From an uncultured beta proteobacterium (GTDB taxonomy: Bacteria; Pseudomonadota; Gammaproteobacteria; Burkholderiales; Rhodocyclaceae), in NCBI GenBank assembly GCA_903908065.1, contig CAIVQO010000008.1:28654-92653 (forward strand): 64,000 nucleotides of DNA. The letters are read 5' to 3'. Made by a program: the position numbers and the translations under genes. Positions 1-64,000 of the stretch are shown in pieces; the first letter of the stretch is position 1; each line of letters begins with the position of its first letter. A model generated the notes under the pieces. It did not search any database and was not told the origin of the DNA. It saw nothing but the letters and a program-made list of their open reading frames with translations.

Positions 1-1601
<1,601 letters not shown>

Positions 1602-1605
<4 letters not shown>

Positions 1606-1850
1606 AGGCCTTCGTCGTCGCGCAGCGTGTCGACTTGCTCGTTGGTCACCACTTTGCCGCGCGCCGGAAACGGACGGAAGCCGTAGGTAGCTTCGGGTTC
1701 CTTGACGCCGGAAACGGAGGGCGCGGGCGCCTGCGTCAGCGCCTGCCGCGCCAGGCGCGAGATCACCTGTCCGGCACTGCCGCCGCTACGTCGGGCAAGC
1801 TCCTTCGCGGCGAGCAGCACGTCGTCTTCGATGTCGAGGGTGGTGCGCAT
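1602..1850 (-). CDS. vapB: VapB-family antitoxin (ribbon-helix-helix like)
   Basis: MRTTLDIEDDVLLAAKELARRSGGSAGQVISRLARQAL N-terminus; 4-bp overlap with vapC. Confidence 0.85.
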
Positions 1851-1875
1851 TGAAATAAATTGATGATGTGATGCG

Positions 1876-1893
1876 TTGATGATAGTACATCAA
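1876..1893 (-). promoter_or_regulatory. Candidate VapB/VapBC operator: TTGATG-ATAGTA-CATCAA inverted repeat
   Basis: Perfect 6-bp arms immediately upstream of vapB; a second TTGATGAT direct copy at 1860-1867. Confidence 0.5.
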
Positions 1894-1942
1894 TCTGGCT
1901 GGCGCAACGGTTTGCTGCGGGAAATCGTGGTTTGTCCCATAT

Positions 1943-2704
1943 TTGCCGCAATATTTGCTGTCGTATTGCTTCATTTTCACGCGACCGCGTCATTCGGGGA
2001 AAATGGCTTCCTTGGCATGGAAGGGGTTTGTCTTGGTCTTGGAAACTGGAAAACTTGGAATACCCCCGGGGGCAATAACGCCCGTGCCTCACACGCTTTG
2101 GGGATCGGCAAGACGAAAACTTGATGAAGCTGCCGAAGCGCTTCGTGCAATGGAAGCGGCAAGAGACCGAAACGAATGTGAGGATGGATGGACTAGATTC
2201 GTCGATTCGCTCGAGGAGTTCTGGCATCGGTTCTACCAAGAGGGGAAAGAGAAATTTGATGAGTTTCCTGGCTGGGTCAAGGACAGGAATACCCTGATAG
2301 AGGCCGACCCACTCTTAAACTACCTAAGAAACGCGCGCCACCAGAATCAGCATGGTCGGTTGTCTCTCACTTGGAACTCTCCACGATTGCGTATTGGTTC
2401 GCCAGGATTCAATGGCCATATCGGCGACGTTCGAATCTTCCAAGACGGGACTTATAGCGTCGATGCTGACCGAACGCCCGGATCACTACATGCACCAGTG
2501 CTATCAATAGAACCTGGAGATCCTTCTATTCCTCCAGTTACCAATCGAGGGAAACTGTTTTCTCCACCAACTGAACACTTGGGAGAGCTAATCGGTTCGA
2601 CACATCCATTGGCAATCGGGAATCGGGGATGGAATTGGTACAACAACGCCTTTTGTGATGCGATCGAAGAATTTGGGGACGCCAACTCTTTGAGCGGCAA
2701 TTGA
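1943..2704 (+). CDS. Hypothetical protein; helical N-terminal half with an RX4H (RHQNQH) motif, possibly HEPN-like; start codon uncertain
   Basis: 253-aa ORF, AT-richer than surroundings, no overlapping competing ORF of comparable quality; GWTRFVDSLEEFWHRFYQEGKEKFDEFPGWVKDRNTLIEADPLLNYLRNARHQNQHG. Confidence 0.5.
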   Translation: MPQYLLSYCFIFTRPRHSGKMASLAWKGFVLVLETGKLGIPPGAITPVPHTLWGSARRKLDEAAEALRAMEAARDRNECEDGWTRFVDSLEEFWHRFYQEGKEKFDEFPGWVKDRNTLIEADPLLNYLRNARHQNQHGRLSLTWNSPRLRIGSPGFNGHIGDVRIFQDGTYSVDADRTPGSLHAPVLSIEPGDPSIPPVTNRGKLFSPPTEHLGELIGSTHPLAIGNRGWNWYNNAFCDAIEEFGDANSLSGN

Positions 2705-2887
2705 AAACGATATCGAAAGGGAAAACCGGTCCCCATTCGCACCTCATACGCTCACACCAGCAGCCAAAAGGTCAAAGGCTTGTGGCGTTCGCTAAGCCAC
2801 GACATGCGATCCAGATCACGCGAACGTCAAGTATCCGTCCAGCATGGTGGACCGGAGGTGCGACGCGCCGGGCATTTCGCGCCGACG

Positions 2888-3523
2888 CTAGCCGGCGAAG
2901 CCGATCTTCTTCAAATCTGCGTGGATCAGTTCGCCAAGCTTGGCGTGGCCGGCGGCGTTGGGATGGATCTGGTCGCCCTTGAGGTTGGTGTCGGAAAGCA
3001 CCTTGGGGATGGCTTCGTCGATCAGGGGCACTTTCTTGTCCTTGGCGATCTCGGCGTAGAACTCGGGTGGCGAAAGGCTGTTGAACACGGCGCCGGCGAG
3101 GCTGGGCTTCGGCGTCGCCAGCAGTACGACCTTGGCGCCCTTGCTGCGCGCCATGTCGAGCATGCGTTCCAGGTTGGCGACGGTCTGGCCGGCCGGCAGC
3201 TTGCGCAGCATGTCGTTGCCGCCCAAAGTGATCAGAACCAGTTGCGGCTGGTGCTCATCAAGCAGGGCGGGCAGGCGGGCCAGGGCGTCGGCGCTGGTGT
3301 TGCCGCTGACGCCGCCGTTGATCACCTGCCAGCCGGTCTTTTGTGCGAGCAGCGTCGGCCAGTCTTCGCCGGGCCTGACGCCGTGGGGCGCGGTGAGGCT
3401 GTCGCCCAGCGCCAGCACCTTGGCGCCTGCAGGCAGCGGCGGTTCCTTGGGCTTGCCACCGCAGGCGGCGAGCGCCAGCAGCAGCGTGATGACGGCGAGG
3501 CGCAGCAGCGCGGCAGCCTTCAC
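2888..3523 (-). CDS. SGNH/GDSL hydrolase, TesA-like arylesterase/lysophospholipase, probable lipoprotein
   Basis: From GTG at 3523: [25 protein letters not shown] (lipobox LAAC) ...[14 protein letters not shown]...[14 protein letters not shown]...[13 protein letters not shown]...[15 protein letters not shown]. Confidence 0.88.
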
Positions 3524-4560
3524 GATTGGCCGAAAACGTTGTTGAGTTGCCGCGCGACGCGGACGAAGGTGGTGCGCTTGGAGAGTTCGCGCAAACGGTG
3601 GGCACCGACATAGGTGCAGGCCGAGCGCACGCCGCCGAGGATTTCCTGGACCGTGGCGTCGACCGGGCCGCGGCAGTCGAGCAGCACTTCCTTGCCTTCG
3701 CTGGCGCGGTAGTGGGCGACGCCACCGGCATGCCTGTCCATCGCCGCGCGCGAACTCATGCCGTAGAAGCGCATCCTGCGCTGGCCGTCCTGCTCGACGA
3801 TTTCGCCCATGCACTCGTCGTGGCCGGCAAGCATGCCGCCGAGCATGACGAAATCGGCGCCGCCGCCGAAGGCCTTGGCCAGATCACCGGCCGAGGTGCA
3901 GCCGCCGTCGGCGCAGATCAGCCCGCCCAGGCCGTGGGCGGCGTCGGCGCATTCGATAATGGCGGAGAGCTGCGGGTAGCCAACGCCGGTCATCTTGCGC
4001 GTGGTGCATACCGAGCCGGGGCCGATGCCGACCTTGACGATGTCGGCGCCGTCGAGGATCAGTTCTTCGGCCATTTCGCCGGTGACCACATTGCCGGCCA
4101 TGAGGGTGATGCCCGGATACGCGCTGCGCAGCTTGTGCAGGAAATCGACGAAGGATTTGGTGTAGCCGTTGGCGACGTCGACGCAGACGCAGGAGATGGC
4201 ATCGCCCGCGACCTCCTTGACGCGGCGGAACTTGTCGTAGTCCTCGCGCGTGATGCCCATCGAGTAGAACACGGTGGTGTCGTCGCCGAGGCTGCTGAAG
4301 AATGCCGCCAGCGCGGCTTCGTCGTAGTGCTTGTGCAGGGCGGTGGCCAGGCGGTGGCGGGACAACGCCCGCGCCATCTCGAAGGTGCCGACCGTGTCCA
4401 TGTTGGCGGCGATGATGGGCACGCCGGTGTAACTGCGTCCCGAATGGCGGAAGACGAATTCGCGCGAGATATCGACCTCCGAGCGCGACGTCAGCGTCGA
4501 ACGTTTGGGGCGGATCAGGACGTCCTGGAAATCCAGCTTGAAGTCTTCTTCGATGCGCAT
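3520..4560 (-). CDS. guaC: GMP reductase
   Basis: From ATG at 4560: [63 protein letters not shown]...[22 protein letters not shown]...; about 346 aa; GTGA overlap with downstream SGNH gene. Confidence 0.93.
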
Positions 4561-4598
4561 TGCGAGTACCGCGCCGGGGAAGGCCCGGCGGCGGGAGA

Positions 4599-5195
4599 TC
4601 AGAAAAGCTCTATTCTGCTCTCGTCCTTGCGGTCTGCCAGCAGTCCGCTGCGCTCGGCATCGAGAAAACCGTCGTCCAGTTCTAGCTTGCGGCAATACAC
4701 CACGCCGTTGCCGGGCAACAGGACGATCTCCCTGCGTTGGTGCCCGCCCAGGCTTTCGGCCGTCACGGCGATGTGGCGCGTGGATAGCCAGGAGCGAACG
4801 AAACTGGTGCTCTGTTCGCCGTCGGAATAGGAAATGCCGGTCGCCTTGAGGTCCGAGCCGCCGAACAGCTTGGCCTTCACGCGCCGGGTGGCAAGGGTGC
4901 CGGCGTCGATGCCGGCATGGGCGAAGAGTTGGGTTACGGCGTCCTCGATGGCGGCATCGGCCTGCATCATGGCGTCCTGGCGGTGGCCACGCGCCAGCGA
5001 TGGCAGCATCACCTGGCGCAGGCTGCACCAGGCGCTTTCGGTATCGACCAGGCAGACCGCCACCGATGCGCCGACCACGCAGTACAGGGCTTCCTTGCGC
5101 GAGACGCAGGTGCCGCCCAAGGGCACTTCGATGGCCTTGCTGACCGTGTCGTCCGGCTGCCTTTTATTCAACAGGGACAGAAAATTCTGATTCAT
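4599..5195 (-). CDS. CheD-like protein (chemoreceptor glutamine deamidase fold) with substituted active site
   Basis: [26 protein letters not shown]...[37 protein letters not shown]...[25 protein letters not shown] parallels CheD (T..GxGSCVAVC..D..HVMLP..AKxxGG..EDxGG). Confidence 0.75.
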
Positions 5196-5299
5196 TGCGG
5201 CGCTTCACCGGGTTCTAGCGCGCGCCACTCTAGCGGGTCTTCCGCCTTCGCGCATTACGCATAAACCGCAAGTGGCTGGGCGAAACAGGAAGTCCTGGC

Positions 5300-5343
5300 T
5301 TGACAGGGCGGAGGGAATCCATATACTGACTGACTGGTCAGTA
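5300..5343 (+). promoter_or_regulatory. Sigma70-like promoter (TTGACA 5300-5305, N16, TATACT 5322-5327) overlapped by TetR-type operator TACTGAC-N6-GTCAGTA (5324-5343)
   Basis: Direct reading; perfect 7-bp inverted repeat arms; lies just upstream of tetR-family gene. Confidence 0.75.
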
Positions 5344-5356
5344 ATTAATAAAACCC

Positions 5357-5989
5357 ATGGAAGCCCTAGCCCACACCCGCCAGCGCCGCAAGGAGGCGCG
5401 CCCCGCCGAGCTTACCGCTGCCGCGCTGGAACTCTTTGTCGAGAAAGGCTTTGTTGGCACGCGCCTGGATGATGTGGCGGCTCGCGCCGGGGTCTCGAAG
5501 GGCACCCTCTACCTGTATTTCGACAGCAAGGAAGCCCTGTTCAAGGCGGTTATCCGCGAGGGCATCCTGCCCATCCTCGATGAGGGCGCGGGCATGGTGG
5601 ACAACTTCACGGGCTCCAGCGCCGATCTGCTGCGCGGGCTGATCCTCGAATGGTGGAAGCGCATCGGCAGCACCTCGCTCGGCGGTGTGCCCAAACTGAT
5701 GATCAGCGAGTCGGGGAATTTTCCGGAACTCGCCAATTACTACCACGACACGGTGATCACGCGCGGCCGCGAACTGATGCGTCGCGTCCTGCTGCGCGGG
5801 ATGGCCAGTGGCGAGTTTCGCGCCATCGAGGTTGAAACCGCGATCGACGTGATCTTCGCGCCGGTAATCATGATGCTGATCTGGCGCTATTCGCTGGGCG
5901 CCTGCGGCTGCGGAAGCCACGATCCGGCGACTTACCTGAAAACGCATCTGGACCTTGTGCTGAATGGCATCGCGGGGTCCGCGCCGTGA
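5357..5989 (+). CDS. TetR/AcrR family transcriptional regulator
   Basis: RPAELTAAALELFVEKGFVGTRLDDVAARAGVSKGTLYLYFDSKEALFKAV HTH. Confidence 0.93.
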   Translation: MEALAHTRQRRKEARPAELTAAALELFVEKGFVGTRLDDVAARAGVSKGTLYLYFDSKEALFKAVIREGILPILDEGAGMVDNFTGSSADLLRGLILEWWKRIGSTSLGGVPKLMISESGNFPELANYYHDTVITRGRELMRRVLLRGMASGEFRAIEVETAIDVIFAPVIMMLIWRYSLGACGCGSHDPATYLKTHLDLVLNGIAGSAP

Positions 5990-7074
5990 AGCGGGAACTC
6001 TCGGTACTGGCGCTGCTGGTCACGCTCGCCGCGTGCGGCGAGTCGTCACGCGACGCCAAGATGCCACCGCCGGCCAAGCCGGCACTGAGCGTGAGCACGG
6101 TCCTGCCGCAAACCCTGGACTGGCCGCAGACCTTTACCGCCGGCGGCAATGTCGCGGCCTGGCAGGAAGCCGTCATCGGCCCCGAGCTGGCCAACCAGCG
6201 CATCGTCGAAGTGCGCGCCAGCGTCGGCGACACTGTCGCGCGCGGGCAGGTGCTGGCGCGCATCGCGGCTGAAACGGTTGAAAGCGAACTGGCAGAGACC
6301 CGCGCCGGCGTAGCCGAAGCCGAGGCGGCCCTGGCCGAGGCGCGGGCCAGTCTGGAGCGTGCCCGCCAATTGCGCGATAAGGGCTTCTACAGTGCCCAGC
6401 AGCTGACGCAGGCCCAGGCGGCAGCGGAATCTGCCGGCGCGCGCGTCGCGGCGGCCAAGGCGCGCCAGAACACCGCCGGCCTGCGCAAATCCAAGGCCGA
6501 GATCCTGGCGCCGGACGCCGGCATCGTCTCGGCGCGGAATGCGACGGTCGGTGCCACCGTGCAACCCGGACAGGAACTGTTTCGCCTGATTCGCGGCGGG
6601 CGCCTCGAATGGCGCGCCGAAGTCGGCGCTGCGGACCTGTCGCGACTCAAGGCCGGCACGCCAGCCCTGCTTACGACACCCGCCGGCGGGCACATCGAGG
6701 GCAAGGTGCGCGTTGTCGCGCCGACGGTGGATACGCGCACGCATACTGCGCTGGTGTATGTGGATCTGCCGGCGGATGCCGCGAAGCGGATCAGCGCCGG
6801 CATGTTCGCGCGCGGCGAGTTTCGCCTTGGGCCGAAGCCGGCGCTGACCGTGCCGCAGTCGGCGCTGCTGCTGCGCGAAGGCTTCGCCTACGTATTCCGA
6901 GTCGAGGGCGGCAAGGTGCAGCAAATCAAGGTGGCACCCGGGCGCCGCGTCGATGACAGGGTCGAAATTTCCGGGCTTGACCCGGCCAGCCGGGTGGTTG
7001 CCAGTGGCGTCGGCTTCCTCGCCGATGGTGACACCGTGCGCGTCGTCGACGGCGAGGCGAAGCCCGGAAAATGA
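5986..7074 (+). CDS. RND efflux periplasmic adaptor (MFP) subunit 1
   Basis: Lipoprotein signal (LVTLAACGE), barrel/hairpin pattern VGDTVARGQVLARIA...ASRVVASGVGFLADGDTVRVV; 4-bp overlap with tetR. Confidence 0.92.
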   Translation: MKRELSVLALLVTLAACGESSRDAKMPPPAKPALSVSTVLPQTLDWPQTFTAGGNVAAWQEAVIGPELANQRIVEVRASVGDTVARGQVLARIAAETVESELAETRAGVAEAEAALAEARASLERARQLRDKGFYSAQQLTQAQAAAESAGARVAAAKARQNTAGLRKSKAEILAPDAGIVSARNATVGATVQPGQELFRLIRGGRLEWRAEVGAADLSRLKAGTPALLTTPAGGHIEGKVRVVAPTVDTRTHTALVYVDLPADAAKRISAGMFARGEFRLGPKPALTVPQSALLLREGFAYVFRVEGGKVQQIKVAPGRRVDDRVEISGLDPASRVVASGVGFLADGDTVRVVDGEAKPGK

Positions 7075-7106
7075 TTACCCCCTACGCGCGCAAACCCAGC
7101 CCGCTG

Positions 7107-7122
7107 CCCCCCTGGGGGGGGG
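7107..7122. repeat. G/C-run inverted repeat CCCCCC-T-GGGGGGGGG between MFP1 and RND1 (REP-like hairpin)
   Basis: Read directly in 7101-7126; followed by second C/G-rich dyad around 7124-7145. Confidence 0.55.
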
Positions 7123-7154
7123 CGCCTTCCGCCTTGGGGCGGCCGGGTGGCGGA

Positions 7155-10100
7155 ATGAACGTTTCCGCCTGGTCGATCCGCAACCCCATCCCGGCGGTGC
7201 TGCTGTTCCTGCTGCTGACGCTGGCGGGCCTGCTGGCGTTCAAGTACATGCGCATCCAGCAGTTCATGGACATCGACCTGCCCACCGTAACGGTGACGGC
7301 CACGCTCCCCGGCGCCGCGCCGGCGCAGATGGAAACCGAGGTGGCACGCAAGATCGAAAACGCCGTGGCCACCCTGCAGGGCATCAAGCACATCTACACC
7401 AAGGTGCAGGACGGCACGGCGCTGGTGACGGTGGAGTTCCGCATCGAGAAGCCCTCGCAGGAAGCGCTCGACGACGTGCGCGATGCCGTGTCGCGCATTC
7501 GCGCCGACCTGCCGGGGGACCTGAAGGACCCGGTGATCACCAAGATGAACGTCGCCGGCGCGCCGATCCTGACTTACACCGTGGCTTCGACGCGGATGGA
7601 CGAGGAAGCCTTGTCCTGGTTCGTCGACAACAGCATCGCCAAGGCCATGCTCAGCGTGCGTGGCGTCGGCGCCGTGGCGCGTGTCGGCGGCGTCACGCGC
7701 GAAGTTCGCGTCGAGCTCGATCCGGATCGCTTGCTGGCACTGCGCGCCACCGCAGGCGAGGTATCGCGCCAGCTGCGCCAGGTGCAGCAGGAGGCTTCGG
7801 GTGGCCGCGCCGATGTCGGCGGTGCCGAGCAGTCGGTGCGCACCATTGCCACCGTGCAGACCGCCGCCGAGGTGGCGCAGATAGAGATTGCCCTCGCCGA
7901 CGGCCGCCGCGTCCGCCTCGGCGAACTGGCAACGGTGAGCGATACGGTGGCCGAGCAGCGTTCGGCGGCATTACTCAACGGCAAGCCCGTGGTCGGTTTC
8001 GAGATCACGCGCAGCAAGGGCGCCAGCGAGGTCGATGTGGCGGCAGGCACCCGCGCCGCGCTGGAAAAGCTGAAGCACGAGCACCCCGACATCGTGGTCA
8101 CCGAAGCCTTCAATTTCGTTGATCCGGTGGTGGAGAACTACGAAGGTTCGATGGCGCTGCTGCTGGAAGGTGCGGTGCTGGCCGTGCTGGTGGTCTGGCT
8201 GTTCCTGCGCGACGGGCGTGCCACCTTTGTTTCGGCCACGGCGCTGCCGCTTTCGGCGATTCCCACCTTTGCCGTGATGTACCTGATGGGCTTCACGCTC
8301 AACGTCGTGACCCTGCTTTCGATGTCGCTGGTGGTCGGCATCCTGGTCGATGATGCGATCGTCGAGATCGAAAACATCATGCGCCACCTGCGCGAGGGCA
8401 AATCGCCCTACCAGGCGGCGATGGAGGCGGCCGACGAAATCGGCCTCGCCGTGATCGCCACTACATTCACCCTGATTGCGGTCTTCCTGCCGACCGCCTT
8501 CATGGGCGGCGTGGCGGGCAAGTTCTTCGTCCAGTTCGGCTGGACCGCGGCGATCGCGGTGTTCTTCTCGCTGGTGGTGGCGCGCATGCTGACGCCGATG
8601 ATGGCGGCCTATCTGCTGCGCCCGCCGCGGCGTGAACACCATGAACCGGGCTGGATGCGGATTTATACGGGCTGGGTCAGCTGGTGCCTCAGGCATCGCA
8701 TAGCTACCCTGCTGGCGGCGGCTGTCTTCTTCGTCGGCTCATTCGCCCTGGTGCCGCTGTTGCCCACCGGCTTCCTGCCGCCTGACGACTTGTCGCAGAC
8801 CCAGGTCTATCTCTCGCTGCCACCCGGCAGCAGTTTCCGCGATACCTACGCGGCGGCGGAACAGGCGCGAAGCATCGTCGCCCGCAACCCGCACGTGAAG
8901 ATGGTGTACACCGCCATCGGCGGCGGCGCCGCGGGCAGCGATCCCTTCATGCCGCGCGGTGCGGCCGAGGTCCGCAAGGCGACGCTGACCATCAACCTGA
9001 CGCCGCGCAAGGAGCGCGGCGGCGTCACCAAACAGGCGGTGGAGCAGCAGCTGCGCGATGCCTTGCTGGCCCTGCCTGGGGTCCAGTACAAGGTCGGCCT
9101 CGGCGGCTCGAACGAAAAGTACATCCTGGTGCTGGCCAGCGAAAACGGCCCGCTGCTGGCCGAGCATGCGCCCAAGGTCGAGCGGGACCTGCGCCGCATC
9201 CCCGGCATCGGGGCCGTCACCAGCACGGCCAGCCTGACGCGGCCGGAGCTGGTGGTCAAACCCGATTTCGGCCGCATGGCCGACCTGGGCGTCAGTTCGG
9301 CGGCGATTGCCGACGTGCTGCGCATCGCCACTGCCGGCGATTACGACCAGAGCATGCCCAAGCTCAACCTCGCACAGCGCCAGGTGCCTATCGTGGTCAA
9401 GCTGCCGGTCGCGGCGCGCCAGGACCTCGGCCTGCTTTCGCGCCTGACGGTGCCGGGCAAGAACGGCCCGGTGATGATTGCCACGGTGGCCGACCTGTCG
9501 ATCACCGGCGGGCCAGCCGAGATCGACCGCTACGACCGCCTGCGCAATGTCAATTTCGAAATCGAACTCAACGGCCAGCCGCTGGGTGAAGTAGAGAAAC
9601 AGGCGTTGGCGCTGCCCTCGCTGAAGAGCCTGCCGCCCGGCATCCTGCAGACCACGGTGGGCGATGCCGAGGCGATGGCCGAACTGTTCGAGAGCTTTGC
9701 CCTGGCCATGCTCACCGGCGTACTCTGCATCTACGTGGTGCTGGTGCTGCTGTTCCGCGACTTCGTGCAGCCGGTGACGATCCTTGCCGCGCTGGTGCTC
9801 TCGGTGCCCGGTGCCTTCCTCGCCCTGTTCGTGACGCAGACCGCGCTGTCGATGCCCTCGATGATCGGCCTGATCATGCTGATGGGCATCGCCACCAAAA
9901 ACTCCATCCTGCTGATCGACTACGTGGTCCTGGCGCGGTGCGAGCATGGCCTCGACCGTTGGCACGCCCTGCTCGACGCCTGCCGCAAGCGTGCCCGGCC
10001 GATCGTGATGACCACGGTGGCGATGGGCGCCGGCATGATGCCGATCGCCATTGGCCTGGGTACCGACCCGAGCTTTCGCGCGCCGATGGCCATCGTCGTG

Positions 10101-10217
10101 ATCGGCGGCCTGATCACCTCGACCTTTCTCAGCCTGCTGGTGATCCCCGTGGTATTCACCTACGTCGATGACCTTATCCAACGTGTGCAGGGCCTGTTGC
10201 CCAAGCCGCACGCCTGA
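7155..10217 (+). CDS. RND efflux transporter permease 1
   Basis: MNVSAWSIRNPIPAVLLFLLLTLAGLLAFKYMRIQQFMDIDLPTVTVTATLPGAAPAQMETEV...; in-frame ATG at 7155 preferred to ORF start 7071. Confidence 0.93.
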   Translation: MNVSAWSIRNPIPAVLLFLLLTLAGLLAFKYMRIQQFMDIDLPTVTVTATLPGAAPAQMETEVARKIENAVATLQGIKHIYTKVQDGTALVTVEFRIEKPSQEALDDVRDAVSRIRADLPGDLKDPVITKMNVAGAPILTYTVASTRMDEEALSWFVDNSIAKAMLSVRGVGAVARVGGVTREVRVELDPDRLLALRATAGEVSRQLRQVQQEASGGRADVGGAEQSVRTIATVQTAAEVAQIEIALADGRRVRLGELATVSDTVAEQRSAALLNGKPVVGFEITRSKGASEVDVAAGTRAALEKLKHEHPDIVVTEAFNFVDPVVENYEGSMALLLEGAVLAVLVVWLFLRDGRATFVSATALPLSAIPTFAVMYLMGFTLNVVTLLSMSLVVGILVDDAIVEIENIMRHLREGKSPYQAAMEAADEIGLAVIATTFTLIAVFLPTAFMGGVAGKFFVQFGWTAAIAVFFSLVVARMLTPMMAAYLLRPPRREHHEPGWMRIYTGWVSWCLRHRIATLLAAAVFFVGSFALVPLLPTGFLPPDDLSQTQVYLSLPPGSSFRDTYAAAEQARSIVARNPHVKMVYTAIGGGAAGSDPFMPRGAAEVRKATLTINLTPRKERGGVTKQAVEQQLRDALLALPGVQYKVGLGGSNEKYILVLASENGPLLAEHAPKVERDLRRIPGIGAVTSTASLTRPELVVKPDFGRMADLGVSSAAIADVLRIATAGDYDQSMPKLNLAQRQVPIVVKLPVAARQDLGLLSRLTVPGKNGPVMIATVADLSITGGPAEIDRYDRLRNVNFEIELNGQPLGEVEKQALALPSLKSLPPGILQTTVGDAEAMAELFESFALAMLTGVLCIYVVLVLLFRDFVQPVTILAALVLSVPGAFLALFVTQTALSMPSMIGLIMLMGIATKNSILLIDYVVLARCEHGLDRWHALLDACRKRARPIVMTTVAMGAGMMPIAIGLGTDPSFRAPMAIVVIGGLITSTFLSLLVIPVVFTYVDDLIQRVQGLLPKPHA

Positions 10218-10227
10218 AGGAGCTGCA

Positions 10228-11268
10228 ATGCGAACCGCCACCCTGGTCTTCCTGCTTCCCCTGATTGCCGCCTGCAGCGTGCCCGAGCCCCCGGCGCCGC
10301 CGCTGAAACTGGTGCGCACCTTGAAAGTCGGCGCTGAGGGGACGGCGAATTCGGCGCTGGATCGGGCCTACAGCGGTGAAGTACGCGCCCGCATCGAGAC
10401 CACATTGGGCTTTCGCATCGGCGGCAAGATCGTCGAGCGCCTGGTCGACGCCGGGCAGGCGGTGAAGGCTGGCCAGGTGCTGGCGCGCCTCGACCCGGCG
10501 GATGCGGCGCTGCAGGCAACCCAAGCCGAAGCGCAGCGCGCCTTGGCAGCGGCCGACCTGGCGCGTTACCGGGATCTGAAGGCAAAGAATTTCATCAGTG
10601 CGTCGGCGCTCGATGCGCGCGAAACCACCTTCAAGGCGGCTGAAGCGCAGGCGGCGCTGGCGCGCAACCAATCGACTTACACGACACTGGCCGCCGATCG
10701 CGCGGGCGTGATCGGCCAGGTGCTGGCCGAGCCGGGACAGGTGGTCGGCGCCGGGCAGGCCGTGTTTCGGCTGGCACCCGACGGCGAACGGGAGATCGCG
10801 ATTTCGATACCGGAAAGCGAAGTCGGCCGCTTCAAGCTGGGCCAGCCCGCCGAGGTGAAGCTGTGGTCTGGCGCCGACAAGGCAATCCAGGGCCGTTTGC
10901 GCGAGGTATCACCCGCCGCCGATCCGGTGACCCGAACCTTTGCCGCACGCATTGCACTCAAGGATGCCGACCCGCGTCTGGCGCTGGGCATGACCGCCAC
11001 CGTGCGTTTCCCCTTGGGCGAAGCGGCCGGTGCGAGCCGACAGCTAATCCCGCTGAGCGCGATCTTCCAGCAGGGCGAGCAGGCGGCGGTATGGAAAGTC
11101 GGCGCTGACGGTACGGTGAATCTGCAGAAGATTACCGTCGCGGCCTACACCGATGCCGGCGCAGTGGTCAGTGAAGGGCTCGCCGGCGGCGAGACCATCG
11201 TCGCGGCGGGAGTAAATCTGCTGACCACCGGTGAAAAGGTTCGCATCGCCCAGGCCAACGCCAAATGA
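10228..11268 (+). CDS. RND efflux periplasmic adaptor (MFP) subunit 2
   Basis: MRTATLVFLLPLIAACSVPEPPAPPLKLVRTLKV...RIETTLGFRIGGKIVERLVDAGQAVKAGQVLARLDPAD; good SD (aaggagc). Confidence 0.92.
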   Translation: MRTATLVFLLPLIAACSVPEPPAPPLKLVRTLKVGAEGTANSALDRAYSGEVRARIETTLGFRIGGKIVERLVDAGQAVKAGQVLARLDPADAALQATQAEAQRALAAADLARYRDLKAKNFISASALDARETTFKAAEAQAALARNQSTYTTLAADRAGVIGQVLAEPGQVVGAGQAVFRLAPDGEREIAISIPESEVGRFKLGQPAEVKLWSGADKAIQGRLREVSPAADPVTRTFAARIALKDADPRLALGMTATVRFPLGEAAGASRQLIPLSAIFQQGEQAAVWKVGADGTVNLQKITVAAYTDAGAVVSEGLAGGETIVAAGVNLLTTGEKVRIAQANAK

Positions 11269-14200
11269 GGCAGCTCAATCTCTCCGAATGGGCCCTGCGG
11301 CACCAGTCGATGGTGCTCTACCTGATGATCGTGTTCATGGTCGGCGGGGTGATTTCCTTCCTCAAGCTCGGCCGTGCCGAAGACCCGGACTTCACCTTCA
11401 AGGTCATGGTGGTACGTACCCTGTGGCCGGGCGCCTCCGCGGCGCAGGTGGAACAGCAGCTGACCGAGCGCATCGAGAAGAAACTGGCCGAGACGCCGTG
11501 GGTGGACGTGCTGCGCACCGCGTCGAAGCCGGGCGAATCCCTGACCATCGTGATCCTCAAGGACTACACGCCGAAGACCGAGGTTCCCGAGGCCTGGCGC
11601 CAGGTGCGCAAGAAGCTCGACGACATCCGCCATACCCTGCCGGCGGGCGTGCAAGGCCCCTTCCCCAACGACGAGTTCGGCGACGTGCAGATCAAGGTCT
11701 TCGCCCTGGTCGCGCGCGATGACAAGACCGGTTACGGCATGGGCGACCTGCGCCGCGAGGCCGACCGCCTGGCGCGCGAACTGCGCCGGGTGAACGACGT
11801 GAAGAAGATCGAGCTGATCGGCGTGCAGGACGAAAAGATCTACATCGACGTCAGCCCCGCGCGCCTGGCGGCGATGGGCCTGGTGCCGACCCAGGTGTTC
11901 GATGCGCTGCAGCGGCAGAACGCCGTGGTGCCGGCGGGCCAGGTGGAAACGGAGACCGATCGCGTGCGCCTGCGCGTCAGCGGCCCGTTCGACAGCGTCG
12001 AGGCCTTGCGTGAAGCCAGCCTTTCCGTCGGCGGACGCAGTTTCCGCCTTGGCGACATTGCCCGCGTCACGCGCGGCCTGGCCGATCCGCCGCAGCCGCG
12101 GATGCGCGTGGCCGGGCGCGATGCGATCGGGCTCGGCATCGTCATGGCCAAGGGCGGCAACGTGATCGCGCTGGGCGACAACCTGTCCGCGACCATGGAC
12201 CGCCTGAAGCAGGATCTGCCGGTGGGCATGGACATCCATACCGTGTTCGACCAGCCGCAGATCGTCAAGACCTCGCTCAACCTGTTCGTCAGCACCCTCG
12301 GCGAGGCGATGGTGATCGTGCTCGCGGTGTCCTTCCTCAGTCTCGGCTGGCGCACCGGCACCGTGGTGGCGCTGTCGATTCCGCTGGTGCTGGCGATGAC
12401 CTTCCTCGCCATGAGCGTGTTCGGCATCGACCTGCAACGCATTTCGCTGGGCGCGCTGGTGATAGCCCTGGGCCTGCTGGTCGATGACGCGATCATTGCC
12501 GCGGAAATGATGGTGGTGAAAATGGAGCAAGGCTGGGATCGCTTCAAGGCCGCCACCTTCGCCTACACCTCGACGGCCTTCCCGATGCTGACCGGAACGC
12601 TGATCACCGCCGCCGGCTTCACGCCGGTGGGCTTCGCCAAATCCGGTGCGGGCGAGTACACGATCTCGATTTTCCAGGTGGTGACGATCGCCCTGCTGGC
12701 CTCGTGGATCGTGGCCGTGGTGTTCACGCCCTGGCTTGGCTACAAGCTGCTGGACCCGGCGAAGCTGCGTGCGATCGGCGAGAAGCACGGCGGCGACATT
12801 TACGATTCCCCCTTCTACCGCCGCTTCCGCGCCCTGGTGGTGTGGTGCCTGCGTCACCGCTGGCTGGTGATCGGCGCCACCATTGGTGTCTTCGGCCTGT
12901 CGCTGGTGGCCTTCAACAAGGGGGTGCAGAAGCAGTTCTTCCCGGCCGCCAGCCGTCCCGAAATCATGATCGATATCTGGCTGCCGCAGGGTGCGTCGCT
13001 GAAAGCCACGGCGCGCGAAGTCAAGCGGGTCGAAGCCCTGCTGGAAAAGGACGACAACATCGCCTCGTGGTCGTCCTACATCGGCAATGGTGCGCCGCGC
13101 TTCTTCCTCTCGCTCGACCAGCAACTGTTCGCCGACAACTTTGGCCAGATGGTGATCGTGACCAAGGGGCTCAAGGAGCGCGAGATCGTCAAGCAGCGCC
13201 TGGAGCAGGCCTTCGAGTCGGCCGACGGCGCCTGGTCGCATCTGCGGCTGCGCGTGGTGCGCCTGGAAAACGGCCCGCCGGTCGGTTATCCGGTGCAGTT
13301 CCGCGTGCTTGGCGAAGACCTTGCCGCCCTGCGCGACAACGCGGAGGGCATTGCTGCCGTGATGCGGGCACATCCCAATCTGCGCAACGTCAATTTCGAC
13401 TGGAACGACAAGGTCAAGTCGGTGCGCGTAGAGATCGACCAGGAGCGGGCACGGGCACTCGGTGTCTCCAGCCAGGATGTGGCACTGATGCTGCAGGGCT
13501 GGCTGGTGGGCGCCACGGTGACGCAGTATCGCGAGGCCGACCAACTGATCGACGTGGTCTGGCGCGCCGATTCCGGGCGCGGCGAGGCGGCTGCGGATCC
13601 GCGCAGCCTGACGCGCCTGCCCGACCTCGACATCGTTTCCGCCAGCGGGCGTCACATCCCGTTGGCGCAGGTGGCGAAGCTGGTGCCGGTGCTGGAAGAG
13701 GGCCTGATCTGGCGCCGCGATCGCTTGCCGACTATTACGGTACGCGCCGACGCCATCGGTGCCATGCAGCCGGCCGCCATCTCGGCGCAGATCGATGCGC
13801 AGTTGCTGGAGCTGCGTGCCAAGCTGCCCCCCGGCTTCCGCATCGAACTCGGCGGTTCGACCGAGGAGTCGGCCAAGGGCGAGAACTCGATCAAGGCGGT
13901 CGTGCCCCTGATGATCGTCGGCGTCATCACCCTGCTGATGATGCAGCTGCAAAGCCTTTCGCGGACCTTCATGGTGCTGCTCACGGCGCCGCTGGGCCTG
14001 ATCGGCGTCACCCTGGCGCTGCTGGTGTTCCAAGTGCCCTACGGCTTCGTTGCCAACCTGGGCGTGATTGCCCTGATGGGCATGATCCTGCGCAACTCGG
14101 TGATCCTGGTGGATCAGATCGAACAGGACGAGCAGGCCGGCAAGAGCGAATGGGATGCCATCGTCGGCTCGACCGTGCGTCGCTTCCGGCCCATCGTACT

Positions 14201-14384
14201 GACCGCCGGGGCGGCAATTTTCGCCATGATTCCGCTGACGCGCCAGGTGTTCTGGGGGCCGATGGCGGTGGCGATCATGGGTGGCCTGATCGTCGCAACG
14301 GTGCTGACCTGCCTGTTCCTGCCGGCGCTCTACGCCGCCTGGTTCCGGGTGCGCGAGCCCGATGCGACGGCGGTGGAGGCGTAG
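11265..14384 (+). CDS. RND efflux transporter permease 2
   Basis: MRQLNLSEWALRHQSMVLYLMIVFMVGGVISFLKLGRAEDPDFTFKVMVVRTLWPGASAAQVEQQLTERIEKKL...; ATGA overlap. Confidence 0.93.
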   Translation: MRQLNLSEWALRHQSMVLYLMIVFMVGGVISFLKLGRAEDPDFTFKVMVVRTLWPGASAAQVEQQLTERIEKKLAETPWVDVLRTASKPGESLTIVILKDYTPKTEVPEAWRQVRKKLDDIRHTLPAGVQGPFPNDEFGDVQIKVFALVARDDKTGYGMGDLRREADRLARELRRVNDVKKIELIGVQDEKIYIDVSPARLAAMGLVPTQVFDALQRQNAVVPAGQVETETDRVRLRVSGPFDSVEALREASLSVGGRSFRLGDIARVTRGLADPPQPRMRVAGRDAIGLGIVMAKGGNVIALGDNLSATMDRLKQDLPVGMDIHTVFDQPQIVKTSLNLFVSTLGEAMVIVLAVSFLSLGWRTGTVVALSIPLVLAMTFLAMSVFGIDLQRISLGALVIALGLLVDDAIIAAEMMVVKMEQGWDRFKAATFAYTSTAFPMLTGTLITAAGFTPVGFAKSGAGEYTISIFQVVTIALLASWIVAVVFTPWLGYKLLDPAKLRAIGEKHGGDIYDSPFYRRFRALVVWCLRHRWLVIGATIGVFGLSLVAFNKGVQKQFFPAASRPEIMIDIWLPQGASLKATAREVKRVEALLEKDDNIASWSSYIGNGAPRFFLSLDQQLFADNFGQMVIVTKGLKEREIVKQRLEQAFESADGAWSHLRLRVVRLENGPPVGYPVQFRVLGEDLAALRDNAEGIAAVMRAHPNLRNVNFDWNDKVKSVRVEIDQERARALGVSSQDVALMLQGWLVGATVTQYREADQLIDVVWRADSGRGEAAADPRSLTRLPDLDIVSASGRHIPLAQVAKLVPVLEEGLIWRRDRLPTITVRADAIGAMQPAAISAQIDAQLLELRAKLPPGFRIELGGSTEESAKGENSIKAVVPLMIVGVITLLMMQLQSLSRTFMVLLTAPLGLIGVTLALLVFQVPYGFVANLGVIALMGMILRNSVILVDQIEQDEQAGKSEWDAIVGSTVRRFRPIVLTAGAAIFAMIPLTRQVFWGPMAVAIMGGLIVATVLTCLFLPALYAAWFRVREPDATAVEA

Positions 14385-14412
14385 AATCCACGGTCCGCCG
14401 GCTTGGCCGTGC

Positions 14413-14428
14413 ATTAGACTATGCTAAT
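14413..14428. promoter_or_regulatory. Inverted repeat ATTAG-ACTATG-CTAAT upstream of pcm (candidate operator/promoter element)
   Basis: Direct reading; 20 bp upstream of the pcm start codon, next to TAATAT (-10-like). Confidence 0.4.
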
Positions 14429-14448
14429 ATAGATTCTCAGGAGAAATC

Positions 14449-15099
14449 ATGAACTTCGAGCAGGCCCGCTACAACATGATCGAGCAGCAACTGCGCCCCT
14501 GGAAGGTGCTCGACCCCGATGTGCTGGATGTTCTCCACGTCGTCAAGCGCGAGGAGTTCGTGCCGGCCGCGCATCGTCGCCTGGCCTTCGCCGATACCGA
14601 AATCGTGCTGGATAACGGCACCGCCATGTTCGCCCCCAAGGTCGAAGCCCATGCGCTGCAGGCGCTGGCGATGAAGAAGCATGAAAATGTGCTGGAAGTC
14701 GGCACCGGATCGGGTTACATGGCGGCCCTGCTGGGCGCGCATGCCGACCACGTCTGGTCGGTGGAAATCGATGCGCAGCAGGCGGATGCCGCACGCGCAA
14801 ACTTGCAGCGCGCCGGCGTCAGCAATGTCGTGGTCGAGGTCGGCAACGGCCTGGCCGGACTCGCTGCGCACGCTCCCTACGATGCGGTGATGGTGTCGGG
14901 CTCGGTGCATAAGGTGCCGCAGGTATTGCTCGATCAACTCAAGCCGGGCGGTCGCCTGTTCGCCATCGAGGGCGAGTCGCCGGCCAAGGAGGCGGTGCTT
15001 TACACCCGAGTCGGCGACGATTTCCGTCGGGTTGCGGTGTTCGAGATCGAAGTCGCTGCCCTGCGCGAGGCCGAGCCGGCGCAGAAATTCGTGTTCTGA
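14449..15099 (+). CDS. pcm: Protein-L-isoaspartate O-methyltransferase family protein
   Basis: MNFEQARYNMIEQQLRPWKVLDPDVLDVLHVVKREEFVPAAHR...VLEVGTGSGYMAALLG; SD AGGAG. Confidence 0.88.
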   Translation: MNFEQARYNMIEQQLRPWKVLDPDVLDVLHVVKREEFVPAAHRRLAFADTEIVLDNGTAMFAPKVEAHALQALAMKKHENVLEVGTGSGYMAALLGAHADHVWSVEIDAQQADAARANLQRAGVSNVVVEVGNGLAGLAAHAPYDAVMVSGSVHKVPQVLLDQLKPGGRLFAIEGESPAKEAVLYTRVGDDFRRVAVFEIEVAALREAEPAQKFVF

Positions 15100-15422
15100 T
15101 GCGCCAGCTGTCGGCGACGCAATTGCAGGCATGGCTGGCGGACCCCCAACGCGCCAAGCCGGTGCTGCTCGATGTGCGCGAACCCTGGGAGTTCGAAACC
15201 TGCCGCATCGCCGGCTCGCTTTCGATGCCCATGCGCGGCATTCCGGCGCGTTACCACGAGTTGAAGAAGGACGCCGAGATCGTGATGGTCTGCCACCACG
15301 GCGCACGCAGCTTCCAGGCCGGCATGTTCCTGGAGCAAATGGGTTTCACCGGCATCATCAACCTGCATGGCGGTGTTGCCGCCTGGGCCAGGGACGTCGA
15401 TCCGAAAATGCCAACGTATTGA
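15099..15422 (+). CDS. Rhodanese-like domain protein
   Basis: VLLDVREPWEFETCRIAGSLSMPM...EIVMVCHHGARSFQAGMFLEQMGF; active-site Cys present. Confidence 0.9.
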   Translation: MRQLSATQLQAWLADPQRAKPVLLDVREPWEFETCRIAGSLSMPMRGIPARYHELKKDAEIVMVCHHGARSFQAGMFLEQMGFTGIINLHGGVAAWARDVDPKMPTY

Positions 15423-15441
15423 ATCGAGCCGTGGAGTACTT

Positions 15442-16764
15442 ATGAAGAAGACCTTGCCCCTGATCCTCGCCGGCTGTATTGCCACTGGCCTCGCCCATGG
15501 CGCCGACCTGTTGGGAGTATATCGGGACGCCGTTGCCTACGACGCGCAGTTTGCCGCAGCCCGCGCCGCGTTGGCGGCCGGGCAGGAAAAGCTGCCGCAA
15601 GGCCGCTCCGGATTGCTGCCGACGATCGGACTGTCCGCCAACTCGACATGGAACGACATCGAAACCACGCGGCGCTTGAACGGTGCTGCCACGACGACTA
15701 CCCAATACAACAGCAACGGTTGGACGGTGCAGCTGACGCAACCCCTGTTCCGCTGGCAGAACTGGGTCGGCTATACCCAGTCCGAACTCGCCGTGGCGCA
15801 GGCCGAAGCCCAGTTCGTTGCCGCCCGCCAGGACCTCATCGTGCGTGTCGCCCAGGCCTACTTCGACGTCCTGCTGGCGCAGGACGTGCTGGCCACGGCC
15901 AAGGCGCAGAAAGTCGCGATCACCGAGCAGCTCGAATCGGCAAAGCGCAATTTCGAAGTCGGCACCGCGACCATCACCGATACGCACGAAGCCCAGGCGC
16001 GTTTCGACCTGACCTCGGCCCAGGAAATCGCGGCGGAAAACGATCTGGCAGTCAAGCGACAAGCCTTGCGCAGCGTCATTGGCAAGGAGCCCGAAGGCTT
16101 GAAGAACCTGCGCAGCGGCGTGCAGCTGGCCGGGCCGCAGCCGGCCGACATCAACAAGTGGGTGGAACTGGCGGAAGCCGGCAGTGCCTCGGTGCAGATC
16201 TACCAGGCGCTGAGCGAGATCGCGCAGCGTGAAGTCGAAAAGCAGCGTGCCGGCCACTACCCGACACTGGACCTGGTCGCGACCCATGGCAAGAGCGGCA
16301 GCGGCTTCAGTTCCACCACCGGCAGCGGCACTGACAGCAAGAGCAGCACCATCGGCGTGCAGCTGTCGATTCCCCTGTTTGCCGGCGGAGCGACCGTTTC
16401 CAAGGATCGCGAAGCCGTTGCCTTGAAGGAAAAGGCGGCGGCCGACCTCGACAACGCGCGCCGTACCGCGGCACTGAACGCGCGCCAGGCCTATCTTGGC
16501 GTCAGTTCCGGCCTGGCCCAGGTCAAGGCCTACGAAGCGGCGATCACGTCCTCGCAGTCGGCGGTGGATTCGAACAAGCTGGGTTACGAAGTCGGCGTAC
16601 GGATCAACATCGATGTGCTGAATGCGCAAAGCCAGCTGTTTGACACCCGGCAGAAACTGGCCAAGGCCAGGCTGGATACCCTGGGTGCTCTGCTCAAGCT
16701 CAAGGCGGCGGCGGGAACGCTGGGCGAAGAAGACGTCGCCGCGATCAACGCACTGCTCGACTGA
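15442..16764 (+). CDS. tolC: TolC family outer membrane efflux protein
   Basis: MKKTLPLILAGCIATGLAHGADLLGVYRDAVAYDAQFAAARAALAAGQEKLPQGRSGLLPTIGLSANSTWN... Confidence 0.92.
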   Translation: MKKTLPLILAGCIATGLAHGADLLGVYRDAVAYDAQFAAARAALAAGQEKLPQGRSGLLPTIGLSANSTWNDIETTRRLNGAATTTTQYNSNGWTVQLTQPLFRWQNWVGYTQSELAVAQAEAQFVAARQDLIVRVAQAYFDVLLAQDVLATAKAQKVAITEQLESAKRNFEVGTATITDTHEAQARFDLTSAQEIAAENDLAVKRQALRSVIGKEPEGLKNLRSGVQLAGPQPADINKWVELAEAGSASVQIYQALSEIAQREVEKQRAGHYPTLDLVATHGKSGSGFSSTTGSGTDSKSSTIGVQLSIPLFAGGATVSKDREAVALKEKAAADLDNARRTAALNARQAYLGVSSGLAQVKAYEAAITSSQSAVDSNKLGYEVGVRINIDVLNAQSQLFDTRQKLAKARLDTLGALLKLKAAAGTLGEEDVAAINALLD

Positions 16765-18028
16765 TCAATTCCATGGTCCTTGCCGTGGCGCCGCGATGGC
16801 GCCCGGCAAAATCCTTTCCCGCGGCGGCCATGCGGGCACGCGCCGCCGGGTTCGACAGCAATGCGGTGACTGCGCTGATCAAATCATCCGCATCGGATAT
16901 CGCCTGGGCCGCGCCGCATGCCAGTGCTTCCCGCGCCGCATCGGCGAAATTGCGCGTGGAAGGGCCGATGAGAATCGGCGTGCCGCAGGCGGCGGCCTCG
17001 ATCAGGTTCTGGCTGCCGTAATCCAGCAGGCTGCCGCCGATAAAGGCGAGGTCCGCCGAGACGTACCAGGCGAACATTTCGCCCATGCTGTCGCCCACCA
17101 GTATGTCGGTATCTGCGCTCACCGCTTCGCCTGCGCTGCGCCGCTGCACGCGGAACCCCCGTTCGCCGGCGAGGCGGACCACGTCATCGAAGCGCTGAGG
17201 ATGGCGTGGAACGATCACCAACAAGGGCCTGGCGCTCCCACCCGCTCCCGTTCGTGCTTCGGGCAAGGCTTTGCGCCAGGCTTCCAGGATCAGAGCCTCT
17301 TCGCCTTCGCGGGTGCTGGCGGCGAGCCAGACGGCGCGATCGCCGCAACGATGACGCAGTTCCCTGCCGAGTTCGATCTGGGAGGGCGGCACGAGAATGT
17401 CGAACTTCAGGTTGCCGGTGACCGTAACGCCGACCGCCCCGAGGGAGGCCAGCCGCCCGGCGTCTGCTGGCGCCTGTGCCGCGACGGCGGTCAGCCTGCC
17501 CAGGGACTGCCGAGTCAGGGTGGAAAAGCGCGCATAGCGCCGCGCCGAGCGCTCGGACAAGCGGGCGTTCACCAGCAACAAGGGCACCGATTCGGCGCGA
17601 CAGGCGGCGATCAGGTTGGGCCAGAGTTCGGTTTCCAGGATCAGGCCGAAGTTGGGACGGAATTGGCGGAGGAAGCGGCGCATCGCACCGGGGGTGTCAT
17701 ACGGCAGATAGACCCGGCTTACGCTGTCGCCGTACAGCGATTCCGAGGTTTCGCGCCCGGTGGGTGTCATGTGGGTGAACAGGATGCGATGGCTTGGGTA
17801 GGCTTCGCGCAGGGCACTCACCAGCGGTTGCGCCGCCCGGGTTTCGCCGACCGATACGGCGTGTAGCCAGATGGTTGGCTTGCGACCCTCGTCCCTGCCG
17901 CCGTAGCGCGCAAAGCGCTCATGCCAGTGCGACAGGTAAGCCGGCTGACGCCGGGCACGCCAGAGGAGGTGGACCAGCGCCCAAGGCAGGAGGGCGAGTA
18001 TTGCCGCCGAATACAGCCAACGGGCCAT
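16745..18028 (-). CDS. waaA: 3-deoxy-D-manno-octulosonic acid transferase
   Basis: WLHAVSVGETRAAQPLVSALREAYPSHRILFTHMTPTGRE...ETELWPNLIAAC...NARLSERSARRY...DSMGEMFAWYVSADLAFIGGSLLDYGSQNLIEAAACG; start ATG 18028. Confidence 0.94.
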   Translation of the reverse strand: MARWLYSAAILALLPWALVHLLWRARRQPAYLSHWHERFARYGGRDEGRKPTIWLHAVSVGETRAAQPLVSALREAYPSHRILFTHMTPTGRETSESLYGDSVSRVYLPYDTPGAMRRFLRQFRPNFGLILETELWPNLIAACRAESVPLLLVNARLSERSARRYARFSTLTRQSLGRLTAVAAQAPADAGRLASLGAVGVTVTGNLKFDILVPPSQIELGRELRHRCGDRAVWLAASTREGEEALILEAWRKALPEARTGAGGSARPLLVIVPRHPQRFDDVVRLAGERGFRVQRRSAGEAVSADTDILVGDSMGEMFAWYVSADLAFIGGSLLDYGSQNLIEAAACGTPILIGPSTRNFADAAREALACGAAQAISDADDLISAVTALLSNPAARARMAAAGKDFAGRHRGATARTMELISRAVR

Positions 18029-19002
18029 CAGAGCAGTTCGCCGACAGCCGCCGTGGCTGCGTCGACCGATGGCGGCTGGCCGCGCGCGCCCAGGTTGACC
18101 GTGGGCGTCGAGGCAAGAACGCCGGTGAGCGCAGGATCGGATGCGGCGAACAAGGCCAGCGTGGGGCGACCCATGGCGGCCCCGAGGTGTACTAGGCCGG
18201 TGTCGACGCCGACGACGAGGGCGGCGCCGGCGATTCGGTAAGCCAGGTCGCCCAGGCGCGAGGGCGCCAGGGCCGCTGCGTCGGGGATTTGCGCGGCAAT
18301 GCGTTGCGCGCGCTGGAGTTCGGACGGGGTGCCGGCCGGCAGGCGACTGGCTATTCCACGTGCGCGCAAGGCGAGGCCAAGCGCGACCCAGGAGGATTCC
18401 GGCCACAGCTTGTCGTCGCGCGATGTGGCGGTGAGCAGCACGGCGTATGGAGAACCGGATGTGTCCGGTCCGTCACCCGTCCCCGCCAGAGTAGCTGGCG
18501 TACCGGCAATGGCAATGCCATAGTCGGGCGGGCCGTCGACCGCGTAGCCAGCGCACAGCGCTGCCAGGCGTCGATTGCGTTCGACGGCATGAAGCTCCCT
18601 GGATACGGCGTGGCGTTCGTCGTAAAAGCGGCTGGCCAGGGGTTCGCGTGCGGAGCGCCAGGCGTAGCCGCAGCGGCGAGCCTGCGCCAGATGCGTGATC
18701 AAGGCACTTTTGATCAGGCCCTGGGTATCGATCGCCAGGTTGTAGCGTGCGCTGCGCAGGCGTTTGCGCAATGCGCCGAACTCGTTGCGCGTGGCCTGAC
18801 TCGTAAGTCCGCGCCGCCAGCGGCGCATTGCCACCGGGATGACTTCGTTGACCCCCGGGTGCAGTCGCGGAATGTCGGCGAAGGCCTCCTCGACCACCCA
18901 ATCGATGCGGGCGGTCGGGAAGTGGCGGCGCAAATCGGTGACGACCGGCAGGTTGTGCACTACGTCGCCGAGCGAGGATGTCTTGATCAGGAGAATGCGC
19001 AT
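18028..19002 (-). CDS. waaC: Lipopolysaccharide heptosyltransferase I
   Basis: MRILLIKTSSLGDVVHNLPVVTDLRRHFPTARIDWVVEEAFADIPRLHPGVNEVIPVAMRRWRR; ATGA overlap with waaA. Confidence 0.92.
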   Translation of the reverse strand: MRILLIKTSSLGDVVHNLPVVTDLRRHFPTARIDWVVEEAFADIPRLHPGVNEVIPVAMRRWRRGLTSQATRNEFGALRKRLRSARYNLAIDTQGLIKSALITHLAQARRCGYAWRSAREPLASRFYDERHAVSRELHAVERNRRLAALCAGYAVDGPPDYGIAIAGTPATLAGTGDGPDTSGSPYAVLLTATSRDDKLWPESSWVALGLALRARGIASRLPAGTPSELQRAQRIAAQIPDAAALAPSRLGDLAYRIAGAALVVGVDTGLVHLGAAMGRPTLALFAASDPALTGVLASTPTVNLGARGQPPSVDAATAAVGELL

Positions 19003-19067
19003 CGGAGAGGCGGGAGCTGACGCCTTGCGCCGTAGAATGCGAAGTATGCGAATTATATCCGGCCAAG

Positions 19068-19829
19068 ATGCCTGAGCTCCGGCAGCCGATTTCTGCCGTA
19101 CTGATTACCAAGAACGCCGCCGGACAGCTTTCCGAGTGCCTGGCAAGCCTGGTTTTTTGCGACGAAATCCTGGTGGTTGACTCCGGGAGCAGCGACGGCA
19201 CGCAAGCGCTTGCCGCTAAGGCTGGCGCTCGCGTGATCGATAGCGAATGGCGTGGTTTCGGACCGCAAAAGCAGTTTGCGGTGGAGCTGGCGGCGAACGA
19301 CTGGGTGCTGTGCATCGACGCCGACGAACGGGTCAGCGATGAGCTGCGCGAGTCTATCGCCGCCGTCCTGCTGGCGCCGACTCTTGGCGTCTATCGTTTT
19401 GCCCGCCGCAACCGTTTCATGGGCCGCTACCTGCGTCATGGCGAAGGTTATCCGGACTGGAGCCTGCGCCTCTTCGATCGCCGCCGTGCGAGGTGGTCGG
19501 ATGATCCGGTGCATGAGCGGGTGATCGCGCAGGGTGAAGTCGGGACCCTGGCCGGCGATTTGCTGCACGATTCGGCGGAGTCGCTGGAGACCTATCTGGC
19601 GAAGCAGAACCGTTACAGCACGCTGGCAGCCGAAGCGGCCCTGGCGCAGGGCAAGCGCGCCGGCGCGACGGCGTTGCTGATGTCGCCCCTGCTTCGCTTC
19701 ATCAAGTTCTATTTCCTGCGCCTGGGCCTGCTCGACGGCGTGCCGGGCCTGGTCCACATCCTCATCGGCTGCACGGCCAGCTTCGCCAAGTATGCGAAAA
19801 TGCTGGCTTTTCAGAAGAACCGCGCATGA
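19068..19829 (+). CDS. Glycosyltransferase family 2, WaaE/KdtX-like LPS core glycosyltransferase
   Basis: [38 protein letters not shown]...[16 protein letters not shown]...[23 protein letters not shown]. Confidence 0.88.
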
Positions 19830-20833
19830 AAGTCCTGCTCACCGGCGCCGCCGGATTTATCGGCATGCATGTCTGCGAGCGCCTCCTTGCCCGGGGCGAC
19901 GAAGTCATCGGCGTCGACAATCTCAACGACTACTACGACGTCACCCTCAAGGAGGCGCGGTTGGCACGCCTGGCGCCGAATCCGCGCTTCAGGCTGGCGC
20001 GCCTTGACATCGCCGATCGCGCCGGCATCGCCGAGCTTTTCGAGCGCGAACGGCCGCAGCGCGTGATCAACCTCGCGGCCCAGGCGGGGGTGCGCTATTC
20101 GCTGGTCAATCCCCATGCCTATGTCGATAGCAACGTGGTTGGCTTCGTCAATATCCTCGAAGGTTGCCGCCATGTCGGTGTCGAGCATTTTGTCTATGCC
20201 AGCAGCTCCAGCATCTACGGCGGCAACGAGCGCATGCCGTTTTCGGAGCACGACAATGTCGACCATCCGGTAAGCCTTTACGCGGCGACCAAGAAGTCCA
20301 ACGAACTGATGGCGCACACTTACAGCCATTTGTTCAATCTGCCGACCACCGGCCTGCGTTTCTTTACCGTGTACGGCCCCTGGGGTCGTCCCGACATGGC
20401 GCTGTTCCTGTTCGCCAAGGCGATCATCGAGGACAGGCCGATCGACGTCTTCAACCACGGCAGGATGCGCCGCGACTTCACCTATATCGACGACATCGCC
20501 GAAGGCGTGATCCGCGTCCTCGACCGGCCGCCGGAGGCAACGCCGACTTTCGACAAGCAAATGCCGGATCCGGCGACAAGCTGGGCGCCGTATCGCGTGT
20601 TCAACATCGGCAACCATCAGCCGGTGGAACTGATGTCCTACATCGAAGCGTTGGAAACCGCCTTGGGCAAGACCGCGGAGAAGAACTTCCTGCCGCTTCA
20701 GGATGGCGACGTACCGGCCACGCATGCCGATACCAGCGAACTCAACCGTGTTACCGGGTTTTCGCCGAAGACCCCTGTGGTTGAGGGCGTCAAGCGCTTT
20801 GTCGACTGGTATCGGAGCTACATGAATGTCTGA
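19826..20833 (+). CDS. NAD-dependent epimerase, UDP-glucuronate 4-epimerase type
   Basis: [46 protein letters not shown]...[24 protein letters not shown]...[22 protein letters not shown]. Confidence 0.88.
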
Positions 20834-22274
20834 AACGCGACTGCTCCCCGTGGTGCTGAGCGGGGGTTCCGGCACACGCCTGTGGCCGGTGTCGCGCGAG
20901 AAGCACCCCAAGCAGTTGCAGCCCTTGCTGGGCGGCGAAAGCCTGCTGCAAGACACGCTGCGCCGGCTGACAGGCTTGCCCTTGGGCGCGCCCATCGTCG
21001 TCAGCAACCACGAATACCGCTTCATCACCGCCGAACAATTGCGCGAGCTCGGCCTGCCCGACTGGGCATTGCTGCTCGAACCCGTCGGCCGTAACACCGC
21101 TCCGGCACTGACCGTCGCCGCGCTGTACGCCAGCCGTGACGGCAGCGATCCTGTCCTGCTCACCACCCCCGCCGACCACCATGTGCGTCACCCCGAGGCC
21201 TTCCGCGCTGCCGTGTTGCGTGGCCTGCCGGAGGCAGAGGCAGGCGCCGTGGTGACCTTCGGCATCGTTCCCGATCGGCCCGAAACCGGGTATGGCTACA
21301 TTGAAGTCGGCGCTGATGACTCGGCGAACCTAGCCCCACGCGACCTCGTCGCCTTCCGCGAGAAGCCCGATGCCACCACCGCCGCTGCCTATGTTGCCGG
21401 TGGCCGGCACTTCTGGAACAGCGGCATCTTCCTGCTGCGGGCCTCGGTCTGGCTCAAGACCATCGGCCATTTCGCCCCCGGAATGCTTGCCGCTTGTCGG
21501 GATGCCGTCATCCGAGCCAAGGACGATGGTGATTTCGTCAGGCTCGATGCCGAGACCTTCGCCGCCAGCCCAACGGATTCGATCGACTATGCCGTCATGG
21601 AGAAGCTTCCCGCTACCCCGCAGCTGGGCATCCTCGCGAAGGTGGTTCCCCTCGATGTCGGCTGGTCCGACGTCGGTGCCTGGGATGCCCTGTGGCAGGC
21701 GATCAAGCACGACGACCAAGGCAATGCCGTTACCGGTGACGTCTGGTTCGAAGACTCCACCGACAACCTCGTCATGGCCGAACACCGTCTGGTGGCCTGC
21801 ATCGGCTGCGAGGACATGGTCGTGGCCGAAACCGCCGACGCCGTACTGGTCGCTCCCAAACAGCGCACCCAGGACGTCAAGACCATCGTCGGTCGCCTCA
21901 AGGCCGCCGGTCGCAGCGAAGCTGAACTCCACCGCAAGGTGCATCGCCCCTGGGGCTGGTACGACAGCATCGACAGTGGCGAGCGCTTCCAGGTCAAGCG
22001 CATCGTCGTTCGTCCCGGCGCCACGCTTTCCTTGCAGATGCACCACCACCGGGCCGAACATTGGGTCGTCGTCCGCGGTACCGCCAAGGTCACGCGCGGC
22101 GAAGAAGTGATCCTGCTCGGTGAAAACCAGTCAACCTACATCCCGCTCGGGGTCACCCACCGTCTGGAGAACCCCGGGCAGATCCCGCTCGAAATCATCG
22201 AGGTGCAGTCGGGCAGCTACCTCGGCGAGGACGACATCGTCAGATTCGAAGATACTTACGGACGCAAGCCATGA
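20826..22274 (+). CDS. manC: Mannose-1-phosphate guanylyltransferase / mannose-6-phosphate isomerase
   Basis: [39 protein letters not shown]...[53 protein letters not shown]. Confidence 0.95.
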
Positions 22275-23359
22275 CCCGCAAAGTTGCATTGATTACTGGC
22301 GTGACCGGACAGGATGGGGCCTACCTCGCCGAATTTCTCTTGAACAAAGGCTATGAGGTGCATGGCATCAAGCGCCGCAGCTCGCTATTCAACACGGATC
22401 GTATCGACCATCTTTACCAGGATCCGCACGAGAAGAACCGGAAGTTTGTCCTGCACCACGGCGACATGACCGACAGTTCCAGCCTGGTGCGCATCATCCA
22501 GCAGGTTCAGCCCGACGAAATCTACAACCTGGCCGCGCAAAGCCACGTCGCCGTCAGCTTCGAGGAACCCGAATACACCGCCAACTCCGACGCCCTGGGC
22601 GCACTTCGGGTACTGGAAGCCATCCGCATCCTTGGTCTGGAGAAGAAGACCCGCTTCTACCAGGCCAGTACCTCCGAGCTTTACGGCCTGGTGCAGGAAA
22701 CCCCACAGAAGGAGACCACCCCCTTCTACCCGCGCAGCCCCTACGCCGTGGCCAAGCTCTACGCCTACTGGATCACGGTGAATTACCGCGAGGCCTACGG
22801 CATCTATGCCTGCAACGGCATCCTGTTCAACCATGAAAGCCCGATCCGCGGCGAAACCTTCGTCACCCGCAAGATCACCCGGGCGCTGGCCAGGATCAAG
22901 CTCGGCCTGCAGGATTGCCTGTTCCTTGGCAACATGGACTCCAAGCGCGATTGGGGCCACGCCAAAGACTACGTCGAAATGCAGTGGCTGATGCTGCAGC
23001 AGGACGCCCCGGACGATTTCGTGATCGCCACCGGCGTGCAATACAGCGTGCGCGACTTCGTCGATGCCGCCGCAAAGGAAATCGGCATCACCATCACCTG
23101 GAAGGGTGCGGGCGTCGAGGAGAAGGGCTACGACGCCCAGGGCAAGTGCATCGTCCAGGTTGATCCGCGCTACTTCCGGCCGACGGAAGTGGAAACCTTA
23201 TTGGGAGATTCGACCAAGGCGCGGGAGAAACTCGGCTGGACGCCGCGAACCACCTTTGCCGAGCTTGTCGCCGAAATGGTGCGCGAGGACCTCAAGGCCG
23301 CCGAGCGCGATGAACTGGTCAAGAAGCACGGCTATCAGACAATGGACCGTCACGAATAA
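22271..23359 (+). CDS. gmd: GDP-mannose 4,6-dehydratase
   Basis: [46 protein letters not shown]...[48 protein letters not shown]. Confidence 0.96.
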
Positions 23360-24291
23360 TGGATCGCACGGCAAAGATCTATGTCGCCGGTCATCGTGGC
23401 ATGGTCGGCTCGGCACTGGTTCGCCGCCTCAACCAGGGCGGCTACACGAATATCCTGACGCGGACGCATGCCGAACTGGATCTTCTCAACCAGGCCGCGA
23501 CGCAGGAGTTCCTGCAACGGGAAAAGCCCGACTTCATCTTCATAGCAGCGGCCAAGGTCGGCGGCATTCACGCCAACAATACCCTGCGTGCCGACTTCAT
23601 CTATCAGAACCTGATGATCGAGGCCAACCTGATTCATGGGGCGTATCAGGCCGGTGTAGAGCGTCTTTGCTTCCTTGGATCGAGCTGCATTTATCCGCGT
23701 GATTGCCCGCAGCCGATCAAGGAGGAATACCTGCTCACCGGGCCCTTGGAGCAGACCAACGAGCCCTATGCGATTGCGAAGATCGCGGGAATCAAGCTGT
23801 GCGAAAGTTACAACCGGCAGTATGGCACCCGGTATTTCTCGGTCATGCCCACCAATCTCTACGGCCCCAACGACAACTATGACTTGGCCAATAGTCACGT
23901 GCTGCCGGCGCTGATACGCAAAGCGCACGAGGCAAAACAGCGGGGTGACAGCGAACTGGCAGTGTGGGGCAGCGGCACCCCGCGGCGTGAGTTTCTCTAC
24001 GTCGATGATCTGGCGGACGCCTGCGTGTTTCTCATGGAATACGACGTCAGCGATGGTATCTACAACATCGGTACCGGAGACGACGTTACCATCCGCGAAC
24101 TTGCGGAGACCGTCATGTCCGTCGTCGGATTCGCCGAACGCATCACCTTCGACAGCAGTAAGCCGGACGGCACACCTCGCAAATTGCTCGATGTGAGCGG
24201 CTTGCGGAACATTGGCTGGCAGGCATGCATCCCTTTGCGCGACGGCATCGCGCTGGCCTTCCAGGATTTCATCGCGCGCTATGGCGGCTGA
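23359..24291 (+). CDS. fcl: GDP-L-fucose synthase
   Basis: [83 protein letters not shown]. Confidence 0.95.
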
Positions 24292-25165
24292 GCGACGTTT
24301 CCATAGGTGTTCGTGGCGTCAGCTTCTTGATATCGCGCTATCGCTTCTTGTCCTGGCAGCCTCGGCAAGTCCGTACGTGGCCGCGGTCGCCGAATCGCCG
24401 CCCCTGCTGCTGGCGGAACGCTATCGCGACGATATCGATGTTTCGCGCTACAGGGGCAGCGAAAGGCTTGAAGGCGTGCGTGCCGTGTGGGACAGCAAGG
24501 TCCTCCGCTTTCGTATCGGCAATCCGGTTCCCGCCCCGCCGTGGTTCGTCGAGGCCTTGCTGCGACAGCCGTTGGATGGCGAACTCTGGCTTGGCCGCGG
24601 CAACTTCGATCGGCTTCGTCGATCATTCGCCGCCAGTCACCCAACGATGGCGAATGGCGACGCGTATCCCACATGATATTCGAACTGCAGAATGTTCCTG
24701 GTAGCTTCACCGAACCCAATGAATGGATCCGGGCCATTGCTGAAGCCGCGAAGCTGCCCTGGTTGCAGGCCGTTGCCCAATTCCGCTTGGCCGATGCGGC
24801 GGCATTGCAGATAAAGCTGCGAGACATTGTCCGCAGCGGCGGCGAAGGACTCATGCTGCATCGTGACGATGCATCCCATCAGGTCCAGCTGCAGCGATGC
24901 CCTGCCCAAGCTGACGCCCTGGCTGGACGCCGAAGCGCGCGTCGTCGCGCATCTGCCCGGCAAGGGAATATATTTCGGCAAGCTCGGTGCGCTGCGCAAG
25001 GAAATGCTGGACGGTCGTCGCTTCGCGCTCGGCAGCGGCCTGAGCGACGAACTGATGCAAACGCCGCTGCCGGTGCGCGCGCTGATTATCTATCGTTATC
25101 GCGAACTGACGCCGCATGGCATGCCAGGGTTTCCGAGGTATCTGCGGGTACGGTATCGATTTTGA
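24281..25165 (+). pseudogene. Decayed LigE-type (secreted) ATP-dependent DNA ligase: signal-peptide-like N-terminus, motif I Lys lost, two frameshifts
   Basis: Pieces in two frames: SERLEGVRAVWDSKVLRFRIGNPVPAPPWFVEALLRQPLDGELWLGRGNFDRL (frame of 24281) / SIIRRQSPNDGEWRRVSHMIFELQN...GGEGLMLHRDDAS (frame +2 relative) / SDALPKLTPWLDAEARVVAHLPGKGIYFGKLGALRKEM...VRALIIYRYRELTPHGMPGFPRYLRVR (back to first frame). Confidence 0.85.
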
Positions 25166-25184
25166 GACGAGCTGAGCTGCGATC

Positions 25185-26534
25185 ATGACCGAGACCCCAC
25201 TGATGAAGGCCCAAAAATTTGACTCCGGATCAAGGATATGGCCAGTTTGGCTGTTTCTGCTCGTGGCGATTTACCCTGTTCCTCATACCGTAGCATTGCG
25301 CAACCTGCTGCTGATGATGGGTTTACTGGGTTTGGCGTGGCAGTGGCGTGTGACCTTACTCGCACTATCGACGTTGCGGCGGCGATTGGCCTGGCTCACC
25401 GTTTCTGCGTGGCTGCTCGCAGCGCTGTCCGCGTGGATTGTTATCCACTCATTATTCATCGCGGTACAGCCCGCAATGGCTTTCGACAGGGCCCGAGCAG
25501 ATTGGCTAATTCCGTTACTCCTATTGGCGATTGGCGCTACAGTTGCGATCCGGTCTCGCAACGAAGATGCAGTGCGCGGCCTCGTGATTGCTCTTTTCCT
25601 TCACATTTTTTCGGTCGCAATTTTCCAGTTCTGGCAATGGCTGACACTGGGACACTGGCCATTAGGTGTGATGCCGTTTGCAGAGCGCGACTATCAAAGT
25701 ACTCTGAACGGATTCTTGATTGCCCTGCTGCTGGCGGATCGCCTGTCGTCGCTGATTTCCGGCAGCGCGCCGCTCAACCTTTCAGCAGGAGTTACTTGGG
25801 GTCTGCTATTTTTTGCACTGAGCGCCGATGTCCTGTTGAGGGCGCGCAACGGGACCGTGGTAAGTGTTGCTTTCTTGATAGTTGCAGTCTCTATTTTGCT
25901 CGTGGACTCCCGTTGCAGAAAGCGTTGGGGCCCGCGCATAGTATTGGCAATTGGATTCGCCGCACTTCTAGGAGGGATGTCGGTGCGCAACGACGTCCGT
26001 TGGGCGGGCTTCAGCGAATCTGTAGTCGTTGGTCTTGAGTCAAGCAGTCTCTTCTGGATGACGGGTGATCCGAATTCGTTGCCTTCGACGCTTTCCGGAA
26101 ATCCTCTGGAACAATCCGCATACGCGCGTGCTGCCTGGGCGAGGCAAGCAGTAGAAGCGATTGCGAGAAAGCCGCTGGGCATAGGCTATGGCCACGATGC
26201 CTTTGGGCGCGCAATCGCAGAGAAGTATGGTCACAAAGGGATGGGCAGCAGTCATAGCGGCTGGCTTGACGTAGCGCTTGGAATAGGTGTCCCTGGCCTT
26301 GCACTCTTGCTTACGCTTGGTGTAGCAACTGTTGTGGCAGGCTGGCGACGATTTCGTTATCTCAATGACGGTTTTGGATTTCTACTGGCTGTTTCTGTTT
26401 TTGGATATTTATTGCGCTGCTTGCTTGATGGGCACTTTAGTGGTTGGCGTCTTGCCTTGTTTACGTTGATTGTGGGCCTGCTGGTTGGTACTTCGGCGCA
26501 AAAGGAAAAGCATGCCGCCGTTCCACAGAGATAG
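25185..26534 (+). CDS. O-antigen ligase / polymerase family membrane protein (WaaL/Wzy_C-like)
   Basis: Multiple TM segments, large loop with GIGYGHDAFGRAIAEKYGHKGMGSSHSGWLDVALGIGVPGLALLL. Confidence 0.82.
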   Translation: MTETPLMKAQKFDSGSRIWPVWLFLLVAIYPVPHTVALRNLLLMMGLLGLAWQWRVTLLALSTLRRRLAWLTVSAWLLAALSAWIVIHSLFIAVQPAMAFDRARADWLIPLLLLAIGATVAIRSRNEDAVRGLVIALFLHIFSVAIFQFWQWLTLGHWPLGVMPFAERDYQSTLNGFLIALLLADRLSSLISGSAPLNLSAGVTWGLLFFALSADVLLRARNGTVVSVAFLIVAVSILLVDSRCRKRWGPRIVLAIGFAALLGGMSVRNDVRWAGFSESVVVGLESSSLFWMTGDPNSLPSTLSGNPLEQSAYARAAWARQAVEAIARKPLGIGYGHDAFGRAIAEKYGHKGMGSSHSGWLDVALGIGVPGLALLLTLGVATVVAGWRRFRYLNDGFGFLLAVSVFGYLLRCLLDGHFSGWRLALFTLIVGLLVGTSAQKEKHAAVPQR

Positions 26535-26623
26535 GCTACTGGCGGCAAGGGCTGCAGCGTGAGTAGTTGTTGGCGGCCAAACCGGCCGGTGACCGAGTGT
26601 CATCAGACGATGTTAGAATACCT

Positions 26624-26638
26624 GTTCATTGAATGAAC
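26624..26638. promoter_or_regulatory. Perfect palindrome GTTCATT-G-AATGAAC, candidate operator at head of EPS directon
   Basis: Direct reading; TAGAAT (-10-like, 26614-26619) immediately upstream; overlaps the ORF-track start ATG 26633. Confidence 0.55.
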
Positions 26639-27010
26639 GCTTCTCGCGCAATTGTTGGATTTGCGCGCAACCAGATCAATTTCACCATAGTGGACACCGA
26701 CAACAATCACCTCCGGCTGCTTCGAATCATTGAGGCGAACCCCGAGATCACCCAGCGCATGTTGGCCAGTGAATTGGGCGCAAGCCTGGGCAAGACTCAC
26801 TATTTGTTGCGTGCGCTGCTGGGAAAAGGCTTGGTCAAAGCCGAGGCGTTTCGCCGTCACGGCAACAAACTCGCGTATCTCTACCTGCTGACGCCCCGGG
26901 GTGTATCTGAAAAACTGCGCCTGACGCGCGAATATCTGGCAATGAAGGAAGCCGAATACGAGGCTATCCGAAGCGAAATAGAGCAACTGCGCAAAGAGTT
27001 TACGGCATGA
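26633..27010 (+). CDS. MarR-type EPS-associated transcriptional regulator (start possibly GTG near 26691)
   Basis: HLRLLRIIEANPEITQRMLASELGASLGKTHYLLRALLGKGLVKAEAFRRHGNKLAYLYLLTPRGVSEKLRLTREYLAMKEAEYEAIRSEIEQLRKE; winged-helix followed by coiled C-terminus. Confidence 0.85.
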   Translation: MNASRAIVGFARNQINFTIVDTDNNHLRLLRIIEANPEITQRMLASELGASLGKTHYLLRALLGKGLVKAEAFRRHGNKLAYLYLLTPRGVSEKLRLTREYLAMKEAEYEAIRSEIEQLRKEFTA

Positions 27011-28323
27011 GTGAGGCCGAGCTGGAATCCCGACCGGTTGTCGCCGTGGTTGGCCTGGGCTACGTAGGCCTTCCGCTGGCCGTCGAATTCGGCAAAAAAT
27101 ATCCCACTATTGGTTTCGATCTTTCCCAAACAAAAATTGACGCTTACAACTCCCATATCGATCCCACCGGCGAAGTTAGTGCGGACGAGCTTAAAGCCGC
27201 AGTTCGGTCCGGTGGGTTGGAGCCGACGACTGCCCCGCGCCGTCTTGCTAGCGCCGACTTTCTGATTGTCGCTGTTCCGACACCGGTAGACGAAGCACAT
27301 ATTCCGGATTTCAGACCACTTGTTGGTGCTAGCACGACAGTTGGTCGGCATATGAAGAAGGGTGCGACCGTGATTTACGAGTCCACCGTGTATCCCGGCG
27401 CTACGGAAGAAATCTGCATTCCGGTTCTGGAAAAGAATTCCGGCCTCAAATGGAAGCAAGACTTCCACGTCGGTTACTCGCCGGAACGCATCAATCCTGG
27501 CGATAAAGCGCACACTCTGACAAAAATTCTCAAGGTTGTCTCCGGTGACAACCCCAAGACTCTGGAACAGGTGGCTGCGCTCTACGCCAGCATCATCACT
27601 GCTGGCGTACATAGGGCCACCAGCATCAAGGTGGCCGAAGCAGCAAAGGTGATAGAGAACACCCAGCGCGACCTAAATATCGCCCTAATGAATGAACTGG
27701 CGATCATCTTTGACAAAATCGGCATTGATACTTCCGAGGTATTGGAAGCCGCAGGTACCAAATGGAACTTCCTGAGTTTCAAACCCGGTCTCGTCGGTGG
27801 CCACTGCATAGGCGTCGATCCCTACTACCTAACCCACAAGGCCGAAATGCTGGGCTACCACCCGCAGGTGATTCTTGGCGGCCGCAGGATAAATGATGGC
27901 ATGGCGAGCTACATTGCCAAAAAAACGGTACAGAGGATGATCCGGCAAGGGGGCTGCAATAAAGGTGATACCGTTGTAGTCCTTGGTTTGACATTCAAAG
28001 AAGACTGCGCAGATCTAAGGAACTCGAAGGTTGCTGATCTAGTTGCCAGTCTGCAGAGTTACGGTCTAACTATCCTAGTTCACGATCCTATCGCTGATGC
28101 TGATGAAGCGCGACGAGAATACGGATTGGAACTTACGCAATGGGACGCCTTGCCGCGGAATGTTGATGCCGTGGTAGCAGCCGTTGCTCATCGGCAGTAT
28201 CTTGAACAACCGCTAGATGAGATTCTGGGGTTGTTGAAACCGGGCGGGATCTTTACCGATATCAAATCAGCCTTTGATGAAAGGCTTATCGTGGGGCGTG
28301 GCTTCCACGTCTGGCGCTTGTAA
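27007..28323 (+). CDS. Nucleotide sugar dehydrogenase (UDP-HexNAc 6-dehydrogenase, WbpA/WbpO/TviB class)
   Basis: VVAVVGLGYVGLPLAVEFGKKYPTIGFDLSQTKID...YESTVYPGATEEICIPVLE...GYSPERINPGDKAHTLTKILKVVSGD...GLVGGHCIGVDPYYLTHKAE. Confidence 0.92.
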   Translation: MSEAELESRPVVAVVGLGYVGLPLAVEFGKKYPTIGFDLSQTKIDAYNSHIDPTGEVSADELKAAVRSGGLEPTTAPRRLASADFLIVAVPTPVDEAHIPDFRPLVGASTTVGRHMKKGATVIYESTVYPGATEEICIPVLEKNSGLKWKQDFHVGYSPERINPGDKAHTLTKILKVVSGDNPKTLEQVAALYASIITAGVHRATSIKVAEAAKVIENTQRDLNIALMNELAIIFDKIGIDTSEVLEAAGTKWNFLSFKPGLVGGHCIGVDPYYLTHKAEMLGYHPQVILGGRRINDGMASYIAKKTVQRMIRQGGCNKGDTVVVLGLTFKEDCADLRNSKVADLVASLQSYGLTILVHDPIADADEARREYGLELTQWDALPRNVDAVVAAVAHRQYLEQPLDEILGLLKPGGIFTDIKSAFDERLIVGRGFHVWRL

Positions 28324-28335
28324 AATTCCGCCCAA

Positions 28336-28917
28336 ATGTCAGCAACAATCCATCCATCGGCAATCGTCGATAAAGGGGCGAACATCGGCGATGGCACCCG
28401 GGTCTGGCACTGGACTCATATCTGCGCCGGCGCCAGAATAGGCGAACGCTGCTCCTTTGGGCAGAACGTGTTTGTTGCCAACGACGTTATTGTTGGTAAC
28501 AACGTAAAAGTACAAAACAATGTAAGCATCTACGACGGCGTTGTGTTGGAAGACGATGTTTTTTGCGGTCCCAGCATGGTGTTTACCAATGTTTACAATC
28601 CTCGCTCTGCCGTGACCAGGAAAAATGAATATCGCCGCACTTTGGTCAAGCGTGGGGCGACCATCGGCGCGAATGCGACCATAGTTTGCGGCATTACCAT
28701 CGGCGAATATGCCTTTATAGCTGCGGGGGCCGTTATTAACAGGGATGTTAAGCCTTACGCGATAATGGCTGGCGTACCGGCACGGCATATCGGATGGATG
28801 AGCCAGCATGGCGATCGGCTTGAACTGCCACTAAACGGCACAGCCGAAGCAGCATGCAGCGCAACCGGAGTTCGTTACAAACTCCAGGAAGGTATTTGCT
28901 CATGTTCCGGCAAATGA
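28336..28917 (+). CDS. Hexapeptide N-acetyltransferase, WbpD/WlbB-like
   Basis: [87 protein letters not shown]. Confidence 0.92.
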
Positions 28918-30017
28918 TTCCTTTTAACGATCTTAAGGCACAGTATCAGGACCTAAAACCGCAAATACTGGAGCGGATAAACCGTGTTCTTGAACACGGC
29001 CAGTATGTCATGGGGCCAGAGGTCAATGAACTTGAGGGCAAACTCGCAGCTTTAGTCGGTACCAAACACTGCGTCACAGCCAGCAGCGGCACGGATACAC
29101 TCCTGATCGCAATGATGGCATTGGGTATCGGATTCGGTGATGAAGTTGTAACTACACCCTTCACCTTCATTGCTACCGGGGAGATGATCGCGCTACTGGG
29201 TGCCAAGCCCGTCTTCGTGGATATTGACCCGCGGACTTACAACATCGACCCCAGAAAAATAGAAAGTGCTATTACCTCCAAGACTCGCGCCATCCTGCCC
29301 GTCAGCCTCTACGGACATTGCGCAGACATGGATTCAATCAATGAGATTGCCGGCCGACATGAACTTCCAGTGATTGAAGATGGGGCCCAATCCTTTGGCT
29401 CCACCTATAAAGGGCGAAAGTCCTGTGCCCTATCCACCATTGGCTCGACAAGCTTTTTCCCGAGCAAACCTCTAGGGGGGTATGGCGATGGCGGCGCATT
29501 ATTCACTGATGATGATCAACTCGCAGAGGTTATGCGCGAAATACGTATTCACGGACAGGCTCGCCGTTACCACCATAAGAGAATCGGTATCAACGGGCGC
29601 ATGGACACTTTGCAGGCGGCGATCCTTTTGGCCAAGCTGGAACGTTTCGATTGGGAGGTGGGGCAACGTCGGGCGGTCGGTGCTGGCTATACGGCGATGT
29701 TTTCAGAACGTACACCGGACGTTGTTGTTCCTTGCATCGAGCACTGCAACACGAGCGTCTTCGCCCAATACACCATCCAGGTCGACAACCGTGATGCCAT
29801 CGCCAAGGCACTCAACGACCATGGCATCCCGACCGCCATACATTATGCGGTACCGCTCCATCTCCAGCCGGCGTTCCGCGCTTACGGCTATCGGGATGGC
29901 GACTTTCCCGTTGCCGAGGCCGTTTCCCGGCGCGTTCTGAGCTTGCCCATGGGCCCCGACCTGCTGGAACACGACCAGCGACGAATTGTCGAAGCCCTTG
30001 TTGCAGCGCTTCATTGA
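28914..30017 (+). CDS. DegT/DnrJ/EryC1/StrS aminotransferase, WbpE-like
   Basis: [70 protein letters not shown]...[23 protein letters not shown] overlap with 28917 stop. Confidence 0.93.
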
Positions 30018-30031
30018 CGGCCGTATCTGCC

Positions 30032-31090
30032 ATGCATCCCAGCACCCCGATACTTGACCGAAAGATCCGTTTTGCGCTTACTGGCTGTGGACGAATTGCA
30101 GCCAACCATTTTGCTGCGCTGGATAAGCATGCTGGCCGGGTGGAACTTGTCGGCGTTTGCGACAATGATCCTGTTGCGCTGGAGAAGGCTGTTGCGCGGA
30201 CCGGTGCACAGGGTTACCGCTCGCATAAGGAGCTGCTTGCCGCCTGCTCTGCCGACATCGTGGTACTGGCAACGCCAAGCGGGCTTCATCCAGCACAGAC
30301 GATTGCCGCAGCAGCAGCGGGCAAGCATGTCATGACAGAAAAGCCAATGGCCACCCGCTGGCAAGACGGGCTAGGTATGGTCAAGGCCTGTGACGAAGCC
30401 GGTGTGAGGCTGTTCGTAGTCAAGCAGAATCGCCGTAACGCTACCCTGCAACTGCTGAAAAAAGCGATAGACGACAAACGATTCGGGCGCATTTACTCTG
30501 TGGCCATCAATGTATTCTGGACCCGCCCGCAGGAATATTACGACTCTGCAAAATGGCGAGGAACATGGGAATTCGATGGTGGCGCCTTCATGAACCAGGC
30601 CAGCCATTACATCGATCTTCTCGATTGGCTTGTTGGTCCGATCGAAAGCGTAATGGCCTACACGAGTACCTTGGCCCGCAATATCGAAGTCGAGGATTCG
30701 GGAGTGGCCACAATTCGATGGCGCAATGGTGCACTGGGAACCGTCAACGTCACCATGCTGACTTATCCCAAGAATCTGGAAGGCTCCATAACAATTCTGG
30801 GAGAAAAAGGAACTGTGCGGATCGGCGGCGTAGCAGTAAATGAAATCCAGCACTGGGAGTTTGCCGAATCGAGCCCGGATGACGAAAGAGCCAAAGATGC
30901 CAGCTACCAGACCACCTCGGTATACGGTTTCGGGCATCCGCTGTATTATGACAATGTAATCAAGAACCTGCGCGGTGAGGCGGTTGCCGAAACGGATGGT
31001 AGAGAAGGCCTCCGGTCCCTGGAGGTCTTGATTGCCATGTACCTTTCTGCACGAGATGGACGGAAGATCAATCTTCCGCTTGATTACTGA
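30032..31090 (+). CDS. Gfo/Idh/MocA oxidoreductase, WbpB/WlbA-like (UDP-HexNAcA 3-dehydrogenase)
   Basis: IRFALTGCGRIAANHFAALDKHAGRVELVGVCDND...HVMTEKPMATRWQDGLGMVKACDEAGVRLFVVKQNRRN. Confidence 0.92.
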   Translation: MHPSTPILDRKIRFALTGCGRIAANHFAALDKHAGRVELVGVCDNDPVALEKAVARTGAQGYRSHKELLAACSADIVVLATPSGLHPAQTIAAAAAGKHVMTEKPMATRWQDGLGMVKACDEAGVRLFVVKQNRRNATLQLLKKAIDDKRFGRIYSVAINVFWTRPQEYYDSAKWRGTWEFDGGAFMNQASHYIDLLDWLVGPIESVMAYTSTLARNIEVEDSGVATIRWRNGALGTVNVTMLTYPKNLEGSITILGEKGTVRIGGVAVNEIQHWEFAESSPDDERAKDASYQTTSVYGFGHPLYYDNVIKNLRGEAVAETDGREGLRSLEVLIAMYLSARDGRKINLPLDY

Positions 31091-31116
31091 TCACATTATT
31101 CAGGAGTGGCTTCAAG

Positions 31117-32118
31117 ATGGACATTGCAGGAAAGAAGATTGTCTTGATTGGTGGCGCCGGCCTGATCGGCTCACATACTGCGGACCAACTGCTGACCGAA
31201 GATGTCGGGCAAGTCCTCATCTACGACAATTTTGTGCGTGGTCGAACCGAAAACCTTGAAGGTGCGCTGAAGGATCCTCGGGTCAAGATTTTTGATGTCG
31301 GGGGTGACATTATGCAGAGCGATATTCTGGAAGCGGCGCTTGAGGGCGCCGATGGCGTGTGCCATTTTGCGGCTCTTTGGCTGCTCCAGTGCCACGAGTT
31401 TCCGCGCAGCGCATTTGACGTCAATATTCGCGGTACATTCAATGTCGTCGAGGCTTGCGTCAAAAAGGGCATCAAGCGGCTGGTTTATTCTTCGTCGGCT
31501 TCCGTATATGGAGATGCCGAACGTGAGCCGATGGATGAAGAACATCCCTTCAACAACAAGAATTTCTACGGGGCAACCAAGATCGCTGGCGAAGCCATGT
31601 TGCGCGCCTTCCACCACCGCTATGGTCTTGACTATGCTGGTCTTCGTTATATGAATGTCTATGGTCCGCGTCAGGATTACCATGGCGCCTATATCGCTGT
31701 AATCATGAAAATGCTGGATGCCATTGACAAGGGAGAAGGCCCTACCATTCTGGGTGACGGTAGCGAGGCTTTCGACTTCGTGGCAGTCGAGGATTGCGGC
31801 AAGGCCAATGTCTGTGCCTTGAAGGCCGTAGCTACGGATCGCTTCTATAACGTGGGAACTGGCATCCGGACATCCCTTCGGGAACTCGCTGAAATGATAG
31901 TTGGCATCACCGGTTGTCAAAAGCCGATCAACTATGCGCCACGCAGCCAGGCCACTCTGGTACGCAATCGCATTGGCTGTCCGAAGCGCGCGAAGCAGGA
32001 GATAGGTTTCGAAGCCACGATTGACTTGACGGAAGGACTCAATAGTCTGATCGAATGGCGCGCCAGCCACAAAGCCGAGGTTGCGGCCCGTCGGCGGGCC
32101 GTCGGCCTGCCTGCGTAG
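31117..32118 (+). CDS. NAD-dependent sugar-nucleotide epimerase/dehydratase
   Basis: KKIVLIGGAGLIGSHTADQLL...YSSSASVYGDAEREPMDEEHPFNNKNFYGATKIAGEAMLRAFHHRYGLDYAGLRYMNVYGPRQ. Confidence 0.88.
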   Translation: MDIAGKKIVLIGGAGLIGSHTADQLLTEDVGQVLIYDNFVRGRTENLEGALKDPRVKIFDVGGDIMQSDILEAALEGADGVCHFAALWLLQCHEFPRSAFDVNIRGTFNVVEACVKKGIKRLVYSSSASVYGDAEREPMDEEHPFNNKNFYGATKIAGEAMLRAFHHRYGLDYAGLRYMNVYGPRQDYHGAYIAVIMKMLDAIDKGEGPTILGDGSEAFDFVAVEDCGKANVCALKAVATDRFYNVGTGIRTSLRELAEMIVGITGCQKPINYAPRSQATLVRNRIGCPKRAKQEIGFEATIDLTEGLNSLIEWRASHKAEVAARRRAVGLPA

Positions 32119-32127
32119 GGCGCAGGC

Positions 32128-33273
32128 ATGAATCGACAGATCCAGATTTCCCTGCCCAGCACGGGCGAGGAGGAGTGGCAGGCGGCACGCGAGCCTTTGA
32201 TGTCCGGTTGGCTGACGCAGGGCCCGAAGGTCGCGGCCTTCGAGAAGGCCTTCGGCGAGCGCCACCAGGTGCCGCACGCGCTGGCCGTGACCTCATGCAC
32301 TACCGGCCTGCACCTGGCCTTGGTCGGTCTGGGCATCGGCCCCGGCGACGAAGTGATAGTCCCGGCCTTCACCTGGGTGGCGACCGCGAACGTTGTGCTT
32401 TACTGCGGCGCGACCCCGGTCTTTGCCGACGTCGATCCGGTGACCTGCAACATCGATGTCGCCGACGTACGCCGTCGCCTGACCCAATGCACCCGGGCGG
32501 TTATAGTCGTGCATCTCTTCGGCCTGTGTGCAGACATGGACGCACTGCGCGCGGCGCTTCCTGCCGGCGTCAAGATCATCGAGGACGCAGCATGTGCCGC
32601 GGGTGCGAGCTTCAAGGGCACGCCGGCCGGCGGCCTTGGTGACGTGGCGGCATTCTCGTTCCACCCGCGCAAGTCCATTACGACCGGCGAAGGTGGCATG
32701 GTCACCACCCGTGATCCGGACCTCGCTGGTCTGATGGAAAAGCTGCGCAACCACGGCGCAGAGATTTCCGAGGAACAGCGGCACAAAGGCCCCCGGCCTT
32801 ACCTGCTTCCGGATTTCAACTTGCTCGGCTTCAATTACCGCATGACCGATCTGCAGGGGGCCGTCGGGCTGGTGCAGTTGGGCAAGCTCGACCGCTTCAT
32901 CGCCGAGCGCCAGCAGTGGGCCGAATTCTACCGCGAGCGCCTGTCTGCCTTGGGTTGGCTGCGCATGCCGGTGTTTCCTGAAACGGGAAACCACGCCTGG
33001 CAGGCTTTCGTAACCCGTGTCGATCCCGCCACCGCGCCGATGCCCCGCAACGAGTTGATGGAGCGCCTGCAACAACGAGGCATCGCGACCCGTCCCGGCA
33101 CCCACGCCGTGCACATACTCAACTACTATCGCGATCGTTTCGGGCTTGCGCCTGATGACTATCCCGGCGCGCGGGACTGCGACGCGAATACGATGGCCAT
33201 CCCGCTGCACAACCGGATGAGCGACGAGGACTATGACTACGTGGTTCAAAGCCTGAATGAAATCGCCGCTTGA
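32128..33273 (+). CDS. DegT/DnrJ/EryC1/StrS aminotransferase
   Basis: ALAVTSCTTGLHLALVGLGIGPGDEVIVPAFTWVATANVVLYCGATPVFADVDPVTCNID...FSFHPRKSITTGEGGMVTT. Confidence 0.92.
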   Translation: MNRQIQISLPSTGEEEWQAAREPLMSGWLTQGPKVAAFEKAFGERHQVPHALAVTSCTTGLHLALVGLGIGPGDEVIVPAFTWVATANVVLYCGATPVFADVDPVTCNIDVADVRRRLTQCTRAVIVVHLFGLCADMDALRAALPAGVKIIEDAACAAGASFKGTPAGGLGDVAAFSFHPRKSITTGEGGMVTTRDPDLAGLMEKLRNHGAEISEEQRHKGPRPYLLPDFNLLGFNYRMTDLQGAVGLVQLGKLDRFIAERQQWAEFYRERLSALGWLRMPVFPETGNHAWQAFVTRVDPATAPMPRNELMERLQQRGIATRPGTHAVHILNYYRDRFGLAPDDYPGARDCDANTMAIPLHNRMSDEDYDYVVQSLNEIAA

Positions 33274-34306
33274 GACGCCAGGTTGGCTGTGGGAGGTGCT
33301 GGGAACACCCCCCCGTCCGGAGGGGTCGGCTTTTAGCCTTAGGGACCAGGAGTTCGTGGTCAGGGATGGCATTCCGCGTGTTCGGCGCTTGATTTCCCAA
33401 GCGCAGGCGCAGACAAGCGAAACTTTCGGCTTCAAATGGAAGAAGCGGGACACCTTTGATTCCGGGGCCTCACTGGCGCGCATGCGTGAGTGGCTGGTGG
33501 AGCGCTATGGCAATCTGGCCGCAGCGCCCTGGCTGGCTGAGCACGGCGAGCAACCCCTCCTGATCGACGCGGGATGTGGCGCCGGGATGTCGGGACTGGA
33601 ACTGCTCGGACCCTTGGTCCCGCGCCTGCACTATCTCGGCGTTGACGTCTCCGAGGCTGTAGACGTCGCCCGCCAGCGATTCCATGAGCGCGGACTGCAC
33701 GGCGCCTTCCTGCAGGCGGACATCAGTGACCTGCCTTTGCCAGAGGGCTCCGTCGACCTGATTTTCTCCGAAGGCGTACTGCACCACACCAACTCGACGG
33801 AAGGCGCCCTCAAGTCGCTTGCCCGCCTGCTGAAGCCGGGCGGTCGCTTCATGTTTTACGTGTATCGCCGCAAAGGGCCCTTGCGCGAGTTCACCGACGA
33901 CCATATTCGGGAAAAGCTGCAGGCCATGTCATCGGAGGAGGCGTGGCGGGCGATGGAGCCGCTGACGCAATTGGGCATCTCCCTCGGCGAACTCGATGCG
34001 GAGATCGAGATTCCGGCGCCGATCGACCTGCTCGGCATTCCGGCCGGGCGCATCAACGTTCAGCGGTTGTTCTACTGGCATGTCGCCAAGGCCTTCTACC
34101 GCCCCGACCTCACCTTCGACGAAATGAACCATATCAATTTCGACTGGTATGCACCGGCCAACGCACACCGCCAGTCACCGGAAGAGGTCCGTGCCTGGTG
34201 CGCCGAGGCCGGCCTTGAAGTGGAGCGCGAGGTGGTCGAGGATGCTGGTATCACCGTGATTGCACGCAAATGCCGTTCGGACAAAAAAATTGGGAGAGAG
34301 AGTTGA
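33257..34306 (+). CDS. SAM-dependent methyltransferase
   Basis: LLIDAGCGAGMSGLELLGPLVPRLHYLGVDVSEAVDVARQRF...LLKPGGRFMFYVYRRKGPLREFTDDHIREKL. Confidence 0.85.
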   Translation: MKSPLETPGWLWEVLGTPPRPEGSAFSLRDQEFVVRDGIPRVRRLISQAQAQTSETFGFKWKKRDTFDSGASLARMREWLVERYGNLAAAPWLAEHGEQPLLIDAGCGAGMSGLELLGPLVPRLHYLGVDVSEAVDVARQRFHERGLHGAFLQADISDLPLPEGSVDLIFSEGVLHHTNSTEGALKSLARLLKPGGRFMFYVYRRKGPLREFTDDHIREKLQAMSSEEAWRAMEPLTQLGISLGELDAEIEIPAPIDLLGIPAGRINVQRLFYWHVAKAFYRPDLTFDEMNHINFDWYAPANAHRQSPEEVRAWCAEAGLEVEREVVEDAGITVIARKCRSDKKIGRES

Positions 34307-35262
34307 ACGATCTGAACGACAAGGAGTTTCAGACAGGCAATCTGTTCGGCAATCTATTTGCGGCCTACGATGACGAAGCGTTCAAGAGTTCGGTGGCATT
34401 GTTTGCAAAACGCTTTCTCCAGAATGGGTTCGACCTTGGTTGGTTCAAGGGAAAGAAGTGCCTCGATGCCGGATGCGGCGGTGGCCGCTACGCCATAGCG
34501 CTTTCGCAGCTTGGTGCGGCGAGCGTTGTCGGCGTAGACCTTAGTGCCGAAGGTATTGCGGATGCCCGACGCCGGGCTGGCGATTTGTCCTGCCAGAATG
34601 TCACATTCGAAACGGCATCCGTTGAAAGCCTGCCGTTTGGCGACGCCGAATTCGACTGTGTTATTCACAGTGGTGTATTGATGCATACCAAGGCGCCACT
34701 GCGAGTAATAGACGAACTGTTTCGTGTATTGCGGCCGGGCGGGATGGTTTATGGGCTGGTATATGCGACCGAAGGCCTGCGGTGGCCGCTAGTCCAGATG
34801 CTGCGTCCGTTGGCGCAGGCCATTGGCTTTGGCGTCATGGATACGGCAGTTGCGGAAGCAGGTTTGCCGGTAAATCGGCGTCGGACATATTTGGACGACA
34901 TGTTCGTGCCCTACATCGATTTCTATTCGTGGCAATGCCTTCAGGGGGTTCTCAGTCAGGCCGGCTTTACCGACGTTGCGCGGTGGTCCGCTGGGCGGCT
35001 CGATCACGAGGAAAATATCGAGTCGTATGCCCGGGATCTCCGTGGTTTTCTCGAAGTGTTCGAAGCTGCCGCTTCACGCTTGGCATCCCAGTCACATCGA
35101 TTGTCCGGGTTGGTTACATACGGTCGCGACTTGTGTGCCGCTGCGGCCGGATATGCGGATCAACTGGTGAAGGATGCTGATGCAGGACGAATGACACCGG
35201 AGCAAGCGCGCGAGCTTGCCATAGGACAGGGCCACCACCGATTTGTGGCCTGGAAGAAATGA
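34303..35262 (+). CDS. SAM-dependent methyltransferase (start TTG 34303 or ATG 34270)
   Basis: KKCLDAGCGGGRYAIALSQLGAASVVGVDLSAEGIADARRRAGD...HSGVLMHTKAPLRVIDELFRVLRPGGMVYGLVYATEG. Confidence 0.85.
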   Translation: MNDLNDKEFQTGNLFGNLFAAYDDEAFKSSVALFAKRFLQNGFDLGWFKGKKCLDAGCGGGRYAIALSQLGAASVVGVDLSAEGIADARRRAGDLSCQNVTFETASVESLPFGDAEFDCVIHSGVLMHTKAPLRVIDELFRVLRPGGMVYGLVYATEGLRWPLVQMLRPLAQAIGFGVMDTAVAEAGLPVNRRRTYLDDMFVPYIDFYSWQCLQGVLSQAGFTDVARWSAGRLDHEENIESYARDLRGFLEVFEAAASRLASQSHRLSGLVTYGRDLCAAAAGYADQLVKDADAGRMTPEQARELAIGQGHHRFVAWKK

Positions 35263-35298
35263 GCCGGCTGTCGGCCATTTATAGGTGATCGGTCCCAT

Positions 35299-37197
35299 AT
35301 GTGCGGCATTGCAGGCTACCTCCAGTTTGACGGCGAACCCGCATCGCCGGTGCTCCTGCGCCGTATGGGCGAGGCTATCGCGCATCGCGGACCGGACGGT
35401 GAAGGCGTTTACAGCGATGGGGCCTGCGGCTTGGTGCACCGCCGGCTCGCGATCATCGACCTGTCACCGGCGGGCCACCAGCCGATGGCGACGGAGGACG
35501 GCCGCTTTGTTCTCACCTACAACGGCGAGGTCTTCAATTTTCAGGAACTGCGGATAGAACTGGAGGCGCTGGGCTGGCGGTTCCATTCGCGTACGGACAG
35601 CGAAGTCGTGCTCAAGGCCTATGCCCAGTGGGGCGAGGCTGCCGTTTCCCGCTTCAACGGACAATTTGCCGTCGCCATCTGGGACAAGGTTGCCCGCACC
35701 CTTTTCCTCGCGCGCGACCGCTACGGCATCAAACCCCTGTACTACATGCGGGACGGCTCGCGCATCGTGTTCGGCTCCGAGGTCAAGGCGATCCTGCGCC
35801 ATCCTGCCTGTCGCGCCGGGATGGATGAAGAGGGGCTGTACGAGTACCTCACCTTCCAGAATTTCTTCACCGATCGCACCTTGTTTCGCGGCGTGCGCCT
35901 CCTCCCGCCCGGCTGCTGGCTGCGCGTTGCGGAAAGCGGCACCGGCGAGACCGTGCGCTACTGGGATTTTCATTTCAGCGAACCCGAGCAACCCGAGTCG
36001 GACGAGGCCTACCGCGAGGAACTGGACCGCCTGCTGCGGCAAGCCGTCAGGCGCCAACTGGTCAGCGACGTGGAAGTGGGCGCCTATCTCAGTGGCGGCA
36101 TGGATTCGGGCACGATCACCGCGCTGGCGGCGCAGGATCTCCCCTACATGCGCTCATTTACCTGTGGCTTTGACCTGAGTTCGGCCTCGGGCATCGAGTT
36201 GGGATTCGACGAGCGGCAGAAGGCCGAGCGCATGTCCTACCTCTTCCGCACCGAACATTACGAGATGGTGCTGAAAGCCGGCGACATGGAGCGGGTGATG
36301 CCGCGCCTGGCCTGGCACATCGAGGAGCCGCGGGTAGGGCAAAGCTACCCCAACTTCTACGCCGCCCAGCTCGCCAGCAAGTTCTGCAAGGTGGTCCTGT
36401 CCGGCGAAGGCGGCGACGAACTATTCGCCGGTTATCCATGGCGCTATTACCGCGCGGTCGTAAACGATGATTTTGAGCACTATTCCGACAAGTACTTCCA
36501 GTTCTGGCAGCGGCTGTTGCCGGCGGACAGCGCTGCGGCCGTGCTTGCACCGATCTGGAACCGCGTGAAGCACGTCTCAACGCGGGATATCTTCCGCGAC
36601 GTGTTCCACGAGCATGCCCATCGCCTGACGCGCCCCGAGGACTACATCAACCACTCGCTCTACTTCGAGGCGAAGACCTTCCTGCACGGGCTGCTGGTCG
36701 TAGAGGACAAGCTTGCCATGGCTCACGGGCTGGAAATGCGGGTGCCCTTCCTCGACAACGACCTTGTCGATTTCGCCATGCGCGTCCCCGCGCACCTCAA
36801 GCTCGGCAACCTGAGCGAGGTGGTGCGCCTCAATGAAAACGAGCCCGGACCGAAGACTGCACGCTATTTCGAGAAGACGCGGGACGGCAAGCTGCTGTTG
36901 CGCCGCGTGATGGAGCGCTACGTACCCAAGGACGTGGCTGATGGCGTCAAGCAGGGCTTTTCCGCGCCCGATGCCAGCTGGTTCAGGGGCGAAAGCATTG
37001 AGTACGTGCGCCGCCGGCTGATGGGGCGCGACGCCCGGATATTCGAATACCTGGACCGGTCCGCCGTCCAGAGCATGGTCGGGGATCACCTCGAAGGGCG
37101 GGAAAACCGGCGCTTGCTCATCTGGTCGCTGCTCAATCTCGAGGAATGGCTAAACATAAGCGACACGGATGACTGGGGCGGACATGAATACCGATGA
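35299..37197 (+). CDS. asnB: Asparagine synthase (glutamine-hydrolysing) family amidotransferase, copy 1
   Basis: MCGIAGYLQFDGEPASPVLLRRMGEAIAHRGPDGEGVY...YNGEVFNFQELR...LSGGMDSGTITALA...EGGDELFAGYPW. Confidence 0.93.
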   Translation: MCGIAGYLQFDGEPASPVLLRRMGEAIAHRGPDGEGVYSDGACGLVHRRLAIIDLSPAGHQPMATEDGRFVLTYNGEVFNFQELRIELEALGWRFHSRTDSEVVLKAYAQWGEAAVSRFNGQFAVAIWDKVARTLFLARDRYGIKPLYYMRDGSRIVFGSEVKAILRHPACRAGMDEEGLYEYLTFQNFFTDRTLFRGVRLLPPGCWLRVAESGTGETVRYWDFHFSEPEQPESDEAYREELDRLLRQAVRRQLVSDVEVGAYLSGGMDSGTITALAAQDLPYMRSFTCGFDLSSASGIELGFDERQKAERMSYLFRTEHYEMVLKAGDMERVMPRLAWHIEEPRVGQSYPNFYAAQLASKFCKVVLSGEGGDELFAGYPWRYYRAVVNDDFEHYSDKYFQFWQRLLPADSAAAVLAPIWNRVKHVSTRDIFRDVFHEHAHRLTRPEDYINHSLYFEAKTFLHGLLVVEDKLAMAHGLEMRVPFLDNDLVDFAMRVPAHLKLGNLSEVVRLNENEPGPKTARYFEKTRDGKLLLRRVMERYVPKDVADGVKQGFSAPDASWFRGESIEYVRRRLMGRDARIFEYLDRSAVQSMVGDHLEGRENRRLLIWSLLNLEEWLNISDTDDWGGHEYR

Positions 37198-37750
37198 CCT
37201 GTCCGAACTGCTGAAGCAGTTGTATGCAGAACAGGACCACGACCTGCGCCAGCGTTTCGACCGCAGCCTGCCATTTCAGGACGGCGCGTTCGACCGTTGG
37301 GAAAGGGCTCGGCGCCTCGGGTTTGGTGAAGGCGCGAGCATCTACAACAGTTCACTGGTTTACGGTGACGTGCGGGTGGGCGAACAGACATGGATCGGCC
37401 CGAATACCCTTCTCGACGGTAGCGGCGGTCTTCTGGCGCTCGGCGCCTACTGTTCGATTTCGAGCGGCGTGCACATATATACCCACGACACCGTGCTCTG
37501 GGCATTGTCCCGCGGACTGGAGGACCGGCGGACGGCGCCAGTAACCATCGGCGACTGCGTCTACATTGGCCCGCAGAGCGTGATTGTGGCCGGTGTCAGC
37601 ATCGGCGATCACTGCGTCGTGGGAGCCAACAGTTTCGTCAATAAGGATGTGGAGCCGCGCACCGTGGTGGCAGGTTCGCCGGCGCGGCTTATCGGTCGCG
37701 TCATCGGTGACGGCAAGGATGTCCGGATTGTTACCGATGCCGTGTCCTGA
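37184..37750 (+). CDS. Hexapeptide-repeat acyltransferase
   Basis: GEGASIYNSSLVYGDVRVGEQTWIGPNTLLDGSGGLLALGAYCSISSGVHIYTHDTVLWALSRG...IGDCVYIGPQSVIVAGVSIGDHCVVGANSFVNKDV. Confidence 0.88.
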   Translation: MNTDDLSELLKQLYAEQDHDLRQRFDRSLPFQDGAFDRWERARRLGFGEGASIYNSSLVYGDVRVGEQTWIGPNTLLDGSGGLLALGAYCSISSGVHIYTHDTVLWALSRGLEDRRTAPVTIGDCVYIGPQSVIVAGVSIGDHCVVGANSFVNKDVEPRTVVAGSPARLIGRVIGDGKDVRIVTDAVS

Positions 37751-39548
37751 GCGAACACAGGACCACGCAACGCTCGCAGTGCAACTCGGCGTCTTCGTCC
37801 GTGACTTGCGCGGAACGTTCGGCTGGCAATTGCCGTCCCTGCTTGTGCTGATGGTTTTTGTGGCACTCGGCGAGGGTTTGAGCATGGCCCTGCTGCTCCC
37901 GTTGCTGGCGGCGATCGGGCTGGATGGCATGGGCGGAACCGGGCCGGTCCAGGCGGCCATTTCCAGCATGCTGCGCTTGGCGGGAGATCATCTCTCGGTC
38001 TATGGAATCCTCAGCCTGGTCATTGTGGTGCTGCTGATCCAGGGGCTGCTCAATCTCTGGCAGGTATGGTGGGTGGCCGCCCTTCAGCGTCAATACGGGG
38101 CTATCTGGCAACGTCGCTTGTTCGCGGCATTCATGCATGCGCGCTGGACGTTCTTTTCCGGGCACAAGCAAGGGCAACTCCTCAATGCCATTACCAACGA
38201 AACGGGCCGCCTGGCCGGGGCGCTCTACGTCCTGCTCCAGCTGCTGTCGACGCTGGTGGTCGCCCTTGTCTATCTCGTGATTGCCGGCGCGCTGTCATTG
38301 CCGGCCACGCTCGCACTGCTCGCATTCGGCCTGATACTTTTTCTCGGGGTGCGGGGCATTCGCGTGAAGAACCACCGCATCGGCATTGCGCTGGGCCCGT
38401 TGAATGCGCAACTCAATGTACTTCTCAACGAATTCCTCGGCGGCGCCAAGCTCGTCAAGGCGACGGCAACCGAGGGCAAGGCCATCCGCCAGGTTGGCAG
38501 TGTCGTCGAGTCCTTGCGCGAGCATCACACATGGGCCACCTTTTTGCCCGGTCTCGTTCGCGCCCTGTTCGAGTTTTTGTCGATCGCGGCGCTGTGCGTG
38601 GTCCTTGTGTTCGGCCACCGACTGCTCGAGATACCGGCGGCGCACATGCTTGTTGTCCTCGCGCTGTTCGTTAGGCTGCTGCCCCGCTTCAATGGGCTGC
38701 AGCAGAACCTGCAGCTTCTGGCGACCTATGTGCCGGCAATGACCCATCTGAACGATCTGCAGCGCGAGGCCGCACTGCAGCAGGAGCCGGTTCCCAAGGT
38801 ACAGGGACTCGTTGTCCCCGAAGGCGCATCGCTGCAAATCGATATCCGTCGTGCCGGCTATGCCGGGGTTGATGTCTTGAAAAACCTGCGCATAGAGTTG
38901 CCGGCCAAAGGCTTTGTGGGCATAGTCGGCGAGTCTGGCGCCGGCAAATCGACCTTGGTGCACTGTTTGCTTGGACTGTGCGAAATCGCGGACGGGGACG
39001 TACGGATGGGCGACCGGCCCATGTCGGCCATAGCGCTGGCGGATTGGCGCAGGGCGATCGGTTATGTGCCGCAGGAGACCATTCTGTTCCACCTCCCGGT
39101 CAGGGAAAACATTGCCTGGGCCAGGGATGACGCGACGATCGATGAGATCCACGAGGCCGCGCGCCGTGCCCATGCCGAGGAGTTCATCGGGTCCCTGGTT
39201 CACGGCTACGATACGGTGATCGGCGATCAGGGCATGCGCTTGTCGGGCGGACAGCGTCAGAGGCTTGGAATTGCGCGGGCGCTCATCACCCGGCCCAAAG
39301 TACTGCTGCTAGATGAAGCCACCAGCGCGCTCGATTCGGCCTCCGAGCAGGCCGTACTGCAGACGGTGCAGGATTTGAGACAGGAAATCTGCATCGTTTC
39401 CGTGGCACACCGGCTTTCCTCGGTGCGCGGTGCCGATCGAATATTGGTCATGCGGGACGGCACGGTGGTGGAAGTCGGAACCTGGGAGGAGTTGCTGGGG
39501 CGCGACAGCGTGTTGAAATCCCTGGCCGCGGCCCAGCAGCTTGCATAG
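37737..39548 (+). CDS. ABC transporter, fused permease/ATPase (PglK/MsbA-type flippase)
   Basis: TM domain then GFVGIVGESGAGKSTLVHCLLGLCEIADGDVRMGDRP...LSGGQRQRLGIARALITRPKVLLLDEATSALDSASE. Confidence 0.9.
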   Translation: MPCPERTQDHATLAVQLGVFVRDLRGTFGWQLPSLLVLMVFVALGEGLSMALLLPLLAAIGLDGMGGTGPVQAAISSMLRLAGDHLSVYGILSLVIVVLLIQGLLNLWQVWWVAALQRQYGAIWQRRLFAAFMHARWTFFSGHKQGQLLNAITNETGRLAGALYVLLQLLSTLVVALVYLVIAGALSLPATLALLAFGLILFLGVRGIRVKNHRIGIALGPLNAQLNVLLNEFLGGAKLVKATATEGKAIRQVGSVVESLREHHTWATFLPGLVRALFEFLSIAALCVVLVFGHRLLEIPAAHMLVVLALFVRLLPRFNGLQQNLQLLATYVPAMTHLNDLQREAALQQEPVPKVQGLVVPEGASLQIDIRRAGYAGVDVLKNLRIELPAKGFVGIVGESGAGKSTLVHCLLGLCEIADGDVRMGDRPMSAIALADWRRAIGYVPQETILFHLPVRENIAWARDDATIDEIHEAARRAHAEEFIGSLVHGYDTVIGDQGMRLSGGQRQRLGIARALITRPKVLLLDEATSALDSASEQAVLQTVQDLRQEICIVSVAHRLSSVRGADRILVMRDGTVVEVGTWEELLGRDSVLKSLAAAQQLA

Positions 39549-39551
39549 ACG

Positions 39552-40286
39552 ATGAATCGCAACTTCTCCGACTTCACGCTTGACGCATACGCTGCCCTGC
39601 TGGAAAAGGCGGCGGCGCGATACCGTTTCGTCCGTTTCGGCGATATCTCCGCCGCCGACGGGCGCGCGCTTTGGCGGCACGATATCGATTTTTCTCCGCA
39701 CCGAGCCCTCGCCATGGCGGAACTTGAAGCCGTGCGCGGTGTGCGAGCGAGCTACTTCGTGCAGTTGACTTCACCTTTCTATAACGCGCTGGAGCCCGGG
39801 ATCAGCGCCCGCCTTCGGCGAATCGCGGCCCTTGGGCACGATATCGGCATCCACTTCGAGCCGTCCAGCGATGCATCGGAGGAGCAGTTAGCCTTCGAGG
39901 CACGTACCCTGGAAAGCGCCCTGAACGTCCCGATTCGAGTGTTTTCGCTCCACAACCCGACCACCTATGACGCGGCGCGTTTCGAGGCGGACGAGGTGGC
40001 GGGGCTGCTCAACGCCAGCGCCCCGGTCTGGCGCCACGACTTCGTCTATTGTTCGGACAGCAACGGTCTGTGGCGTTATCGTTCCCTGGTCGAGGTGATC
40101 GAGGACGCGGACAGCCGCAATATCTACGCGCTGACGCACCCTGAGTGGTGGCAGGACGTAGCGATGCCGCCACGGGAACGCATCAGGCGCTGTATTGATG
40201 GACGCGCGGAATTCTGCAGCCGATACTATGATGGGCTGCTTGAAGAGCACGGCCGGCCGAACGTAGGCCGAAAGGGCGAAAAGTGA
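39552..40286 (+). CDS. Polysaccharide deacetylase-like protein
   Basis: ALWRHDIDFSPHRALAMAELEAVRGVRASYFVQLTSPFYNALEPGISARLRRIAALGHDIGIHFEPSSD; CE4-like motifs. Confidence 0.75.
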   Translation: MNRNFSDFTLDAYAALLEKAAARYRFVRFGDISAADGRALWRHDIDFSPHRALAMAELEAVRGVRASYFVQLTSPFYNALEPGISARLRRIAALGHDIGIHFEPSSDASEEQLAFEARTLESALNVPIRVFSLHNPTTYDAARFEADEVAGLLNASAPVWRHDFVYCSDSNGLWRYRSLVEVIEDADSRNIYALTHPEWWQDVAMPPRERIRRCIDGRAEFCSRYYDGLLEEHGRPNVGRKGEK

Positions 40287-41005
40287 CCGAGCCGGGTGGG
40301 GGCCCCGTGGTGGCAGGCCATCAGCCAAATTTCCTTCCGTGGTTCGGCTACTTCGAGAAGATGCTGAAATGCGACGTTTTCGTCTATTCCGATGACGTCC
40401 AGTATCCGAAGCAGTGTTATACGAATCGGGTGGAGATGCCGGTTGGCAACGTGGCGGGATACCTCACGCTGCCTGTCAAGAAGGGGGGCGATGCACGCAT
40501 CGCCGACAAGCAGCATTTGCAGGACGAACCGACATGTACGCGGTTGATAAAGACGCTGCGCCTGAACTTCGGTGGTCTGCCCCATTTCGGCGACATCGAT
40601 CTGGTTATCGATGAATTGCAGAAGGCTTATTGGCAATTCCAAACGATTGCCGACCTCAATATCCATATGAACCGGTACCTCGCGGCGTTGATGGATATCA
40701 CAACAGTCGCCCGGCGAGGAACAGAACTGGGACTCGATGCCTTTCATCGCAACGACCGCCTTGTTCAGCGATGCCGTTTGCTGGGGTCGCGGATCTACTT
40801 GTGCGGGCAGGGCGCTGATGGTTATCAGGATGATGCATTTCTGGCCGCGTCCGGCATTGAGTTGCGACGAATAGATTACTCGATAGGGCGCTCGCTGTTC
40901 GGCGACGACCTGCGTTTTACCGTGTTGTACGGCATCGCCAAGTACGGTCTCGCTCCAATAAGAGCCGCCGTAGCCGCATACCGCAGCAGAGGCAGGCGCG
41001 CGTGA
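40283..41005 (+). CDS. WbqC family protein
   Basis: VVAGHQPNFLPWFGYFEKMLKCDVFVYSDDVQYPKQCYTNRVEMPVGNVAGYLTLPVKKG. Confidence 0.85.
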   Translation: MTEPGGGPVVAGHQPNFLPWFGYFEKMLKCDVFVYSDDVQYPKQCYTNRVEMPVGNVAGYLTLPVKKGGDARIADKQHLQDEPTCTRLIKTLRLNFGGLPHFGDIDLVIDELQKAYWQFQTIADLNIHMNRYLAALMDITTVARRGTELGLDAFHRNDRLVQRCRLLGSRIYLCGQGADGYQDDAFLAASGIELRRIDYSIGRSLFGDDLRFTVLYGIAKYGLAPIRAAVAAYRSRGRRA

Positions 41006-42192
41006 AGGTCCTCTATGTTGATGCCAACGTCTGGCACCTCAATCCGACGGCAAATCTGCAGGCGCTGCTCTTCAGGGAGCGCTTCTGCGGCACGTGTTGC
41101 TATGGGCCGGGATTTTCGAGTCGGGATGAGTTGGAGCGCGGCCTGCGTCGCTTTATCGAGGCGAGGGGGCCGTTCGATGTTTTGGTGCTTGGGCCAAATA
41201 CACCCTTCCTGGTCGACGGCGCGGATGCAATAGAAGGCGCAGTCGGATACTTGATGAAGTACACGGCGCACCGGCTTTCCGGAAACGCGCTTGTCCAATT
41301 CTTTGCCGATGTCCGCCAGTCGTTCGGGCACCTGGAAGTTCCCGTCAAGTTGGTTTCCGTATTGAACTTCGATTACTACGCGACTACACAGACGCAAATC
41401 GATCATCTCCTCGAACAAGACGTCGGGGTTCTTGGGCCGAATGAGCAGTTTTCCCTTCGGCTGGAGGATCTCCCTAGTTTCGCGACCCGTGAGAAACACT
41501 ATGTTCGCAAGGTCGAGCGCCTTTCAAATGCCTGGTATGACTTTCTGGTCCGGCATCCCGAACGCGTGGTGACGGCCGTGCACTTCGTGGCGGCCACCGA
41601 GTTCATCTTCGAACCACTGGATGCCAGGCCCTTTGACGTTGCCGTGCCGGGGGTTGAATACCAGTTGCGAAAGGAGGCCGTAAAGCGGCTTTCCGGAACC
41701 CGGTGGCGGAGTGCTTCGAAGGCCTATTTCCATTTCTACCGTCTGGCAAACCGGCTTGGTTTGCCCGTGTTTTCACATCCCGTCGCTTTGCGCCTGTACA
41801 ACCAGTTCTTCCAGCGCACACTCGCCGATACGCGCTGCGTATATACGGCGCGCGGCGGGTTCGGCATGCCCATCCGGAAATTCTTTGAAATCCCGGCTGC
41901 CGGCGCACTCGTGCTATGCAGTCCCTGTAACGGATACGCGGACCTCGGCTTCGAGGACGGTCGGCACTATATAGCAGTCGAGCCGGATGGCCTCGTGGAT
42001 GCGCTAGCCAAATGGCTGGTGGATCCTCGATCCCAGGAAATTGCCAGTGCAGGACAGGCGGTGACGATGACGAATCATTCCTTGGCGGCGCGTGGCGAGC
42101 AAATCGAACGTTGTCTTCGAGCGATGGTGGCCGGTACCTATGCCGGTTCGCGCTGGGATCGCGGCGAGTTCCGCGTGTTGGAGAAGGCCTGA
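41002..42192 (+). CDS. Glycosyltransferase-like protein (CgeB-like C-terminus)
   Basis: CVYTARGGFGMPIRKFFEIPAAGALVLCSPCNGYADLGFEDGRHYIAVEPDGLVDALAKWLVDP. Confidence 0.65.
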   Translation: MKVLYVDANVWHLNPTANLQALLFRERFCGTCCYGPGFSSRDELERGLRRFIEARGPFDVLVLGPNTPFLVDGADAIEGAVGYLMKYTAHRLSGNALVQFFADVRQSFGHLEVPVKLVSVLNFDYYATTQTQIDHLLEQDVGVLGPNEQFSLRLEDLPSFATREKHYVRKVERLSNAWYDFLVRHPERVVTAVHFVAATEFIFEPLDARPFDVAVPGVEYQLRKEAVKRLSGTRWRSASKAYFHFYRLANRLGLPVFSHPVALRLYNQFFQRTLADTRCVYTARGGFGMPIRKFFEIPAAGALVLCSPCNGYADLGFEDGRHYIAVEPDGLVDALAKWLVDPRSQEIASAGQAVTMTNHSLAARGEQIERCLRAMVAGTYAGSRWDRGEFRVLEKA

Positions 42193-44006
42193 TGTGCGGC
42201 ATCCTCGGCATAGTCAGGCCCGGCGGGGCGGATAGGGCAGAAGCCAGGGGCCTGCTCGACATGCTGGCGCATCGCGGACCCGATGCCGAGGGGTATTGGC
42301 AGAGTGCCGACGGGCGGCTGATTGTTGGTCATCGCCGGCTGAAGATCCTCGACTTGTCGGATGCTGCCAACCAGCCGATGTGTTCCCCCGACGGCCGCTT
42401 TGTCCTCGTCTATAACGGCGAAGTGGTGAACTACCGCGACCTGCGGGCGGCCTATCGGGGCCCATGGAATTTCGCCACCAACGGCGATACGGAAATGCTC
42501 CTTGCGCTGTTAGCCGAGCGTGGCACCGACGCCTTGCACGAGTGCGTCGGCATGTTCGCGTTTGCCTTGTTTGATACGAAGCTGCGACGGTTGACGCTGG
42601 TGCGCGACCGGTTTGGCATCAAACCCCTGTACGTCACGAGACTCGATGATGGCGGCCTGGCATTTGCCAGCGAGATCCCGCCGCTGCTGAAACTCCAGCG
42701 GGAAGTGCAAGCGGATCTTGACGTCATCCGCACCTATCTCGAGACGACGCTGTACGAGACGGGACGGCGCACCTTCTTTTCGGGGATCGAAAGCGTGGCC
42801 CCGGGCTCGGCTATCGAAATCGATCTCGTCAGCGGGGCGTGGATGGAAAAGCAGTGGTACAAGCTCGCCGAACATCTGCCAGACCTGTCCGATGCGAGCG
42901 AGGCGGAACTGATAGAGGAGGGAGCGCGCAGAATTGAACGGGCAATAGCGGACCACCTGATTGCCGATGTGCGTACTGGCCTGAATGTTTCAGGTGGCGT
43001 CGATTCATCGACCCTCGTCGGCGTTGCGCGCAGGCATGTCGCTGATATCCATCTGTTCACCCAGGACTACGAACCGCCCTACAGCGAGGCGGAATGGGTC
43101 AGGAAGGTGGCGGGCGAGTCTCCGCTTCATCTGGCGCAGTTGACCGAGGGCCGCATTCGCCAGGTGCTGGACAGAACCATACGCCTGCAGGCCGAGCCGT
43201 TCGGCGGGGTTACGGTTGCGGGATACGACTATTTGTACCAAGCGGCTGATCGCGCCGGCGTTACCGTGCTGCTGGACGGCAACGGCGTGGACGAAGTCTT
43301 CCTTGGGTACAAGAAATACCATGCCGCTGCCGTGCGCCTCGCCAAGGACGAGGCCGAGTGGATGTCGCTCGCCGCCGGCTATCGACATTTCTGGCAGTCC
43401 GAGCCGCCGCCACGCGGGACGGTCGATTTCCGGGGCCAGTCCATCGACGGTAGCGAAGGAGCACGGCCTGCAGCCATTACGCATGCGCTTCGTCGTGGGT
43501 CGTCGCTGTTGCCGCTGCCGGAAGTCGGGGGCAACTTTTCCGATCCGATCCGCGCCATGGCCGCGCAGGATCTGCTGGCAGCGAAGATTCCACGCGGACT
43601 GCGCTTCAACGATCGCATGTCCATGGCACGCTCCAAAGAATTGCGCGTGCCGTTTCTGGATCATCGTCTGGTCGAGTTCGGCTTTGCCGTGCCCAGTCGC
43701 TACCTTCTCGATGCCAGCGGCTCCAAGGCCCTGTTCCGGCGTATCGCCGCCCGCTGGATTCCCGGCGAAGTCGCTGCTGCAGTCAAGCGTTCGGTGCAGT
43801 CGCCGCAGCGGGAATGGCTGGCCGGCCCGTGGCGGGGCTTGGTTGAAACCACCCTTTCTTCCGATAGCCTTGCTGCGCGTGGATGGATAAACCCGGAAAT
43901 AGCACGACATCTTTATCAGGACTATCTGGTGGGCGCGAAGGGCAACTCCTTCTTTTTATGGCAGTGGCTAAATTTAGAATTGTGGGCGAGAAACTTTCTT
44001 GATTGA
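42192..44006 (+). CDS. asnB: Asparagine synthase family amidotransferase, copy 2
   Basis: MCGILGIVRPGGADRAEARGLLDMLAHRGPDAEGYW...YNGEVVNYRDLR...NVSGGVDSSTLVGVARRHVADIHLFTQDYEPPYSEAEWV; start ATG 42192 overlaps previous stop. Confidence 0.92.
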   Translation: MCGILGIVRPGGADRAEARGLLDMLAHRGPDAEGYWQSADGRLIVGHRRLKILDLSDAANQPMCSPDGRFVLVYNGEVVNYRDLRAAYRGPWNFATNGDTEMLLALLAERGTDALHECVGMFAFALFDTKLRRLTLVRDRFGIKPLYVTRLDDGGLAFASEIPPLLKLQREVQADLDVIRTYLETTLYETGRRTFFSGIESVAPGSAIEIDLVSGAWMEKQWYKLAEHLPDLSDASEAELIEEGARRIERAIADHLIADVRTGLNVSGGVDSSTLVGVARRHVADIHLFTQDYEPPYSEAEWVRKVAGESPLHLAQLTEGRIRQVLDRTIRLQAEPFGGVTVAGYDYLYQAADRAGVTVLLDGNGVDEVFLGYKKYHAAAVRLAKDEAEWMSLAAGYRHFWQSEPPPRGTVDFRGQSIDGSEGARPAAITHALRRGSSLLPLPEVGGNFSDPIRAMAAQDLLAAKIPRGLRFNDRMSMARSKELRVPFLDHRLVEFGFAVPSRYLLDASGSKALFRRIAARWIPGEVAAAVKRSVQSPQREWLAGPWRGLVETTLSSDSLAARGWINPEIARHLYQDYLVGAKGNSFFLWQWLNLELWARNFLD

Positions 44007-44019
44007 GTAGAACGAAAAC

Positions 44020-44982
44020 ATGACCAGAATTGCAGTAATCGGTGCGGGAACATTGGGAGCCCGCCATCTTCAAGCCTTGGCGCGGTTGGAAGCTCCGCTG
44101 ATCGTCGATCTGGTGGATCCTTCTATCGATGCGCAACAGAAAGCACTTTCGATATGTTCGCATGCCGGAGGGGTGCGGGGCCCGGTGAATTGTGTTTCCG
44201 AGGTGACCAGCCTCTCTGCTGTTCCCGATATCGCTATCGTTGCCACAAATTCTCGCGATCGGCTTGCGATTCTTCGAGAACTGATTAGCAGTGGTTGCCG
44301 CAAACTAATCCTCGAGAAGGTCTTATTTACAAGGCGAGAGGAATATGAGATCGCCAGCCAGATGATTCTGTCAGGAGGCGCAAAGGTGTGGGTGAATTGT
44401 GCCCGCCGTACAGCGCCCCGCTTTCATCGCCTTCAGGAATTGACTGCGGGACGCGCTATCTCATATAGAGTGGAAGGCCCGGACTGGGGGCTGGCGTGTA
44501 ACGCAATCCATCATTTGGACGAATGGATGTTCCTGAGTCGGGCGCAACAGTTCATATTGACCGGCTGCTTCGAACCGGAACTGCCTCCGGCCCGCCGGAA
44601 CGGATATTTCGAGGTACTTGGTGCTATGAGCGGTGAAGCCGGACCGCATACCTTCGAGGCGCTGAGCGTCCGTGGTCAAACTACCCGGCCAGCCGGAGAC
44701 CGAACGATTACAATCCGTTGCGAGAATACCGAGTTCGTTATCGGGCAGGTGTCGCAGGATCTCGTAGTTCGCCAAGACGGGCAGATTGTTGCCCGTGAAC
44801 CTTACCCCTTCGCGATGCAAAGCGAAGCCACCGCCTGGCATGTTGCAGCCATTCTGGCCGGAGGCGAGCCTTCCTTGCCGCGCTACGAGGAATCGGCGAA
44901 GCTCCATCTTGCCTTGCTGGACGTGCTGATGCCCCACTTTCAATCCCTGGACCCGAGTCTGACAGAATGTCCGATCACGTGA
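44020..44982 (+). CDS. Gfo/Idh/MocA-like oxidoreductase (EKV in place of EKP)
   Basis: TRIAVIGAGTLGARHLQALARLEAPLIVDLVDPSID...CRKLILEKVLFTRREEYEIASQMILSGGAKVWVNCARR. Confidence 0.78.
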   Translation: MTRIAVIGAGTLGARHLQALARLEAPLIVDLVDPSIDAQQKALSICSHAGGVRGPVNCVSEVTSLSAVPDIAIVATNSRDRLAILRELISSGCRKLILEKVLFTRREEYEIASQMILSGGAKVWVNCARRTAPRFHRLQELTAGRAISYRVEGPDWGLACNAIHHLDEWMFLSRAQQFILTGCFEPELPPARRNGYFEVLGAMSGEAGPHTFEALSVRGQTTRPAGDRTITIRCENTEFVIGQVSQDLVVRQDGQIVAREPYPFAMQSEATAWHVAAILAGGEPSLPRYEESAKLHLALLDVLMPHFQSLDPSLTECPIT

Positions 44983-45929
44983 TTCTCCTCGCCGGTGCCG
45001 GGCCGATGGCCGTTGCCCATGCCCAGGTGCTGAAGGCACTGGGCCATTCATACCTTTGTGTTGGCCGCAGCGCCGAAAGCACGCAACGCTTCAAGGCCGA
45101 AACGGGAATGACGGCCTTTGCTGGTGGCATCGAATACTGGCTCGCACAAGCGGAGAGGCCAGCGGTGACTGCCGCCGTGGTTGCCGTCAGCCTGACCGAG
45201 CTCGGCACGGTGACACGGACGCTGGTGGATGCCGGAATCAAGCGCATTCTGGTGGAAAAACCGGCAGCACTCACCCTGACGGAAATCGAGGAGTTGGACG
45301 CGGGGGCTCGCAAGGCGGGAGCGTCGATCTACCTGGCCTATAACCGGCGTTTCTACGCTGCGACCGAGGCGGCACGGCGCATGATCATGGAAGACGGCGG
45401 CGTCTCCAGCTTCTTTTTCGATTTCACCGAAATAGCTTCACGGACCGTCGTGCCGGGACGGGGGCCGGACGTTCTGAATAACTGGTTCCTGGCGAACAGC
45501 AGTCATGTCGTGGACCTGGCCTTTCATCTGGGCGGCCGGCCCAGCGTGATTGACGCACGCGTCAAAGGCAGGCTGGAATGGCACCCGGCAGGCGCGACGT
45601 TTGCCGGCAGCGGCCAGACGGAATCCGGCGCACTCTTCGCCTATCTCGCCGATTGGGCCGCGCCCGGTCGCTGGGGGGTCGAGGTTCGATCCACGAAACG
45701 GCGCTTGATCCTGCAGCCGATGGAATCCCTCAAGGTTCAGGAATTGGGGAGTTTCGCGATCACCGATGTTCCGCTCGACGATCTCGATACCCGTTTCAAA
45801 CCCGGACTATATCGACAGATGCAGTCGTTCCTGAGTGACCGTCCGGAAACTACCGCGCTACAATCCTTGCGCGAGCATGCGCGCGCGGTGCGGGAGGATT
45901 TTCTGCCGCTGATCGGGGGTGTGCGATGA
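44967..45929 (+). CDS. Gfo/Idh/MocA family oxidoreductase
   Basis: VILLAGAGPMAVAHAQVLKALGHSYLCVGRSAESTQRF...IKRILVEKPAALTLTEIEELDAGARKAGASIYLAYNRRFYAA. Confidence 0.85.
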   Translation: MSDHVILLAGAGPMAVAHAQVLKALGHSYLCVGRSAESTQRFKAETGMTAFAGGIEYWLAQAERPAVTAAVVAVSLTELGTVTRTLVDAGIKRILVEKPAALTLTEIEELDAGARKAGASIYLAYNRRFYAATEAARRMIMEDGGVSSFFFDFTEIASRTVVPGRGPDVLNNWFLANSSHVVDLAFHLGGRPSVIDARVKGRLEWHPAGATFAGSGQTESGALFAYLADWAAPGRWGVEVRSTKRRLILQPMESLKVQELGSFAITDVPLDDLDTRFKPGLYRQMQSFLSDRPETTALQSLREHARAVREDFLPLIGGVR

Positions 45930-46642
45930 GCAGCGGTCGTGTTCTGGCCATCGTTCCCGCCCGCGGCGGGTCGAAGGGCATCCCTCGAAAGAATATTGTC
46001 GACGTCTGCGGCAAGCCTCTGATCGCATGGTCCATCGCCACCGGCCGCCAATTGGTCGAGACCGGAACCGTTGCCCGTGCGGTGGTGTCGACCGACGATG
46101 TCGAGATCGCCAGGGTCGCCCGGAGCTGCGGCGGTGATGTTCCTTTCATGCGCCCGGTGGAACTGGCGACCGATCAGGCGAAGTCGATCGGCTACATATT
46201 GCACGCCCTGGACTGGTTCGCCGAGCGCGGCGAGAGCTTCGATGCCGTGTTGCTGCTGCAGCCGACATCTCCGCAACGGGATGTCGATGCCATTGCGGAT
46301 GCCATCCGGAAATTCTTTGCACAGAACGAAGCCGATTCCCTGATTTCCTGCTACCAGGAAGACTACATCAACGATCTCGTGATGTACGAGGACGAGGGCA
46401 CCGGCTATCTGAAGCCGAGGAATCCCCTGCACAACAAGGGAGTGCGTCGGCAGGAGCATGGTCCGACCATGGTGCGCAACGGCGCCGTCTATCTCACGCG
46501 CGTCGATTACCTGCGGCATACCGGGCAGCTTATCTGTGATCGGCCGATGCTCATGCGCATGAGCAAGAGGCACTCAATCGACCTAGATGTTCCGGACGAC
46601 CTGATCCTGCTAAGGAGCGCGATGTGCGGATCGGCATCCTAG
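45926..46642 (+). CDS. neuA: CMP-nonulosonate (acylneuraminate) cytidylyltransferase, NeuA/LegF-like
   Basis: VLAIVPARGGSKGIPRKNIVDVCGKPLIAWSIATGRQL...AVVSTDDVEIARVARSCGGDVPFMRPVELATDQAKS. Confidence 0.92.
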   Translation: MSSGRVLAIVPARGGSKGIPRKNIVDVCGKPLIAWSIATGRQLVETGTVARAVVSTDDVEIARVARSCGGDVPFMRPVELATDQAKSIGYILHALDWFAERGESFDAVLLLQPTSPQRDVDAIADAIRKFFAQNEADSLISCYQEDYINDLVMYEDEGTGYLKPRNPLHNKGVRRQEHGPTMVRNGAVYLTRVDYLRHTGQLICDRPMLMRMSKRHSIDLDVPDDLILLRSAMCGSAS

Positions 46643-47562
46643 AGGGAGATCACTTTTCTGCCCGGGCCAGGACGATGCTGGCGAACATAGGCCCGGTCGA
46701 GGTTTTCGATGGCGGGATGCTCGAAGCATTCCTTGCCGACAAGGAGGTGCTTTTCGTCCGGCTGGGATACAGGATCGATCGCGCCACTCTGGATCTTGCG
46801 CCGCGGCTCAAGCTGCTTTGCAGCCCCACCACCGGGCACAATCATCTGGATGAAGTCCACTTGTCATTGCGGGGGATCGAGCTGATCAGCCTGCGCGGCG
46901 AGCGTACCTTTCTGCAGTGCATACGGGCGACTCCCGAACACACCTTGGGACTGATGCTGGCCCTGCTGCGAAACTACCGGATCGCTTTCCTCGATTCAAA
47001 TCATCCTTATTGGGACCGTGACCGTTGTCGCGGCGACGAACTGTTCGGCATGAGAGTCGGAATCATTGGTCTCGGACGCGTCGGCGGGATCGTGGCGGAA
47101 TATCTTCGTGCGCTTGGCGCCCGCGTTGCCTACGTGGATATCCGGCCCGAAGTTAGTCGTGACGGCTGCGAGCGTTGTGGTTCGCTCGCGGCGCTGATCG
47201 AGGCTAGCGAGTTGGTGGTCATGTGTGCATCCTATGCCGACGGTCAGCCTCCCGTCATGGACAGGGAACTCGTTGGTTTGCTGGCCGGGAGATATTTTGT
47301 TAATACAGCGCGCGGCGAGTTGGTGGACGAGGCGGCGCTGCTTGAACTGGTAAGGCAGGAAAGCATGAAGGGCGTGGCGACTGACGTAATTGCCAACGAG
47401 AATGGGCCGAATCGGCTTGACGAATGGCTGGATGCGGCAACTGGGCGGAATGTCATCGTTACGCCCCATATCGCTGGGGCGACGTGGTCTTCCATGGCTG
47501 CCACGGAAGAGTTCATTGCACAAAAGCTCATGAAAAAACTGGAACAAGCGGCGACAAGATGA
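46624..47562 (+). CDS. D-isomer specific 2-hydroxyacid dehydrogenase family protein
   Basis: MRVGIIGLGRVGGIVAEYLRALGARVAYVDIRPE...FVNTARGELVDEAALLELVRQESMKGVATDVIANE...VIVTPHIAGATWSS; GTG start. Confidence 0.88.
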   Translation: MRIGILEGDHFSARARTMLANIGPVEVFDGGMLEAFLADKEVLFVRLGYRIDRATLDLAPRLKLLCSPTTGHNHLDEVHLSLRGIELISLRGERTFLQCIRATPEHTLGLMLALLRNYRIAFLDSNHPYWDRDRCRGDELFGMRVGIIGLGRVGGIVAEYLRALGARVAYVDIRPEVSRDGCERCGSLAALIEASELVVMCASYADGQPPVMDRELVGLLAGRYFVNTARGELVDEAALLELVRQESMKGVATDVIANENGPNRLDEWLDAATGRNVIVTPHIAGATWSSMAATEEFIAQKLMKKLEQAATR

Positions 47563-48596
47563 AAAGTGAAACATTGCGCGACACGGCAGGGGCGGGGCGG
47601 ACTTTGGTGGTGGCCGAGATCGGTCAGGGCCACGACGGCAGCGTTGGCATTCTGCATTCCATGGTGGATGTAGCGGCTGCCTGCAGGGTCGATGCGGTGA
47701 AGTTCCAGGTCCACATTGCAGACGCAGAAAGCAGCCCAATGGAGCCCTTCCGTGTTCGTTTCTCGCCGGTGGACGCAACTCGATTCGACTACTGGAAGCG
47801 AATGGAGCTGCCCGAACACGAATGGCGTCGCCTTAAGGAGCGGTGCGACACGCTGGGTGTGGAATTCCTGGCCACGCCCTTCTCCAACGCAGCGGTCGAT
47901 CTTCTGGAGCGCGTCGGCATCAGGCGCTACAAAGTTGGCTCTGGCGATATTGCTAATCCGCTCCTGCTGCAGCGTCTTGTGGCCACGGGCAAGGAGGTTA
48001 TCCTGTCGACGGGCCTCGGCACAATTGAGGATATCGACCGTGCCGTAGAATTGTTTTCGAGGCATTCAGTGCCGATTGCCGTGCTTCAATGCACGACACG
48101 CTATCCGACGGTGGCCGACGATGTGGGTTTGCCGTGGATTGGCAGGCTGAGGGAACGCTACGGTTGCCCGGTCGGACTGTCGGATCACTCGGGAAAGATA
48201 TACGCAGGACTGGCAGCGGCCGCATTGGGTGCTGCACTGGTGGAGGTCCACGTCACCTTCGACCGTCGCATGTTCGGGCCGGACAGTCGGGCATCGCTGA
48301 CCTTCGATGAACTGGCGCACCTGGTGGAAGGGGTCCGGTTTATCGAGGCAGCCCGCCGCGATACGGTCGAAAAAGTAATGACCGAAGAAACAGAGAACCT
48401 GCGGCGTATGTTCGGCAAGGCATTGGCGGTGAACCGCGAGATGGTGGCAGGCGAAACGCTCAGCACCTCTGACCTGGAAGGGAAGAAACCCGCGGATGGC
48501 GGAATTGCGGTTGGCGAACTTGAGCATGTGCTCGGCCGGTGCCTGAACCGCTCCAAACGGAAATGGGAGTTCCTGCGGAAGGAAGACTTGGAATGA
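47559..48596 (+). CDS. neuB: N-acetylneuraminate/legionaminate synthase family, NeuB-like with SAF-type C-terminus
   Basis: LVVAEIGQGHDGSVGILHSMVDVAAACRVDAVKFQVHIADAES...GVEFLATPFSNAAVDLLERVGIRRYKVGSGDIANPLLLQ...TTRYPTVADDVGL...GLSDHSGKIYAGLAAAALGAALVEVHVTFDRRMFGPD. Confidence 0.92.
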   Translation: MKSETLRDTAGAGRTLVVAEIGQGHDGSVGILHSMVDVAAACRVDAVKFQVHIADAESSPMEPFRVRFSPVDATRFDYWKRMELPEHEWRRLKERCDTLGVEFLATPFSNAAVDLLERVGIRRYKVGSGDIANPLLLQRLVATGKEVILSTGLGTIEDIDRAVELFSRHSVPIAVLQCTTRYPTVADDVGLPWIGRLRERYGCPVGLSDHSGKIYAGLAAAALGAALVEVHVTFDRRMFGPDSRASLTFDELAHLVEGVRFIEAARRDTVEKVMTEETENLRRMFGKALAVNREMVAGETLSTSDLEGKKPADGGIAVGELEHVLGRCLNRSKRKWEFLRKEDLE

Positions 48597-49735
48597 AGCG
48601 GAAGAAGATTTGTGTAGTCGTTGCCAGCCGGGCCAATTATGGTCGGGTCAAGTACCTCATGAAGGCGATCCAGGAACATTCAGACATGGAACTGCAACTG
48701 GTCGTCGGGGCTTCCACGCTGCTGGATCGGTTCGGCAAGGCGATCAGCGTAATTCGCGCCGACGGATTCGAACCTCTGCGGTCCATTCATTACGTCATCG
48801 AAGGCGAGACTCTGGCGACCCAGGCCAAATCGACGGGGCTGGGGATCGTGGAGTTGTCCACCGCTTTCGAGGACCTGGCGCCGGACTACGTGGTGACGGT
48901 CGCCGACCGCTTCGAGACCATGGCCACGGCAATAGCAGCCACGTATTTGAATATTCCCCTGGTCCACCTGCAGGGGGGCGAAGTCAGCGGCAACATCGAC
49001 GACCGTGTGCGCCACGCCATCACCAAGCTTGCCGATATCCATTTCGTTGCGTCCGAGATATCCCGCCGGCGGGTGATCGACATGGGCGAAGACCCGCAGT
49101 TCGTATTCAATTACGGCTGCCCCGCAATGGACGTCCTGGCAAAGTCTGACCTGAGCCTGGAGCCGGACGCGCTCGACCGTTATCTCGGCGTTGGCAAGCG
49201 CATCGACTGGAGCAAACCCTACATGCTGGTCATGCAGCATCCGGTGACAACAAGCTATGGCCATGGCCGCGCCGAGGTAACCGAGACGCTGATGGCGGCT
49301 GTCCGATTCAGGGACATCCAGAAGATCGTACTCTGGCCAAATGTGGATGCCGGGAGTGACGATGTTTCTCGGGGTATCAGGCACTTTCGCGAGTTTCACA
49401 TGAGTGAGCCGATCTATTACGTGAAGAATTTTTCTCCCGAAGACTATGCACGGGTGCTCAACAATGCCGTGTGCTGCGTCGGGAACTCCTCCTCGTTCAT
49501 CCGCGAAGCTGCCTTTCTCGGCGTTCCGGCGGTGATCGTAGGCGACAGGCAACAAGGGCGCGAACACGGCAACAACGTGGTCTTTGCCGATTACGACCAG
49601 AACCATATTGCCGAGCAATTGCAGGCGCAGTTGGCCCATGGCCGCCACGAACCGGATCGCCGGTTCGGCGATGGTCAGACGAGCCAACGCATTGCGGCGG
49701 AGCTGGCAACGCTGGATTTCCGCCACGGAGCCTGA
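48593..49735 (+). CDS. neuC: UDP-N-acetylglucosamine 2-epimerase (hydrolysing), NeuC/LegG-like
   Basis: KICVVVASRANYGRVKYLMKAIQEHSDMELQLVVGASTLLDRFGKAI...PLVHLQGGEVSGNIDDRVRHAITKLADIHFVAS...VGNSSSFIREAAFLGVPAVIVGDRQQGREHGNNV. Confidence 0.93.
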   Translation: MKRKKICVVVASRANYGRVKYLMKAIQEHSDMELQLVVGASTLLDRFGKAISVIRADGFEPLRSIHYVIEGETLATQAKSTGLGIVELSTAFEDLAPDYVVTVADRFETMATAIAATYLNIPLVHLQGGEVSGNIDDRVRHAITKLADIHFVASEISRRRVIDMGEDPQFVFNYGCPAMDVLAKSDLSLEPDALDRYLGVGKRIDWSKPYMLVMQHPVTTSYGHGRAEVTETLMAAVRFRDIQKIVLWPNVDAGSDDVSRGIRHFREFHMSEPIYYVKNFSPEDYARVLNNAVCCVGNSSSFIREAAFLGVPAVIVGDRQQGREHGNNVVFADYDQNHIAEQLQAQLAHGRHEPDRRFGDGQTSQRIAAELATLDFRHGA

Positions 49736-49747
49736 GCGCAAGTGGCG

Positions 49748-51229
49748 ATGAGAATTGCGTTTATTGGCAACCAGGGCGGACGCGATGTGATAGCGCTGTA
49801 CGCGGACATGGCCCGTACGCTGATTGACGAGTTCGGAGCGGAGGTACGGTTCGCCTTGTGGCTGGACAGGGAAAAGGCGATGCCGGCAGAGTGCGGTGCG
49901 CCGGAAGCCGAGGTCGAGAGCTTCGAGGAGTATGTCCGCGCTCTTCCTGTACCGAATGCCGCTGCGGTTGAGAAGTTGATTCGGAGATACCGGGACGTTT
50001 GCTGGTCTGAGGTCGTTGCCGCCGAGCGGGCATTCACCGATTACTCGATGCTGTTGGGTGCGGCAGGGGAGCGACGGGAAGGACCGGAATACGTTCAGCG
50101 ACTGGTCGTTGCGATCGTTGGCTATCTGGAGCATGAGTTGGTGGGTTGCGCAGCGGTCGTATGCCAGACGGCGGACACGCTTTTTTCCCTGGCGGTGTTC
50201 AAGGTTGCCAGCCATCTCGGCGTCCCGGCTTATGCGATTGCACCGGCCTGGTTGCTTGAACCGGAGAAGGGCGGCGGATTCCTGGCGAACAATGAATATC
50301 TCGAATGTCGGCGCATGGTGAGGTCATTCGAAAGACGCCAGGGAACCGCGCTTCTTGATGACGAGAGATCGCGCACGGATGCCTTGGTCCATTCGATTCG
50401 GGGCTTTTCCGGCAAGACCGCATTTCATGCCACGACATCCAAGGGCAAATCAGCCGGACGCAATGCCCTTACTCCCAACTGGCGCCGCTTGCTTGAGTAC
50501 CTAGTCGAAAACTCGAGGCGCGACAAGTACGTCGAGTACATTAAAATTGATCCGGCCCGCAAGATTCAAGCGAATCTCCTGCGTGCCTTCAGAAAGTTAT
50601 CTGCACGCCATACTTATGGAACACTCGACGTTGCGGGAATTCCGGAGCGCAGCGTGTTTTACGCGCTTCACTACCAGCCGGAACAGTCGACTCTGGCGCA
50701 GGGGATCTGGCACGTAAATCAGGTGGCACTCGTCGAGAATCTTTCCAAGTCCCTGCCGCTTGGCTATACGCTGGTGGTCAAGGAGCATCCTTGGGGTCGC
50801 GGAAACAGACCCCGCTGGCAGTACGATCATATGGCCGGGTTCCACAATGTGATATTTTGTGATGCGCCGGCAAAGGAGATCATTCAGCGCGTCGATGCAG
50901 TAGTTGCGGTATCGGGCACCGTGGCGATGGAAGCATTGGTATTCGACAAGCCCACGGTGATTCTTGGAAGAAACTTTTTCGAGTTCTCCGATCTGTTCTA
51001 TCGAGTGCGTGATATCCAGGACCTCCCGGATACGCTTGCGCGGATATTGATCGACGGCGACTATTCGCGTCAGACCGATCGGGAAGAAAGGCTTCATCGT
51101 TTCTTGATGGCCTATCTTGATGGCCTGATTCCCTGCTTTCCGTTGCCTGGGCAGATGGCCGAGTGGGGCCGGGCACTGGTAGAGGAGATGCGACTTGATC
51201 CGTTGCCCAACAGAGGGAGCACAAAATGA
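49748..51229 (+). CDS. Capsule polysaccharide biosynthesis-type glycosyltransferase
   Basis: [53 protein letters not shown]...[32 protein letters not shown]. Confidence 0.75.
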
Positions 51230-51999
51230 AAGCCGTGATTTTGGCAGGCGGCCTCGGAACGCGCATCTCGGAGGAAACCCACCTCAAGCCCAAGCCGATG
51301 TTGGAGATCGGCGGCCGGCCGATCCTGTGGCACATCATGAAGCTGTATTCGGCCCACGGCATCAATGACTTCGTGATCTGTTGCGGCTACAAGGGCTACA
51401 TTATCAAGGAGTACTTCGCCAACTACTTTCTGCACATGTCCGATGTCACGTTCGACATGGAGCGCAATCAAATGGAAGTGCACCAGCGCAATGTCGAGCC
51501 GTGGCGCGTGACGCTGGTGGACACGGGGGAAGACACATTGACTGGCGGGCGTCTTGCCCGGGTAGGTCCCTACCTGCAGGGCGAGAATGCCTTCTGTTTC
51601 ACCTACGGTGATGGCTTGTCCGATGTCGATATCACGGCTCTTGTCGCCTTCCATCGCGGCCATGGCCGCAAGGCGACCGTTACTGCGGTGCAACCTCCCG
51701 GTCGATATGGCGCGCTCAATATGCACCAGAGACGTGTTCTGGGATTCACTGAGAAACCAAGGGGCGATGGCGGCTCGATCAACGGTGGTTTCTTCATTCT
51801 GGCGCCCACCTGCCTTGATTACATTGAGGGCGATCAGACAAGTTGGGAGGGGGAGCCACTCATTCGTTTGGCTGCGGAGGGTGAACTCATGGCCTTTGAG
51901 CACGCCGGCTTCTGGCAACCGATGGACACCTTGCGCGACAAGACCCAACTCGAAGAGCTCTGGCAGTCCGGCCAGGCGCCATGGAAGAAGTGGCTGTGA
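51226..51999 (+). CDS. rfbF: Glucose-1-phosphate cytidylyltransferase
   Basis: [78 protein letters not shown]. Confidence 0.96.
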
Positions 52000-53060
52000 C
52001 GCCATCATTCTGGCAGGGGCGTCGGATCTTCCTCACCGGTCACACCGGATTCAAGGGTGGTTGGTTGAGCCTTTGGCTGCAAGACATGGGGGCCGAGGTT
52101 CATGGCTATGCCCTGGCACCGTCCACCACGCCGAGCCTTTTCGAGGTGGCGCGGATTGCGGACGGCATGGCGTCGAGCACTATTGCCGACATTCGGGACC
52201 CTGTCGCCTTGTCCCGCGCCATGCAACTTGCCAAGCCTGACGTCGTTTTCCATCTCGCCGCCCAGCCGCTGGTGCGTCTTTCCTATGCCGAGCCGTTTGA
52301 AACCTACGCTACGAATGTCATGGGTACCGTGAATCTCTTCGAGGCCGTGCGCGCGATGGCCAGCATACGCGCGGTTGTCAATGTCACAACCGACAAGTGC
52401 TATGAAAATCGCGAGTGGATATGGGGTTATCGTGAAAACGAACCCATGGGTGGCCACGACCCCTATTCGAGCAGCAAGGCCTGTGCGGAACTAGTCACCT
52501 CCGCCTACCAGCGCTCGTTTCTCGAAGGTGCCGGTGTGGCAGTTGCCAGCGCCAGGGCAGGCAATGTCATCGGTGGAGGTGATTGGGCGGTGGATCGCCT
52601 GGTGCCCGACATCCTGCGCGCCTTTGGGGAAGGCCGGGAGGTAATGATCCGCAACCCCGGGTCCGTCCGCCCGTGGCAGCACGTGCTTGAGCCCCTGAGC
52701 GGCTACCTCGTGCTCGCTGAGCGGTTGTACGATGCCGGCATGGCCTATGCCGAAGGCTGGAACTTCGGCCCGGACGATAGAGATGCGCGCCAGGTTGAGT
52801 GGATTGTCCGCCGCCTGGCCGACACATGGGGCGATGGTGCCGCTTGGGCAACGGACAAGGGATCCCATCCGCACGAGGCGGCTTATCTCAAGCTGGACAT
52901 CTCGAAGGCGCGAAACAGGCTCGACTGGCAGCCGCGCTGGGATTTGACGGCGGCGCTGGATCGTACCGTTGAATGGCATCGGGCATGGCTGAATGGCGGG
53001 AACATGAGTGCAGTCTGTATGCAACAGATTGCCGCCTACGCCGATTTGACCGGGCAATAG
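51981..53060 (+). CDS. rfbG: CDP-glucose 4,6-dehydratase
   Basis: [54 protein letters not shown]...[41 protein letters not shown]. Confidence 0.95.
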
Positions 53061-53067
53061 ACAACCC

Positions 53068-53628
53068 ATGGTGCGTTTCGATTTCATCTCTACCCCGCTG
53101 CCCGGCTTGACGCTGGTGCAGCGCAAGCCCATTGTCGACGAGCGGGGATTCCTTGCTCGCTTCTGGTGTGCAGACGAATTTTCTGTTGTCGGCTGGACAA
53201 GGCCAATAGCCCAGATCAACCATACGCTGACGCGTCGTAGGGGCGCCGTGCGCGGCATGCACTTTCAGCATCCGCCGCACGCCGAAATCAAGCTCGTAAG
53301 CTGCTTGCGCGGGGAGATATTCGACGTTGCCATTGACCTGCGCAAGGGTTCGCCGACATTTCTCAATTGGCATGGCGCAGCTCTCTCTGCCGCCAATCAG
53401 CGCAGCCTACTCATCCCCGAAGGTTTTGCGCATGGCTTTCAGGCGCTGACGGACGATTGCGAATTGCTCTATCTGCATTCGGCGCCCTATACTCCTGCGG
53501 CCGAAGGCGCCCTGAATCCGACCGACCCGAGGCTGGCCATCGCCTGGCCGCTTGCGATCGGAGAGCTTTCCGATCGCGACCGGAATCACTCGATGCTCGG
53601 CGGCAACTACGAAGGAATCGCCCAATGA
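53068..53628 (+). CDS. dTDP-4-dehydrorhamnose 3,5-epimerase (RmlC) family protein
   Basis: LTLVQRKPIVDERGFLARFWCADEF...QINHTLTRRRGAVRGMHFQHPPHAEIKLVSCLRGEIFDVAIDLRKGSPTFLNWHGAALSAANQRSLLIPEGFAHGFQAL. Confidence 0.9.
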   Translation: MVRFDFISTPLPGLTLVQRKPIVDERGFLARFWCADEFSVVGWTRPIAQINHTLTRRRGAVRGMHFQHPPHAEIKLVSCLRGEIFDVAIDLRKGSPTFLNWHGAALSAANQRSLLIPEGFAHGFQALTDDCELLYLHSAPYTPAAEGALNPTDPRLAIAWPLAIGELSDRDRNHSMLGGNYEGIAQ

Positions 53629-54851
53629 AATGCCGTCATTGCGGCGCGGCGCTGTCGCTGCCCCTGATCGATCTCGGCAGCGCGCCGCCGTCGAATGCCT
53701 ACCTGAGCGAGGCCGCCCTCCATGCGCCGGAGACTTGGTATCCCCTGCGGGTGCTGGTCTGCACCCGCTGCTGGCTTGCGCAGACCGAGGTCTACGCCCG
53801 CGCCGATGAACTGTTCAATCCCGATTATCCATATTTTTCCTCGACTTCCACCAATTGGCTGGATCATGCTTCTCGCTACGCGCGGGCGATGACGGAGAAA
53901 TTGGCGCTTGGCCCCCGGAGCTTCGTCATCGAAGTCGCCTCCAACGATGGCTACCTGCTGAAGAACTTCGTTGCCGCCGGTATTCCTTGCCTCGGCGTCG
54001 AACCGACAGCAAGCACTGCCGTAGCCGCCGAGAAGCTTGGCGTGCCGGTTCTCCGCGAGTTTTTCGGACAAGTGCTTGGCACGAGGTTTGCCGACGAGGG
54101 ACGTCAGGCCGACCTGATTATTGGCAACAATGTGTATGCCCATGTGCCGGATATCAATGACTTCACCGCCGGCCTGAAAGCCGCTCTCAAACCCGGCGGC
54201 ACAATCACACTTGAGTTTCCGCACCTGATGCGGCTGATTGAATTTGTGCAGTTCGACACTGTGTACCACGAACACTTTTCCTATTTGTCGCTCTTTACCG
54301 TTTGCCGCATTTTCGAGCAGGCGGGCCTGCGCATCTTCGACGCCGACGAGCTGTCCACGCACGGTGGCAGCCTGCGGGTCTTCGGCTGTCATGCAAGTGA
54401 CGATCGCCCCGTTTCCGCGAATGTCGTGGCTCTGCAGGGCGAGGAACAGCGACGCGGATTGCTGACGCCGGATCCGTACAGCGAATTTCAGGCACGTGCC
54501 GATCGCGTCAAGGACGATCTTGTCGCATTCCTGATCGAGCAGAAACGCGCGGGTAAGAAACTCGCTGCCTATGGTGCGGCGGCAAAGGGTAATACGCTTC
54601 TTAACTACGCTGGTATCAGGTCTGACCTGCTGCCGTATGTTTGCGACGCCGCGGGATCAAAGCAAGGCAAATTTCTGCCCGGCAGCCACATCCCAATCTT
54701 GCCGCCGGCAATCCTCAGGGATGTCCAGCCGGACCTTGTCCTGATCCTGCCGTGGAACTTGGCGGATGAGATTCGCCAACAAAATGGTTTCATTCGAAAG
54801 TGGGGCGGGAGGTTTGTTGTCGCCGTACCCTCGCTCGGAGTTATCGATTGA
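53625..54851 (+). CDS. Zinc-binding-domain sugar C-methyltransferase (TylCIII/NovU-like)
   Basis: MKCRHCGAALSLPLIDLGSAPPSNAYLSEAALHAPETWYPLRVLVCTRCWLAQTE...FVIEVASNDGYLLKNFVAAGIPCLGVEPTAS...KKLAAYGAAAKGNTLLNYAGI. Confidence 0.9.
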   Translation: MKCRHCGAALSLPLIDLGSAPPSNAYLSEAALHAPETWYPLRVLVCTRCWLAQTEVYARADELFNPDYPYFSSTSTNWLDHASRYARAMTEKLALGPRSFVIEVASNDGYLLKNFVAAGIPCLGVEPTASTAVAAEKLGVPVLREFFGQVLGTRFADEGRQADLIIGNNVYAHVPDINDFTAGLKAALKPGGTITLEFPHLMRLIEFVQFDTVYHEHFSYLSLFTVCRIFEQAGLRIFDADELSTHGGSLRVFGCHASDDRPVSANVVALQGEEQRRGLLTPDPYSEFQARADRVKDDLVAFLIEQKRAGKKLAAYGAAAKGNTLLNYAGIRSDLLPYVCDAAGSKQGKFLPGSHIPILPPAILRDVQPDLVLILPWNLADEIRQQNGFIRKWGGRFVVAVPSLGVID

Positions 54852-54897
54852 CCGCCGTGTCGCCAGCGCCGACTTTTATGGAGCGAAGCAAGATTTG

Positions 54898-56013
54898 ATG
54901 AAATCTCGCATCCACTATACAAAACCGTCGATAACCGACCTGGAGGTCGGATATGCCACCGATGCCGCACGCCACGGTTGGGGTGATCGCTGTTACGAGT
55001 ACATCAATCGTTTCGAGGAACTGTTCAAGCAGCACTTGGGGGCCAAATACGCGATTGCCACTTCCAGTTGTACCGGGGCATTGCACATGGGGCTCGCAGC
55101 CTTGGGTGTAGGTCCGGGCGACGAGGTCATCCTGGCTGATACAAACTGGATCGCGAGTGCCGCACCGATTACTTATCTGGGTGCAAAACCAGTATTCGTC
55201 GACATTCTCCAGGGTACTTGGTGCATCGATCCTGCCTTGGTCGAGTCGGCCATTACTCCCCGGACCAAAGCCATCATTGCCGTGCACCTTTATGGCAACT
55301 TGTGCGAAATGGATAAGCTCGCGGCCATTGGCGCCAAGTGCGGCATTCCCGTGATCGAGGATGCGGCCGAAGCGATCGGTTCGATCTATCGTGGCAAACG
55401 CGCGGGAACAATCGGAAAGTTTGGTGCTTTTTCTTTCCACGGCACCAAGACGCTCACGACAGGCGAAGGAGGCATGTTCGTCACCAATGACGACGCTTTT
55501 TACGAACAAGTTCTGACTTTGAGCAACCATGGCCGTGCCAGAGGGCAAATCAAGCAATTCTGGCCGGATAGGGTGGGATTCAAGTACAAGATGTCGAATG
55601 TTCAGGCCGCCATCGGATGCGGGCAAATGGAACGCGTAGAAGAACTAATCGCGCGCAAGAGAGAGATTTTCGCCTATTACAGGAGGCACCTGGAGTGCCT
55701 GCCTGGTGTAAGCATGAATTCTGAAAGCGAAGATATGATCATTGGCGCATGGATGCCAACAGCTGTCTTCGAAACCCAAACGGGTGTTTCGCGCGAAGCA
55801 CTGCAAGCGGCATTTGCGGCGGCGGATATTGACGCCCGCGTGTTCTTCCATCCGTTGTCGAGCTTGCCGATGTTTGAAGCGCAGAGAGGCAACTTTTTTG
55901 CCTGGGATATCCCTGGCCGCGCGATCAACCTGCCAAGTTTTCATGACATGACGCAGCTGCAGCAGGCGCGCGTGGTTGACGTTTTGCAGAGTTGCTTGGA
56001 GAAGGCATCATGA
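54898..56013 (+). CDS. DegT/DnrJ/EryC1/StrS aminotransferase
   Basis: [52 protein letters not shown]...IPVIEDAAEAIGSIYRGKRAGTIGKFGAFSFHGTKTLTTGEGGMFVTNDD; PLP Lys context present. Confidence 0.92.
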   Translation: MKSRIHYTKPSITDLEVGYATDAARHGWGDRCYEYINRFEELFKQHLGAKYAIATSSCTGALHMGLAALGVGPGDEVILADTNWIASAAPITYLGAKPVFVDILQGTWCIDPALVESAITPRTKAIIAVHLYGNLCEMDKLAAIGAKCGIPVIEDAAEAIGSIYRGKRAGTIGKFGAFSFHGTKTLTTGEGGMFVTNDDAFYEQVLTLSNHGRARGQIKQFWPDRVGFKYKMSNVQAAIGCGQMERVEELIARKREIFAYYRRHLECLPGVSMNSESEDMIIGAWMPTAVFETQTGVSREALQAAFAAADIDARVFFHPLSSLPMFEAQRGNFFAWDIPGRAINLPSFHDMTQLQQARVVDVLQSCLEKAS

Positions 56014-56780
56014 TGAGTTTCGAGGAAATCAGAAATTACTGGGAAGGGCGTGCAGCTGGAGATTCCAGCGTGCAGTCGACTACGCAAGATGTTTTCTTGC
56101 GTGAAATTGAGCTCAATACGCTGAGTGATAGGATCAGAGCGTTCTCGCCTAGGCGTGTCGCCGACGTTGGCAGCGGAGATGGTCGGACAACCATCGGACT
56201 GGCCCGAAAGTTTTCAAATATCCAGTTCTTTGGATTTGACTACTCTCCATCAATGGTCGACAACTCCAGAGAGGTTCTCGCTAGCGAAGGAATCCAAAAT
56301 GCTGCTTTTGAGCAACGCGATATTTGCAATGGATTGAGCGATTCCTATGACCTCATTTACACGACCAGATGTTTGATAAATCTACCAGCATGGGCCATTC
56401 AGAAGGACGCGATACGAAATATTCACGGGGCTCTGACGCCCGGCGGAATCTACCTGATGATTGAAAACTTCCTGGAGGGTCAGGAAAACTTCAATCGAGT
56501 AAGGCGAAGCTTTGATTTGCCGGAAATTCCAATACGAGAGCACAACTATTATTTCCAGCGTCAGCGTCTTCTCGACTACGCAACCGCGATATTTGACGTT
56601 ACTGAAGAAACAAATATCAGCAGCGCATATTATTTGGTCAGCCGTATTGTGTACTCGAAAATCTGCCAGGAATCCGGCACTCACCCAGACTACTTCGACG
56701 CGCATCATCGATATGCCGCGGGACTGCCGTTTTGCGGAGAGTTTGGGCCGGTGCGACTAATTGCCTTTAGGAAGAGGTAG
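56010..56780 (+). CDS. SAM-dependent methyltransferase
   Basis: RRVADVGSGDGRTTIGLARKFSNIQFFGFDYSPSMVDNSREVLASEGIQNAAFEQRDICN; ATGATG start overlapping upstream stop. Confidence 0.85.
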   Translation: MMSFEEIRNYWEGRAAGDSSVQSTTQDVFLREIELNTLSDRIRAFSPRRVADVGSGDGRTTIGLARKFSNIQFFGFDYSPSMVDNSREVLASEGIQNAAFEQRDICNGLSDSYDLIYTTRCLINLPAWAIQKDAIRNIHGALTPGGIYLMIENFLEGQENFNRVRRSFDLPEIPIREHNYYFQRQRLLDYATAIFDVTEETNISSAYYLVSRIVYSKICQESGTHPDYFDAHHRYAAGLPFCGEFGPVRLIAFRKR

Positions 56781-56789
56781 GACCAAGTT

Positions 56790-57557
56790 ATGAATCATCA
56801 AGAACAAGTCGCATCCAGCATCAACGCGTTGGGTCTGGATGCGGACCTACAGAACGCTTCCATTTCCTGGATTCGCGATTCTGCGAGGCACAACTATTCG
56901 TACAATTTCAACTGGATGGGGCGTCCCATCATCCAGTACCCGCCAGACATCGTTGCATTGCAGGAACTCATCTGGCAGATCAAGCCCGATCTAGTAATCG
57001 AAACCGGCATTGCTCGTGGTGGTTCACTCATCTTGAGTGCTTCGATGCTTGCGCTGCTTGACATGGCAGAAGCGATAGCGGCTGGTGTGAGCATCGATCC
57101 CAAGGAATCAAGGCGCAAAGTACTCGGCATCGATATCGACATCCGTGCTCATAACCGTACGGCCATTGAAGCTCATCCAATGGCATCACGTATCCAGATG
57201 ATCCAGGGCTCCAGCGTCGCGCCAGAAGTTGTCGCGCAAGTGAAGCGTGTAGCTCAAAGTTACAAAACCATTCTTGTCTACCTTGATTCCAATCACACTC
57301 ATGAGCATGTGCTCGCAGAACTGGAAGCCTATGCCCCGCTAACCAGCGTAGACAGTTATTGCGTAGTTTTCGATACCATCATCGAAGACATGCCGAGGGA
57401 TATGTTCCAGGAACGTTTGTGGGGGCTTGGAGATAATCCCAAGACAGCAGTCTGGGAATACCTTAAGAGACATCCCGAGTTTAAGATTGACAAGACAATC
57501 CAGCACAAGCTTCTGATTACCGTTGCGCCGGATGGTTATCTGCGCCGGATTGGCTGA
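56790..57557 (+). CDS. Cephalosporin hydroxylase (CmcI) family protein, likely methyltransferase-fold
   Basis: NFNWMGRPIIQYPPDIVALQELIWQIKPDLVIETGIARGGSLILSASML...VLGIDIDIRAHNRTAIEAHPM...ILVYLDSNHTHEHVLAELEAYAPLTSVDSYCVVFDT. Confidence 0.88.
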   Translation: MNHQEQVASSINALGLDADLQNASISWIRDSARHNYSYNFNWMGRPIIQYPPDIVALQELIWQIKPDLVIETGIARGGSLILSASMLALLDMAEAIAAGVSIDPKESRRKVLGIDIDIRAHNRTAIEAHPMASRIQMIQGSSVAPEVVAQVKRVAQSYKTILVYLDSNHTHEHVLAELEAYAPLTSVDSYCVVFDTIIEDMPRDMFQERLWGLGDNPKTAVWEYLKRHPEFKIDKTIQHKLLITVAPDGYLRRIG

Positions 57558-58423
57558 TGTTTACTAAGCCTGAGCCGGGTGTGCCGAGGGTAAGCATTGG
57601 TTTCCCGATTCGCAATGGCGGCGACATGCTTGCCGCAGCCCTGCGCTCGGTGCAGAACCAGACCGAGCGAGGAATCGAGATTATTGTTTCCGACAATTGC
57701 TCGGACGACGGCAGCCGGGAACTTCTCGAAGCCGTCGCGAATAGTGATTGCCGGATTCGCTATTTTCGGCAGGATCCGGCAATTCGGGCGTACGATAACT
57801 TTCACTTCGTGCTTGCCCAGGCACGAGGTGAGTATTTCATGTGGGCAGCCCATGACGATACGCGGGACGCCGACTTTGTCGAGCGCCTGGTGGTTGCGCT
57901 CGAGGCCGATCTCAATGCGGTGCTCGCTTTCGGCGACCTGAACATCGTCACGCCGGACGATCCTGGTGGCAAGGTCATGGCGTTCCCCTTTCAGACGGCA
58001 GACCAGGGTCGGATGGGGCGCATGGCGAAGCTGTCGCGCCTGCAGTGCTATTACATCTATGGTGTGTGGCGCACCGTCGCGATCCGGCGGGTGCCCTATG
58101 CCTACTGCGCCTGGTGGCCGGATTTACCGATGATGCTCGCGGCCGCCACCATCGGGACCTTTGTCCACGTTCCCGGTACCCGCTTCAACTACTTCGAGGT
58201 CTCCAAGAACAATCTGGATCGCGTGAAGAGACAGGACTATGGAGCGAGGTTTTCCCTGCCAATAGGCGTCGCCGGGTTGGTGGCGGCAACCTATAAGGCA
58301 TGCAAAGACGCTGCTGGCGTGCCGCTCGGAATCTACGCTGCATCCCTGGTTGTCCTCAAGCAAGCGATCAATCTTCCGGGTTTCATCTACCGCCGCATAG
58401 CACGTCGATTTGTATCACACTGA
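57557..58423 (+). CDS. Glycosyltransferase family 2
   Basis: PRVSIGFPIRNGGDMLAAALRSVQNQTERGIEIIVSDNCSDDGSRELLEAVANSDCRIRYFRQDPAIRAYDNFHFVLAQARGEYFMWAAHDD. Confidence 0.88.
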   Translation: MFTKPEPGVPRVSIGFPIRNGGDMLAAALRSVQNQTERGIEIIVSDNCSDDGSRELLEAVANSDCRIRYFRQDPAIRAYDNFHFVLAQARGEYFMWAAHDDTRDADFVERLVVALEADLNAVLAFGDLNIVTPDDPGGKVMAFPFQTADQGRMGRMAKLSRLQCYYIYGVWRTVAIRRVPYAYCAWWPDLPMMLAAATIGTFVHVPGTRFNYFEVSKNNLDRVKRQDYGARFSLPIGVAGLVAATYKACKDAAGVPLGIYAASLVVLKQAINLPGFIYRRIARRFVSH

Positions 58424-58426
58424 TGC

Positions 58427-59560
58427 ATGGTTCAAGTTCTTCATGTCATCACCGGGTTGGAGCGAGGCGGCGCTGAGGCAGTATTGGCGAGCGTTGTGGC
58501 TGGTCTGGAGCGCCAGGAGTTTCAGCAATGCGTGGTTTCCTTAACCGATCGCGGAGTGCTTGCGCAACTCATTGAAGCATCAGGTGTTACGGTTCATGCC
58601 TTGGGCATGACTGGATTTTCTACCGTGCCTCGCACACTATGGCGCTTGTATCGAGTAATCGCGGGGCTCAAGCCGGCCATTGTTCAGACATGGCTTTATC
58701 ACGCGGATTTTCTTGGCCTGATTGCGGCGCGGCTTGCTGGTGGCGGCGCAGTTGCCTGGAACATTCGTGGTGCCGAAGTGGCGCCAGGAAATTTGCCGAC
58801 CTCAACACACTATCTAATATCGCTTCTCGCGCGTCTTTCACCGCAACCGGAAGCCACTGTTTTCAATTCCAATGCTGGTTTTGCCGCGCATTGCAAAATG
58901 GGCTATCGACCGCGTCGCAGTGTAGTTATCGCGAATGGTTTCGATACTCAGAGATGGCGGCCGGATGCCGATCGACGAGCGAGTATTCGTGCGGAACTAG
59001 GGCTGAATGATCGGGATTTCGCCGTCGGCATGGCTGCGCGTTTCCATCAAATGAAAAACCATCCGCACTTCTTTGCGGCCGCAGCCTTGGTCCATATGAG
59101 GAGCGAGCGGTGTAGATTTGTTCTCGCAGGATCAGGCATTGACTGGGACAATACTGCATTGGTCAGCGAAATCGAACGTCATGGCTTGGAGGACGTCGTG
59201 CTATTGCTCGGCGAGCGAGACGATATGCCTCGGGTGATGAACGGCCTCGACTGCCTGGTTTCGAGTTCCACGACAGAAGGATTTCCCAATGTGATCGGCG
59301 AAGCGATGGCTTCAGGCGTGCCATGTGTTGCGACGGATGTTGGCGATTCGGGCCTGATCGTTGGTGATACCGGTAGCATTGTCGCGGTAGCTGATGCCGG
59401 CGCCATGGCTGACGCGGTTCTTGCGTTGTCGTCGGCAACTACCGAGGATATGGCGATCAGGGTTGCGCGGTGCCGTGCCCGTATTCTGGAAAACTTCAGC
59501 TTGAACCGAATGGTGGACGACTATGTCGCGTTTTATCGGAGCTTTAGTGGCTGCGCCTGA
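58427..59560 (+). CDS. Glycosyltransferase family 4
   Basis: VLHVITGLERGGAEAVLASVVAGL...VVIANGFDTQRWRPDADRRASIRAELGLNDRDFAVGMAARFHQMKNHPHF...SSTTEGFPNVIGEAMASGVPCVATDVGDSGLIVGDTG. Confidence 0.9.
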   Translation: MVQVLHVITGLERGGAEAVLASVVAGLERQEFQQCVVSLTDRGVLAQLIEASGVTVHALGMTGFSTVPRTLWRLYRVIAGLKPAIVQTWLYHADFLGLIAARLAGGGAVAWNIRGAEVAPGNLPTSTHYLISLLARLSPQPEATVFNSNAGFAAHCKMGYRPRRSVVIANGFDTQRWRPDADRRASIRAELGLNDRDFAVGMAARFHQMKNHPHFFAAAALVHMRSERCRFVLAGSGIDWDNTALVSEIERHGLEDVVLLLGERDDMPRVMNGLDCLVSSSTTEGFPNVIGEAMASGVPCVATDVGDSGLIVGDTGSIVAVADAGAMADAVLALSSATTEDMAIRVARCRARILENFSLNRMVDDYVAFYRSFSGCA

Positions 59561-59644
59561 AGATACGAGGACGTCGCGTCGAGAGTGCGACGAGCTGAGA
59601 TGCTGGCGGCCGCCGGCATTAGTTGATGCATCGGAGCGGCGGGG

Positions 59645-61591
59645 ATGTGCGGGATAGCCGGAGTTCTCAGTCGTGCGGCGGGAGCCCTTGCGGAAGATAT
59701 GGATTCCGTAGCGCGCTGCATGGCTGATGCGTTGCGTATGCGTGGTCCCGATGCAGGCGATGCCTGGTGTGATGTCGATGCCGGTGTGGCACTCGGCCAT
59801 CGACGTCTGGCAATTCTCGACCTTTCCCCGGCAGGCGCCCAGCCGATGCATTCGGCGAGCAGGCGCTATGTAATCGCCTACAACGGCGAGATCTACAACC
59901 ATCTCGAATTGCGCGAAGAGCTGGTTGGGTACGCCTGGCGCGGCCATTCAGATACGGAAACCATTCTTGCTGCGTTCGAAGCTTGGGGTGTTGACGCAAC
60001 TTTTCGGCGCTTGGTCGGGATGTACGCCATAGCCCTGTGGGATCGCGAAACTCGTGCGCTTATTCTCGCCCGCGATCGGGTGGGCGAAAAGCCCCTCTAC
60101 TACGGCTGGCAGGGCGATACCTTCCTGTTCGGTTCCGAACTGAAAGCACTCGCAGCGCACCCGGCCTGGCGCGCCGAAGTGGATCGCGATGCCTTGGCGC
60201 TCTTCATGCGCTACGGCTATGTGCCGCTGCCGCACTCGATCTGGCGCGGGGTGCGCAAGCTGCTGCCGGGAAGCTACCTGACAATTTCTTTTGATACGTC
60301 CCTCGGCGTGCTGCCAGCGCCGACTTTCTATTGGCGGGCACGAGATGCGGCACTCGCTGGCCTGCGCACCGATCTTGATGACCAGAGCGCGGTGGAGCAA
60401 CTGGACGGGCAGTTGCGTCGTGCCATCGCTGGACAGATGGTCGCGGACGTACCGCTAGGCGCATTTCTTTCCGGCGGGGTGGATTCCTCCACCATCGTTG
60501 CTCTGATGCAGCAGCTATCAAGCCGGCCGGTACGATCCTTCTCCGTGGGCTTCAGCGAGAGCGACTACGATGAGGCGATTCATGCCAAGACTGTCGCAGC
60601 CCATCTGGGTACCGACCATACCGAGCTCTATGTCTCCCCAGCGGACGCACTGGCCGTGGTTCCGCGCCTGCCCGAGATGTTTGACGAACCCTTCGGCGAC
60701 TCATCGCAGATTCCTACCCACCTGGTTGCAGCGATGGCCCGTGGCGACGTTACGGTCAGTCTTTCCGGTGATGGCGGCGACGAGTTATTTGGTGGATACA
60801 ATCGCTATTTTTTGGGGCGTGCGATTTGGCGCCGGATCGGACCACTGCCTCGCTCTTTGCGGGGGCTGGCCGGCCGCGGAATCGTCGCAGTGCCGCCCCG
60901 GGCCTGGGACCGGCTGGGACGCTGTTTGCCCGATCGACTGCGTCAGCCAACTCTGGGCGATCGCTTGCATAAACTGGCGGACGTAATCGATGTGGCGGAT
61001 ACCGACGAACTGTATCGCCGCCTGGTTTCGCAGCATCGCGAGTCGGCTAGCTTGGTGATTGGCGGCAGCGAGCCATCGATCTGGGCCGATCAGGAGGCCG
61101 CTGCCTTTGCCGGCCACGTCCGGGGCCGCGACTTTACCGAGCGAATGATGTTCCACGATCTCGCGGGTTACCTGGCCGACGATATCCTGACCAAGGTCGA
61201 TCGCGCGGCCATGGCCTGCAGCCTGGAGACTCGCGTTCCCATGCTCGACCATCGACTGGTGGAGTTTGCCTGGTCGCTACCATTGCACATGAAGATCCGA
61301 GACGGGCAGGGCAAGTGGCTGTTGCGCCAGGTCCTGTATCGCTATGTACCCAAGCACTTGATCGAACGACCCAAGCAGGGTTTTGGCATTCCGCTCGATT
61401 CCTGGCTGCGCGGGCCGCTGCGGGACTGGGCGGAAGCCTTGCTGGACGAACCGCGCTTGCGCGGCGAGGGCTATCTTGATGCGTCGCTGGTGCGACGCAA
61501 ATGGTCGGAACACCTCTCCGGACGGCGCAACTGGCAGCACTGGCTGTGGAATGTGCTGATGTTTCAGGCCTGGCAGGAGCGCTGGCTGTGA
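59645..61591 (+). CDS. asnB: Asparagine synthase family amidotransferase, copy 3
   Basis: MCGIAGVLSRAAGALAEDMDSVARCMADALRMRGPDAGDAW...YNGEIYNHLELREEL...FLSGGVDSSTIVALMQQLSSRPVRSFSVGFSESDYDEA...SGDGGDELFGGYNRYF. Confidence 0.94.
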   Translation: MCGIAGVLSRAAGALAEDMDSVARCMADALRMRGPDAGDAWCDVDAGVALGHRRLAILDLSPAGAQPMHSASRRYVIAYNGEIYNHLELREELVGYAWRGHSDTETILAAFEAWGVDATFRRLVGMYAIALWDRETRALILARDRVGEKPLYYGWQGDTFLFGSELKALAAHPAWRAEVDRDALALFMRYGYVPLPHSIWRGVRKLLPGSYLTISFDTSLGVLPAPTFYWRARDAALAGLRTDLDDQSAVEQLDGQLRRAIAGQMVADVPLGAFLSGGVDSSTIVALMQQLSSRPVRSFSVGFSESDYDEAIHAKTVAAHLGTDHTELYVSPADALAVVPRLPEMFDEPFGDSSQIPTHLVAAMARGDVTVSLSGDGGDELFGGYNRYFLGRAIWRRIGPLPRSLRGLAGRGIVAVPPRAWDRLGRCLPDRLRQPTLGDRLHKLADVIDVADTDELYRRLVSQHRESASLVIGGSEPSIWADQEAAAFAGHVRGRDFTERMMFHDLAGYLADDILTKVDRAAMACSLETRVPMLDHRLVEFAWSLPLHMKIRDGQGKWLLRQVLYRYVPKHLIERPKQGFGIPLDSWLRGPLRDWAEALLDEPRLRGEGYLDASLVRRKWSEHLSGRRNWQHWLWNVLMFQAWQERWL

Positions 61592-62742
61592 AAGTCTGCC
61601 AACTTTGCGCCGTCGATTTCACCCTGAAGACTTTTCTGCTACCGCTGATTGACGGCATGCAGGCGGCCGACTGGCAGGTGACCGCGGTCTGCTCGGATGG
61701 ACCCTTTGTGCCTGCCATGCGCGCGCAAGGCTACGCAATCACAACCGTGACCATCGCACGCAGTATGAACCCGCTTGCAGCGCTACGCTCGGTGTTTGCG
61801 CTGATGAAACTGTTTCGTCGCGAACGCTTCGATGTGCTGCATGTGCATACACCGGTAGCTGCACTGATCGGACGCATCGCTGCGCGCATCGCGGACATTC
61901 CACTGGTGGTTTACACCGCCCATGGTTTCTATTTCCACGACGAGATGCCGCGTTGGAAGCGGGCACTGTTCGTCGCCCTAGAGCGCTTTGGTGGCTGCTT
62001 TTCGGACTTGCTTTTTTGCCAAAGCAGCGAAGACGCCGAGGATGCAGTCAAAGAGGGAATTGCCCCACGCGAGCGCGTTCTGGCGATCGGAAACGGGGTT
62101 GATATCACCCGGTTCGATCAGGAGAAAGCTATCCGCGCTGACAAGGTGCGCGCCGCATTGGGTATCCCCGTTGACGCCGTTGTAATCGGGATGATCGGTC
62201 GCCAGGTGCGTGAGAAAGGAATTGCCGAGTTCCTTACCGCGGCCATCATGGTAGCGCGGAATTATCCGCAGACGTGGTTTCTATTGGTCGGTGAGCGCCT
62301 CGCCAGCGATCACGCGGCAGGCATTGAAGCCGAGTTTGCCAATGCGCGCGCCGCGCTGGGTGAGCGCCTTATTGCCCCCGGCCCGCGCTCCGATGTGCCG
62401 GATCTACTCGCGGCAATGGACTTGTTCTGCCTGCCATCGTGGCGCGAGGGGATGCCACGTACCATCATCGAAGCAATGATGATGGGCAGGCCTGTGTTAG
62501 CCACTGACATCCGCGGTTCACGAGAGGAAGTGGTGCCAGAGGAAACGGGGTTGCTGGTGCCGACCCGGGCGCCCGAGGCGCTCGCGGCAGCAATGGAGCG
62601 TTTCGTGGCCGATCCGGCGTGGGCCTGTCGCCTTGGCCAAGCGGGAAGGGAGCGGGCGCTACAGTTGTACGACGAGAAAAAAGTTGTTGCGCTGCAGCTA
62701 GAGCGGATTACCCTGGCTGCCCGCCAGCGGGGTCTGCTGTGA
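61588..62742 (+). CDS. Glycosyltransferase family 4
   Basis: From GTG 61588 (overlaps asnB stop): KVCQLCAVDFTLKTFLLPLIDGMQAADWQVTAVCSDG...DVLHVHTPVAALIGRIAARIADIPLVVYTAHGFYFHDEMP...SWREGMPRTIIEAMMMGRPVLATDIRGSREEVV. Confidence 0.9.
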   Translation: MKVCQLCAVDFTLKTFLLPLIDGMQAADWQVTAVCSDGPFVPAMRAQGYAITTVTIARSMNPLAALRSVFALMKLFRRERFDVLHVHTPVAALIGRIAARIADIPLVVYTAHGFYFHDEMPRWKRALFVALERFGGCFSDLLFCQSSEDAEDAVKEGIAPRERVLAIGNGVDITRFDQEKAIRADKVRAALGIPVDAVVIGMIGRQVREKGIAEFLTAAIMVARNYPQTWFLLVGERLASDHAAGIEAEFANARAALGERLIAPGPRSDVPDLLAAMDLFCLPSWREGMPRTIIEAMMMGRPVLATDIRGSREEVVPEETGLLVPTRAPEALAAAMERFVADPAWACRLGQAGRERALQLYDEKKVVALQLERITLAARQRGLL

Positions 62743-63798
62743 ATCCTGTGCTTTTGCGGTGGATTGGGCTTCAGTGGTTGTAGCGCCTCCGACGCCGGAC
62801 CCCGGCAGATCGTCCCGCAGTGCGCTGAAGGCCGCGACAACTTCATTGACGGAAACGTCGTCGACGTCGAGCGACGGTTTTTGCAACAGGCGATAAGGCA
62901 CGCCCCAAGGGCGCCAGCGTGTGGCGCCTGAGTTCCCGAACAGGCAGACAATCGGCAGGCCAAGGCCCGCCGCAAGATGCATGGCGCCGCCGTCGGCACA
63001 GATCACTGCCTGACATTCCCCCAGTGCCGTAATCAGATCGGAAAGCGACTGCGTCGGCCGTGCAACCACCGGGGCACTGGCGCCGACTTTCTGTTTTACG
63101 TCGGATGCTTTGGCATCATCTCCTGGATGAAGCGGGTTGTCGTTGCCCCCCGGCGACCAGAGCAACAGGAAGCGAACCGCGCTCCGAGCAGCTATCGCCG
63201 ACATGGTTTCGGCGAAACGTTCTGCCGGCCAGCGCTGGGATGGCTTGCGCGCGCTGATGTGCACGCCGATGGTGAATGTTTCCTGAGTTGCTGCCCTTTC
63301 CGCAAATACTCGGCAGCGTGGCGGCGGACCCTCGATACCATACAGCTTGGCCACGCGAAAAACGTCTTCCACCTCATGTCGCGAATCGGTATCGAGAGGG
63401 AGTGCCACGTCCAGCCCGGATACGTCACCGAAGCCGACAATGCGCTTCGGTCGCAGCCACTTCGCCAGTTTGACCACACGTGGCTGCGGGGATGTGGTGG
63501 CGATAATCACATCGTCAATCGCCATGCCACGCAACCGACGCATCATCATCAGTCGCCGCCACAGGATCCCGATCAGTGATTCACCTTTGGCACGATGCTT
63601 GGCCTTGGTGTACACGAAAACCTCATCGAGGTCCGGATTTCCGTCCAACACCGGCGCGTTGTAGCTATTTACCAGCGCGCCGAGCCATGCTCGTGGAAAG
63701 CGCTGGCGCAATGCGGTGATCAGCGGCGTGGTGCACACCAGGTCGCCGATATTGTCGCGACGGATGATCAGTATCTTGGGGGAGGGATCGGGGCTCAA
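62698..63798 (-). CDS. Glycosyltransferase family 9 / heptosyltransferase (WaaF-like)
   Basis: [63 protein letters not shown]...[45 protein letters not shown] start. Confidence 0.88.
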
Positions 63799-63814
63799 GG
63801 TAAACTCGGCGTCT

Positions 63815-64000
63815 ATGGCTACCTATGCAATCGGCGACCTGCAGGGCTGTTTCGATCCTCTGCGGCGCCTGCTCGACTATATCAGCTTCGATCCGGCGGC
63901 CGACCGCCTTTGGTTCGTCGGCGATCTCGTGAATCGGGGGCCGGCGTCGCTGGAAGTGCTGCGCTTCGTCAAAGCCCTTGGCCCGACGGCCAGTGTGGTA
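63815..64000 (+). CDS. apaH: Bis(5'-nucleosyl)-tetraphosphatase, symmetrical (N-terminal part, runs off window)
   Basis: [62 protein letters not shown] and GDLVNRGP metallophosphatase motifs. Confidence 0.93.

Follow-up and report, generated by a model that had tools for sequence, protein, structure and literature searches.

A putative cassette for a modified sialic-acid-like sugar with a NeuA-linked D-2-hydroxyacid dehydrogenase in an uncultured beta proteobacterium

In the window analysed here (the whole stretch of DNA, 64,000 nucleotides), homologues of neuA, neuB and neuC are interleaved with three oxidoreductase genes, which raises the question of what sugar such a set makes and what the oxidoreductases contribute to it. 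The initial annotation described a seven-gene stretch; this was a miscount, since 44020–49735 holds six genes and the seventh would be the adjoining glycosyltransferase gene (Table 1). The six named genes are indeed all open, on the same strand, and their overlapping starts and stops are real. ATGA overlaps join gfoB to neuA (45926), hadh to neuB (47559) and neuB to neuC (48593), so that the last two positions are most likely the true starts of NeuB and NeuC; gfoA/gfoB and neuA/hadh overlap by 16–19 nt. A gene-neighbourhood search found the set again in dozens of genomes from several bacterial phyla, with the additional dehydrogenase, which is more than would be expected by chance.

Table 1. 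Positions and family matches of the cassette genes and their neighbours in the window
Feature	Position	Strand	Remarks
WRHDID protein	39552-40286	+	resembles polysaccharide deacetylases by eye; no Pfam match
WbqC family gene	40283-41005	+	upstream
Glyco_trans_1_2 gene	41002-42192	+	upstream
AsnB-like glutamine amidotransferase	42192..44006	+	directly upstream of the cassette; TIGR01536 328.8 bits, cut-off 267.1
gfoA-gfoB-neuA-hadh-neuB-neuC	44020-49735	+	six overlapping open genes within a large O-antigen-type locus
GfoA, Gfo/Idh-type oxidoreductase	44020..44982	+	PF01408 33.5 bits, cut-off 24; EKV replaces EKP
GfoB, Gfo/Idh oxidoreductase	44967..45929	+	PF01408 34.3 bits, cut-off 24; motifs EKP, YNRRFY, NSxHVxD
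NeuA, CMP-nonulosonic-acid synthetase, HADH-associated type	45926..46642	+	CTP_transf_3 57.3 bits, cut-off 22.6
HADH, D-2-hydroxyacid dehydrogenase subfamily	46624..47562	+	2-Hacid_dh_C PF02826 113.9 bits, cut-off 25.1
NeuB, nonulosonic acid synthase of a distinct group	47559..48596	+	Pfam NeuB 224.6 bits, cut-off 22.1
NeuC, hydrolysing UDP-GlcNAc 2-epimerase type	48593..49735	+	Epimerase_2 217.8 bits, cut-off 30.6
GT495, Capsule_synth-type glycosyltransferase	49742..51229	+	PF05159 24.4 bits

The set was rightly regarded as a non-canonical one. The legionaminic pathway (LegB-C-H-G-I-F, with a variant in the sps genes of B. subtilis; PMC7439481) has NeuB/NeuC/NeuA-type enzymes in common with the cassette, but LegB and LegC, already noted as lacking among the adjacent genes, are missing: no protein of the whole genome exceeds the curated cut-offs (best LegB match 130.2 versus 475 bits, LegC 279.2 versus 420), and LegB does so in only one of 25 genomes of the NeuB group described below. 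Matches to the pseudaminic enzymes are likewise too low (PseI 190.3 versus 340.25 bits, PseF 122.1 versus 205.7). The CMP-Neu5Ac route (NeuC–NeuB–NeuA) relies on the same three enzyme families, and NeuC passes the curated cut-off (TIGR03568, 365.9 versus 235.9 bits), as expected for that pathway. In contrast to that route, however, the cassette has linked HADH, AsnB and Gfo/Idh genes and a NeuB that stays below the Neu5Ac-synthase equivalog (TIGR03569, 286.1 versus 399.65 bits) and lacks Arg314.

At the active-site positions listed for Nm-NeuB (PMC6795526), the window NeuB carries Gly for N29, Phe for N74, Thr for N184 and Lys for R314. The first of these lies in the motif AEIGQGHDGS, whose deviation from the common form had already been pointed out and proves both real and meaningful: the canonical Asn is Ala in 80 of 80 relatives and Gly in the window. 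Together these 81 sequences are monophyletic, forming one clade with support 99 (FastTree), and come from cyanobacteria, proteobacteria, Campylobacterota, Bacteroidota, Planctomycetota and others; the replacements at N29, N74 and R314 are fixed throughout. No close relative of NeuB was found in plasmid or phage collections, where all matches were below 60% identity (the best among the matches listed being about 37–38% and 33%, respectively).

HADH has the characteristics of the D-2-hydroxyacid dehydrogenase family, namely an intact Arg230/Glu259/His282 triad and NAD motif (GxGRxG...D172), conserved over 32 sequences, and a predicted fold (AlphaFold pLDDT 94) closest to PHGDH, glyoxylate reductase and D-lactate dehydrogenase. 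It belongs to no characterised equivalog, as PGDH, GhrA/B, PdxB, VanH and D-lactate dehydrogenase all score far below their curated cut-offs, and it had no match in plasmid collections at 1e-20. HADH and NeuB genes are no more than 6 kb apart in 33 of the 80 group loci and in none of 40 other NeuB loci (Fisher 1.3e-7); the latter came from the taxonomic order of the window, while the group itself spans phyla, and the HADH queries were taken from loci of the group itself, so that the contrast may be slightly inflated. As far as HADH is concerned, the suspected linkage of dehydrogenase and nonulosonic acid genes is thus not a random association. HADH directly adjoins NeuA in nearly every positive locus. 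Culturable relatives include Polaribacter sp. IC073, Gelidibacter japonicus and a Gaetbulibacter sp., and Polaribacter has loci both with HADH (L107) and lacking it (L113, L122). A search with HADH alone found four other genomes among 369 of the class, three with an adjacent NeuA and two of these with a different NeuB type. A TPP enzyme beside HADH (loci L033 and L051) and WbuX with HisH/HisF-like genes (L051, L080 and L069) are too rare to define a system.

The distribution of HADH over the trees of its neighbours indicates which of them it follows. For the same 65 loci, its presence requires four changes on the NeuA tree, 15 on the NeuB tree and 18 on the NeuC tree, as compared with a mean of about 22 and a minimum of 15–16 when the labels were shuffled; in the Bacteroidota-like subset the corresponding numbers are three, 12 and 11 (shuffle mean 14, minimum 9). 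HADH therefore tracks NeuA rather than NeuB or NeuC. AsnB is also a frequent neighbour of NeuA but favours none of the three trees in this way (14, 15 and 17 changes). The best solved relatives of NeuA are CMP-Neu5Ac synthetases. In terms of residues with known roles (PMC2901514), positions Nm N175, K142 and F193 vary with HADH status, whereas R165, Q104 and Y179 are mostly conserved; the window NeuA has Asn at N175 and Val at K142. The main contrast is mostly that of a single clade, and the link has only some four independent gains or losses behind it, so that adjacent genes may have been co-transferred without sharing a substrate. N175 is also retained in some NeuA proteins without HADH.

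Together with the HADH–NeuA linkage, the cassette points to a modified sialic-acid-like sugar as putative product. The explanation that we favour, though with no more than even confidence, is that it makes a CMP-activated nonulosonic acid, edited by HADH, for a surface polysaccharide. Judging from the enzyme families, NeuC would hydrolyse and epimerise UDP-GlcNAc to a ManNAc-type sugar, which NeuB, with its altered sugar-contact residues, would join to phosphoenolpyruvate to give the nonulosonic acid. HADH would then alter this acid or its N-acyl group in an NAD-type reaction before NeuA attaches CMP and GT495 transfers the sugar. The tree comparison supports this position of HADH in the pathway. 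Redox or epimerisation, in the C7–C9 side chain or on the N-acyl substituent, would be its most likely chemistry, because those residues of NeuA that bind the carboxylate or act in catalysis are largely fixed, whereas residues of its glyceryl/N-acetyl pocket differ between loci with and without HADH. Reduction at C2 of the free sugar was set aside, the carboxylate, metal and nucleophile-site residues of NeuA being retained in most sequences. It counts against editing by HADH that the free nonulosonic acid is not obviously a literal 2-hydroxyacid substrate.

GfoA and GfoB, which the initial annotation treated as one unit with HADH, do not behave as such: HADH follows NeuA across phyla, whereas the pair is conserved in the closest relatives only. 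Nor are Gfo/Idh genes specific to the group, as they are equally frequent near canonical NeuB (11/40 versus 18/80); some canonical loci also have Gfo/Idh and WbuX near NeuA. Both proteins have the Rossmann domain of the Gfo/Idh/MocA family and the catalytic Lys, in an EKV variant of the EKP motif in GfoA. GfoB is encoded upstream of neuA in nine of the 10 closest loci (40–51% identity), and its weak model (pLDDT 72) recovered the general Gfo/Idh family only; GfoA has relatives in L049 and L052 (46% and 39% identity), the latter also carrying HADH, and no close solved structure. From their gene position, the two may take part in the sugar pathway of this lineage as further tailoring enzymes, for example as the reductive half of an epimerisation.

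Cytidylyltransferase-tied oxidoreductases that edit a nonulosonic acid are known from EpaA/EpaB 8-epimerisation, and AciE is named for 8-epiacinetaminic acid (PMC12053666). EpaA/EpaB are, however, an aldo-keto reductase and an SDR, whereas the cassette proteins match 2-Hacid_dh and, in one lineage, Gfo/Idh. We found no description of neuB or nonulosonic acid sets with a hydroxyacid/phosphoglycerate dehydrogenase, an asparagine synthase or an oxidoreductase in the literature, nor of this gene set in the parts of the Leptospira, Vibrionaceae and Herbaspirillum papers that were consulted.

Among the neighbouring genes, GT495 is a candidate user of the CMP-sugar; it follows neuC, or neuB where the order differs, in the closest loci (23–68% identity). 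The three genes at the upstream end of Table 1 are kept in several of these loci. WbpS-type uronamide amidotransferases (PMC7468200) are likewise AsnB-like enzymes of polysaccharide loci; unlike these, the AsnB proteins of the window match TIGR01536 and remain below the eps_aminotran_1 cut-off. A shared role with the AsnB of Bacteroidota loci is not assumed, since the two are only about 28–35% identical.

Alternatively, HADH might reduce a 2-oxo acid to a D-2-hydroxy acid (lactate, glycerate, malate or 2-hydroxyglutarate) that is then attached, as an N-acyl group or otherwise, to the nonulosonic acid or to a neighbouring sugar. Its closest folds, which include Ser33 with 2-hydroxyglutarate, would fit, and R-2-hydroxyglutaric acid (beside a nonulosonic acid) and malic acid are known polysaccharide substituents in marine and fish-pathogenic bacteria (PMC3210612). 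Formyltransferase-like and polysaccharide deacetylase genes, present in L033 and four of the closest loci, suggest N-acyl exchange. This explanation nevertheless seems unlikely, as HADH has no consistently linked partner that would activate or transfer an acyl group, and a generic source of acid has no reason to track NeuA instead of a transferase.

It is also improbable that NeuC, NeuB and NeuA make plain CMP-Neu5Ac while HADH and Gfo/Idh serve different sugars made by the locus or are carried along with NeuA through linked transfer. The NeuC score agrees with this, as does a catalytic-loop region (GGEVSGxIDDxxRHAITKL) resembling that of human GNE; the R314K mutant of Nm-NeuB stays active (PMC6795526), some group loci consist of NeuB–NeuC–NeuA alone, and Gfo/Idh genes also accompany canonical NeuB. 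Against it stand the low Neu5Ac-synthase score, the Lys at 314 in all group relatives and the enrichment of HADH and AsnB (the latter near NeuB in 29/80 group loci versus 1/40 controls), which is specific to this group.

That the dehydrogenases act upstream on an unusual hexosamine for NeuB, the main option of the initial annotation, would suit the altered sugar-contact residues and the wbp-type genes at 27007-31090, which suggest that this locus also makes oxidised derivatives of GlcNAc, but is very unlikely and not supported, because the NeuB active-site residues are identical with and without HADH and HADH follows neither the NeuB nor the NeuC tree.

NeuB sequence type serves to predict nonulosonic acid structures from genomes, an approach applied in PMC8053191. 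Members of the present group would be called 'N-acetylneuraminate synthase', and many environmental 'sialic acid' calls may be wrong, since the group spans several phyla, has altered sugar-contact residues and is accompanied by a specific dehydrogenase. If HADH does edit the sugar before activation, the route would rely on an oxidoreductase of another kind than the aldo-keto reductase/SDR pair known from Acinetobacter. It is tempting to propose, tentatively and with a little less than even confidence, that the group defines an undescribed class of nonulosonic acids over several phyla, edited by a dedicated HADH just before CMP activation, and that NeuA–HADH and NeuA-only modules are swapped on an unchanged NeuB–NeuC core, which would allow a switch between two surface sugars among related bacteria.

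The initial annotation had described a seven-gene nonulosonic acid cassette in this part of the window. Its coordinates and gene names stand, but the count was a miscount, since six plus-strand genes with overlapping stops and starts are present (gfoA, gfoB, neuA, hadh, neuB and neuC). The cassette is enclosed by a large O-antigen-type locus, which is preceded by a block that by eye appears housekeeping-like, with a thiC-like gene at the left end and efflux, pcm-like and tolC-like genes. Elsewhere in the locus, a likely wbp set would serve an oxidised, 3-amino GlcNAc (UDP-GlcNAc3NAcA-type) sugar. The gene content points to a betaproteobacterium. Given that the G+C content of the cassette (59.6%) is below that of the left-hand block (65.1%) and that genomes of the same genus lack a close NeuB (best identity about 34–36%), the cassette was probably acquired.

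Features of the window and of loci from other genomes or contigs (L-numbers)
Locus	Position	Feature
Window	44020–49735	Cassette
Window	upstream of cassette	AsnB-like amidotransferase, CgeB-type glycosyltransferase, WbqC, deacetylase-like protein
Window	downstream of cassette	Capsule_synth-type transferase, CDP-sugar set
Window	27007–31090	Likely wbpA-D-E-B set (UDP-GlcNAc 6-dehydrogenase, acetyltransferase, DegT, Gfo/Idh), same locus
Window	35299–37197; 42192–44006; 59645–61591	Three AsnB-like amidotransferase genes in one polysaccharide locus
L248; L249	6655–7824; 2342–3490	UDP-sulfoquinovose synthase-like epimerase (GGDGYLGWPTA) in HADH–NeuA loci with the other NeuB type (SHFG/AHFG)
L248	15388–16329	Dihydrodipicolinate-synthase/aldolase family-like protein adjoining second NeuA, HADH locus
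L033; L051	2556–5029; 7428–9915	TPP-dependent acetolactate-synthase-like enzyme directly adjoining HADH; two distant loci
L039 (G000:C91)	6261–10149	Second, very divergent NeuB-like protein of the genome (LELANNHWG), two genes downstream of TPP-dependent enzyme

Under curated cut-offs, the cassette is neither a legionaminic nor a pseudaminic acid pathway. It also differs from the plain Neu5Ac route in that its NeuB scores below the Neu5Ac-synthase cut-off; Neu5Ac is nevertheless a possible product. When one genome per species was searched with aligned NeuB sequences (the window's own and those of two relatives), 511 candidates were confirmed. The best 80 of these come from Synechococcus, Prochlorococcus, Polaromonas, Comamonadaceae, Alcaligenaceae, Rhizobiales, Campylobacterota, Desulfobacterota, Nitrospiraceae, Planctomycetota and many Bacteroidota. 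Together with the window protein they occupy one side of a branch (FastTree support 99), opposite 31 other NeuB of the window's order and the N. meningitidis enzyme. Relative to the latter, whose numbering is used, the group replaces N29 by Ala (Gly in the window), N74 by Phe, N184 by Thr/Ser and R314 by Lys; the alignment is less secure at N74, which falls within a variable loop. Among the listed active-site residues (PMC6795526), E25, K53, K129, H215, H236 and D247 are fixed with one exception, and R314K, contrary to R314A, retains some activity (PMC6795526). The group NeuB is therefore very probably a functional synthase that condenses PEP and whose sugar pocket is altered.

NeuB, NeuC and NeuA lie in a row in most group loci, with the 2-hydroxyacid dehydrogenase (HADH), AsnB or both added in many. 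HADH was found within 6 kb of NeuB in 33/80 group loci versus 0/40 other NeuB loci of the window's order (Fisher, 1.3e-7), and AsnB in 29/80 versus 1/40 (1.5e-5). No comparable distinction was seen for Gfo/Idh (18/80 versus 11/40) or NeuA (71/80 versus 32/40). The full order recurs among the closest loci as AsnB, Gfo/Idh, GfoB, NeuA, HADH, NeuB, NeuC and a transferase; a formyltransferase-like gene together with a polysaccharide deacetylase is additionally present in L043, L045, L047 and L050, as well as in L033, which is more distant. WbuX-type N-acetyl-sugar amidotransferase and HisH/HisF-like genes within the group loci L051, L080 and L069 suggest acetamidino variants. L124, an IMG/VR contig classed as viral, reads NeuB-NeuC-HADH-NeuA, its NeuB being about 50% identical to group members; this could be either a genuine phage cassette or a piece of host DNA assigned wrongly. 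HADH alone as query retrieved just four other genomes among 369 of the class. NeuA adjoins HADH in three of them, one resembling the L048 locus again and two having a different NeuB type (SHFG or AHFG, Arg314).

Across 65 loci having all three core proteins, accounting for HADH presence took 4 changes on the NeuA tree, compared with 15 for NeuB and 18 for NeuC (shuffle means near 22); in the Bacteroidota-like subset (46 loci) the values were 3, 12 and 11 (means near 14, minimum 9). AsnB showed no contrast between trees (14, 15 and 17). HADH-containing and HADH-lacking loci differ at NeuA K142, N175 and F193, positions directed at the glyceryl chain or the N-acetyl pocket in the N. meningitidis enzyme (PMC2901514); R165 (carboxylate), Q104 and Y179 are mostly unchanged. 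Since NeuB and NeuC are the same with or without HADH, the simplest placement of this enzyme is after the NeuB step and either ahead of NeuA or at the NeuA step; the few independent events and the adjacency of the genes weaken this placement.

HADH itself is confidently predicted to adopt a 2-hydroxyacid dehydrogenase fold. Across 32 sequences its catalytic triad (R230, E259, H282) is intact and an NAD-type motif is present; it has group-specific stretches at residues ~70–105, and no curated equivalog scores above cut-off. Read literally, its substrate may be either a 2-oxo acid later attached as a substituent or a portion of the sugar acid. A precedent for cytidylyltransferase-linked oxidoreductases editing nonulosonic acids is EpaA/EpaB, a cytidylyltransferase–reductase fusion acting with an SDR in the C8 epimerisation of pseudaminic acid (PMC12053666). 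In the window's lineage, GfoA and GfoB might act as the reductive partner. Searches of the accessible literature, in which most subscription journals are missing, yielded no description of the set.
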